NCBI GenBank assembly: GCA_919902495.1
Contig: CAKKRC010000034.1
Span: 1-41,987, forward strand
Length of the DNA: 41,987 nucleotides
Direction: 5' to 3'
Source of the DNA: Nitrospiria bacterium
GTDB taxonomy: Bacteria > Nitrospirota > UBA9217
The position numbers were made by a program, and so were the translations under genes. Below, one piece after another: positions 1-41,987 of the stretch. Every line of letters starts with the position of its first letter. The stretch's first letter is position 1. The notes below the pieces were generated by a model. That model did not search any database and was not told the origin of the DNA. It worked only from the letters and a program-made list of their open reading frames with translations.

Positions 1-69
1 CTGGCCGGCAAAAAGCGGAAGAATGAGGCGAGGGCAAAAAAGGACAAAAAGGATGGCGGAAAGCAGTAG
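1..69 (+). CDS. C-terminal tail of a truncated Lys-rich protein
   Basis: The first frame is open from the window edge to a TAG at 67-69 and encodes a very basic tail rich in Lys, Arg, Gly and Asp. A strong terminator follows 23 bp later, which supports this being the true end of a plus-strand gene. Too little is left to name a family; such tails occur on RNA- or DNA-binding proteins and helicases. The start lies outside the window. Confidence 0.5.
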   Translation: MAGKKRKNEARAKKDKKDGGKQ

Positions 70-92
70 CGAGGCATCACAAGAGCATGACA

Positions 93-131
93 AGGCGGGA
101 CAGGTCACACTGTCCCGCCTTTTTATTTTAT
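93..131 (+). terminator. Rho-independent terminator of the left-edge gene
   Basis: A perfect 11-bp stem (AGGCGGGACAG at 93-103 pairing with 110-120) has a 6-nt loop and is followed directly by a T-rich run to about 131. It sits 23 bp after the stop codon at 67-69. Confidence 0.9.
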
Positions 132-180
132 AGAATCTCAGGCATCAAAGATAATCGAGATGCTGGTTTTTTTTGGGGAG

Positions 181-290
181 CTCATCGCTCTGCCGCACAG
201 CATGCTAAAGTGAATTGTGATTTTCTAACACTGTGCGGCAATCCAAGAGCACTTTCGCTGCGCCCGTGCAGGCCGGTTCTTTTTTATTCG
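181..290 (-). repeat. Dispersed repeat, diverged inverted copy (copy C)
   Basis: Read on the minus strand, this stretch aligns with the repeat copies at 366-590 and 5195-5400. The core matches about 21 of 28 positions, and the block GCATGCTGTGCGGCA aligns with the GCATGTTTGCGCGGCA of copy A. It contains a perfect 10-bp inverted repeat, TGCCGCACAG at 191-200 and its complement at 231-240. The minus strand reads PARAQRK where the other copies read ARAKRKRTG. It forms a head-to-head pair with copy A. No independent gene is seen between the terminator at 93-131 and the SDR gene. Confidence 0.55.
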
Positions 291-365
291 GTCCATTTCA
301 AGCGCATGATTTATCGCGGCTATCGCATCAGACCTCCCCGGCGCTGGGGTACGGAAAAAAAGCTT

Positions 366-590
366 TAGACCTTGACGTTCCAAAAGCGCCTGCACCCCGT
401 GAATAGAGCCGCGCGCTACATGCCCGGAATAAAGATGGTCAAACCACAAGAGCATGCATGCGCGTGCGAAGCGTAAGCGCACTGGGATAGCCGTCTTGTC
501 CGGAAAAACAGCGGACAACATGGCATGTTTGCGCGGCACTAAGAACCGGGGTGCAGAAAAAAACGAAGCGGTTTCTAGGTCAGGTCATCA
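366..590 (+). repeat. Dispersed repeat, copy A
   Basis: This non-genic stretch downstream of the SDR gene matches 5195-5400 over roughly 200 bp. Shared blocks include CATGCCCGGAA, the core GCGTGCGAAGCGTAAGCGCA and a CATG-N-TGCGCG motif occurring twice in each copy. The core can fold as GTGCG/CGCAC. One plus-strand frame (454 onward, stop at 631-633) reads ARAKRKRTG, then ADNMACLRG, then GAEKNE, and matches the same frame of copy B with many third-position differences. It could be a decayed coding element, a small protein or a structured RNA; I cannot tell which. Confidence 0.7.
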
Positions 591-596
591 CTCTTT

Positions 597-1481
597 TTAT
601 ACCCCGGGTTTTCCCGGCAGGCCGATATAGCGAACAATAAGCTGATCGAAAAGCCGGTCAGGAAGGATCTTCTTGAGAATTGCCCGGAACCGCACGCCTG
701 GGCCCACGAGATACCGGGTCTTCGGGTTCACCGCGGTAAGGGCATGCTCGACAGCGCGGACGACATGGACGGGATCGAAGGCGGACGCGGCCGCCTTGCC
801 CGCGGTCCTCGTGACCGCTTCGAAGGCGGGACCGTAAAGGTCGGCGGCTTGTGAAGGAAGGTCTTGACGTGTTTTCTGCGCCGCAGCAAGGGACTTATTC
901 CATATGGGCGTCGCCACATCCCCGGGCTCGATGACCGAGACAGAGATGCCCCAGGGCAGGAGCTCGATCCGGAGGGCGTCGCTGATCGCTTCGAGGGCAT
1001 ATTTGGACGCAGAGTACGGCCCGATATACGGGAAGGCCACTCTGCCGGCGATCGAGCTCATGTTCACAATGCGTCCCCGGGCTTGCCGCAACAGGGGCAG
1101 AAACGCCTGGGTGACCGCGATCTGGCCGAAGACATTCACCTCGAACTGTTTCCGTATCTCCGAAAGCGGGAGAAATTCGAGCGGGCCGCCGACCGCAATG
1201 CCCGCATTGTTCACCAGGCCGGAAAGCCCCAGCCCCCCGGCCGCCCTGGCAACAAGGTCTGCGGCGGCGGCAACGGAGGCACTATCGGTCACCTCTATGA
1301 GGAGCGGGGTTATCCTTCCCGCGGATCCCTCGATCAGCGGTCTTCCGTCGCCCTCGTTCCTTATTCCCGCAAAGACGCGAAACCCGAGACTGTCCATATG
1401 GAAAGCACAGGCCATTCCGATGCCGGTGGAAGCGCCGGTGATGACAACCGCGCCCTTGGTCGCTCCTGGTCCGTCAGTCAT
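597..1481 (-). CDS. Short-chain dehydrogenase/reductase (SDR) family oxidoreductase
   Basis: Predicted NAD(P)-dependent oxidoreductase of 294 residues with a Rossmann fold. Visible motifs are the cofactor loop TGASTGIG (15-22), NNAG (91-94), Ser142/143, and YSASK with catalytic Tyr156 and Lys160, followed by the PG region after the sixth strand. The start at 1481 is chosen because GGGAGGT lies just upstream; an in-frame start at 1592 would add an unconvincing 37-residue leader. The C-terminal extension after the core fits classical SDRs acting on hydrophobic substrates such as retinol- or steroid-type dehydrogenases, but the substrate cannot be read from the sequence. It is divergent from the acyl-CoA synthetase gene at 1748. 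Confidence 0.9.
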   Translation of the reverse strand: MTDGPGATKGAVVITGASTGIGMACAFHMDSLGFRVFAGIRNEGDGRPLIEGSAGRITPLLIEVTDSASVAAAADLVARAAGGLGLSGLVNNAGIAVGGPLEFLPLSEIRKQFEVNVFGQIAVTQAFLPLLRQARGRIVNMSSIAGRVAFPYIGPYSASKYALEAISDALRIELLPWGISVSVIEPGDVATPIWNKSLAAAQKTRQDLPSQAADLYGPAFEAVTRTAGKAAASAFDPVHVVRAVEHALTAVNPKTRYLVGPGVRFRAILKKILPDRLFDQLIVRYIGLPGKPGV

Positions 1482-1612
1482 GAAAACCTCCCTCTCTTCC
1501 ATGATCATGCAAGCGATCGATCTTTCCCCGGTGACGTTCGTGATAATACCACAAGGAGGGCCGCCGGGAACAGGTCTCTTTTTTATCACCAATCCCCATG
1601 TCTGTTCTTTCT

Positions 1613-1706
1613 GTCTCCGCGTCTCCGTGTCTCCGTGTCATGATGTACCCTTGTCACCTTGTCATGTTTGCCTTGTCCCCCCGTCTCCGCGTCTCCGCGT
1701 CCCGCC
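1613..1706 (+). repeat. Octamer-period low-complexity array
   Basis: Twelve near-tandem units, almost all 8 nt long and beginning GT: GTCTCCGC, GTCTCCGT, GTCTCCGT, then diverged units (GTCATGAT, GTACCCTT, GTCACCTT, GTCATGTT), a 6-nt unit, then GTCCCCCC, GTCTCCGC, GTCTCCGC and GTCCCGCC. It fills the divergent intergenic region between the SDR and acyl-CoA synthetase genes and stops just before the promoter of the latter. It is probably non-coding. Confidence 0.75.
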
Positions 1707-1712
1707 TCTTCC

Positions 1713-1741
1713 TTGACCTCCCCCCCATCCTCGTCTACACT
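1713..1741 (+). promoter_or_regulatory. Sigma-70-type promoter for the acyl-CoA synthetase gene
   Basis: TTGACC at 1713-1718, a 17-bp spacer and TACACT at 1736-1741. The -10 box ends 6 nt before the ATG at 1748, so transcription would begin at or next to the start codon, and no Shine-Dalgarno sequence is present. This implies a leaderless mRNA. Confidence 0.55.
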
Positions 1742-1747
1742 TACAGT

Positions 1748-3841
1748 ATGCTCTCCGCACTGTTCAACCCGCAATCCATCGCGGTCATCGGCGCGTCGGC
1801 GGACCCGAAAAAGGTCGGCCACGCCGTGCTAAAAAATCTCCTCCAGTACAATTACCCGGGAAAGCTCATTCCCATCAATCCCTCGTGCCCCGAGATCCTC
1901 GGACTCAAGGCGTTCCCCGCGGTATCGGCGTCCGGAAGCGTCGTGGACCTGGCAATCATCGCCGTACCGGCGAAGTTCGTCCCGGAAACGCTCATCGACT
2001 GTTCAGCCGCCGGCATCAAGGCGGCGGTGATCCTGAGCGCCGGGTTCAAGGAGGCGGGCGCGGAAGGTACGCTCCTGGAGCAGCGGGTCAAGGACATCGC
2101 CAAAGAACGCGGCATCCGCGTCCTGGGCCCCAACTGCCTCGGCCTGATCAACACGGGCAACGACATGAACGCCACCTTTGCGGGGGGCATGCTGCCGAAG
2201 GGCCGGATCGCCTTCTTTTCCCAGTCCGGTGCGCTTGGCATCGCCATCCTCGACTGGGCACTGGGGAACAAGATAGGCTTTTCCAAGTTCGTCAGCCTGG
2301 GGAACAAGGCCGACCTGAACGAGATCGACTTCATCGAATACTTCGCCAACGACCCCGACACGGACATCATCCTGGGTTACATCGAGGACGTGGTGAGCGG
2401 CAAGCGGTTCCTCAAGGCCGCGGCGCAGGCCACCCGGTCGAAGCCCATCGTTCTGCTCAAGTCCGGCGGCACCGAGGCGGGAGCCCGGGCCGCGTCGTCC
2501 CACACCGGTGCGCTGGCCGGGTCCGACGTCGCATTCGAAGCCGCGTTCCGGCAGTCCGGCGTCATCCGGGCTGCCGGCGTCGAAGAGCTCTTCGACGCGG
2601 CAACGACCTTCTCGGGCAGGAAGCTGCCCGACGGGAACCGGTTGCTCATCATCACCAATGCCGGCGGGCCCGGTATCCTCGCTGCCGACACGGCGGAGCG
2701 CATTGGCGTCAAGCTGCCGCAGATGTCAAAGGAGACCCTCGACAGCCTCATCAAGCTGCTCCCGCCCAGCGCTTCGGTCTACAACCCCGTGGACCTGATC
2801 GGCGACGCCACCTCGGAGCGGTATGCAGCCGCGCTGGAGAAGGCCGTTGCCGACCCCAATGTGGACGGCGTGCTCGTGATCCTGACGCCCCAGGCAATGA
2901 CCGATGTGGACAATGTCGCGGACCTCGCCGTCCGGACTTCAGCGACGACGGACAAGCCCATCCTCACCTCGTTCATGGGTTCGCTCAGCGTGAAGAGCGC
3001 CGTTGAGAAACTCAAGCAGAAGTCCATCCCGAACTTCTCCTACCCTGAGACCGCCGTCCGGGCCTTCAAGAAGCTGGCCGACTACCGCCAGTGGCAGGGC
3101 GTGAAGGACGAAGAGATCACCCTCGGCTGGTTCAACGAGGACGCCGTGCAGGACCAGATCGATGCCCTGATGAAGCGCGGGATATACCAGGTCGGAGAAG
3201 AAGAGGCCATGGCCATCCTGGCCTGCTACGGCTTCACCTTCCCGAAGCGAACGCTGGTAATGACCTCCCGGGAAGCCGCGGCTGCGGCAACGGCCATAGG
3301 GTTTCCGGTGGTGATGAAGATCTCGTCCCCCGACATCCTGCACAAGACCGACGTGGGCGGCGTGAAGATCGGCGTGAAGACTGCGAAGGAGGCAGAAGAC
3401 GCCTTCCTGTCGATCACGGCGAACGCACGGCGGTTCATGCCCCAGGCCTACATCAAGGGCGTCATGATCTACGAGATGGTCAAGGGGGGCAAGGAGGTCA
3501 TCCTCGGCGTCACCCGCGACCGGACCTTCGGCCCCATGATCATGTTCGGCCTGGGCGGCATCTACGTCGAAGTGCTGAAGGACGTCGCCTTCCGCATCGC
3601 GCCGGTCGCCCGCAGGGACGCCCTGAGCATGGTGAACGAGATCAGGACCGTGGGACTGCTCAAGGGGGCGCGCGGTGAAAAGCCCGTCGACCTCTCCGCC
3701 ATCGCCGACAACATCGTCCGGCTCTCGACGCTCGTGACGGCCTTCCCGGAGATCCAGGAGCTGGACATCAATCCGCTCGTGGTGATGGAGAAGGGCGCCG
3801 TCGCGCTCGATGCACGGGTGATATTCAGCCAGCCGCGATGA
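1748..3841 (+). CDS. ADP-forming acyl/acetyl-CoA synthetase, fused alpha-beta type
   Basis: A 697-residue NDP-forming acyl-CoA synthetase, which makes ATP from an acyl-CoA, ADP and phosphate, or runs in reverse to activate the acid. The order is an N-terminal CoA-binding Rossmann domain (about 1-130, starting NPQSIAVIGAS), a succinyl-CoA-ligase-like region with the phosphorylated His252 in SSHTGALAG, a second flavodoxin-like domain (about 300-450), and a C-terminal ATP-grasp domain (about 470-697, with FPVVMKISSPDILHKTD and ending ELDINPLVV). The single-chain layout is the usual bacterial fusion. The ATG at 1748 is preferred over an upstream in-frame start that would translate the octamer repeat. 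The next gene encodes a DRTGG protein related to the phosphotransacetylase N-terminal region, which fits acetate or acyl-CoA energy metabolism. Substrate range is not determinable. Confidence 0.9.
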   Translation: MLSALFNPQSIAVIGASADPKKVGHAVLKNLLQYNYPGKLIPINPSCPEILGLKAFPAVSASGSVVDLAIIAVPAKFVPETLIDCSAAGIKAAVILSAGFKEAGAEGTLLEQRVKDIAKERGIRVLGPNCLGLINTGNDMNATFAGGMLPKGRIAFFSQSGALGIAILDWALGNKIGFSKFVSLGNKADLNEIDFIEYFANDPDTDIILGYIEDVVSGKRFLKAAAQATRSKPIVLLKSGGTEAGARAASSHTGALAGSDVAFEAAFRQSGVIRAAGVEELFDAATTFSGRKLPDGNRLLIITNAGGPGILAADTAERIGVKLPQMSKETLDSLIKLLPPSASVYNPVDLIGDATSERYAAALEKAVADPNVDGVLVILTPQAMTDVDNVADLAVRTSATTDKPILTSFMGSLSVKSAVEKLKQKSIPNFSYPETAVRAFKKLADYRQWQGVKDEEITLGWFNEDAVQDQIDALMKRGIYQVGEEEAMAILACYGFTFPKRTLVMTSREAAAAATAIGFPVVMKISSPDILHKTDVGGVKIGVKTAKEAEDAFLSITANARRFMPQAYIKGVMIYEMVKGGKEVILGVTRDRTFGPMIMFGLGGIYVEVLKDVAFRIAPVARRDALSMVNEIRTVGLLKGARGEKPVDLSAIADNIVRLSTLVTAFPEIQELDINPLVVMEKGAVALDARVIFSQPR

Positions 3842-3933
3842 CCGCGGGAACGCGAACAGGTGCGTGCAATCCGGCTCGAACTGCGCTATAGTCAAAGAGA
3901 TCCAAGAATCGACATACTATAGCAGAGAACCTA

Positions 3934-4070
3934 TTTCACCGCAGAGTTCGCAGAGATCGCGGAGAGGTCTTAATATATTCAGAGACAGAACCAGGCATTA
4001 ACGTTTTTGATTTTACTCTGCGGTCTCCGCGTGCTCGCTTAGAAGCGCCTACTGTTGGCTGCGGTAAAAA
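3934..4070. repeat. Intergenic palindromic repeat element 1, with hairpin module
   Basis: The left arm (about 3934-3966) has three 9-nt units of the type CGCAGAGNT. The right arm (about 4013-4070) carries the complementary CTCTGCGGTCTCCGCG. The ends are ACCGCA and TGCGGT. The right arm is interrupted at 4036-4058 by a 23-bp module: the hairpin CGCTTAGAAGCG followed by CCTACTGTTGG. The identical 23 bp recur at 31849-31871. It lies between the acyl-CoA synthetase and DRTGG genes. Confidence 0.75.
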
Positions 4071-4106
4071 CTTTTACATTAAGAATTTGTTTTCCAGGAG
4101 GAAGGA

Positions 4107-5171
4107 ATGATCCCGATTCTCGTCGTGTCAAACACCCCCTACGCCGGAAGGACATTCGTCTCGCTCGGGCTGGCCCTGAAGCTCAAAGAGATGGACTACG
4201 ACGTAGGCTATATGAAGCCATTCGGCACCGTGCCGGTGAAGTCCGGCCCGGCGATCCACGACGCCGATGCCCTCTTCGCCCGGGAGGTCCTGGGCCTCAC
4301 GGACCCCATCGAGACGATATCGCCCTTCGTGCTGGACTTCGAACAGCAGGCGATGCTGCTCACCGGCGGGTTGAAGGACGCGCAGAAGCGCGTACTCGCC
4401 GCGTTCCGGACGCTCAAGAGGAAGGACTTCGCGATCATCGGCGGCGCAGGCGACCTCTTCGAGGGGGCGCTCACCGGCCTTGACGCCCTCTCGCTCGCCG
4501 GGGCGATGGAGGCCCATGTGCTCTTCGTCGAGCCCTGGCGCGGCGATACCTCGCTCGACGCCCTCTACGGCGCGGCGCAGCTCTTCGGCGAACGCTTCGC
4601 CGGCGGGGTCCTGAACAAGGTCCCCGAAGCGGCCCTGTCCCGCGTGAAGCAGGAGATCAAGCCCTTCCTCTTAAAGAAAGGCGTGCCGCTCTTCGGCGCG
4701 TTCCCCAAGGACCGCTTCCTCGAGTCCGTGACCGTGCGCCAATTGAACGAGATCCTGAACGGCAAGGTGCTGAGCGGCGAGACCCGCCTCGACGAGTCCG
4801 TGGAGAACTTTCTCATCGGAGCCATGGACGTGGACAGCGCGCTCACCTATTTCCGCAGAACACCCAACAAGGCGGTCATCACCGGCGCCCACCGTTCGGA
4901 CATCCAGCTCGCGGCGATGGAGACCTCCACCAAGTGCATCATCATCACCGGCGGCCTCCAGACCAACGAGGTCGTGCTCGGCAAGGCGCGCGCCACCAAC
5001 ACCCCGATCCTGTCGGTGCCCGATGACACATTCAGCACCATCGACAAGATCGAAATGCGCGTCGGGAAGACGAGCATTCGCGAGCGGAACAAGGTCGAGC
5101 GGGCCAGGAAGATCCTTGATACCGAGTTCGACATGTTCGGGTTTCTGAAAAGCGTGAAGGCGAAGACATGA
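4107..5171 (+). CDS. DRTGG-domain protein with BioD/CobB-like P-loop NTPase fold
   Basis: A 354-residue cytoplasmic protein. Residues 1-210 resemble the dethiobiotin-synthetase/cobyrinate-synthase-type NTPase fold found at the N-terminus of long phosphotransacetylases. About 215-330 is a DRTGG domain (KAVITGAHRSD, then IIITGG, then TPILSV). The P-loop region reads SNTPYAGRT, with Arg where a Walker A Lys is expected, so nucleotide binding may be altered or lost. AGGAGG lies 5-6 nt before the ATG. It follows the ADP-forming acyl-CoA synthetase with only a repeat between them, and a regulatory or adaptor role in acetyl-CoA metabolism is an inference from family and context. No catalytic reaction can be assigned. 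Confidence 0.8.
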   Translation: MIPILVVSNTPYAGRTFVSLGLALKLKEMDYDVGYMKPFGTVPVKSGPAIHDADALFAREVLGLTDPIETISPFVLDFEQQAMLLTGGLKDAQKRVLAAFRTLKRKDFAIIGGAGDLFEGALTGLDALSLAGAMEAHVLFVEPWRGDTSLDALYGAAQLFGERFAGGVLNKVPEAALSRVKQEIKPFLLKKGVPLFGAFPKDRFLESVTVRQLNEILNGKVLSGETRLDESVENFLIGAMDVDSALTYFRRTPNKAVITGAHRSDIQLAAMETSTKCIIITGGLQTNEVVLGKARATNTPILSVPDDTFSTIDKIEMRVGKTSIRERNKVERARKILDTEFDMFGFLKSVKAKT

Positions 5172-5194
5172 CCGGGGGGTTGGGTAAAGGCTCA

Positions 5195-5400
5195 AGCCTT
5201 GCTTTTCCAGAGGCCCCTGCATCCCGTGAACAGGTTCGCGTACAAGCATGCCCGGAACAAAGCCCGCAAGCCACAGATCATGCCTGCGCGTGCGAAGCGT
5301 AAGCGCACAGGGATGACCGTATCGTCAGGCACAACAGAAGACAACTTGGCATGCCTGCGCGGACCTGTGAATGGCGGTGCAGAAAAGAATGAAAGATGAT
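5195..5400 (+). repeat. Dispersed repeat, copy B
   Basis: Second direct copy of the element at 366-590, filling most of the 287-bp gap between the DRTGG and aldehyde dehydrogenase genes. It shares the GCGTGCGAAGCGTAAGCGCA core, CATGCCCGGAA and two CATGCCTGCGCG blocks (5279-5290 and about 5350-5361). The plus frame gives a 66-residue ORF (5199-5399) containing ARAKRKRTG, DNLACLRG and GAEKNE, matching copy A. The minus frame is also open and in the same codon register, so wobble positions coincide on both strands and the coding strand cannot be decided from these copies alone. Confidence 0.7.
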
Positions 5401-5458
5401 GATCAGTAGACGTTGAGCCGCTTCTTCCGGGTCCATATGCACGTTCCAGGACAACACC

Positions 5459-6832
5459 ATGCATAGCACCTCCATCAAACAGCTCCTCCACGAACACCGC
5501 TCCTACTTCGCGACGGGCATAACGAAGGACCCCTCCTTCCGCCTGGAGCAGCTCAGGGTCCTGAGAAAGGCCCTCACGGACAACGAGGACGCGCTCTTTC
5601 ACGCGCTCAAAGAGGACCTCAATAAACCTGCCTTCGAGGCCTACGGCGGCGAGTCCGCCATCGTCCTCCACGAGATCGACCATGCGCTCCGCCACCTCCG
5701 GTGCTGGTCGAAGCCTCGGCGCGTCAGGACGCCGCTGGCGTTCTTTCCCGCCCGGTGCTTCATTCATCCCGTGCCCTTCGGCGTGGCCCTGATCATCGGC
5801 CCCTGGAACTTCCCGGTCCAGCTCATGCTGGCTCCCCTGGCGGGCGCGATGGCCGCCGGCAACTGCGCCGTGCTCAAACCTTCCATTACCGCCCCCCATA
5901 CGTCGCACATCATCATGAAGCTCATCAGCGAGAACTTCGATCCGGCCTATGTGTCCATCGTCGAAGGAGGAGCCGAAACGGCGCAGGCACTGCTTGAAGA
6001 GCGGTTCGATCACGTCTTCTTCACCGGCGGGGTCGCTTCCGGCAGGCTCGTCATGGCGGCGGCGGCGAAGCACCTCACCCCGGTCACGCTGGAGCTGGGC
6101 GGCAAGAATGCCTGCATCGTCGACGCCGACGCCCCGCTGGACATCACGGCGCGGCGGATAGCCTTCGGCAAGTTCTTCAACGCCGGCCAGAGCTGCGTTG
6201 CCGTGGATTACCTGCTCGTGGACCGGCGTATCAAGCAGGCGCTGCTGTCGCGCATCCTCAAGTACACGGTCGAGTTCTACGGCGAGGACGCTTCCCGCAG
6301 TCCGGACTATGCACGGATCGTGAACGAGCAGCACTTCGACCGGTTGCTGGGGCTGCTGCACGCCGGGGACATCATGATCGGCGGCGGATCGGACCGGGCA
6401 AACCGGTACATCGCGCCCACGGTCATCGACGGCATAACCGGCAACGAACCGATCATGGAGGACGAGATCTTCGGCCCCCTGCTGCCGGTCATCTCCTACG
6501 ACGACCTGTCCGAGGCCATCGAGTTCGTGAACAGCAGGCCCCGGCCCCTGGCGCTCTATTTCTTTTCCCGGAACGCGGCACATCAAGAACGGGTGCTGGC
6601 CGGGACCTCGTCGGGCGGCGGGTGCATCAACGACACGGTCGTTCACGAGACCGTGACCGGCCTGCCCTTTGGAGGCGTCGGCGACAGCGGCATGGGCAAG
6701 TACCACGGCAAGGCGAGCTTTGACACCTTCACCCACGAGCGGAGCATCGTCAGGAACGGATTCCTGGTCGATGTCTTCTTGCGCTATCCTCCGTACAGGG
6801 ACCATCTCCGATGGCTGAAAAAACTTTTTTGA
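5459..6832 (+). CDS. Aldehyde dehydrogenase, class-3-like
   Basis: A 457-residue NAD(P)-dependent aldehyde dehydrogenase oxidising an aldehyde to the acid. Motifs are the cofactor-domain GPWNFP (114-119), FTGG (188-191), general-base Glu212 in LELGGK, and the catalytic Cys246 in NAGQSC. The compact length and these motif variants fit the class 3 / coniferyl- or fatty-aldehyde branch, which lacks the N-terminal extension of betaine-type enzymes. The C-terminus (FLRYPPYRDH, then a Leu-rich end) is typical of that branch. No convincing Shine-Dalgarno precedes the ATG. Upstream is repeat copy B and downstream a co-directed sensor kinase. The natural aldehyde is unknown; fatty or aromatic aldehydes are possible. 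Confidence 0.92.
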   Translation: MHSTSIKQLLHEHRSYFATGITKDPSFRLEQLRVLRKALTDNEDALFHALKEDLNKPAFEAYGGESAIVLHEIDHALRHLRCWSKPRRVRTPLAFFPARCFIHPVPFGVALIIGPWNFPVQLMLAPLAGAMAAGNCAVLKPSITAPHTSHIIMKLISENFDPAYVSIVEGGAETAQALLEERFDHVFFTGGVASGRLVMAAAAKHLTPVTLELGGKNACIVDADAPLDITARRIAFGKFFNAGQSCVAVDYLLVDRRIKQALLSRILKYTVEFYGEDASRSPDYARIVNEQHFDRLLGLLHAGDIMIGGGSDRANRYIAPTVIDGITGNEPIMEDEIFGPLLPVISYDDLSEAIEFVNSRPRPLALYFFSRNAAHQERVLAGTSSGGGCINDTVVHETVTGLPFGGVGDSGMGKYHGKASFDTFTHERSIVRNGFLVDVFLRYPPYRDHLRWLKKLF

Positions 6833-6891
6833 GTTGAACGAGCCGCCGTCAGGTATCGCTCGCTCAACTATCCTGCGCGGCGATCTTCTGA

Positions 6892-6897
6892 TATAAT
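6892..6897 (+). promoter_or_regulatory. -10 box upstream of the hybrid kinase
   Basis: A perfect TATAAT lies 26 nt before the ATG at 6924. The -35 region is poor, and no clear Shine-Dalgarno is present in the short leader. Confidence 0.4.
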
Positions 6898-6923
6898 AAC
6901 TACGGAAATCCTTACAAGACACC

Positions 6924-9900
6924 ATGAAAGAAAAACCCAGGACATCGCGCACACCTGCGCGCAAAGCGCCGTTAAAAAAGTCCCCGCCGAAGGACGCGCT
7001 GCGGGCTGACGCCGCCATGCCCCTCTTCGACGAGAGTTACCGCATACTCTTCAACACCATGTCGCAGGGCGTCATTTTCCGCGACCACGAGGGCCGGATC
7101 GTATCGGTGAACACCGCGGCGGAGCGCATCTTCGGCAGAAAGGCTGCGGACCTCCTCGGCAAGACAAGCGCCGAGGTCCACGAGCAGGCCCTTCGGGAGG
7201 ACGGTTCCCGCCTTCCCGTGGGAGCGTTCCCCGCAGACGTCGCCCTTCGGACCGGCAAACCCCTGACCGGCTTCATCATGGCCACGCTGAATCCGGTGGC
7301 GAACGAGTACCGTTGGATCAGCGTCGATGCCATGCCGATCTTCCGCCCCGGGGAACAGCGGCCCTATCTTGTCTATATCCTTTTCGAGGACATCACCGGA
7401 CGCAGACGCATGGCCCGGGAGCTCCAGAAGGCCCACGACCACCTGGAGCAGGATGTGCACGATCGGACCCGGGAGCTTGTCGATGCCAATGAGGAGCTCT
7501 CCGCCCAGATAGAGGTCCGAAAAAAGGCAGAAACGGCCCTGCGGGAGAGCGAGCAGACCTTCCGGCGGCTGGCCGAGAACGCGGAGGACCTGATCTACAT
7601 CTACCGGCTCTGGCCGGAGCGAAAGTTCGAGTATGTCAGTCCCTCGGCGACGGCCATGACCGGATACACCCCCGACGAGCACTACGCCAATCCGGACCTC
7701 AGCCTCCAGATCGTCCACGCCGATGACCGGGGCAAGCTTACCGACGTCGCCACGGGCAGGAGCGATCCGCGGCAGCCGCTCACGCTCCGCTGGGTCCGGA
7801 AGGACGGCAGGACCATCTGGACCGAACAGAGGAACATTCCCATCACCGATGCGTCCGGACGGGTCGTCGCGCTCCAGGGTATCGCCCGGGATATCACCGA
7901 GCGGGTCCGGATCGAGGAGAAGCTGCGGGAAAACGAGCGGTTCCTCCAGACCATCATCGATACGGAACCGGAATGCGTCAAGATGATGAGCGCCGAGGGG
8001 ACGCTGCTCATGATGAACCGCGCCGGACTCGCCATGATCGACGCCGATTCCCTCGACCAGGTCAAGGGCCAATGCATCTATCCGCTCATCAACCCGCCCT
8101 ACCGCAAAAAATTCATACGCATGACGGAGCAGGTGTTCCAGGGAACGGGCGGCAAGCTCGTTTTCGAAGCGACCGGCCTGAAGGGCAGACGCATTTGGCT
8201 CGAAACGCACACGGTCCCGCTCAGGGACGAACAGGAACGCATCATCGCCGCCCTCGGGATCACCCGGGACATCACCGAGCGTACAATGGTCGAAGAGCTC
8301 CTTCGTACGAGCGAAGCCGGCCTTCGGGCGGCCCAGCGCCTCGCGCATATAGGCAGCTGGGAACGAGACCCGCGGACGCAGGAGGTCCGCTGGTCCGAGG
8401 AGACCTTCCGCATTCTCGGCAGGGATCCGGAACGCGATACGCCCTCCTTCGACGACTTCCTGGGCGCGGTCCACCCCCAGGACCGTGACACCGTTACCGC
8501 GGCCCTTGCCGATGCGCTGCGGAAAAAACAGCCCTATGACACGGACTTCCGCGTCATCCGCCCCGACGGCGCCGTGCGCATCGTCCACGCGCAGGCCGAG
8601 GTCACCTTCGATGCAGCCGGGGCGCCGGTGCGGATTCTCGGCACCATCCAGGACCTTACCGAGCGCCGCCGCGCCGAAGAGCTGCTGCCGCGCATCGTGG
8701 AAAAGATCTTCTCAAAGACCGGCCAGGACTATTTCCGCTCGGTCGTGGAATTCGTGGCGACGGAGCTCGGCACCGAGTTCGCTATGCTGGTGGAGCGCCT
8801 TCCGGACGGCAGGACGATGCGGACCGTCGCCGGGTACGCTCACGGCAGGCCCGCAAGCAGCTTCGAGTACGACATCGAGAACACTCCCTGCCAGAACGTC
8901 ATCGGCAAGACCTCATGCTTCTACCCGGAGCGGATGCAGGCGCTCTTTCCGAAGGACGCACTGCTGGCCACGATGGAGATCGAAAGCTACGCGGGCATCC
9001 CGCTTTCCACTGCGGCGGGCCGCCCTCTGGGCGGTTTCGTGACCATGGGATGCCGGCCGATGAAGGCCGCGGATCGGGACCGCATTATCACGCTGCTCCA
9101 GCTCTTCTCGGGCCGTGCCGCGGCCGAACTGGAACGGATGCAGTCGGAAAAGGCCCTCCAGCAAAACGAACACCGGTTCCGGCAGCTCGTTGAATCGGTC
9201 ACCAGCTATATCTACACCGTGACCGTGGAACAGGGCAAGGCCGTATCCACCGTGCACGGCCCCGGATGCGTCGCCGTGACGGGATATGCCTCGGGCGAGT
9301 ACGCGGCGGACCCGTTCCTGTGGTACCGCATGGTCCACGATCAGGACAAACAACTGGTCCTGAATCAGGCGGAGGACCTGCTCGCGGGCAAACACCCGGG
9401 ACCGGTCGAGCACCGGGTACGGCACAAGAACGGGGCCTTTGTCTGGGTCCGGAGCACGGTCGTCCCGCACGCTGATGAACAGGGCAGGCTCACGTCCTAT
9501 GACGGGCTGATAACGGATATCACCGCGCAAAAACGCGCCGAGGAATTTTCCCGGAACATCCTGGAGACCGTCGACGAGGGATTCCTGGTCATTGACCGGG
9601 ACTATACGGTCTTGTCGGCGAACAAGGCATATGCCCGTCAGGTAGGCATGGAACCGCGGGACATCGTCGGCCGGAAGTGCTACGAGATATCTCACAAGAT
9701 ATCCCGCCCCTGTTACGAGCAGGGAGAGGAATGCGCTGTGCGCCGCGTCTTCGAGACCGAGTCGCCGCACACCGTGATCCATACGCATCATGACGGCCTG
9801 GGAAACAATTTGGTCGTCGAGACCAAGGCGTTCCCGCTCCGCGACGATGCCGGCCGCGTCGTCGCCGCCATCGAGATCGTCCATAATATCACCGACAGGA

Positions 9901-11084
9901 AACGGCTCGAAGAACAGCTGCGGCATTCCCAGAAGATGGAGGCCGTGGGACTCCTTGCCGGCGGGATCTCCCATGACTTCAACAATATTTTGACCGCCAT
10001 CATAGGGTACGGCAATCTCCTGAAAATGAAGACCCCTGCCGATGATCCCCTGCAGCCTTACATCGAACAGATCCTCGCCTCCTCGGCGCGGGCGGCAACC
10101 CTCACCCAGGGACTGCTCGCCTTCAGCCGGAAACAGATCATCAATCCCCGTCCCCTGGACATCAACGATGCGACCCGCCGGTTCGAGAAGCTCCTGCACC
10201 GGGTCATCGGTGAGGACGTGGAGCTCCGCACCGACCTTGCGCCCGACGAGATGACCGTTTTTGCCGATCCCAGCCAGATGGAGCAGGTCCTGATGAACCT
10301 CGCCACGAACGCCCGGGACGCCATGCCGCGGGGAGGCACGCTCACGGTGCGGACCGAGATCGCCGTGATCGGAGAGGAATTCCGGAAGGAGCACGGATTC
10401 GGGATTCCCGGGTCCTATGCCTGCATATCGATCAGTGACACGGGCGGCGGCATGGACCGAAAGATCCGCGACCACATCTTTGACCCGTTCTTCACCACCA
10501 AGGAGCCCGGCAGGGGCACCGGCCTCGGCCTTGCCATAGTCTACGGCATCATGAAGCAGAACAACGGGTACGTCCTGGTCGACAGCGAGCCGGAAAAGGG
10601 CTCCTGTTTCCGGCTGTACTTCCCGCTCATCGCCGCGGCCGCGGAGACGGCGACGGTGGACGAGCCGCTCCCGCCGGAAGAAGGACATGAGACGATCCTC
10701 ATCGCCGAGGACGACGCCACGATCCGGCAGCTCAACCGGACCATGCTGAGCGAGTTCGGCTACACCGTCATCGAGGCCGCGGACGGAGAGGAAGCGGTCG
10801 CCAGGTTCCGGGAGCACCAGGACGCCATCAAGTTCGTCATTCTCGATGTCGTCATGCCGAAAATGAACGGCAAGGAAGTCCATGATGAGATCATTGCGAT
10901 CAAGCCGGACGTGAAGACCCTGTACGTGAGCGGATACAGCGCCGATATCATCCGCGCCAAGGGGATCACCGGGGAATCCCAGAACATCATCTTTAAACCA
11001 GTCTCGCCCATGGACCTTCTGCGTACGGTCAGACGGATCCTGGACGGCGGGGACCACGCCCGGAAACCCTCTGCCGGACAATGA
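6924..11084 (+). CDS. Hybrid sensor histidine kinase with six PAS, GAF, HisKA, HATPase and receiver domains
   Basis: A 1386-residue soluble hybrid kinase with no membrane segments. The order is a basic N-terminus, PAS 1 (about 38-160), a coiled coil (160-205), PAS 2 (215-330), PAS 3 (338-458), PAS 4 (470-585), a GAF-like domain (590-735), PAS 5 (750-870), PAS 6 (875-995), HisKA with phospho-acceptor His1017 in SHDFNN, HATPase (about 1110-1235, with NARDAMP, DTGGGM and [11 protein letters not shown]), and a receiver domain (1258-1375) with Asp1308 in [13 protein letters not shown] 6 has a Cys/His cluster (CYEISH, then PCYEQGEEC) that might bind a metal or respond to redox; this is inference. 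The terminal receiver suggests phosphorelay to an unlinked histidine phosphotransferase. No output regulator is adjacent. Confidence 0.93.
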
Positions 11085-11110
11085 CGGGTGCAAGTCCGCC
11101 CCTTCCTTGC

Positions 11111-11139
11111 TTGACACCTTTTTCCGTCCATGTTACTGT
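11111..11139 (+). promoter_or_regulatory. Sigma-70 promoter for the aminotransferase-deoC operon
   Basis: A consensus TTGACA at 11111-11116, a 17-bp spacer and TACTGT at 11134-11139. The -10 box ends 5 nt before the ATG at 11145. The earlier in-frame ATG at 11130 lies inside this promoter, so it is unlikely to be used from this transcript. A leaderless start is implied. Confidence 0.65.
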
Positions 11140-11144
11140 TGCCC

Positions 11145-12002
11145 ATGCTCGCTTATGTGAACGGCAAGTTCCTCTCCCGGGACGACGCCAAGGTTTCGGT
11201 CTTCGACCACGGCTTCCTGTACGGGGACGGCGTCTATGAGACGATGCGGGCCTACCGGGGAAAGATCTTCTTCGTGGGCAAACATCTCAGCCGGCTGAAA
11301 CAGTCGGCGGACGCCATCTCCCTTACGCTTCCCCTCCCGCTCGACAAGATCGGCGAAGCGCTCAACGAGGCGCTGACGGTGAACAAGCTGAACGAGGCGT
11401 ATATCCGGATCCAGATCAGCCGCGGGACCGGCGAGATCGGCCTGGACCCGGCCCTCTGTCCGGCGCCTACCATGGTGATCCTGACCAGGCCGTTCAAGGA
11501 CTACCCCCCGGAGCTGTACGCGAACGGGGTTGCCGTCGCGATCGTCCAGACACGCCGGAACCATCCCCTCGCGCTCGATCCGGCCATCAAGGGCACCAAC
11601 TTCCTGAACAACATCATTGCGAAGATCGAGTCCCTCAGGACCGGGGCCTACGAAGGCATCATGCTGAACTGGAAAGGATACGTGGCCGAGGGGACCATCA
11701 GCAACATCTTCGCCGTCAGAAAAGGCATTCTGTATACGCCCGCTCTTGAGACGGGGATCCTGGAAGGCATCACGCGCGACCTCGTGCTCCATCTGGCGAG
11801 GAAGGAAAAGATCCCCGCGCAGGAAAAGCTGATGCGGCCAAAGGACCTTACCCGTGCTGACGAGTGCTTCATTACGAACACGACGGTGGAGGTCCTGCCG
11901 GTGACCACCATCGACGGCTGTCCGGTGGGCTCGGGACGACCCGGCCCGATAACCGAGAAGCTCATGCGAGCATACAAGAACGAGGTCCAGCACTATGTTT
12001 AA
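11145..12002 (+). CDS. Class IV PLP-dependent aminotransferase (branched-chain / D-amino-acid type)
   Basis: A 285-residue fold-type IV aminotransferase. It starts MLAYVNG and shows FDHGFLYGDGVYETMR (20-35) typical of the family, the Schiff-base Lys149 in IKGTNFLNN, the phosphate-binding EGTISNIFAV region, and TNTTVEVLPV near the C-terminus. The RGTGEIGLDP segment favours branched-chain-aminotransferase-like enzymes over aminodeoxychorismate lyase, but D-alanine transaminase activity cannot be excluded. The ATG at 11145 is chosen over 11130 because the promoter overlaps the latter. The gene overlaps the start of deoC by 8 nt, indicating translational coupling. Confidence 0.9.
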   Translation: MLAYVNGKFLSRDDAKVSVFDHGFLYGDGVYETMRAYRGKIFFVGKHLSRLKQSADAISLTLPLPLDKIGEALNEALTVNKLNEAYIRIQISRGTGEIGLDPALCPAPTMVILTRPFKDYPPELYANGVAVAIVQTRRNHPLALDPAIKGTNFLNNIIAKIESLRTGAYEGIMLNWKGYVAEGTISNIFAVRKGILYTPALETGILEGITRDLVLHLARKEKIPAQEKLMRPKDLTRADECFITNTTVEVLPVTTIDGCPVGSGRPGPITEKLMRAYKNEVQHYV

Positions 12003-12669
12003 CGACGCGTCCCAGCTCGCACAATACATCGACCACACCCTGCTCCGTCCCGACGCCACGCTGGACGACCTTGCACTTGCGTGCGAAGCCGCGAAGACCT
12101 ACCGGTTCGCGTCGCTGGTCGTGAACGGCTGGCAGGTGGCCCGGGCGAAGGCGTTCCTTGCAGGCACTGGGGTGAAGACCTGCACCGTGGTCGGATTCCC
12201 CCACGGAGCCTGCTCCACGACGGTGAAGATCGTGGAGGCCATGGAGGCCATGAAGAACGGGGCCGAGGAACTTGATATCGTGGTCAATCTTGGCATGGTA
12301 AAGTCCGGGAAGCTTGAGCTGGTGGAGATCGACATCAAGAATGTGATTGCCATGACCAAGGGTGTCGTGCACAAGGTCATCATCGAGAGCGGCGCCCTGA
12401 CAACAAGCGAGATCACCGACCTCTGCCGCATCGCCGTCCGCTCGGGCGCGGAGTTCGTCAAGACCTCGACGGGACACGGCCCCCGGGGCGCGACAGTTGA
12501 CGATGTGCGTGCCATCCGCGCGGCAGTCGGCTCCACGTGCAGGATCAAGGCCTCGGGCGGCATCAAGGACCTGGCGACGTTGAAGGCCATGGTCGAGGCC
12601 GGAGCGGAACGCATCGGCACGAGCGCGGGACCGGCGATCATGGAGGAGTTTTTGAAACAAGCTAAATAA
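11995..12669 (+). CDS. deoC: Deoxyribose-phosphate aldolase
   Basis: A 224-residue class I aldolase cleaving 2-deoxyribose 5-phosphate to glyceraldehyde 3-phosphate and acetaldehyde in deoxynucleoside catabolism. It shows IDHTLLRPDAT near the N-terminus, the Asp94 region (ELDIVVNLG), the Schiff-base Lys156 in FVKTSTG, and the second active-site Lys186 in IKASGG. Length is typical of the short DeoC family. The start overlaps the end of the aminotransferase gene by 8 nt. No other nucleoside-catabolism gene is nearby, although an aldehyde dehydrogenase lies about 5 kb upstream. Confidence 0.97.
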   Translation: MFNDASQLAQYIDHTLLRPDATLDDLALACEAAKTYRFASLVVNGWQVARAKAFLAGTGVKTCTVVGFPHGACSTTVKIVEAMEAMKNGAEELDIVVNLGMVKSGKLELVEIDIKNVIAMTKGVVHKVIIESGALTTSEITDLCRIAVRSGAEFVKTSTGHGPRGATVDDVRAIRAAVGSTCRIKASGGIKDLATLKAMVEAGAERIGTSAGPAIMEEFLKQAK

Positions 12670-12732
12670 ACACCGCGCACCCCCCCCACAAAGTTATCAA
12701 CCGCATACCCTTACAATACCCCATCGCTTTCG

Positions 12733-12761
12733 TTGACTTCATTTCAGATCAAGCATATATT
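12733..12761 (+). promoter_or_regulatory. Sigma-70 promoter upstream of the TPR lipoprotein
   Basis: TTGACT at 12733-12738, a 17-bp spacer and TATATT at 12756-12761. It would give a leader of about 160 nt before the ATG at 12931. It lies at the left border of the low-GC island, so it could act like a cassette-array promoter. Confidence 0.5.
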
Positions 12762-12930
12762 GAAGTTCCTGCAGGGAAATATAAAGTTAGTCTAATCCCT
12801 TGCGCCTGGATTCATGCATTAGGCCGAGAGCAGTTTAACATGTTCATTGCTTAGCTCGTTAATACCGAAATTTCGTGCTTTGCGGGGCGGTTTCCGTCCC
12901 ATCAAACACTGGTTAATCCTAGGAGTTGAT

Positions 12931-13659
12931 ATGTATCCAAAGATCAATATCGGGATCCTATTTCTTGTTATTTTACTTTTCGTTGGTTGCGAGCCATCTG
13001 TTAAGGATGGATTGTCATATGATGAATACGTTAAATTGGTTCGCTCATACAGTAACGAAGGCGACTATGATAGGGCAATTGCCGCAGGGAAAAAAGCGGT
13101 GAGAATTCAGCCAACGGATGGCGATGCACATTACTTACTAGCAATGACTTATCGCGCTGCTTATGACAAATCGTTTGATGATGCTCAGAGGAAACGGATT
13201 GCAACCATAATTGAGAACCCACGCAAACAATATAATAATGAAGATTGGGTTGAAGAGTATAAGAAATATGGTTTAAGACCGGAACTGAATACTCTGGCAA
13301 CTCAAGAATTCGAAGAAACGGTCAGATACTCGCCGAGCAGCTGGTTCGCACACTATATGATAGCAACGAATAATTTTACCAACAAACGATTCAGAGATGC
13401 GATAGACGGGTACAAGAAGGTGATTGCCTTAAATCCCAAATATGTCAATTCGTACTCTCTGATGGGCGAGGCATATTCTGGGCTCGGTGAATACTCGCAG
13501 GCGATTCAATACTTGCAGGCCGCCGTCAAGATGGACCCCAAAGGTACATATACCTTATTACGGCTTGGTCGCGTTTATAAGAAGATGGAGGACTGGGGGA
13601 AAGCTGCTGAGATTAAGAAGAAACTGATAGACATGAAAGCATCCTACGGCGATTTATAG
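12931..13659 (+). CDS. TPR-repeat lipoprotein in the low-GC island
   Basis: A 242-residue protein. Residues 1-20 form a lipoprotein signal (hydrophobic ILFLVILLFVGC, lipid-modified Cys20, Glu at +2, so outer-membrane retention is likely). It carries TPR motifs at about 45-80 and 145-225 (WFAHYMIATNNF, then AIDGYKKVIALNPKYVNSY and AIQYLQAAVKMDPKG). The ATG at 12931 is chosen because TAGGAG lies 8 nt upstream and it starts the signal peptide. The stop is 9 bp before a canonical attC site, the arrangement expected of an integron gene cassette. Base composition is clearly more AT-rich than the flanking genes. Specific role unknown. Confidence 0.8.
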   Translation: MYPKINIGILFLVILLFVGCEPSVKDGLSYDEYVKLVRSYSNEGDYDRAIAAGKKAVRIQPTDGDAHYLLAMTYRAAYDKSFDDAQRKRIATIIENPRKQYNNEDWVEEYKKYGLRPELNTLATQEFEETVRYSPSSWFAHYMIATNNFTNKRFRDAIDGYKKVIALNPKYVNSYSLMGEAYSGLGEYSQAIQYLQAAVKMDPKGTYTLLRLGRVYKKMEDWGKAAEIKKKLIDMKASYGDL

Positions 13660-13668
13660 AACCCCGTA

Positions 13669-13724
13669 GTTTAACGAGTCGTTCCACGCCGACCGCTACG
13701 CGGCGTGTGAACTTCGCGTTAGGC
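13669..13724 (+). other. Integron attC recombination site
   Basis: A 56-bp site with all expected parts in order: R'' box GTTTAAC (13669-13675, matching RYYYAAC), a 5-nt spacer, L'' GTTCCACGCCG (13681-13691), a 9-nt loop, L' CGGCGTGTGAAC (13701-13712), a 5-nt spacer, and R' box GTTAGGC (13718-13724, matching GTTRRRY). L'' and L' pair with a one-base offset, giving the unpaired base typical of attC. It lies between two short low-GC genes. Confidence 0.85.
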
Positions 13725-13739
13725 AACAGGAGCAATAAT

Positions 13740-14177
13740 ATGCTAAGCAAGCTAATTGAAGTTGTCAGCGGGAAAGACGACCTTGAGCGTATCGCATTCA
13801 AAGACGACCTATCTGCGCTAAATAGGTATCTCAAGACGAGGAGAGTGTTAATCCCGAGGCGCCCGAAACGCTTCCTTGAGGTATCGGGTTTAACGCAGGA
13901 TCAATTGCTTGAGATGATACAGAAGGAATCAGAGGATCTAGCTGGCGTCGAGTTTGATCCGTGGGTGCTGGAAGCTGACGGAAAGCGGCGACTGCCTGCT
14001 TTTTCTAGTCAAAAAAAATTGGAAGTGTTTTCAAAAAAGATTTCGCAGGAGATGAACAAGGTTTTCGCTCTTGGCAGTGCCGAGGTATTGATTGATGATA
14101 TCAAGAAAGGTTTAGACCTGGATTTCATAGACTTAAATCTCTTTAGCGAAAATAGCTGGGAGATTGGCCTGAAATAA
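13740..14177 (+). CDS. SseB-like hypothetical protein, likely gene cassette
   Basis: A 145-residue soluble protein. The middle (DPWVLEADGKRRLPAFSS, about 79-96) and the following KKLEVF region resemble SseB-family N-terminal domains, whose members share a motif of this kind; the match is by eye and modest. AGGAG lies 7-8 nt upstream of the ATG, and the gene begins 15 bp after the attC R' box, which is standard cassette spacing. Composition is AT-richer than the neighbouring chromosome. Function unknown. Confidence 0.65.
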   Translation: MLSKLIEVVSGKDDLERIAFKDDLSALNRYLKTRRVLIPRRPKRFLEVSGLTQDQLLEMIQKESEDLAGVEFDPWVLEADGKRRLPAFSSQKKLEVFSKKISQEMNKVFALGSAEVLIDDIKKGLDLDFIDLNLFSENSWEIGLK

Positions 14178-14185
14178 AAGGGATC

Positions 14186-14240
14186 GTTTAACCACGCGGC
14201 GGCACACGGACTTCGCTTCGCTTCGCCGGTACGCCCCGAA
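14186..14240 (+). other. Possible decayed attC site
   Basis: A second GTTTAAC box (14186-14192) lies 8 bp after the stop of the previous gene and is followed by a GC-rich segment (CACGCGGCGGCAC, then CGCCGGTACGCC) that can fold imperfectly. No matching GTTRRRY box is found at the right distance, so the site is either truncated or only attC-like. Confidence 0.4.
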
Positions 14241-14276
14241 ACCATTGTACAAATACAAAGCTACTCTCACGTTGAA

Positions 14277-14681
14277 ATGATTCTCAGGACAACCATGATG
14301 CTCAAAACGCTCGGACTATTTGTTTTAGCTTTTTTGACTATCGCCGTAGTCGGCGGTTGTTGGATTGCTAGGACCGAGGACACCTGCTGGAAAAACGAAG
14401 CCACTCAAGCCTTTGAAAAATACAGTTCGCTCAAGACTCGTTCAGCAATACTGCGTGCGTCCGCTTCCACAGGCAGCGACGTGATGAATTCCAAATCAAG
14501 TCAAGTCGAGGTTCTTGAGAAGGAATTTAATGGCTGCAGCTTGGGAAGTAATGGGAATACGGTGCTTCGATTTTATTTCGATGACGCGAACAAATTAACG
14601 ATGATGCAGGCATTTCGTCATTATTCTGGTGTAAGTGACCCCGACTATCAGATGCAGCTGATTGAAGAAAGAAAGTTTTGA
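14277..14681 (+). CDS. Small putative lipoprotein, likely cassette gene
   Basis: A 134-residue protein with a hydrophobic N-terminal segment (about 9-27) ending VVGGC, a plausible lipobox with Cys28; if unprocessed it would be a single-pass membrane anchor. The remainder is polar with two further cysteines (Cys37 and one near residue 87) and no recognised domain. The start is ATG at 14277; internal ATGs at 14295 and 14298 would keep the signal. It lies between the attC-like site and the group II intron remnant, in low-GC DNA. Function unknown. Confidence 0.6.
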   Translation: MILRTTMMLKTLGLFVLAFLTIAVVGGCWIARTEDTCWKNEATQAFEKYSSLKTRSAILRASASTGSDVMNSKSSQVEVLEKEFNGCSLGSNGNTVLRFYFDDANKLTMMQAFRHYSGVSDPDYQMQLIEERKF

Positions 14682-14699
14682 GATGGTAAATTGTGGTCG

Positions 14700-14790
14700 C
14701 TGACTAATCGGGTAACCAGGGATGTTTAGCCCCCAGCCCTCACACCACCTGGCATGCGGATCCGTACTAGGCGGTGTAAATTCAATTCCT
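14700..14790 (-). mobile_element. Group II intron 3'-end remnant, antisense to the cassettes
   Basis: Read on the minus strand, this stretch has the shape of the segment following the intron-encoded reverse transcriptase of many bacterial group II introns: ACCGCC, then TACGGATCCGCATG, then GGTGGTGTGAGGGCTGGGGG, ending near CCCGATT at about 14704. No reverse transcriptase is left, so it is a fragment. Group IIC-attC introns insert next to attC sites in the orientation opposite to the cassettes, and this fragment has that orientation. Confidence 0.5.
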
Positions 14791-14813
14791 GATGGTGTCG
14801 CGCCCTTTTTTCT

Positions 14814-14891
14814 CGTCACCCCGGCGTGATTTTAGCCGGGGTCCAGAGGTTTAAATCCCTGGATTCCGGCTTAGAACGTGCCGGAATGACG
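14814..14891. repeat. Two-hairpin palindromic repeat
   Basis: The outer ends are inverted (CGTCACCCCGGC and GCCGGAATGACG). Each half folds on itself: CCCCGGC/GCCGGGG at 14819-14841 and ATTCCGGC/GCCGGAAT at 14863-14887. It resembles the common GGATTCCNGC...GCNGGAATGACG repeats of environmental proteobacteria. Together with the intron remnant it occupies the 339-bp gap before the M28 peptidase; no other gene is seen there. Confidence 0.7.
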
Positions 14892-15020
14892 CCATTGAGC
14901 CACTAACAACTAAGTTTACAATGTACCAGGCAGTGCGCGGAAATCATCGGGCAGGGACCGGCCGGTGTTACCGACCGTGGTCAGACATGGATCTAATCGC
15001 CTTTTGGAAACCGTAGACAA

Positions 15021-15974
15021 ATGAAATATAACTTCAAAACATATTGCGGTTTGCTCTTCATGGTTCTCTTTCCTTTGAGCATTCCTTTCGCGATCACAAC
15101 GCAAAGCGCTTCCCCTGAAGGCAGTGAAGCACGTCTCATCTCCACAGTCAGGTATTTGTCCGAGGAGATCGGGGAAAGAAGCTTTCGCGATCTTCCGAAG
15201 CTGAACAAGACGGCCGATCATATTGAAAGCTCTTTGCGTTCCCTCGGTTGCCTTGTTTCAAGGCAGGCTTTCACCTATGAAGGCAGAACGTATTACAACG
15301 TGATCGGTGAAGTAAAGGGAACGCATCCGGGCAAGAAAGAGATCCTTATCATCGGCGCGCATTATGACACTGCGGTCGGGACACCGGGCGCGGACGATAA
15401 TGCGAGCGGAGTCGCAGGCCTTCTCGAACTGGCCCGCTTGACAGCGCTCGATCCTGCAGAGAGAACTATCCGTTTCGTGGCCTTCAGTCTGGAAGAGCCC
15501 CCCGTATTCGGGACACAGGATATGGGAAGTTACGTCTATGCCAAACAGGTGGCCCAGGAAGGTGCAAAGGTCTACGGCATGATAGCGCTTGAGATGGTCG
15601 GGTATTTCTGCGAAGAGAAGGGCTGCCAGTCATATCCGACGGGCGTTGGCTGGCTCTTTCCTGATAAGGGCAATTTTATTTCCTTTGTCGGGAATCTTTC
15701 ATCGCGGTCATTCACCCGCGAGGTGAAAAGATCTTTTGCAACAGCAGACGACCTTGCCGTGGAAACGCTGAACACTTTTTCTTCAGTTACCGGCGTGGAT
15801 TTTTCTGATCATCGGAATTTCTGGAAATTCGGTTTCGATGCGTTTATGGTCACCGATACGGCTTTTAATCGAAACCGCAGCTATCATGAGCCCGAAGATA
15901 CCTGGGAGAAGCTGGATTTTAAGAGAATGAATCAGGTGATTACCGGGCTATACCGGGCAATGAGATCGTTGTGA
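15021..15974 (+). CDS. M28-family zinc metallopeptidase, exported
   Basis: A 317-residue exported aminopeptidase-like protein. An N-terminal signal segment (about 1-30) is followed by the M28 fold. Visible elements are a metal-binding His114 in GAHYDT, the bridging Asp pair 125/126 in GADDNASG, the catalytic Glu158/159 pair in SLEEP, the acidic residue Glu191 in LEMVGY (Asp is usual), and His289 in SYHEPEDTWEKLD. It probably cleaves N-terminal residues of peptides in the periplasm or outside the cell. No strong Shine-Dalgarno is visible. It sits at the right border of the low-GC island with composition intermediate between island and chromosome. Confidence 0.88.
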   Translation: MKYNFKTYCGLLFMVLFPLSIPFAITTQSASPEGSEARLISTVRYLSEEIGERSFRDLPKLNKTADHIESSLRSLGCLVSRQAFTYEGRTYYNVIGEVKGTHPGKKEILIIGAHYDTAVGTPGADDNASGVAGLLELARLTALDPAERTIRFVAFSLEEPPVFGTQDMGSYVYAKQVAQEGAKVYGMIALEMVGYFCEEKGCQSYPTGVGWLFPDKGNFISFVGNLSSRSFTREVKRSFATADDLAVETLNTFSSVTGVDFSDHRNFWKFGFDAFMVTDTAFNRNRSYHEPEDTWEKLDFKRMNQVITGLYRAMRSL

Positions 15975-16038
15975 AATCAGCGTCACTCTGCCCGTCTATA
16001 TTATAAAGAAACCTCCTTATCTCCCGCCCTGTTTACCA

Positions 16039-16068
16039 TTGACACATCGCAAGAGAGTGTGATAGATT
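16039..16068 (+). promoter_or_regulatory. Sigma-70 promoter for the TPR/ABC ATPase genes
   Basis: TTGACA at 16039-16044, an 18-bp spacer and TAGATT at 16063-16068, leaving a leader of about 40 nt before the ATG at 16117. Confidence 0.5.
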
Positions 16069-16116
16069 TTTTATATCTGAACGGATCTGCAGGCACAGGG
16101 ACTTCCCGGAGGTAAC

Positions 16117-16824
16117 ATGGCCGTCAATCTCGATGAACTCTACGAACAAGGCATGGAAACCTACAACAAGGGCGACTACGCTGCCGCCGAGAGCCTGTTC
16201 CACCGGATCCTGGCCATCAACCCCCGTTTCGCCGACATCCAGAACAAGCTGGGCATCATCTACAACCAGACCAACCGGATGGAGCTCGCCGCAAAGGCCT
16301 TCGAGTCCGCCCTCGAGACCAACCCGGGCTATACCGAGGCCTCGCTCAACCTCGCGATCACCTACAGCGACCTGGGGAAGTACGACAAGGCGCGCGAGGT
16401 CTTCGAGCGTGCGGCCCGCTTCAGCAATGCAGGCGCCGGCGAGATCGATCCCTTCATCAAGGGAAAGCTGGCGAACGAGCACCTGAAGATCGGCGCCATC
16501 TATACCGATCTGCGGCTCCTCGACGAGGCCATTGAAGAGTACGAGAAGGCGCTCCGCCTGTCGCCGAACTTCGCCGACATCATCACCCGGCTCGGGATCG
16601 CCTACCGCGAGAAGGGCCGGTACGACGAGGCCATCAGCCAGTTCAACCGGGCCAAGGAAGTGAACAGCCGTTTCATCCCCGCGCGGGTGCACCTCGGGCT
16701 CACCTATTACTCCCGCGGGTTCTACGGCCTTGCCGAGGAAGAGTGGCAGGAAGCGCTCAAGATCGATCCGAACAACGCCGCCGTCAAGACCTATCTCAAC
16801 TTCGTCAAGCCCCAGCAGTCCTGA
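16117..16824 (+). CDS. TPR-repeat protein
   Basis: A 235-residue soluble protein made almost entirely of tetratricopeptide repeats, about six units from residue 5 to 225 (for example YNKGDYAAAESLFHRILAINP and YDEAISQFNRAKEV). There is no signal peptide, so it is cytoplasmic and likely a scaffold. GGAGG lies 6 nt before the ATG. It is followed after only 12 bp by an ABC ATPase gene whose ribosome site overlaps its stop, so the two are probably co-transcribed. The partner is unknown. Confidence 0.85.
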   Translation: MAVNLDELYEQGMETYNKGDYAAAESLFHRILAINPRFADIQNKLGIIYNQTNRMELAAKAFESALETNPGYTEASLNLAITYSDLGKYDKAREVFERAARFSNAGAGEIDPFIKGKLANEHLKIGAIYTDLRLLDEAIEEYEKALRLSPNFADIITRLGIAYREKGRYDEAISQFNRAKEVNSRFIPARVHLGLTYYSRGFYGLAEEEWQEALKIDPNNAAVKTYLNFVKPQQS

Positions 16825-16836
16825 GGAGCCCCGCCA

Positions 16837-17796
<960 letters not shown>

Positions 17797-17836
17797 ATCG
17801 AGTGCGGAGTGCAGAATGAGCAACAACAAGAGCGAT

Positions 17837-17991
17837 TTTACCGCAGAGACCGCAGAGATCGCAGAAAAACCAATTAAAAGTCAGTTAAATTAAATGTACC
17901 CATTGCAGGTTTTAACTTATTCGCTTTTGTCATGCCGGGCATTTCGTGATGTAACGCATCCTCTGCGATCTCAGCGGTCTCTGCGGTAAAT
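17837..17991. repeat. Intergenic palindromic repeat element 2
   Basis: The left arm (about 17837-17868) and right arm (about 17960-17991) are inverted copies: ACCGCAGAGACCGCAGAGAT against the complement ATCTCAGCGGTCTCTGCGGT, with one mismatch. They are separated by about 90 bp of AT-rich DNA. The arms have 9-nt units (CGCAGAGAC, CGCAGAGAT). It lacks the 23-bp module of elements 1, 3 and 4. It splits the two ABC ATPase genes. Confidence 0.8.
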
Positions 17992-18001
17992 AAGGCTTTC
18001 A

Positions 18002-18964
18002 GTGAATGAACCTATTCTGACCATCGACAATCTCTTCAAGACCTTTCCGGTCAAGGCTGGCCCCGGCAGGACCATGCACGCCCGTGCCGTTGACGGCGTG
18101 AGCCTCACGGTGGCACAGGGTGAAGTGGTCGGGCTGGTCGGAGAGAGCGGGTGCGGCAAATCGACCCTCGGCCGGCTTGCCCTGGGGCTTCTGCCCCCCA
18201 CCTCGGGCAAGGTGTTCTTCCAGGGCAGGGACATCGGGGCGCTGGCAAAAGAAGATCTGCGTATGCTCCGCAGGGAGATGCAGATCATCTTCCAGGACCC
18301 TTTTGCTTCGCTGAATCCGCGCATGCGCGTCCGCGACATCGTGACCGAACCGCTCGTGATCCACAAGCTTGCTGAAAGCCGGGAGCTCGATGAGCGCGGC
18401 GCGGCGATCCTGGCCAAGGTCGGCCTCGGCGCAGACACGCTGATGCGCTACCCCCACGAGTTCTCCGGCGGGCAGCGCCAGCGCATCGGGATCGCCCGGG
18501 CGCTCGCCAGCGGCCCATCCTTCATCGTCGCCGATGAACCGGTATCCGCCCTCGACGTTTCGGTCCAGGCCCAGATCATCAACCTGCTCGCTGATCTTCA
18601 GAAGGACCTTGGCCTTTCGCTCCTGTTCATCGCCCACGACCTGAACGTGGTGCGCCATTTTTCGGACCGCGTGGCCGTCATGTACCTCGGCAGGATCGTC
18701 GAGATCGCGCCCGCCGAGGAGATCTACACCAACCCTTCCCATCCCTACACCGAGGCGCTGCTCGCCGACATCCCCGTGCCGGACCCGACCGCAAAGAAGA
18801 AGCACATCCTGCTCAAGGGAGACATCCCCAGCCCCACGCAGGTGCCTACGGGCTGCCGCTTCCACACGCGCTGCATCCACCGCTTCGAGCCCTGCGACAC
18901 CGTCGTCCCCAGGACCACGGACCTCGGCAACGGCCATTTCGTTGATTGTCACCTGCGGGGATAG
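18002..18964 (+). CDS. Oligopeptide/dipeptide ABC transporter ATPase (OppF/DppF type)
   Basis: A 320-residue second ATPase of an Opp/Dpp importer, expected to heterodimerise with the product of 16837-17796. Motifs are Walker A GESGCGKST, IIFQDPFASLNPRM, the signature FSGGQRQRIG, Walker B FIVADEPVSALD, the H-loop IAHD, and C-terminal oligo-HPY with GCRFHTRC. The start is GTG at 18002; the nearby ATG at 18006 is out of frame. The ribosome site is weak, and the gene begins 10 bp after palindromic element 2. No transporter membrane genes are adjacent. Confidence 0.92.
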   Translation: MNEPILTIDNLFKTFPVKAGPGRTMHARAVDGVSLTVAQGEVVGLVGESGCGKSTLGRLALGLLPPTSGKVFFQGRDIGALAKEDLRMLRREMQIIFQDPFASLNPRMRVRDIVTEPLVIHKLAESRELDERGAAILAKVGLGADTLMRYPHEFSGGQRQRIGIARALASGPSFIVADEPVSALDVSVQAQIINLLADLQKDLGLSLLFIAHDLNVVRHFSDRVAVMYLGRIVEIAPAEEIYTNPSHPYTEALLADIPVPDPTAKKKHILLKGDIPSPTQVPTGCRFHTRCIHRFEPCDTVVPRTTDLGNGHFVDCHLRG

Positions 18965-18986
18965 ACGGGAAGGAACAACCCTGTTC

Positions 18987-19190
18987 GGACGCGGATAAGA
19001 TCTGATGAACGCGGATTTATCAATGGCAAGAACGGTTCTGGTAGTTTAAGCCCAAAAGCAGTGCTTTGCACTTTCTTAAAGTCAGAATCGGGACGTGCTT
19101 TTCTCTGAGCCTCTGTGGCGGATGTTGACTTGTCCTGATCCGCGTCGCCTAGAGGCGCCTACGTTTGGTCATCCGCGTAGATCCGCGTCC
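18987..19190. repeat. Intergenic palindromic repeat element 4, with variant hairpin module
   Basis: The left arm GGACGCGGAT...GAACGCGGAT (18987-19016) is inverted in the right arm ATCCGCGT...GATCCGCGTCC (ending 19190). The right arm is interrupted at 19146-19168 by a variant of the 23-bp module: CGCCTAGAGGCG followed by CCTACGTTTGG, where the stem changes are compensatory (CGCCT/AGGCG for CGCTT/AAGCG). It occupies most of the gap between the ABC ATPase and the convergent cyclase gene. Confidence 0.65.
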
Positions 19191-19271
19191 CAATGCTTCG
19201 TTCTTGCCTCTCATACAAGAAACAGAATTCGCTTTTCTCTGCGTCTTTTGTGTCTCTGTGGCGGATGTTGA
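19111..19271 (+). repeat. 18-bp direct repeat pair
   Basis: CTCTGTGGCGGATGTTGA occurs at 19111-19128 and again, identical, at 19254-19271. Each is preceded by GCTTTTCTCTG. Palindromic element 4's right arm lies between them. The second copy ends 12 bp before the stop of the cyclase gene. Confidence 0.7.
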
Positions 19272-19283
19272 TCACCCGATCCG

Positions 19284-21212
19284 CTACGTTGTCTTCTTAT
19301 GCACCGAGTAAATGCCGTAGATCTTGACGGGGATCTCCTTGCCCTTCACCTTCACCGTGTCCATCTCCTTCATGTCCACGCGGTAGAGCTTTCCTTCCTC
19401 GGCAAGGTGCCGGATCTTCTCGAAGGTGAACTCGGTGATCAGCACCCGTGAGTCGTACTTCCGCGTCAGCGTTTCGACGCGGGCGCCCAGGTTCACGTGG
19501 TCGCCGATGATGGTGTAGTCCATCTTTTTGTCCGCCGAACCGATATTGCCCACCAGCACGTCGCCCGTGTTGATCCCGATGCCGTTGTCCAGCGGATACT
19601 TGCCCTCGGCCCGCCACTTCGCCTGCAGCTCCTCGAGCTTGTCCGACATGTTCAGCGCGCACTTGATCGCCAGCTCGGCGTGGTTAGGCTGCTCCAGCGG
19701 CGCTCCCCAGAAGGCCATGATCTCGTCGCCCACGAACTTGTCGAGCGTGCCGTCCCACTTGAAGATGATGTCGGTCATCTCGTGGAGGTACTCGTTCAGG
19801 TGCTCCACGACCTCCTCAGGCTTGCGCGACTCCGAGAAGGTGGTGAACCCGCGTACGTCGGAGAAGAGCACCGTGATCTCGCGGCGGTAGCCGCCGAGCT
19901 TTGCCAACTCGGGATTTTTGAGAAGCTCCTCGACGATCTTTGGCGATACATAGTGGGAGAACATCTTCTTCAGTTCCTTCGCCTTCCGCTCCTCGGTCAG
20001 GTACTTGTAGGCGCCTGAGAATACCGAGATGACCGCCATGTTGGCGAAGGGATAAAAGAGGTTCGCGTAGTAGCCGTGATAGGCGAAGAGATACTGGTTC
20101 CCCGCGGCGTAGAGGCCCATCAGCGCGAAGGACAGGACGAGGCCGTTCCGGGCACGCATAGTCGGCAGCAGCAGCGACAGGACGAGGCCGGTGACGATGA
20201 CCGCCAGGGTGACGACGGATATCGGCGCGTTCTTCAGGAACCGCTTGTTCAGGATGTTCTCGACGACCGTCGCGTTCTTCTCCACGCCCGGCATGCGGGC
20301 CGAGAAGGGCGTGACCACGAAGTCGTAGGTGGAGATGGCCGAAGTGCCCAGGAAGACCACCTTGCCCGTCAGGTCCGATGGCTGGTAGGACCCGGATAGC
20401 ACGTCCGCCGCGGAAATATAGCGGAGGGTCCGGTCCCGGCCGAGATAATCGACGCGCATGCGTCCGGCGGGCTCGACGGGGATGTACGTGTCACCGACCT
20501 GCACACCCCTGCCCGCGTATACGACGATATCGGCAGTCGTCTTCCCGAGCGCCTGGGCCGCCGCGACCAGGGACAGGGACGGATAGACGTCGTCAGCGTA
20601 CTTTATGTAGAGGTACTCCCACCGCAGCTTACCGTCAAGGTCCGACGGGCTGTACACGTGGCCCAGCATCGCCTGCGAAGAAAGCTGGGCGATGGAGGTC
20701 TTGGGCTTGTTCACTTGCGGCGCCTGGCTGAGCCGCGACTGGTCCTTGATGTTGAGCAGGGCGTTGTCCAGGAGAAAATCCGGGGCCTCGACGGTCTTCC
20801 CCGGAACCACATCGAACCCGGCGGCCATGACGATCGTGCCGCGCCCTTTGCCGAGCGTCTTCGCGAGCGCCGCGTCGGCCTTTTTGCTCTCCCGCTCGGG
20901 ATAGAAGATATCGACCGCCAGGACCGAAGGCTTCGCCTTCGCGATCCGTTCGATCAGCTTCGCCTGGCGCACCCGGCTCCAGGGCCACCGGCCGTACTTC
21001 TCCAGGCTCTTCTCGTCGACCTCCACGATCACGATGTTTTGGGGCACGACAGGCGGGGCCATGAGGTTGCGGAGCTGGAAGCGGAAATCCACGAGGAGCG
21101 ACTCGACGCGCTCCTCGACGAACTGCGGCGCAAGAAGGTTCAGCACGAGGAAGCACCCCGTGCTGACGACGCCGAAGACGGTGATGGCTTTTATCCTGGT
21201 GAAAGGATTCAC
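19284..21212 (-). CDS. CHASE2-domain class III adenylate cyclase
   Basis: A 642-residue membrane receptor cyclase predicted to make cAMP. An N-terminal membrane helix (about 10-30) leads into a periplasmic CHASE2 sensor domain (about 35-325), then three membrane helices (about 335-405), then a class III cyclase domain (about 440-620). Metal-binding Asp452 is in FSDVRGF and the base-recognising Lys492 is in DKFVGDE; DYTIIGD and NLGARVE complete the active site, favouring ATP over GTP. The start is GTG at 21212. It is the last gene of the downstream TPR-barrel/FecR/beta-helix module, 16 bp after the lipoprotein gene, so it probably reads an envelope signal linked to that module. Confidence 0.92.
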   Translation of the reverse strand: MNPFTRIKAITVFGVVSTGCFLVLNLLAPQFVEERVESLLVDFRFQLRNLMAPPVVPQNIVIVEVDEKSLEKYGRWPWSRVRQAKLIERIAKAKPSVLAVDIFYPERESKKADAALAKTLGKGRGTIVMAAGFDVVPGKTVEAPDFLLDNALLNIKDQSRLSQAPQVNKPKTSIAQLSSQAMLGHVYSPSDLDGKLRWEYLYIKYADDVYPSLSLVAAAQALGKTTADIVVYAGRGVQVGDTYIPVEPAGRMRVDYLGRDRTLRYISAADVLSGSYQPSDLTGKVVFLGTSAISTYDFVVTPFSARMPGVEKNATVVENILNKRFLKNAPISVVTLAVIVTGLVLSLLLPTMRARNGLVLSFALMGLYAAGNQYLFAYHGYYANLFYPFANMAVISVFSGAYKYLTEERKAKELKKMFSHYVSPKIVEELLKNPELAKLGGYRREITVLFSDVRGFTTFSESRKPEEVVEHLNEYLHEMTDIIFKWDGTLDKFVGDEIMAFWGAPLEQPNHAELAIKCALNMSDKLEELQAKWRAEGKYPLDNGIGINTGDVLVGNIGSADKKMDYTIIGDHVNLGARVETLTRKYDSRVLITEFTFEKIRHLAEEGKLYRVDMKEMDTVKVKGKEIPVKIYGIYSVHKKTT

Positions 21213-21228
21213 AGGCGATACCTAATTA

Positions 21229-22869
21229 TCATATCTGCGGCTTACCAACACCTTGTGGCGGCAGGCATCCGTTCGGGACTGCCGCGTTGAATGGGATGTA
21301 CTGCGGCGTCGGCGTCGGCGTCGTGACGAATATGTCGTCACCCTGAAGGGACGAGAACGGTCCGCCGAACACGGTCGGCCCGGGATACAATGCCGTCGTG
21401 GTGTCATGGTCCCACGAATTATTCCGCAGATCAAATACCAGTGTCGCCTGGGGATCGTTCACGCCAACATCGTGAGCAGCATTGCAATAGAGGGTGTTCC
21501 CGTTGACCCGAGGTGAGCCCACTGCCGTTGAAATATCAATTCCGATCCAGTTGCCGCTGATCGTGTTGCCGGTGATATCCGGGCTTGCATCGGCGACCGT
21601 GATGCCCCAGCTATGGTCCAGTATCGTGTTCCCGGTAATGGCCGGGTTCCCGCTCAGGACAGCGATGCCTGTGCCATTCCAGATGAACTGCTGCAGGAAC
21701 GTGTTCGCGCTGATCTGCGGTTTTCCGGCAGACGCGGTCCGAACGGCGATATTATCGGAGTCGAACGTGTTGCCGCTGATAACGGCATCCCCCGCTCCCG
21801 AGGCCAGCTCGACGCCGAGGGGAAGATTGGAAATGGCATTCCCGATGATGCTCGGCTTCCCGCTGTTCACCTGCACCCCGGTCACCGAGCCGCCTGCGGC
21901 ACTGCCGATCACTGCCGTTTCAAGGAGGACCGAGTCGTCATTGAAGATCACGCCTATGTTCGCAAGCCCGGTGGGAAATCCCGATAGCTCGACAGAGCTT
22001 CCGTTGATGCGGAACCGCGACTGCTGGCCCGGCAGGCCGCCGATGGCGTCATTGATCGCTATCCCGCCACCGCCCGGATTATTTACCCGGATCATGCAAT
22101 TGTCCATCGATGCACGGTCGTTCCCATAGATCGCCGTGGTCGAAAGCGTTTGGAGATCAAGCACCGTGGAGAAGCCCGCTCCGGTGCAAATCAGCGCCGT
22201 GGATGGATGAAGCTGGAGCGGGTAGGTTTCTCCTGCTGCCGCCCCGGCCGGAGGATAGGTGCCTGCCTCAACGAAGATGGCGTCGGTGCCGGTCGTCCGC
22301 GTGAGCGCATAGGTGATCGTTTGGAACGGATTCGTCGAGGTCCCCGAAGTCGCCGGCAGGTCGGTCCCCGTCGCAAAATTGACGTACAGTCCAGGACCGA
22401 CAAGCGCCATGCTGATCGGCAGGTCCACGTCCACGCCGCTCAGGTCCGTGGTCGCCGTACCCCGGTAGTAGGTCTGGCTGTCAACTCCGCGGATACCCTC
22501 GACGGTGAATTGCCGGGCCGTACCGTTCGGCACCTCGATACGAAGGATTGCTGTCGTCTGGTTCGTGCTTATGCCGGCGATGCCGACGATGGGTGTGGTC
22601 ATATCTGCCGCCGACACGGTCACCACGAGGACCTGCACGACCGATGGAATGTACGCGTAGGCCTCGGGCATGAGCTTAAGGTCAGCCAGCAGGTACCGCG
22701 CCCGGGCAAGAACCGTCGCCTTTTCGGCCTTGAGCCGGGCAGTATGCGCGTCCTCGCCGAAGGTGATCGTCACGAAGGACGTGTTCGCCGTGCGGATCGT
22801 GCTGCCGCAGGCGTATATGACCAGGATGGTCAGGAGAGTGATCAAGAGTATGGTCAGTGGTCTTTTCAT
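21229..22869 (-). CDS. Right-handed parallel beta-helix lipoprotein (module 1)
   Basis: A 546-residue lipoprotein. The signal ends VIYAC (Cys21, Gly at +2, consistent with outer-membrane sorting). An N-terminal Ig-like domain (about 25-165, with FTVEGIRG and DLSGVDVDLPI) is followed by DUF1565/NosD-type parallel beta-helix repeats (about 170-500), with many N-x-I/F-x-G-N turns such as ITGNTI and ISGNTF. The end carries NNSWDH, also found in the paralogue at 25080-27530 as KNAWDH. GAGG lies 8 nt before the ATG. It follows a FecR gene by 12 bp. It is probably surface-exposed and ligand- or polysaccharide-binding, but no enzymatic residues were recognised. Confidence 0.82.
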   Translation of the reverse strand: MKRPLTILLITLLTILVIYACGSTIRTANTSFVTITFGEDAHTARLKAEKATVLARARYLLADLKLMPEAYAYIPSVVQVLVVTVSAADMTTPIVGIAGISTNQTTAILRIEVPNGTARQFTVEGIRGVDSQTYYRGTATTDLSGVDVDLPISMALVGPGLYVNFATGTDLPATSGTSTNPFQTITYALTRTTGTDAIFVEAGTYPPAGAAAGETYPLQLHPSTALICTGAGFSTVLDLQTLSTTAIYGNDRASMDNCMIRVNNPGGGGIAINDAIGGLPGQQSRFRINGSSVELSGFPTGLANIGVIFNDDSVLLETAVIGSAAGGSVTGVQVNSGKPSIIGNAISNLPLGVELASGAGDAVISGNTFDSDNIAVRTASAGKPQISANTFLQQFIWNGTGIAVLSGNPAITGNTILDHSWGITVADASPDITGNTISGNWIGIDISTAVGSPRVNGNTLYCNAAHDVGVNDPQATLVFDLRNNSWDHDTTTALYPGPTVFGGPFSSLQGDDIFVTTPTPTPQYIPFNAAVPNGCLPPQGVGKPQI

Positions 22870-22881
22870 GGCAAGCCTCGC

Positions 22882-23664
22882 TTACTTCGGGAACTGGACG
22901 TTCATGTTCACGTTTGTCACCGCATGCGCCGGCTCCTGCTCGAATTGATGGCCCGGCTTCAGGCTGTGCTCGGCCTGGTCGTGCAGGTCGTCGATGATGT
23001 GTTGTTCCGGCTCGACCCCTTCACCGAGCCCCGGGAGTCCGCCCTTGTCGTCGACCCCGCCAACCGTGAGGTCCGCCGGCTTCGGCGTCGTCGGCGGCTT
23101 GTCGCCAGACACGGTCGAGGACTGGCCGGCGGTCACGACCTCGGTGCCGGCGATCTCGGCGTTGATGTTCCGCACTTCCACCGAACCCTCGAGCACCGTG
23201 ATCTCCGTGGCGCCCGTTTCCATATTATAGGACACCGTAAAGACCGTGCCGCGCGCCGCGGCAAAGGCCGTCGGCGTCGTCACCTTGAATCCCGAACTGC
23301 CCACGACGGAGCGGAGGCGTCCGTCGGCGAGCTCGTAGATGGACTCGGCGCGCTTCGATTCCGGGCTGTAGAGGTATTTCTTGATGACCAGCTTGCTGTT
23401 CGCGCCGAGGGTCAGGATGCTGTCGTCGCGGAAGAGCATCTTGACCCGCGCCTTGTCGCGCGTCACGACACTATCGCTCTCCAGGAGCGCGTCCTTGATC
23501 CTGGCGTCGATCTTCCCGGCCTTCCGCTCGATCACGGCCTTGCCGCGGACAGAGACCACATCCCCCGCCTTGTCCACGGCCCACGAGGGCAGGGCCAGTC
23601 CCATTGAAACGATCGCGGCCGTGAGCAGGCCGCACAACACTGATTTCAGGCGTTCGATCTTCAT
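22882..23664 (-). CDS. FecR-domain periplasmic protein (module 1)
   Basis: A 260-residue protein with a signal peptide (cleavage about 29, after PSWA). The FecR domain (about 33-190) has VRGKAVIER, the ILTLGANSKLVIKKYLY strand block, and TPTAFAAARGTVF. The family name comes from an iron-signalling anti-sigma regulator, but this stand-alone exported form lacks a membrane anchor and probably binds a ligand or partner in the periplasm. Its start codon overlaps the stop of the TPR-barrel gene (ATGA), and GGAG lies 8 nt upstream. It is clearly paralogous to the protein at 27546-28382; the C-terminal tails differ. Confidence 0.88.
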   Translation of the reverse strand: MKIERLKSVLCGLLTAAIVSMGLALPSWAVDKAGDVVSVRGKAVIERKAGKIDARIKDALLESDSVVTRDKARVKMLFRDDSILTLGANSKLVIKKYLYSPESKRAESIYELADGRLRSVVGSSGFKVTTPTAFAAARGTVFTVSYNMETGATEITVLEGSVEVRNINAEIAGTEVVTAGQSSTVSGDKPPTTPKPADLTVGGVDDKGGLPGLGEGVEPEQHIIDDLHDQAEHSLKPGHQFEQEPAHAVTNVNMNVQFPK

Positions 23665-24959
23665 AAGCGTATCTCCACCATGAGACTGACGACGTTCCTT
23701 GTGTATTGGTATACCGCCAGGTTCGAGTCGTTGATCGTATGCTGGTCGGACAGGGTGACCGTCGCGTTCTTCCCGGCCTTCCGGGACACGCCGACCGAGA
23801 ACTCCTGCGTCCCGTCGTGCCGCTTCTCGGTATTTCCCGGTGCAATGGCATCGTACTTCCGGTCATAATAGGAAAGGGCGCCGATGAACTTGTAGGCCTC
23901 CCACTCCGCGAGCGCATTCACCGTCCCCTTGTGGCCCGCGTATGACCAGGAATCAACGGCTGCCGCTTCGGCGTCATACGTATAATCGGCTGAAATGGCG
24001 GCCTTCTTGCCGAGCATGACCGTATGGCTCACGCCGGCTTCCGTGTTCGAACCGTTCTTCCCGGTCAGGCCGGTGAAGACCGGCGTGTCGAAGAACCGCT
24101 TCGCCTCGTAGGCCGCATGCGGTTCGGTGAGAGATTCGGGCGCCAGCGTCAGCGGCAGCCTGAACGCGAAGCGGTGCGCAGTACTGTAGTGTTCTCCGCG
24201 CAGTGACGTATAGATGAGATCGTATTCCAGGTTTGCCCCCACGGTCTTCGAGAGCTCATACCGGCCGGCCGCTTTTCCGGTGTGCTGCTGGACGTTATAG
24301 TCCTTGAGCTCGTGATGGATGCTCTTGTAGAACTGGTAGCCGATCCCGGCGCCCGCCTTGCCCGTGTCCACGAGCGAATAGTCGGCGTTCACCGCCCATA
24401 CCCAGCGCCAGTCGGCGTTCTTCACGCCCGGGGTGGTCGGCGAGTCCTGCTCTAGGATCACGTTCGAGTCGTACTGGAGCCCGCCCGACAGTTTTGCCGT
24501 GAACTTCTTCTTCTCCCCGGCCCCGGTCCCCTCGAGGAAACCCCGCGCCGCCGCGCTGACCTCCGGATCGGCGCTCTTCGCAGCCTGGGCCATCTGCGAC
24601 TTCGCCTCTTCCTGCTGACCGAGCTTTGCCAGGACGAGCGCCAGTTCGTACCGGGCCCGTCCGTCCGACGCGTCCGCCGCCACCGCTTGCTGCAGTACTT
24701 CTTTTGCCCGGCCGTTGTCGCCGGAACGGGCATAGGCGACGCCCAGGGATACCCGGGCCGCCTGGTCTCCCGGCTTCAGCTCCAGGGCCTTCCTGAGGTG
24801 GCCGATCGCGCCTGCATAGTCCTGCAGCTCGATGGCGTACTGCCCCTTGGTAAGGGCGATCTCGTAATCCCGCTCCACATTTATATCGGCCGCCAGGGCC
24901 GGCATGACCGCCAGGAGCAGGACGATCATGCTTGTGAGGAGTGCACTGGTTATCTTCAT
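23661..24959 (-). CDS. TPR plus outer-membrane beta-barrel protein, Slam-like (module 1)
   Basis: A 432-residue exported protein: signal peptide (about 1-23), TPR repeats (about 30-145), and a C-terminal region (about 155-432) of alternating amphipathic strands ending VEIRL, consistent with an outer-membrane barrel. The barrel begins GGLQYDSNVILE, identical in the paralogue at 28379-29695 and similar to the DSN motif of Slam/DUF560 barrels. Periplasmic TPRs plus a barrel, encoded next to a lipoprotein gene, is the Slam layout, so surface export of the linked lipoprotein is a reasonable inference. It starts from a -10 box only 6 nt upstream, with no Shine-Dalgarno. It overlaps the FecR gene by 4 nt. 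Confidence 0.8.
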   Translation of the reverse strand: MKITSALLTSMIVLLLAVMPALAADINVERDYEIALTKGQYAIELQDYAGAIGHLRKALELKPGDQAARVSLGVAYARSGDNGRAKEVLQQAVAADASDGRARYELALVLAKLGQQEEAKSQMAQAAKSADPEVSAAARGFLEGTGAGEKKKFTAKLSGGLQYDSNVILEQDSPTTPGVKNADWRWVWAVNADYSLVDTGKAGAGIGYQFYKSIHHELKDYNVQQHTGKAAGRYELSKTVGANLEYDLIYTSLRGEHYSTAHRFAFRLPLTLAPESLTEPHAAYEAKRFFDTPVFTGLTGKNGSNTEAGVSHTVMLGKKAAISADYTYDAEAAAVDSWSYAGHKGTVNALAEWEAYKFIGALSYYDRKYDAIAPGNTEKRHDGTQEFSVGVSRKAGKNATVTLSDQHTINDSNLAVYQYTRNVVSLMVEIRL

Positions 24960-24965
24960 GGGTCA

Positions 24966-24971
24966 ATTATA
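24966..24971 (-). promoter_or_regulatory. -10 box of the module 1 operon
   Basis: A perfect TATAAT on the minus strand, 6 nt before the ATG at 24959. The expected -35 falls in the loop of the preceding terminator and does not match consensus. It predicts a leaderless transcript. Confidence 0.5.
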
Positions 24972-24972
24972 G

Positions 24973-25000
24973 CAAAAAAATGCCGGGGTGCATCCCCGGC
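24973..25000 (-). terminator. Terminator of the module 2 operon
   Basis: On the minus strand, GCCGGGG/CCCCGGC (25000-24994 and 24988-24982) with a 5-nt loop is followed by a run of seven T at 24980-24974. It sits 80 bp after the stop of the lipoprotein gene at 25080 and directly abuts the TATAAT of the next operon. Confidence 0.88.
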
Positions 25001-25079
25001 GCGTGAAAAAAGCTGGTTTGTCTGCATGCCGACCGACCTGCCCGGCTTCACCCGGCATCCTCCCGTGAACGCAACGCAC

Positions 25080-27530
25080 TTACGGACAGGCCCCCGCTGC
25101 GGGCACGCTGTAGGGATCGATGATGGGAATCCCTGTCACGTCGAAAGAATAGCAGACGTCCGCACCGAGGCACGGGGCAAGGTCCATCGATGGCGGAGCG
25201 TGGTCCCAGGCGTTCTTCCGGGCGTCGATCTGGCTGTTGACCAGCACCTCGAGGTCCACGATTGCGTTGCAGAAGATGCTGTTCGACTTCACGGAAGGCG
25301 TTCCGCCGGTCACGGAAATGCCCACATCGTTGCTGGTGACGGTATTGAAGCTGACCGTGGGCATCCCGCCCGCGATCTCGATGCCCACGTCGTTGCCCGC
25401 GATGAAGTTCGTCTTGACCTCGTTCTTGTGGATGAGCGGCGCACCCGCCGATACCAGGATGCCCTTGATGTTGTTCGCGATGGTATTGTTCCGGACCGAC
25501 GGCCTGCCGCCCGCGGCAGTAACGATGATGCCGACGCCGTTGTTCTCAAGCGTGTTCCCGTCGATGGACGGGTCAGTATCGGCGTCCACCTCGATGCCGG
25601 TCTGCTTCCCGGAGATCCTGTTCCCGATGACCGACGGCCTGCCGGCGCTGATGACGATCCCGCGAATGCCGGCGCCCGATATGGTTGAAGTGGCCACGCT
25701 GGAATTTGCCGACAGGGTGACGGCATCGAGGGCCGGCCCGTCGATCACGCTGCTGCTCACCGTAATTTGCGACGGTGTGCCGCCGGGCCCGCTGACGCGG
25801 TCATCGATCCCCGTCTTTGCGGCTGCAGGAATGACCGTGCACCCGTCGATGCCGGCGTTCACGTTGCCGTAGATCGCGTCGGCTCCGCTGCCGGTCGCGT
25901 CGATGATCGTGCTGTTCGCGGCCCCGCGGCAATAGACCGTGGTGTACGGCGTGAGCTGAAGCGGAAAGACCTCGCCGTTCGCGGGCAGGTCGTACATGCC
26001 TGCCGCTGCATATACGCCCAGGACGTTCGTATTGCTCATCGTGATGACCGAGAGCACCTTGGTTATGGTCTTGTAGGGGCTGGCTTCCGATCCGCTGTTC
26101 CCGTCGCTGCCGGTGTTCGCGTCGACGTAGTACCCCGGCGCGACGCTCCAGAGCTGCCGGGTGTTCGTGTCGACGTTTCCCGCCTCGTCGCGGGCATTCA
26201 CCTTGAAGTAGTAGATCACGCCGGGGACGAGCCCGGTCGCAAGGTGGGAGGTTGCGCCGGGCGCGGTGATGACGGTCGGTTCCGGAGCGAACGCTCCCGA
26301 CGTTGTGCTCTGGGAGACCAGGTAAACGATGTTCGAAACAGGGGTCATATCATCGGTTGCGGCAAACCACGCCAGCTGCGAACTGGTGAGGGTAACGCGG
26401 GCAATGGAGTCGATCCCCGCGAAGACCGGCGGGACCGTATCGGTCGCGGTGCCGGTCGTGAACGACCACAGATGGTCCTGTGCCAGCGGAACGTTGTTCG
26501 TGCTCCGGGCAGCCGTCGTGATCGTCGCCGTATAGGTCGCGCTTGATGCCAGCGGGCCGGCGGGAGCGAACGTCGCCGTCCGGCCCGGCGTGTTGTAGGT
26601 CACCGTGCCGGTGATGCCGCTGACCGTGAATGAGGCGGCGGCGATCGTGGCCGGATCCATGGCCTCGGAGAATGCGGCGGTAATGACCGCGTTCAGCGGG
26701 ACGCCGGTCCCGCCGTCCGCCGGGCTGGTCGCGGTCACGCTTGGGATGGTAGGCGCCGTGGTGAACAGCCAGACGAAGCTCCGGGCGAGCGGGATCCCGT
26801 ATGCGCTCCGGGCGCCGGTGGTCAGCATAACGGTGTAGTCGGTGTTCGGGACAAGGTCAGCGGAAAGGGTGAAGGTGGCCGTCGTGCCGGCAGCGCTCAC
26901 CGTACCCGTGACCGTGATGCCGCTCGCGGTCTCCACGACAGAGAACGTGGTCGCAGTGATCGTCGAGGGGTCCATGGTCTCGGAGAAGGTGGCGGTGATG
27001 ACCGGCCGGTAAACAACGCCGGTCGCTCCATCGGCGGGAGCCGTCGCAGTGACCTGGGGTATGCTTGATGTTCCCGGCGTCATGACGATCGGGATATCGA
27101 GGGGAGCGCCGGTCAGGTCGACCACGACCTGTCCGCTGAACACGACAGAACTCGCGGCGGAAAGGCCCTGTACGAGAAAATTCCTTTGTGCGCCGATGGG
27201 GACATCGACCGTGATGCTCACGCTGTCAAGTCCCGCTGCGGCCTCGGTCCGCTCGATCGACGTCATGTCCGTGGCCGTGACGGTCAGCCGGACATTCGAT
27301 ACGATTGAAGGGATATACGCACTGGCCGGCGGCGGTGCAAGAAAAGCAGATGCGACACGCGCCATTCGATATGCAAGGGTCGCCGGTTCGACGGTCAGCG
27401 CGGCGGTTTTCCCCGCCGCCTGCACATTGACGGTCACCGTGCTTGTCCTGGGCGTCGTGATCGTGTTAAGACACGCGTACAGCACGCCGACGATCAGCAC
27501 CGCGACAATTATGAGCTTTCCTTTCTTCAT
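25080..27530 (-). CDS. Large lipoprotein with two Big_5 Ig domains, FN3-like domain and beta-helix (module 2)
   Basis: An 816-residue lipoprotein. The signal ends VLYAC (Cys20, Leu at +2). An N-terminal domain (about 25-150, with RNFLVQGL and DLTGAPLDIPI) is shared with the paralogue at 21229-22869. Two bacterial Ig (Big_5) domains follow (about 156-258 and 261-359, each with ATFSE/AAFSEAMDP), then an FN3-like domain (about 365-465), then a DUF1565 parallel beta-helix (about 470-800) ending in KNAWDH. The ATG at 27530 is used because AGGTGG lies 8 nt upstream; a GTG at 27542 is possible. It lies 15 bp after FecR2 and is followed by a terminator. It differs from its paralogue mainly by the inserted Ig/FN3 stalk. 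Confidence 0.85.
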   Translation of the reverse strand: MKKGKLIIVAVLIVGVLYACLNTITTPRTSTVTVNVQAAGKTAALTVEPATLAYRMARVASAFLAPPPASAYIPSIVSNVRLTVTATDMTSIERTEAAAGLDSVSITVDVPIGAQRNFLVQGLSAASSVVFSGQVVVDLTGAPLDIPIVMTPGTSSIPQVTATAPADGATGVVYRPVITATFSETMDPSTITATTFSVVETASGITVTGTVSAAGTTATFTLSADLVPNTDYTVMLTTGARSAYGIPLARSFVWLFTTAPTIPSVTATSPADGGTGVPLNAVITAAFSEAMDPATIAAASFTVSGITGTVTYNTPGRTATFAPAGPLASSATYTATITTAARSTNNVPLAQDHLWSFTTGTATDTVPPVFAGIDSIARVTLTSSQLAWFAATDDMTPVSNIVYLVSQSTTSGAFAPEPTVITAPGATSHLATGLVPGVIYYFKVNARDEAGNVDTNTRQLWSVAPGYYVDANTGSDGNSGSEASPYKTITKVLSVITMSNTNVLGVYAAAGMYDLPANGEVFPLQLTPYTTVYCRGAANSTIIDATGSGADAIYGNVNAGIDGCTVIPAAAKTGIDDRVSGPGGTPSQITVSSSVIDGPALDAVTLSANSSVATSTISGAGIRGIVISAGRPSVIGNRISGKQTGIEVDADTDPSIDGNTLENNGVGIIVTAAGGRPSVRNNTIANNIKGILVSAGAPLIHKNEVKTNFIAGNDVGIEIAGGMPTVSFNTVTSNDVGISVTGGTPSVKSNSIFCNAIVDLEVLVNSQIDARKNAWDHAPPSMDLAPCLGADVCYSFDVTGIPIIDPYSVPAAGACP

Positions 27531-27545
27531 GACGATCACCACCTG

Positions 27546-28382
27546 TTACTGAAAGACCGGCCTCACCGTGATCGGGGCCTTGACCGGCGGCACCGGCTGT
27601 TGATCGATCGGCGGCTCAATCAGGGGAGGCACGAACGGGTCACCCTGTCCCTGGCCGCCTTGTCCGCCCTGGCCCTGCTGGATGTCGGCGATCGTATCAT
27701 CGACGTCAGTGACGCCTATGTCGCCGCCGTCATCCGACAGATCGGCAAGTTCCTTAAGGTCATGACCGCGCGGCGACGTATCGGAGCCGCTTCCCCAGAG
27801 ATCGATGCTGAAGGGTTCCGGCGGGCTGGGACCGTCGCTCCCGGTGATGGTGGACATCTGGCCCGCGACGAGGATGACCATCCGGTCAGCGCCGTGCTTG
27901 ATGTTCCTGATCTCGAGGCCCCCCTCGATCACCGCGATCCCGGTCGTGTTGCCCGCCGCGTCAAACCACATCACAAAGACCGTCCCCCGCGCCGCGGCGT
28001 AGGCCGTGGGGGTCTGGACCTTGAACGCTCCGGCGCCGACGATCGCACGTAGCTTTCCGTCGGCAAGCTCATAGAGCGACTCCGCCTGCTTCGCAGCCGC
28101 GTTATAGAGGAACTGACGGACCACGAGCTTGCCGCTCGGCCCGAGGGTCAGCACGCTGTCGTTCTTGAACAGGATCTTGACCCGGCTGCGCTCCCGCGTA
28201 AGCACCGTGTCCTTCTCCTGCACGTCGTCCCGCACTTTCATGAAACGCGAGCCCTCGCCGTGCTCGATCACCGCTTTGCCGCGCAGGGAAACGACATTCC
28301 CTGCGTGCTCGATCGCCGCCGCGGTCCCGGGATGATGGACCGCAAGGACCGCGATCAGGAATATGGCCAACCTGTTCGTCAT
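27546..28382 (-). CDS. FecR-domain periplasmic protein (module 2)
   Basis: A 278-residue exported protein: signal peptide (about 1-23), FecR domain (about 25-185; LRGKAVIEH, VLTLGPSGKLVVRQFLY, TPTAYAAARGTVF), then an acidic linker and a Gly/Gln- then Pro-rich tail. Paralogous to 22882-23664 across the FecR domain, but the tail is different, so the two copies may contact different partners. It overlaps the TPR-barrel gene by 4 nt (ATGA), with GGAG upstream. Confidence 0.88.
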   Translation of the reverse strand: MTNRLAIFLIAVLAVHHPGTAAAIEHAGNVVSLRGKAVIEHGEGSRFMKVRDDVQEKDTVLTRERSRVKILFKNDSVLTLGPSGKLVVRQFLYNAAAKQAESLYELADGKLRAIVGAGAFKVQTPTAYAAARGTVFVMWFDAAGNTTGIAVIEGGLEIRNIKHGADRMVILVAGQMSTITGSDGPSPPEPFSIDLWGSGSDTSPRGHDLKELADLSDDGGDIGVTDVDDTIADIQQGQGGQGGQGQGDPFVPPLIEPPIDQQPVPPVKAPITVRPVFQ

Positions 28383-29695
28383 AACCGTATCTCCACAAAG
28401 AGGCCCACAATGTCCCTTCTATATGTATAGAGATCGAGGTTCGAGTCGTTCACCATGTACTGGTCGGCCAGGCTCACGCGCACGGTCCTGCTCAGGTCCC
28501 GAAAAACACCCACCGTGCCCTCCCACCGGCGGTCATGCCGATCGGGAGAGAACGGCACCGGCGACGGTCCGTACTTCCAGTCCGAAACAGCGGCATTCGC
28601 GAAGACCGAGTATCCTCCGAACTGGCTCCTCGCCGTGCAGGACAGCTTGTGGCCCGTGGCATCCCAGTTCGCTTTCTCCGCGAGATCCTGTTCGTAGCCA
28701 TATTCGAACACGACGCTCGTCTCCTTCGTGAACATCTGGGTATGGGACACCCCCGCGGTCGCCGCCGCGCCCGACCGGTCGCTGTTCGTCGGGAAATCCC
28801 CGCTGTTCAGGTACTTGCGGTCCTCCCAGCCTGCAGAGAACTGTGTTCTCGATTTTTCCATCAGGACCAGGCTAAGTACCGGCCGGACCGCTGCGAGCGA
28901 ACTGTAGCGTTCGCCGCCGACGTACGACGTAACATACCCCGCCTGCAGTGTGGCCTGCGTCCCCGGGGAGAACGCATACCGTCCGGCAAGACTGATATCA
29001 TGCTGCTGCACATTGTAATCCTCAAGCTCGTAATGCAGGTTCTGGTAGAACTGGTAGTTCGCCTCGAAACCGCTCCGCTCTGTCGTCCGGAAGGGATAAG
29101 AACCATAGACGGAGAGGATGCTCCGCCAATCAGACTTCCGGTCCTGCGGTATGAAAGGATTGTCAGGCTCCAGGATCACGTTCGAATCGTACTGGAGGCC
29201 TCCGACAACCTTCAGCGCAGGTTTCTCGCCTTTTTTCGACGGCGTCATCCCTTCCATCAGCTCCTTCGCGTTGTCTGCAAGCTCCGCGGTAGCGACCGCG
29301 GCGGTAACCGTCGCCAGCAGCCGGTTCGCCTCTCCATACTCTTTCAGGTGGGCAAGGACAACGCCCAACTCGTACCGGGACCGGGTGTTCGTCGGGTCCT
29401 CGGAATACACCTTCTGGAGCAGCTCCTTCGCCGGGCCGTACTCTTCATTCCGGGAATACGCGATCCCAAGCGCCAGCATCGCGCCATGCTCTCCCGGTTT
29501 AAGTTCGAGGGCTTTCTTGAGATACGCGATGGCCGGACCGTAGTTCCTGAGCTCGATCTCGTATTGTCCCTTGGCCAGAGCTATCTCATGATCCTTCAGG
29601 GTGTCGCATTCCGCCTTCCCGGGCAGCAGGAAAATAAGACAGAAAACGACGATCCCCGCCCTGAAAGCGGATGTCAAACGTGAACTGCTCTTCAT
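28379..29695 (-). CDS. TPR plus outer-membrane beta-barrel protein, Slam-like (module 2)
   Basis: A 438-residue exported protein: signal peptide (about 1-30), TPRs (about 35-140; YGPAIAYLKKALELKPGEHG), and a barrel-like C-terminus (about 160-438) beginning GGLQYDSNVILE and ending VEIRL, both shared with the paralogue at 23661-24959. It is the first gene of module 2 and is divergent from the sigma-54-controlled small membrane genes. The ATG is preceded by an extended -10 box 6 nt away and no Shine-Dalgarno. A role in exporting or anchoring the linked lipoprotein is inferred. Confidence 0.8.
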   Translation of the reverse strand: MKSSSRLTSAFRAGIVVFCLIFLLPGKAECDTLKDHEIALAKGQYEIELRNYGPAIAYLKKALELKPGEHGAMLALGIAYSRNEEYGPAKELLQKVYSEDPTNTRSRYELGVVLAHLKEYGEANRLLATVTAAVATAELADNAKELMEGMTPSKKGEKPALKVVGGLQYDSNVILEPDNPFIPQDRKSDWRSILSVYGSYPFRTTERSGFEANYQFYQNLHYELEDYNVQQHDISLAGRYAFSPGTQATLQAGYVTSYVGGERYSSLAAVRPVLSLVLMEKSRTQFSAGWEDRKYLNSGDFPTNSDRSGAAATAGVSHTQMFTKETSVVFEYGYEQDLAEKANWDATGHKLSCTARSQFGGYSVFANAAVSDWKYGPSPVPFSPDRHDRRWEGTVGVFRDLSRTVRVSLADQYMVNDSNLDLYTYRRDIVGLFVEIRL

Positions 29696-29701
29696 ATGTA
29701 T

Positions 29702-29710
29702 AGTTTAGCA
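29702..29710 (-). promoter_or_regulatory. Extended -10 promoter of the module 2 operon
   Basis: TGCTAAACT on the minus strand (a TG-n-TAAACT extended -10) ends 6 nt before the ATG at 29695. The -35 is weak, as is common with extended -10 promoters. Confidence 0.4.
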
Positions 29711-29778
29711 CTATCCGTCTGGGGCCGTGATATGCCCGCCTTGTAAGCGGTAATACCGCGCGCTTTTCAGCGTATCTC

Positions 29779-29823
29779 TTTGCATGAATGATATTGATAA
29801 TGTCTTTTTTGCATGACTGCAAA
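29779..29823 (+). promoter_or_regulatory. Possible activator sites upstream of the sigma-54 promoter
   Basis: TTTGCATGA occurs at 29779-29787 and 29808-29816. The second copy is part of a 16-bp palindrome, TTTGCATGACTGCAAA (29808-29823). Both lie about 45-90 bp upstream of the -24 box, a plausible position for enhancer-binding protein sites. Confidence 0.4.
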
Positions 29824-29867
29824 TACTTTTACCGGCCTGTTCTTCGGTATTTCAACGACTTGCGTTT

Positions 29868-29883
29868 TGGCACGGTCTCTGCA
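29868..29883 (+). promoter_or_regulatory. Sigma-54 (RpoN) promoter for the twin membrane protein genes
   Basis: TGGCACG (29868-29874), 4 nt, then CTGCA (29879-29883). This matches TGGCACG-N4-TTGCA with one mismatch, and the GG and GC doublets have the required 10-nt separation. The expected transcript starts near 29895, leaving a leader of about 35 nt. Confidence 0.7.
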
Positions 29884-29929
29884 ATATACAGGGCAGAAGC
29901 GCAATGAGAAACACTAAGGAGGTAGAAAA

Positions 29930-30244
29930 ATGAAGAACTCAATCGCAAAAAAGGGTGCATACATCGGAGCAGGCGCAGGACTGGTGCTCTTCGCAATCTT
30001 CGGACTTCTCCCCGGAAGCCTTCTGGGCGGCGCGGCCGGGATCAATGTCGCGGGCTGGCTCTTCGGCCTTCCGCTTGAGCCGGGCATCATCTCCCGGGCC
30101 ATCGTGCTGATCGCGATGCTGGTGGGCGTGCTGGTCGCCGGGATCGTGATCGTAACGGCAACCACCACGGTGGGCTGGCTGGCGGGCAGGATGCTCGACG
30201 GTTCGGCGGCGCATGAGCACAAGGAAGCGGCAGCGCATAAGTAA
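29930..30244 (+). CDS. Small membrane protein, paralogue 1
   Basis: A 104-residue protein with two or three hydrophobic segments (about 9-30, 35-47 and 60-88), small-residue-rich (Gly/Ala), with a short basic N-terminus and a His/Lys/Ala-rich C-terminal tail. AAGGAGG lies about 6 nt before the ATG. It shares start, length and pattern (MKN, then IGA, then LFxxFG, then RAxV) with the protein at 30305-30628, so the pair arose by duplication. The sigma-54-type promoter suggests expression in response to an envelope, nitrogen or other specialised signal. I do not recognise the family. Confidence 0.75.
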   Translation: MKNSIAKKGAYIGAGAGLVLFAIFGLLPGSLLGGAAGINVAGWLFGLPLEPGIISRAIVLIAMLVGVLVAGIVIVTATTTVGWLAGRMLDGSAAHEHKEAAAHK

Positions 30245-30304
30245 GTTAAGAAGACAGACAACAGACTAGAAACTATAAAAAACTTTGATAAAGGAGATAC
30301 GACA

Positions 30305-30628
30305 ATGAAGAACGAAACAGTAAAGACGGGCATGAAGATCGGAGCGGTGGTGGGCGGGATCCTGTTCCTGGCATTCGGAGTGATGGCGGGCTTCTACTTC
30401 GGCAGCTACGGCACCTTGTTCATCCTGCAGAAGCTGATGGGCGGGACGGTTGAACCGACCCTCTTCGTCAGAGCGGCCATCGTGGTCGGCATCGGGGTGG
30501 GCATCGCGGCCTCGGCCACGGTGAGCATCGTGACGGGCGGCCTGCTCGGGACAGTGATGGGTTTCGTGGTATCCGCGCCCAGGATCATGCAGGAGAAGAA
30601 GGCGGCGGCTGCGGCGGCAAAAGCGTAA
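30305..30628 (+). CDS. Small membrane protein, paralogue 2
   Basis: A 107-residue protein with hydrophobic segments at about 10-45 and 52-92, and a C-terminal tail of Lys and Ala. AAGGAG lies 8 nt before the ATG. It is a tandem paralogue of 29930-30244, 60 bp downstream, and a strong terminator follows 15 bp after its stop, so the two form a bicistronic operon under the sigma-54-type promoter. Function unknown. Confidence 0.75.
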   Translation: MKNETVKTGMKIGAVVGGILFLAFGVMAGFYFGSYGTLFILQKLMGGTVEPTLFVRAAIVVGIGVGIAASATVSIVTGGLLGTVMGFVVSAPRIMQEKKAAAAAAKA

Positions 30629-30643
30629 TTCAAGCGATCGTAG

Positions 30644-30672
30644 GGGCGGCCCTGAGTGGCCGCCCTTCTTGT
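30644..30672 (+). terminator. Terminator of the twin membrane protein operon
   Basis: An 8-bp stem GGGCGGCC/GGCCGCCC (30644-30651 and 30658-30665) with a 6-nt loop, followed by TTCTT. Confidence 0.8.
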
Positions 30673-30690
30673 ATTTCTGATGATAACGAT

Positions 30691-30720
30691 AAGGCGGTGG
30701 GGATCAACCCTCACCGCCTT
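30691..30720. terminator. Second hairpin between convergent genes
   Basis: AAGGCGGTGGGG (30691-30702) pairs with CCCTCACCGCCTT (to 30720) around a short loop; a TTTATATT run follows on the plus strand. It may act as a back-up terminator for the plus operon or terminate the CpXC gene on the minus strand. Confidence 0.55.
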
Positions 30721-30757
30721 TATATTCTCTCTTTCCCTATCACCCGGCAGGCCTGTT

Positions 30758-31615
30758 TTAAATATCAGCCCGTTCTTCCGGCCGCTGTGCCGGCTGCTTC
30801 TTTCCCGCCCGTTTTTCCTGTTTATGGAAGGCGACCGTGCCAAGCTTCCAGGTATAGACCCTTCCGCAGCTCTCGCAGGATGCGCCTGCAAGCGACTCGC
30901 TGCAGTTCGGGCAATAAATGACGTAATGACGGGAAAGAAGACTGTCGTGGTCGTCCAGCACAACGCTCCTGCCGCAGCACTTGAATTCCTTGGTCAGGTC
31001 CCCGCCGCAGACACAGCGCCGGTCCATGGGCCAGGGAAGCATCTCCTCCAGATTGTAGATGGCCCGGGCGAGAAGGTCCACAAGTTCGTCCTCGGTCGTG
31101 TTGCCGAAGAACGACTCCGTCAGCTTCTCCCGGATCTCGATCATCATGGGATCTTCCTTCAGGAACGCCAGGAATTTCCGGGTGCGAGCTTCCCCCCTGC
31201 CGATCCTTGACAGCGAAAGGAGGTTTTTGTTGGTCCGGTAGTGTTCCTGAAGATAGATGAGCGTCCATAGCTGCGTCAGGTCATAAAAATATTCAAGGAT
31301 GGGATAGTATCCGTATTTTTCCTTGATCGACGCCTCCACCTCGCCCCGGGAATCCGGGATCCGGGGGAAAACGGCGACCAGGATCCCTTCTTCAAAGTCC
31401 TCGTAAAAGAACGGTGTATCGGCGAAGTTCCTGCATCCGCAGTGTAAACACTGGACGATGTTGAACTGCCAGCGGAGCAGGAGCTTTTTCACCTGCGGGG
31501 TCCGCGAAACGTCCACCCAGGTGATCACCTTTGCCTGGAAGTCCCGGTCGCAGCTCCCGCAATGAAAGGTCTCCCTGCTGTAGGCCTCCGCCTGGTTGAT
31601 ATTGATGTTTAGCAT
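30758..31615 (-). CDS. CpXC-domain protein with zinc-ribbon cysteines
   Basis: A 285-residue cytoplasmic protein. The N-terminal CpXC-type domain has the paired Cys motif CGSC (19-22) and CLHCGC (about residue 57-62). The C-terminal part has further pairs (CVCGG, CCGR, CPNC, CESCG) that would form one or two zinc ribbons. The middle (about 85-200) is helical with no recognised motif. The start is placed at 31615 because TATAAT lies 6 nt upstream; an in-frame start at 31633 would include the -10 box. It is convergent with the small membrane protein operon. Role unknown; zinc-ribbon proteins of this type may bind nucleic acid or partner proteins. Confidence 0.75.
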   Translation of the reverse strand: MLNININQAEAYSRETFHCGSCDRDFQAKVITWVDVSRTPQVKKLLLRWQFNIVQCLHCGCRNFADTPFFYEDFEEGILVAVFPRIPDSRGEVEASIKEKYGYYPILEYFYDLTQLWTLIYLQEHYRTNKNLLSLSRIGRGEARTRKFLAFLKEDPMMIEIREKLTESFFGNTTEDELVDLLARAIYNLEEMLPWPMDRRCVCGGDLTKEFKCCGRSVVLDDHDSLLSRHYVIYCPNCSESLAGASCESCGRVYTWKLGTVAFHKQEKRAGKKQPAQRPEERADI

Positions 31616-31621
31616 GGTTCC

Positions 31622-31627
31622 ATTATA
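31622..31627 (-). promoter_or_regulatory. -10 box of the CpXC gene
   Basis: A perfect minus-strand TATAAT ends 6 nt before the ATG at 31615. The -35 is unclear. It predicts a leaderless mRNA. Confidence 0.45.
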
Positions 31628-31749
31628 CACCACATTCTAAAAAACTCACTTTGAAAAATACATCCCCTTTGTGGTAGAATGCCGCGCCATAGGGTGTTGC
31701 ATTTAGCATCTTTTTGCGAAAGACCCTAACCCGGACAAGCCGGAACCAA

Positions 31750-31885
31750 AATTTGCCACGAAGACTCGAAGGCACGAAGAATTACAACAACCGTTCAAGG
31801 TACTGTTTTACTGTTTAGATTATGGTTGTACTTCGTGTCTTAGTGCCTCGCTTAGAAGCGCCTACTGTTGGTCGTGGCAAAATAT
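31750..31885. repeat. Intergenic palindromic repeat element 3, with hairpin module
   Basis: The left arm (about 31750-31781, TTGCCACGAAG followed by CGAAGGCACGAAG in 8-nt units) is inverted in the right arm (TTCGTGTCTTAGTGCCT, then CGTGGCAAAAT). The right arm is interrupted at 31849-31871 by the 23-bp module CGCTTAGAAGCG + CCTACTGTTGG, identical to 4036-4058. Just upstream, CTAACCCGGACAAGCC (about 31726-31741) recurs near 41935-41950. Together these fill the 331-bp gap between the CpXC and topoisomerase genes. Confidence 0.75.
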
Positions 31886-31895
31886 TCTTGCCATT

Positions 31896-31925
31896 TTGAG
31901 TAGAATTTGATTTTTTAGTTACTAT
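31896..31925 (+). promoter_or_regulatory. Promoter of the topoisomerase gene
   Basis: TTGAGT at 31896-31901, an 18-bp spacer and TACTAT at 31920-31925, starting just after palindromic element 3. A short leader containing CGAGG precedes the ATG at 31947. Confidence 0.45.
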
Positions 31926-31946
31926 ATCCCGATCACGAGGTAACGC

Positions 31947-34220
31947 ATGCCCACAAAAGAAGAATCGATCCTGACCACGGCGCTCCACTCCGAGGTGGAG
32001 AACCGCTTCCTCACCTACGCGCTTTCGACCATCGTTTCCCGGTCCCTCCCCGACGTGCGCGACGGCCTGAAGCCGGTCCATCGCCGCATCCTTTTTGCCA
32101 TGTGGGAAATGGGCCTCGGCCCCACGGCACGGTTCCGGAAAAGCGCCGCCGTGGTCGGCGAGGTGCTCGGCAAGTTCCACCCCCACGGAGACCAGGCGGC
32201 CTATGACGCCATGGTCCGCATGGCCCAGGACTTCTCGCTCCGCTATCCGCTGGTGGAGGGCTCCGGGAACTTCGGCAGCCTCGACGGCGATCCGGCCGCG
32301 GCCATGCGGTACACCGAGGCCCGGCTTTCGCAGCTCGCCGAAGAGCTCCTGATCGAGATCGAGAAGGAGACCGTCGGCTTCCGGCCGAACTACGACAACT
32401 CGCTCAAAGAGCCGGTGGTGCTGCCGGCCCGCTTCCCGCAGCTGCTCGTGAACGGCACCTCGGGCATCGCCGTGGGCATGAGCTGCTCCTTCCCGCCGCA
32501 TAATATCGGCGAGGTGATCGACGGCCTCGCGGCCATGATCGACAACTCGAGCATCGACCTCAAGGACATCCTGAAGTTCATCAAGGGACCGGACTTCCCC
32601 ACGAGCGGCCAGATCCTGAACTCGAAGAAGGAGCTGAAGGAGATCTACCAGGCCGGGAGCGGCGCGATCCGGGTCCGCGGCGAGTACTCCGTGGAGGACA
32701 TGCCGCGCGGCAGGCAGGCCATCGTGTTCACCTCCATTCCCTACCAGGTGAACAAGGCGAAGGTGCTCGAGCGTATCCTCGGCCTGATGGAGGAAAAGAA
32801 GCTTCCCCAGGTCACGACGGTGCGCGACGAGTCCACCGATGTGATCCGGCTCGTGCTGGAGCTCAAGGCCGAGACGAACCCCGAGCTCGTCACCGCCTAC
32901 CTATTCAAGCATACGGACCTGGAAAACTCCTTCGCCGTGAACTTCACGGCGCTCAAGCCGAACATGGAGCCGGAGCGGCTGTCGCTCAAGGAGATCATGC
33001 GGTACTTCCTCGACTTCCGGCTCGAGATCACCACGAAGCGGCTGAACTATGACCTCAGGCTGCTGAAGGCCCGGCTCCATATCCTGAAGGCCTTCGAGAT
33101 GCTGTACGACGATCTCGACACCGCCATCAAGCTCATCCGAAAATCGAAATCCCGCGAAGAGGCCGGCGTCAAGGTCAAGAAGCATTTCAAGTTCGACGAC
33201 GAGCAGACCCGGGCCATCCTCGAAATGCAGCTCTACAAGCTCGCGGGCCTCGAGATCGAGAAGATCCTGAAGGAGAAGGCCGAGAAGACCAAACTGAAGA
33301 AGGACATCGAGACCATCCTGGGAAGCCAGAAGAAGATCTGGGCCCTCATCAAGACCGAACTGCTCGACATCAAGGCAAAGTACGGCGACAAGCGCAAGTC
33401 GATGATGAAGGCCGCCGAGGACGTGGAGTTCTCCCAGGAGGACTTTGTCGTCCATGAGGACGTCACCATGATCCTGACGAAGATGGGCTGGGTGCGCCGC
33501 GTCAAGACCGTCGGCGAGAACCTCCGGTTCAAGGAAGGCGACGACCTCCTCTCCCTCATTCCGGCGAATACGCGGGACAACATCGCGCTCTTCTCGTCGG
33601 CCGGCAAGGTCTACGTGATCAAGGCCTTCGACCTGCCGTCAAGCTCCGGATTCGGCGAGCCGGTCCAGCACCTCTTCAAGTTCGGCGACGGCGAACGGCC
33701 CATCATGGCCATGAACCTCTCGACCGTCCTGGCCGGGTCACCGGCCGCAGCGGAAGACGAAGAGAAGGCAAAGGGCAAGCAGCCACAGCTGGCGCTCTCG
33801 GGCGGCACGGTCATCGCGCTGTCCATCTCGGCCAAAGGCGTGGGCTTCAAGTTCGACCTGTCGCAGTTCAACAGCGTTACGACCCGCGCGGGGAAGAAGT
33901 TCGCGGGCTGCAAGGCCGGCGACAGCATCATGGGCGTGGACGTCCTGGACCTGCCGAACGTCCTGTTCCTCACCTCCGAGGGCAAGGCCGTGGTCGTCGC
34001 CGGGAAGGACATTCCACTGCTCACGGGCGCGGGCAAAGGCGTGAAGCTCGTGAACGCGAAAAAAGGCGAGGTAACGCTGTTCCGCTCGGTCAGGAAGGGC
34101 GAGCAGGTCAAGGTCGTCGATGAGAAAGGCAAGGAGAAGGTCATCGACCTCAAGAGCTACGGCGTCATGACCCGCGGCAGCGTGGGGCTGAAAGCGGTGA
34201 AGGCGGTGAAGTTCGTATAG
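31947..34220 (+). CDS. parC: Type IIA topoisomerase A subunit (ParC/GyrA family)
   Basis: A 757-residue DNA breakage-reunion subunit. The winged-helix domain (about 28-150) carries the catalytic Tyr122 in [10 protein letters not shown], followed by the tower and coiled-coil regions (to about 500) and a C-terminal beta-pinwheel domain (about 500-757). No QRRGGKG GyrA box is visible in the C-terminal domain, and length is short for GyrA, so topoisomerase IV subunit A is preferred. The quinolone-region sequence is [10 protein letters not shown], with Gln at position 83 where Ser is usual. No gyrB/parE partner is adjacent. CGAGG lies 7 nt before the ATG. Confidence 0.9.
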
Positions 34221-34335
34221 ACAGCCTGTGGACCAGCGCGGAGCGGGCGCCATTGCCTGCTCCGCGAACGCCTCCCTCCCCTTTTCCCGGCCCGCCCCTT
34301 CAGAACAGGTCCGACCCTCTTCCAACGATGCGCGT

Positions 34336-35229
34336 ATGAGCACAAAACGAACCAAGAGAGCAGCTTCAGGCAGTTCGCCCGCTCCGCGGCATCCGGCATC
34401 TGCTTCGCTGCTCTGCGCGCTGATGCTCGTGCTTGCGTTCTCCTCCTTTTCGCGAAACGCGGTCTGGATCAACGACCTCGTTCTTTGGGAGGACGCCGTT
34501 CGAAAGATCCCGAACAAGCCGAGGGCGCACAACAATCTCGGATTCGCGTACAACGCCCTGCGGCAGCATGACCTCGCGATCGAGGCGTTCGACCGGTCCC
34601 TGGGTCTTGACCCGGACAACATCGCCGCCCTCCTGAACCGGGGGCTGGCGTACAGCGAGATGAAACAGCATGACCGCGCCATCGAGGATTATTCGAAGGT
34701 CGTAGCGCGGGCGCCTTCGCTTGCGAAAGGCTGGTTCAACCGGGGATTTGCCTATCAGGAAAAAGGCCGCCTTCGTGAGGCCATCGATGACTACACCCGG
34801 GCGCTTGCCGCGGACCCGGCCTATCTGAAGTCCTTTCGGCAGCGGGGGCTGGCCTACGGCGAGACCGGCAGATATGAGCAGGCCGCTGATGACTTTTCGC
34901 GCGTCATTGCCCTGGCCCCGGACGACGCCGGGGCATTCCTGAACCGGGGAACTTCCTATGCCGGACTCGGCAAGGACCTCCTCGCGTTGGCCGACTTTGA
35001 TCGCGCCATTGCGATCAAGCCCTCGTTCCGGGCGGCCTACCTGAACCGGGGCAACCTCCACTACCGGAACAGGAGATACCCATTGGCCATTGAGGACTAT
35101 TCAAAGGTCGTCGAGATCGACCCGAACGCGCAGGTCGGCTACGCGAACCGGGCGCTTGCCTATTACCGGAACGGACAGCTCGATAAGGCGCGGGAGGACA
35201 AGCGCAAGGCGGCGACGCTTGGCCGATAG
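34336..35229 (+). CDS. Membrane-anchored TPR protein, probably derived from a larger glycosyltransferase-like protein
   Basis: A 297-residue protein with one N-terminal membrane segment (about 24-42) followed by about seven TPR repeats (for example AHNNLGFAYNALRQHDLAIEAFDRSL cut here to its key AHNNLG and AIEAFD motifs). The junction RNAVWINDLVLWEDAV then PNKPRAHNNLG resembles the boundary between the last membrane helix and the TPRs of TMTC-like O-mannosyltransferase/TPR proteins, but the catalytic membrane domain is absent. The start is uncertain: ATG 34336 lacks a clear ribosome site, and a GTG at 34228, 8 bp after the topoisomerase stop, would add a low-quality 36-residue leader. Role unknown. 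Confidence 0.72.
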   Translation: MSTKRTKRAASGSSPAPRHPASASLLCALMLVLAFSSFSRNAVWINDLVLWEDAVRKIPNKPRAHNNLGFAYNALRQHDLAIEAFDRSLGLDPDNIAALLNRGLAYSEMKQHDRAIEDYSKVVARAPSLAKGWFNRGFAYQEKGRLREAIDDYTRALAADPAYLKSFRQRGLAYGETGRYEQAADDFSRVIALAPDDAGAFLNRGTSYAGLGKDLLALADFDRAIAIKPSFRAAYLNRGNLHYRNRRYPLAIEDYSKVVEIDPNAQVGYANRALAYYRNGQLDKAREDKRKAATLGR

Positions 35230-35397
35230 ATCGTTCTCGGCTTGCCAAACGGGAGCATACTGCTGTTGCGCGGCGATCATCAGACCGTCGTACGCGCTAT
35301 CTGCATTTCTATGACCTGAGCAACCTATGAGATCGTTCCGCAAAGAGCTCTGGCTGAAGCTCCATGCAGCCAGCTTCTGGGAGCGTCAAAGTTCTCT

Positions 35398-35425
35398 TGC
35401 TTAGAAGGCCAACATCAGGTATTAT
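35398..35425 (+). promoter_or_regulatory. Promoter of the GAF/HD-GYP gene, overlapping a module-like sequence
   Basis: TTGCTT (35398-35403), a 16-bp spacer and TATTAT (35420-35425). The stretch 35399-35419 (GCTTAGAAGG then CCAACATCAGG) resembles the 23-bp hairpin module with its second half inverted. A separate hairpin, CTGGCTG/CAGCCAG, lies at 35350-35373. Confidence 0.4.
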
Positions 35426-35452
35426 ACCCTCGCTTTTCGTTTACCCATACCC

Positions 35453-36628
35453 ATGCCGAATCGAAACCAGAACAGCAGCCAGCCGTCGCCGTCAAAGAGC
35501 GAAATGGACGATCTCCTCCTGCGTCTCGCGTTGACCGAGCGCAAGCTGTCCCTGACCTCCCAGAAGCTCGAGACCAGGAACAAGGAGCTTTCGGCGATCT
35601 ACCGTCTCTCCGAGACCATCGGCAGCGAGCGGCAGATCAACCGTCTGTGCGAACGGACGGCCGAGGAGATACGCCGCACCCTGAGCGTCGACACGGTCTG
35701 CATCCTCCTGCTGGACGAACAGAGCGGCGACCTGGTCACGGCGACCGCTCTGCAGGGGGCCATCGTCGGCGGGTACCATCCCCGCGTCAAAGCGGGGGAC
35801 GGGCTTCTCTGGCAGGCCATGAAGACCGGAAAACCCCTCCACCTCCCCGGCAGCGCCGCAGAGAAACAGTTTACCGGGATCCAGGCGGGCCAGGCGGGCA
35901 TCGCCATCCCGATCAGGACCCGGGGAAGGACGCTCGGGGTCATCTATGCCTGCGGGAAGAAGAACGGACAGGAGTTCTCAACCCGCGAGCGGGACATGCT
36001 CAGCGGCATCTCCAATCAGGCGGCCTTCGCCCTGGACAACGCCACCCTCTATCATGATCTTGAGAACCTCTTCGTGGGGATCGCCTGGTCCTTCGCTTCG
36101 GCACTGGACGCCAAGTCCCCCTGGACCGCCGGCCATTCCAAGCGCGTCACCCAGTATTCGGTCGCCATCGCCGAGGAACTGGGCCAGACCACGGAGTTCG
36201 TCAACTCGATCCAGACCTGCGGCCTGCTGCACGACATCGGAAAGATCGCCATTTCGGAGAAGATCCTCGACAAACCGGGCGCCATCACGAAGCAGGAGCG
36301 CCTCGCCATCGCCGAGCATGCATCCCAGGGCGCGAAGATCCTCGAACATATCGACAACTTCCAGCCGCTCCTCCCGGGGATCCGGCACCATCACGAGCGG
36401 TGGGACGGCCGCGGATTTCCTGATAAACTGTATGAGGTAGAAATCCCCCTCATGGCGCGGGTGCTCGCGGTCGCCGACTCCTACGATGCCATGACCTCGG
36501 ACCGTCCCTACCGGCAGCGGCGGAACCGGGTCGAGGCTATCGCCGAGATCGAGCGCTGCTCGGGCAGCCAGTTCGATCCCGAGATCGTCGAGGCCTTCAT
36601 CGAGGTTGTCGGCAACAAGATGTTCTGA
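35453..36628 (+). CDS. GAF domain plus HD-GYP phosphodiesterase
   Basis: A 391-residue cytoplasmic protein: a coiled-coil N-terminus (about 15-60), a GAF sensor domain (about 50-200), and an HD-GYP domain (about 205-391). The metal-binding HD pair is His260-Asp261 in LLHDIGK, followed by further ligands EHASQG and HHHERWDG. The signature motif reads DGRGFP (Phe322) rather than GYP. HD-GYP proteins hydrolyse cyclic di-GMP, or for some members cGAMP, to linear products or mononucleotides; the Phe variant leaves activity plausible but untested. There is no receiver domain, so the GAF domain must provide the input. Confidence 0.9.
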   Translation: MPNRNQNSSQPSPSKSEMDDLLLRLALTERKLSLTSQKLETRNKELSAIYRLSETIGSERQINRLCERTAEEIRRTLSVDTVCILLLDEQSGDLVTATALQGAIVGGYHPRVKAGDGLLWQAMKTGKPLHLPGSAAEKQFTGIQAGQAGIAIPIRTRGRTLGVIYACGKKNGQEFSTRERDMLSGISNQAAFALDNATLYHDLENLFVGIAWSFASALDAKSPWTAGHSKRVTQYSVAIAEELGQTTEFVNSIQTCGLLHDIGKIAISEKILDKPGAITKQERLAIAEHASQGAKILEHIDNFQPLLPGIRHHHERWDGRGFPDKLYEVEIPLMARVLAVADSYDAMTSDRPYRQRRNRVEAIAEIERCSGSQFDPEIVEAFIEVVGNKMF

Positions 36629-36851
36629 GCTTCTTTGCTTTATTTGTGCCCTTCCTGGCGTAGTCGATCCCCTCTTTCGTTTCTTCATCCTCCTCCATGT
36701 GTCTTTCAAAAAGCCGCGAATCGACCTTTGCGCATGATGGTTTTGACACGGCCAACAAACCTCTTGCAATGATAGAAGAGTTGGAATATGCTTTTCCCCT
36801 GGAGTGCTTCCCGATATTCTCTTGTCCCAAACAGGTGAAAAGGAGGGAAAT

Positions 36852-39326
36852 ATGAAGATCACGGTCAGAGGTTTTATTGGTGCGGCAGTGGTAGCCGCGG
36901 TGTGCGTTGTGGTGTTCCTGAGTTTTGCCTCTGCGGGGCCGAAGGTAACGCCGCTGGCGCCGCTCGGCATCAATGCGGCGGACAAGATGGTGCCCAACGG
37001 TGAGTATGTGGTCTCGGTCTGGAAGAATGGCTCGTGGCAGAAGGCGGGCAGCCTGTCCTGCGACCGGTTCTTCCGTGAGCGGACGCTCGACCTTGCGGGA
37101 CTTGTCGTAGCCGGCCAGCCCGCGCGGATCAGGATCAGCCAGCAGGGAGGCGGCGCAGCGCATATTGACGCCGCGCTCCTTGGCGGTGTCACGCCGGAAC
37201 AGGTTAAGGGTACTGTCGGTTCCCGGACGCTTGCGAAAATATCGAAGCAAGACTTCGATGTCCTTGATTCCTTCAAGAAGAACATTGTGTTGACCTTCCC
37301 CGCGAACCGCACAGGAAGCACGCTCAGCCTGACAGCGCGTGTGGAAAGCCTCGAGATCAGCAAGACGCCCTTCCAGTTCCCGCTGGACAACCTTTACAAG
37401 ACCATGAACGAGCATTCCCGTTTCTACTCCTATCGATTGAACTCGACAGGGACCAGTGCTCCATTCTTCAAGGAATATTTTCCTGCAGGCTCCGGCCATC
37501 CATCGGGTTTCACGTATGGATGGGTGCGGAACGACGAGAAGAACCTCTATGTGAAGATCGACTTTACGCCGGACAACACAATGGACGGCGGCAAGGACTA
37601 CGCCAAGGTCTACGTGAACACGCCGAAGGGCCTGAAGGAGTTCAAGGTCTCGGTGCCTGAGAAGAAATGGGGCAAAGCGGACTTCGCGTATACCGACAAG
37701 GTCGCATACGAACATAAGGTCTATGACTTTACCATCCCGTTGAAAGAGCTCGGCATCACGAACGCGAAGAAAGCTAAGGAGCTTCAGCTTGCCTTTGCGG
37801 CCTACGGTACATCCGTGCCAGCGCCAGGCAGCCGGGAACCAGCGGTCGGCTTTGATCCGACAGCGAACCGGTATCTTGTCGCTTATTCGCTCTTTTCGGT
37901 AGGATCTACAACGGTCATGCTCTATGGTCAGGTCGTAAATGGTGATGGCACAAACTATGGCAGCCCGTTCGCGATAACTCCAGTCTATGTCGCCGGCAAT
38001 TACTATGGGACCTATCCTACGGTCGCTTATGACAGCATCGGCAAGAGATTTCTCGTCGCATGGACGCATGCTCTCACCGACGCCGGCGCAAATGATATTT
38101 ACGGCATCTTCGTGACCTCTGCAGGGACGGTTGTCGGTTCTTTGTTCCCCATAGCCGCAGGCGGTAATCAGGACCTATTCCCGAAGGCGGCTTTCGATGC
38201 CGTTCGACAGCGCTTCCTTGTTGCCTGGCAGAGGAACAGTACCGAAATTATCGGAGCGCTTGTCGATTCCTCCGGCGCATTGGTCACCACGGCGTCGGGT
38301 ACTAATTTCCCGATCTCGAACGCTGCCGGGGTACAATTGACCCCAGCGGTCGCCTTTGAGGGAACATCCAGCCGCTATCTTGTGGCATGGAACGATAACC
38401 GGAACAGCGGTGTTTCACTTACAGATATCTATGGACAGCTCGTGAATTTCGATGGCGTCCTCTACAGCACTACGTCGTCATCGAATTTTATCATCTCGAA
38501 CAATAGCGGTGCACAGACAGCTCCCGCGGTCGCCGCTGATGGGACAAGCGGCCGATATCTTGTGGCCTGGAGGGACGGTCGCATAGCTGATGATATCTAT
38601 GGCCAGTTGGTGAATGGAGACGGCTCCCTGTATAGTACGACCTCTGCATCAAACTTCGTGATATCCAGTGCGACCGGTACCCAGGCATTCCCCACGGTAG
38701 TCTCGGACACGGTAAATAGCCGTTTTCTCCTGGCGTGGCAGGACGGCCGGAATTTCGGCTCCCTCGGCTATGATATCCATGGTGATGCAGTAAGCAATAC
38801 CGGCGCCCTGTTCAGCACCGAATCAGGCACAAACTACCTGATAAACAATGACGCCTTGGACCAAAGCGCACCTTCGATCGCCTTCAGCTCCCTGTGCTCG
38901 AACTTCCTGGTCAGCTTTCAGACCATAAGCGCTGCCGAGCCTGCCATCAAATCGGTGCTTATGGGAAGCCCTTGTACGCCCACCTTGGGCACTGCTGCTG
39001 CCGGCGGCGGCGGGGGCGGATGCTTCATCGCGACTGCGGCATACGGCAGCGACATGGCCGCGGACGTGAAGCTCCTTCGCGAGTTCCGCGACCGGCAGCT
39101 TATGACCAACGCGTTCGGCCGGGCGTTCGTGAGCGCCTACTACCGCTTCTCTCCGCCCGTCGCCGAGTACATCGCCGGGAGTGAGCCGCTCAAGGCCATG
39201 GTCCGGGCAGGACTCGCGCCCGTGGTCTTCACGGTCAGGCATCCCTTTGTTGTCCTGTCGATGCTGTTAACACTGGCGCTCGTCATGACTTACAGGCTGC
39301 AAGAGCGCAGATCGCAGCGCGCGTAA
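36852..39326 (+). CDS. Secreted seven-repeat (predicted propeller) protein with CFI-box C-terminal domain
   Basis: An 824-residue exported protein: signal peptide (about 1-28), an N-terminal region (about 40-325) with a DOMON/CBM9-like strand pattern (GWVRNDEKNLYVKIDF), then seven repeats (about 330-695) each carrying R(Y/F)LVAW or a close variant and most ending DIYGQLV-like, consistent with a seven-bladed beta-propeller. A Gly-rich linker leads to GCFIATAAYGS (Cys724), the CFI-box C-terminal domain, with a hydrophobic segment (about 798-816) and a basic end. Such C-termini are thought to be envelope sorting or anchoring signals. AGGAGGG lies 5 nt before the ATG at 36852, and a terminator follows. 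Ligand unknown. Confidence 0.85.
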   Translation: MKITVRGFIGAAVVAAVCVVVFLSFASAGPKVTPLAPLGINAADKMVPNGEYVVSVWKNGSWQKAGSLSCDRFFRERTLDLAGLVVAGQPARIRISQQGGGAAHIDAALLGGVTPEQVKGTVGSRTLAKISKQDFDVLDSFKKNIVLTFPANRTGSTLSLTARVESLEISKTPFQFPLDNLYKTMNEHSRFYSYRLNSTGTSAPFFKEYFPAGSGHPSGFTYGWVRNDEKNLYVKIDFTPDNTMDGGKDYAKVYVNTPKGLKEFKVSVPEKKWGKADFAYTDKVAYEHKVYDFTIPLKELGITNAKKAKELQLAFAAYGTSVPAPGSREPAVGFDPTANRYLVAYSLFSVGSTTVMLYGQVVNGDGTNYGSPFAITPVYVAGNYYGTYPTVAYDSIGKRFLVAWTHALTDAGANDIYGIFVTSAGTVVGSLFPIAAGGNQDLFPKAAFDAVRQRFLVAWQRNSTEIIGALVDSSGALVTTASGTNFPISNAAGVQLTPAVAFEGTSSRYLVAWNDNRNSGVSLTDIYGQLVNFDGVLYSTTSSSNFIISNNSGAQTAPAVAADGTSGRYLVAWRDGRIADDIYGQLVNGDGSLYSTTSASNFVISSATGTQAFPTVVSDTVNSRFLLAWQDGRNFGSLGYDIHGDAVSNTGALFSTESGTNYLINNDALDQSAPSIAFSSLCSNFLVSFQTISAAEPAIKSVLMGSPCTPTLGTAAAGGGGGGCFIATAAYGSDMAADVKLLREFRDRQLMTNAFGRAFVSAYYRFSPPVAEYIAGSEPLKAMVRAGLAPVVFTVRHPFVVLSMLLTLALVMTYRLQERRSQRA

Positions 39327-39354
39327 CGATGTTCAGATAACAACAGGAAGCAGC

Positions 39355-39388
39355 AAGGCCGGAGAGAAGTTCTCTCCGGCCTTTTTTC
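39355..39388 (+). terminator. Terminator after the CFI-box protein
   Basis: A 12-bp perfect stem AAGGCCGGAGAG (39355-39366) pairs with CTCTCCGGCCTT (39372-39383), with a 5-nt loop, followed by TTTTC. Confidence 0.92.
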
Positions 39389-39425
39389 ATGGTGCGCATG
39401 TCCAGATAGTATCGGTTGAATTGTA

Positions 39426-39833
39426 TTACCTTCCCTTCCCCCTGAGGGCCGCCGCCATCGTCTGGTCCGTCCGCTTGATATGCGAGATGAACCAATCGGC
39501 CGCCACCCATACGGCTTCTGCTACGACCTGGTCGGTCGCTCCGCGCTTGATGACGTCGTCCTTCAGCCTTGCCAGCTGCCCGCGGTACTGTTCGTGCTCC
39601 TTGATGTGGGCCTCGATGCCGTCGTAGACATTCCTTGCCATCGCCCGCTCTTCATCGTCGAAGTGCCGGTTCACATAGCCCGTCAGGAAGGTGAGAAAGC
39701 GGCCGACCTCCTCCTTCCCTTTCTTCTGCGCGCACGCTTCGATCAGATCATTGAACTGCCCGATCACGGCAATGTGCTGCGCGTCGATGTCGCGTATCCC
39801 CGTGCTCAGATCTTCAGACCATTTGAAGCTCAT
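39426..39833 (-). CDS. Bacteriohemerythrin
   Basis: A 135-residue single-domain hemerythrin that binds O2 at a di-iron centre inside a four-helix bundle. Expected ligands are visible: His20 in DAQH, His57 with FDDEE (the Glu one helical turn on), the HIKEHEQY pair, and the C-terminal HIKRTD. Length is typical. AAGGAA lies 8 nt before the ATG. It could store or sense O2, or protect against oxygen or NO. It is transcribed convergently with the CFI-box gene. Confidence 0.95.
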   Translation of the reverse strand: MSFKWSEDLSTGIRDIDAQHIAVIGQFNDLIEACAQKKGKEEVGRFLTFLTGYVNRHFDDEERAMARNVYDGIEAHIKEHEQYRGQLARLKDDVIKRGATDQVVAEAVWVAADWFISHIKRTDQTMAAALRGKGR

Positions 39834-39943
39834 GTAAATGTTCCTTTTGATCCGTCAATGCTGAAGAGTGATCTCAATCACTTGCGTCAACAGGAGGAAG
39901 CGCAACGCATCGAGCTGACGGGGTATACGGGCTTTATTACACT

Positions 39944-40055
39944 CCCCTCCCTAAGATGGGAGGGGACTAAGGGGAGGGTGATGTATCCGATGTTCATACT
40001 CATCACCCCCGCCAAACCTTCCCCATCAAGGGTGAGGGACCCTGTAGCTACAGGG
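39944..40055. repeat. Palindromic repeats downstream of ftsH
   Basis: CCCCTCCC (39944-39951) pairs perfectly with GGGAGGGG (39958-39965), followed by GGGAGGGTGATG and its inverted CATCACCC-like counterpart, and by the 16-bp perfect palindrome CCCTGTAGCTACAGGG (40040-40055), which ends 10 bp before the ftsH stop. This fills the gap between ftsH and the hemerythrin gene and may end ftsH transcription, though no T-tract is present. Confidence 0.65.
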
Positions 40056-40065
40056 AATTACAAGT

Positions 40066-41877
40066 TCAAGCTTTCTTCTTTTCCGGCAGCCCCAGAATTT
40101 TCCGGATCTCCTCGCCTTCCAGCGTCTCCTTCTCCAGCAACACCTTCGCCAGGTCCCGGAGCCGGTCCTGGTTCTCTGTCAGCATCTCCTTGACCTTCTG
40201 GTAGGAGGTATCGATGAGCTTCTTCACTTCCTGGTCGAGCTCCCGGGCGGTCTCCTCACTGTACTCCTTGGGGCCGTTCGGCAGGCCCATGTCGAGGAAC
40301 AGGGGGCGCCGCTCCTTCTCGAAGGTGAGCGGTCCGAACTTCTCGCTCATCCCGTATTCCTTCACCATGCTCCTGACGATGGCGGCCGCCCGCTGGAGGT
40401 CGTTCTGCGCGCCCGTGGAGATCTCGTTGAAGATGACCTCCTCGGCCACGCGCCCGCCGAGCATCACACAGAGCTTGTCGAGCAGTTCCGGCCGCGTCAT
40501 GAGGTACCGGTCCTCGGTCGGCAGCTGGAGCGTGTAGCCCAGGGCCGCGATGCCGCGCTGGACGATGGACACGCGGTGCACCGGGTCCGTCGTCGGCAGC
40601 AGCTCGGCGACGATCGTATGGCCGCACTCGTGGTAGGCCACGATCTCCTTCTCCTTCTGGTTCATGACGCGCCGCTTCTTTTCGAGGCCGGCGACAATGC
40701 GGTCGATGGCTGCCTCGAAGTCCGTCATCTCCACCTCCGTCTTGTTCTTGCGCGCGGCAAGGAGCGCGGACTCGTTCACCATGTTCGCGAGGTCCGCGCC
40801 GACGAAGCCGGGGGTCCGGCCGGCGATCACCTTGAGGTCCACGTCCTTCGAAAGCTTGACGCCGCGGGAATGGATCCGGAGGATATCTTCGCGGTCCTTG
40901 ATGTTCGGCCGGTCCACAAGCACATGCCGATCGAAGCGGCCGGCCCGGAGGAGCGCCTGGTCCAGGATCTCCGGACGGTTCGTCGCCGCCATGATGATGA
41001 CGCCTTTCCTCGGATCGAACCCGTCCATTTCCGCAAGAAGCTGGTTCAGGGTCTGCTCCCGTTCTTCATGGCCGCCGGCGAGCCCCGCGCCTCGGGCGCG
41101 GCCCACCGCGTCGAGCTCATCGATGAAGATGATGCAGGGCGCCTGTTTCATCGCCTGCTGGAACAGATCGCGCACGCGCGAAGCGCCCACGCCCACGAAC
41201 ATCTCGACGAACTCGGAGCCGCTCATGGAAAAGAACGGCACCTTGGCCTCTCCCGCAACGGCCCGCGCAAGGAGCGTCTTGCCGGTTCCGGGAGGGCCCA
41301 CGAGCAGCACCCCCTTGGGAATGCGCCCGCCCAGCCGGGTGAACTTGCCGGGAGTGCGCAGGAACTCCACGACCTCGACAAGCTCCTCCTTGGCCTCATC
41401 CACGCCGGCCACGTCGCTGAAGTTTATCTTGACGTCGCTTTCCCCGTAGATCTTGGCCTTCGATTTTCCAAAGCTCATGACGGACTCACCAGGGCCGCCG
41501 CCGCCCATGCGCCGGAACACGACGCTCCAGATGAAAACGAGGATAAGGAGCGGAAGGACCCAGGCAAGCAGAAGATCCTTGAGCCAATTGTCGGTCGTCC
41601 TGCCCTCGTAGGTCACGCCGCCCGACTCGAGGCTTTTCAAGAGATCGGGGTCTGCGACCCGCACCGTTATAAAGGGCTTGTCCCGTTCCCCTTCCTTCAC
41701 GGTCCCGCGGATATTTTCGTTGGTGATGACGATGTCCTTCACCTGCTTCTCGGCCAGGAGCTTCTTGAAGCTGCTGTACTTGATCTCGTCGGCCGTCGGG
41801 GACGCGAACAGCCGGAACAGGCTGAGGACCGCCAGGAACGCCAGGAAGTACATAAGGAATTGTTGGCCTTTTTTCAT
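40066..41877 (-). CDS. ftsH: ATP-dependent zinc metalloprotease FtsH
   Basis: A 603-residue membrane AAA+ protease that extracts and degrades membrane and short-lived cytosolic proteins. Membrane helices lie at about 5-25 and 101-122, flanking a periplasmic domain. The AAA domain has Walker A GPPGTGKT (194-201), Walker B IIFIDE (about 249-254) and the second region of homology [20 protein letters not shown]. The protease has the zinc motif HECGH (416-420) and a third ligand Asp493 in GAQNDL. Cys replaces the usual Ala in HEAGH. AGGAGG lies 5 nt before the ATG. The gene is complete. Confidence 0.97.
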
Positions 41878-41945
41878 GAGAACCTCCTGGATCGTTAACG
41901 CGGGGTCACCGAGAAATTCGATGCGGCCGGACCTAACCCGGACAA

Positions 41946-41963
41946 GCCCCGACTAGTCGGGGC
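41946..41963. repeat. Perfect 18-bp palindrome upstream of ftsH
   Basis: GCCCCGACTAGTCGGGGC is self-complementary over its full length and is preceded by CCTAACCCGGACAAGCC, which also occurs near 31725-31741. This appears to be a dispersed intergenic repeat; the window ends before its full extent is visible. Confidence 0.65.
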
Positions 41964-41987
41964 AGGCCGGCAGAGCCCCGCGTCCTA

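Follow-up and report, generated by a model that had tools for sequence, protein, structure and literature searches.

Even for the NsrA-CyaK pair of Sinorhizobium meliloti, in which outer-membrane NsrA is needed if an external signal is to raise cAMP via CHASE2 cyclases (PMC7529298, PMC13001267), it is not settled how a signal from outside the outer membrane gets to a CHASE2 cyclase in the inner membrane. The same question is raised by a locus from a Nitrospiria bacterium (contig CAKKRC010000034.1), which lies in a 41,987-nucleotide stretch of DNA referred to here as the window. At this locus, genes for an outer-membrane barrel with TPR repeats, a FecR-domain protein, and a lipoprotein recur as a cassette beside the gene for a CHASE2 cyclase.

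Organization of the locus

A first-pass annotation, made from the letters of the window, had described a three-gene order occurring twice on one strand together with a CHASE2 cyclase, and all seven open reading frames were found as described, on the minus strand between positions 19284 and 29695. Cassette A begins with a TPR-barrel protein (438 amino acids; 28379–29695), which has a signal peptide, TPR repeats, and an outer-membrane barrel, as identified from its open reading frame, Pfam, and alignment. This is followed by a periplasmic FecR-domain protein (278 amino acids; 27546–28382; FecR PF04773, E=3.4e-12) and a lipoprotein (816 amino acids; 25080–27530) having a YAC lipobox, a conserved N-terminal domain, two Big_5 domains, fn3, and a beta-helix/DUF1565 region. 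The open reading frame of lipoprotein A runs from a GTG codon (25080–27542, 820 amino acids), with the lipoprotein signal beginning at the ATG at 27530. Cassette B likewise consists of a TPR-barrel protein (432 amino acids; 23661–24959), a periplasmic FecR-domain protein (260 amino acids; 22882–23664; E=6.1e-15), and a lipoprotein (546 amino acids; 21229–22869) with a YAC lipobox, the conserved N-terminal domain, and a DUF1565/NosD beta-helix. The last gene encodes a 642-amino acid adenylate/guanylate cyclase (19284–21212) composed of a periplasmic CHASE2 domain (E=2.5e-54), transmembrane segments, and a cytoplasmic class III cyclase domain (Guanylate_cyc, E=3e-23). The Pfam matches to TPR, FecR, CHASE2, and Guanylate_cyc in the window proteins are all well above cut-off.

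Gene spacing inside each cassette is operon-like. In each copy the barrel gene overlaps the FecR gene by 4 nt, and the gap from FecR to lipoprotein is 15 nt in cassette A (counted from the ATG) and 12 nt in cassette B, in agreement with the overlaps and 12–15 bp gaps noted at first pass; the cyclase starts 16 nt past lipoprotein B. Cassettes A and B are separated by 120 nt, within which a consensus scan located a terminator-like hairpin on the minus strand (24982–25000; 7 GC pairs then a T-run), and the two cassettes may thus be separate transcription units.

Duplication and conservation of the cassettes

The relatedness of the two cassettes, inferred at first pass from shared blocks, is borne out for all three proteins. 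The barrels are 39% identical and have GGLQYDSNVILE and VEIRL in common, the FecR proteins are 40% identical, and the lipoproteins resemble each other in an N-terminal block (37% identity) and in a C-terminus of the DUF1565/beta-helix type. In a tree of the barrels, barrel A is sister to a clade formed by barrel B and the single copy of a family relative (support 100/92), which rules out a recent duplication and indicates, by the branching order, that the duplication is old and occurred within the family. The same genome carries a third complete cassette on another contig, consisting of a TPR-barrel, a FecR protein, a lipoprotein, and its own CHASE2 cyclase. The lipoprotein of this third cassette has a beta-propeller in place of the beta-helix. 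All three lipoproteins of the genome have a common N-terminal domain of ~140 residues; alignment of their whole lengths was misled by domain insertions, and an alignment of the N-termini only was used instead.

Rather than being unique to this genome, the gene order extends far beyond it, through Nitrospirota and into a few other phyla. Of 396 genomes sampled from the phylum (Nitrospirota, as identified through named loci), 137 match a profile of the barrel, and further barrel loci occur in Geobacteraceae, Zetaproteobacteria, and other phyla. Using profiles built in-house for each of the four proteins, we examined 65 neighborhoods from the searched genomes together with 60 named neighborhoods, counting per locus with no correction for kinship. 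A same-strand FecR gene lies ≤700 nt downstream in 79 of 93 barrel loci (duplicates removed, enough downstream sequence). Among the 83 loci with >5 kb, a lipoprotein is present in 49, a CHASE2 cyclase in 39, and at least one of the two in 63. CHASE2 proteins are widespread in the phylum (263 of 396 genomes), so that it is adjacency to the module, and not mere presence, that counts. Where there is enough sequence to judge, roughly one locus in two lacks a CHASE2 cyclase inside 7 kb; at such loci the enzyme may be encoded elsewhere and act in trans, or it may not always be the output. Tandem arrays ending in a single cyclase also occur at two other loci, L143 and L145. The two barrels of L145 (L100 in the tree) are mutual nearest kin, and as judged from the tree this tandem is a duplication independent of the one in the window.

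Structure of the TPR-barrel proteins

The AlphaFold2 model of barrel B (mean pLDDT 93.7), based on an alignment of loci from the searched genomes and named related loci, has TPR helices at residues ~31–145 followed by a 14-strand barrel at residues 153–431. Among the Foldseek matches listed, the closest solved folds are BcsC (the best match), CymA, OmpG, and PelB, all with query-normalized TM-scores <0.5. A sequence search of solved structures with the barrel profile yielded matches to the TPR part alone among the best 60. BcsC and PelB resemble the module barrels in having a TPR domain and then an outer-membrane barrel, and BcsC is a cellulose-export protein, which raises the idea of a barrel that, like these two, serves to export a polysaccharide or a small molecule under regulation by the cyclase. 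However, BcsC and PelB belong to polysaccharide export systems with synthase genes, whereas in the neighborhoods examined neither a synthase gene nor a polysaccharide gene turns up repeatedly next to the module. Given also the low TM-scores, we hold such a role to be very improbable.

The first-pass annotation had instead likened the barrel and its adjoining lipoprotein gene to Slam (type 11 secretion, T11SS) exporters. According to this explanation, the main job of the TPR-barrel would be to carry the lipoprotein to the cell surface, with FecR as an accessory or plug and the cyclase merely sharing the operon or sensing export stress. The likeness in architecture holds, in that the window proteins have N-terminal TPRs and then a 14-strand outer-membrane barrel next to a lipoprotein gene. 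Some relatives also match the Slam barrel family (PF04575, SlipAM/DUF560); the third paralogue of the genome passes the cut-off (34.9 vs 22 bits), 10 of 74 barrel family members match it at E≤0.001, and on these matches a distant kinship of the window barrel family with the Slam barrel is possible. The likeness does not extend to the window barrels themselves, neither of which has a Pfam match to PF04575 even at E=1, and for which the TPR_Slam model falls below cut-off (23.2 vs 35.2 bits). In addition, BBP2_2 is matched by more family members (18 of 74) than is PF04575, the closest solved folds among the matches listed are the four named above, and the T11SS surveys consulted make no mention of FecR or a cyclase, neither FecR nor CHASE2 being part of T11SS. 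Overall, a Slam export role of the window barrels finds weak support.

A common N-terminal domain in the lipoproteins

The lipoproteins bear on the same issue. Both window lipoproteins have a type II signal and a lipobox Cys with no Asp at +2 (Leu in A, Gly in B), as expected of outer-membrane lipoproteins. With lipoboxes judged by eye and pattern, a Gly/Ser-rich stretch comes after the Cys in all but a few of 54 lipoproteins. This Gly-rich linker behind the acylated Cys, along with the varying number of lipoproteins per barrel, would suit Slam-like export. On the other hand, the 8-strand barrel reported at the C-terminus of Slam/T11SS cargo (TbpBBD or similar) is absent from the window lipoproteins, both of which end in beta-helices, and no Slam-cargo barrel family is among the 25 most frequent families in the 54 lipoproteins (18 rarer families apart). 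Taking barrels and lipoproteins together, we regard export of the lipoprotein as an unlikely main function of the barrel, and export and signalling could be combined.

The C-terminal parts of the 54 lipoproteins vary among fn3, DUF1565/NosD beta-helix, Big_5, propeller, and laminin-G, and are preceded by the conserved N-terminal domain, which we call LPN. LPN spans 27006–27470 in lipoprotein A and 22375–22806 in lipoprotein B, the latter delimited by profile and model. From an alignment restricted to window and named related-locus sequences, LPN of lipoprotein B was modeled as a seven-strand beta-sandwich (pLDDT 81). A search of this fold against solved structures returned no match at E≤0.001 and only weak CBM20/fn3-like ones. 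LPN is found in 99 copies in the 396 genomes, 71 of them within 6 kb of a barrel, and a barrel is also present in 61 of the 74 LPN-bearing genomes as compared with 137 of 396 overall (phylogeny not corrected for). Of the remaining copies, several are found at the end of a contig or on a short one beside a CHASE2 gene; these probably represent cut modules. A conserved N-terminal lipoprotein domain bearing variable C-terminal domains appears to be a new feature.

The C-terminal tail of the FecR proteins

The adjacency of a FecR domain to an outer-membrane barrel recalls classical cell-surface signalling, in which FecR is the anti-sigma protein that works with an outer-membrane receptor and an ECF sigma factor. 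The window FecR proteins, however, consist of an N-terminal signal peptide and a FecR domain with no cytoplasmic anti-sigma part, the window barrels have no TonB-receptor family match in Pfam, and no sigma factor is among the identified proteins beside the module in the neighborhoods scanned. We therefore rejected a classical FecR anti-sigma system, whose likelihood we put lowest of all the explanations considered.

At their C-termini, the FecR proteins of these modules carry a Pro/Gln-rich linker and then an alternating beta-strand (e.g., TPVNINITFP). In FecR A, a Pro-rich linker leads to a strand ending in KAPITVRPVFQ (27549–27581, minus strand), and the strand of FecR B ends in TNVNMNVQFPK (22885–22917, minus strand). 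A pattern for this tail, set post hoc after the sequences had been seen, is matched by 49 of 54 FecR proteins with a lipoprotein downstream vs 5 of 24 without one, in counts that ignore phylogeny; shuffled FecR tails match it 13% of the time. The tail is also missing from carriers that have no lipoprotein and are nested among lipoprotein carriers (L153, L151, and L074), and lipoprotein and tail have likewise been lost in L085 and L082, which belong to the same genus as L074. The genomes of these five have no detectable LPN copy. An exception is L140, which has the tail with no adjacent lipoprotein, and whose genome has two lipoprotein copies elsewhere. Three Geobacteraceae have the tail and no strict LPN match, and one of these (L126) has a weak LPN match just upstream of the barrel. 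A FecR tail that accompanies the lipoprotein appears to be a new feature. Its co-occurrence and co-loss with the lipoprotein suggest that the tail probably docks on LPN.

The cyclase and a proposed relay

In an alignment with CyaK, residues D452, D496, K492, N574, and R578 of the window cyclase are invariant. We take these to be the metal-binding Asp pair (D452 and D496), the substrate Lys (K492), and the transition-state residues (N574 and R578), so that the catalytic residues of a class III adenylate cyclase are all in place. In 21 of 83 loci, a gene no more than 9 kb away encodes a protein with the metallo-beta-lactamase fold or a class II cAMP phosphodiesterase, and a third CHASE2 cyclase of the genome, which stands alone, has a cyclic-nucleotide-binding protein encoded on one side and a class II phosphodiesterase on the other. 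We infer from these sequence features that cAMP is the output of the window module.

Because NsrA-CyaK has the same parts and proven control of its cyclase, we read the cassettes, with somewhat better than even confidence, as an envelope-spanning cAMP relay of the NsrA-CyaK kind having split genes, an added lipoprotein, and a tandem arrangement. The first-pass proposal of a sensing unit that converts the state of the envelope into cAMP is thereby retained as the best reading, in view of the experimental precedent of NsrA-CyaK, the conserved gene order, and the intact catalytic residues. In such a relay, the 14-strand barrel in the outer membrane would bear the periplasmic TPR repeats, and the outer-membrane lipoprotein would combine the common N-terminal beta-sandwich with a swappable C-terminal domain (beta-helix, Ig/fn3, or propeller) as the likely part to contact a ligand or surface. 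The small periplasmic FecR protein would link toward the inner membrane, its tail probably docking on the lipoprotein N-terminal domain and its FecR domain contacting the cyclase at its CHASE2 sensor. A change in the complex of lipoprotein and barrel would then alter cAMP synthesis, and a tandem array would let several receptor cassettes act on a single cyclase. Against the relay, the fn3 and beta-helix lipoproteins could simply be adhesins. A more speculative version, which we favor less than the relay itself and offer tentatively, is a multi-input cAMP switch across both membranes, in which interchangeable sensor domains sit on one lipoprotein adaptor, the FecR strand completes or grips the adaptor, and several cassettes converge on one CHASE2 cyclase.

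Comparison with known systems

The first-pass annotation knew of no described system with this combination of parts, which does not hold as stated, since NsrA-CyaK and gene sets in Campylobacterota both combine them. In the Campylobacterota cluster, a CHASE2 cyclase, a cAMP phosphodiesterase, a FecR-domain outer-membrane protein, and a TPR protein have been proposed to form one signalling pathway (PMC9239204). The four functional classes are those of the module, as likened by description and not by sequence, and the passage describing the cluster makes no mention of tandem cassettes or of a lipoprotein with a conserved N-terminal domain. Searches of the open literature, in which few subscription journals are covered, turned up no description of a split module that includes the lipoprotein. 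A Burkholderia operon resembles the module in that the gene of a periplasmic FecR-LysM protein adjoins that of a CHASE2 sensor (PMC5192318), but the sensor there is a histidine kinase, and there is no such barrel or lipoprotein cassette. In magnetotactic bacteria, mtxA lies ahead of a CHASE2 cyclase gene (PMC4439547).

The closest parallel is NsrA-CyaK (with CyaD1/D2 and Clr), in which, as in the window, FecR, TPR, and an outer-membrane barrel are found beside a CHASE2 class III cyclase. On pSymB, the nsrA gene ends where cyaK, encoding the CHASE2 cyclase, begins. Pfam places FecR at residues 85–179 and TPRs at ~397–606 of NsrA (1219 amino acids), and its authors predicted a barrel at ~600–1200 (PMC7529298, PMC13001267). 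When a 25-row profile of the barrel family was compared by hhalign with the single NsrA sequence, only the TPRs aligned, the barrels having no detectable homology. Unlike NsrA, which holds all of these parts in one protein, the window has barrel and FecR on separate genes, and it adds tandem cassettes and a lipoprotein, which has not been described for NsrA-CyaK. The module thus splits the NsrA-CyaK chain into small, separate, exchangeable parts. FecR is internal in NsrA, and so has no free tail; the tail of the split FecR proteins and its co-loss with the lipoprotein point to a specific contact that can be tested and that could not have been seen in fused NsrA. Besides about a third of the sampled Nitrospirota genomes, the barrel is found in lineages that include cultivated organisms, Geobacteraceae among them. 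If the relay holds true, genes for FecR proteins, TPR proteins, and beta-helix lipoproteins that now count as 'hypothetical' would in many cases become parts of one named pathway. The module looks like a widespread, barely described route for signals from surface to inside, akin to the one proven in a plant symbiont.

Variation of the module in related loci

In loci L088, L104, L107, L108, L110, and L089, a beta-rich protein of 700–2000 residues carries a fused FecR. These fusions end in a common GTGAGIVR-like block, and the module lipoprotein is absent from the loci that encode them; each is a single chain that combines FecR with a putative surface region. Geobacteraceae loci carry, directly 5' of the barrel gene, a small lipoprotein-like gene encoding about 171–174 residues (L126, upstream of the barrel; L162, 8337–8858), possibly representing an adaptor domain that lacks a sensor part.

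Cyclic-nucleotide genes and other neighbors

The module-bearing genome also has a minimal cAMP unit, in which genes for a cyclic-nucleotide-binding protein, a CHASE2 cyclase, and a class II cAMP phosphodiesterase follow one another, with neither barrel nor FecR (locus L017, C38:45000–60000; 6670–10215). In several loci, a metallo-beta-lactamase-fold protein of ~490 residues recurs immediately 5' of the cyclase (L149, 5727–7184; L140, 11247–12755; L158, 12869–14350), and is perhaps a cyclic-nucleotide hydrolase.

Large Ig-like, surface-type proteins are encoded upstream of the third module of this genome (locus L006, contig C5, about 14–8104). By eye, a cohesin-like domain can be discerned at the start of one of them, and dockerin-like motifs at the ends of two. 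A domain scan of the largest of these proteins, the only one scanned, matched Big_5 and other domains, with no cohesin or dockerin call in that protein.

The window itself encodes a large hybrid sensor kinase (6924–11084, + strand; 1386 amino acids) that contains multiple PAS domains together with HisKA, HATPase, and a receiver domain. At scores below the curated cut-offs, the beta-helix parts of its lipoproteins (21232–22869 and 25083–27530) match NCBIfam LIC10774/LIC10365, a Leptospira surface protein, and its FecR proteins match NCBIfam Lsa33/LipL45.
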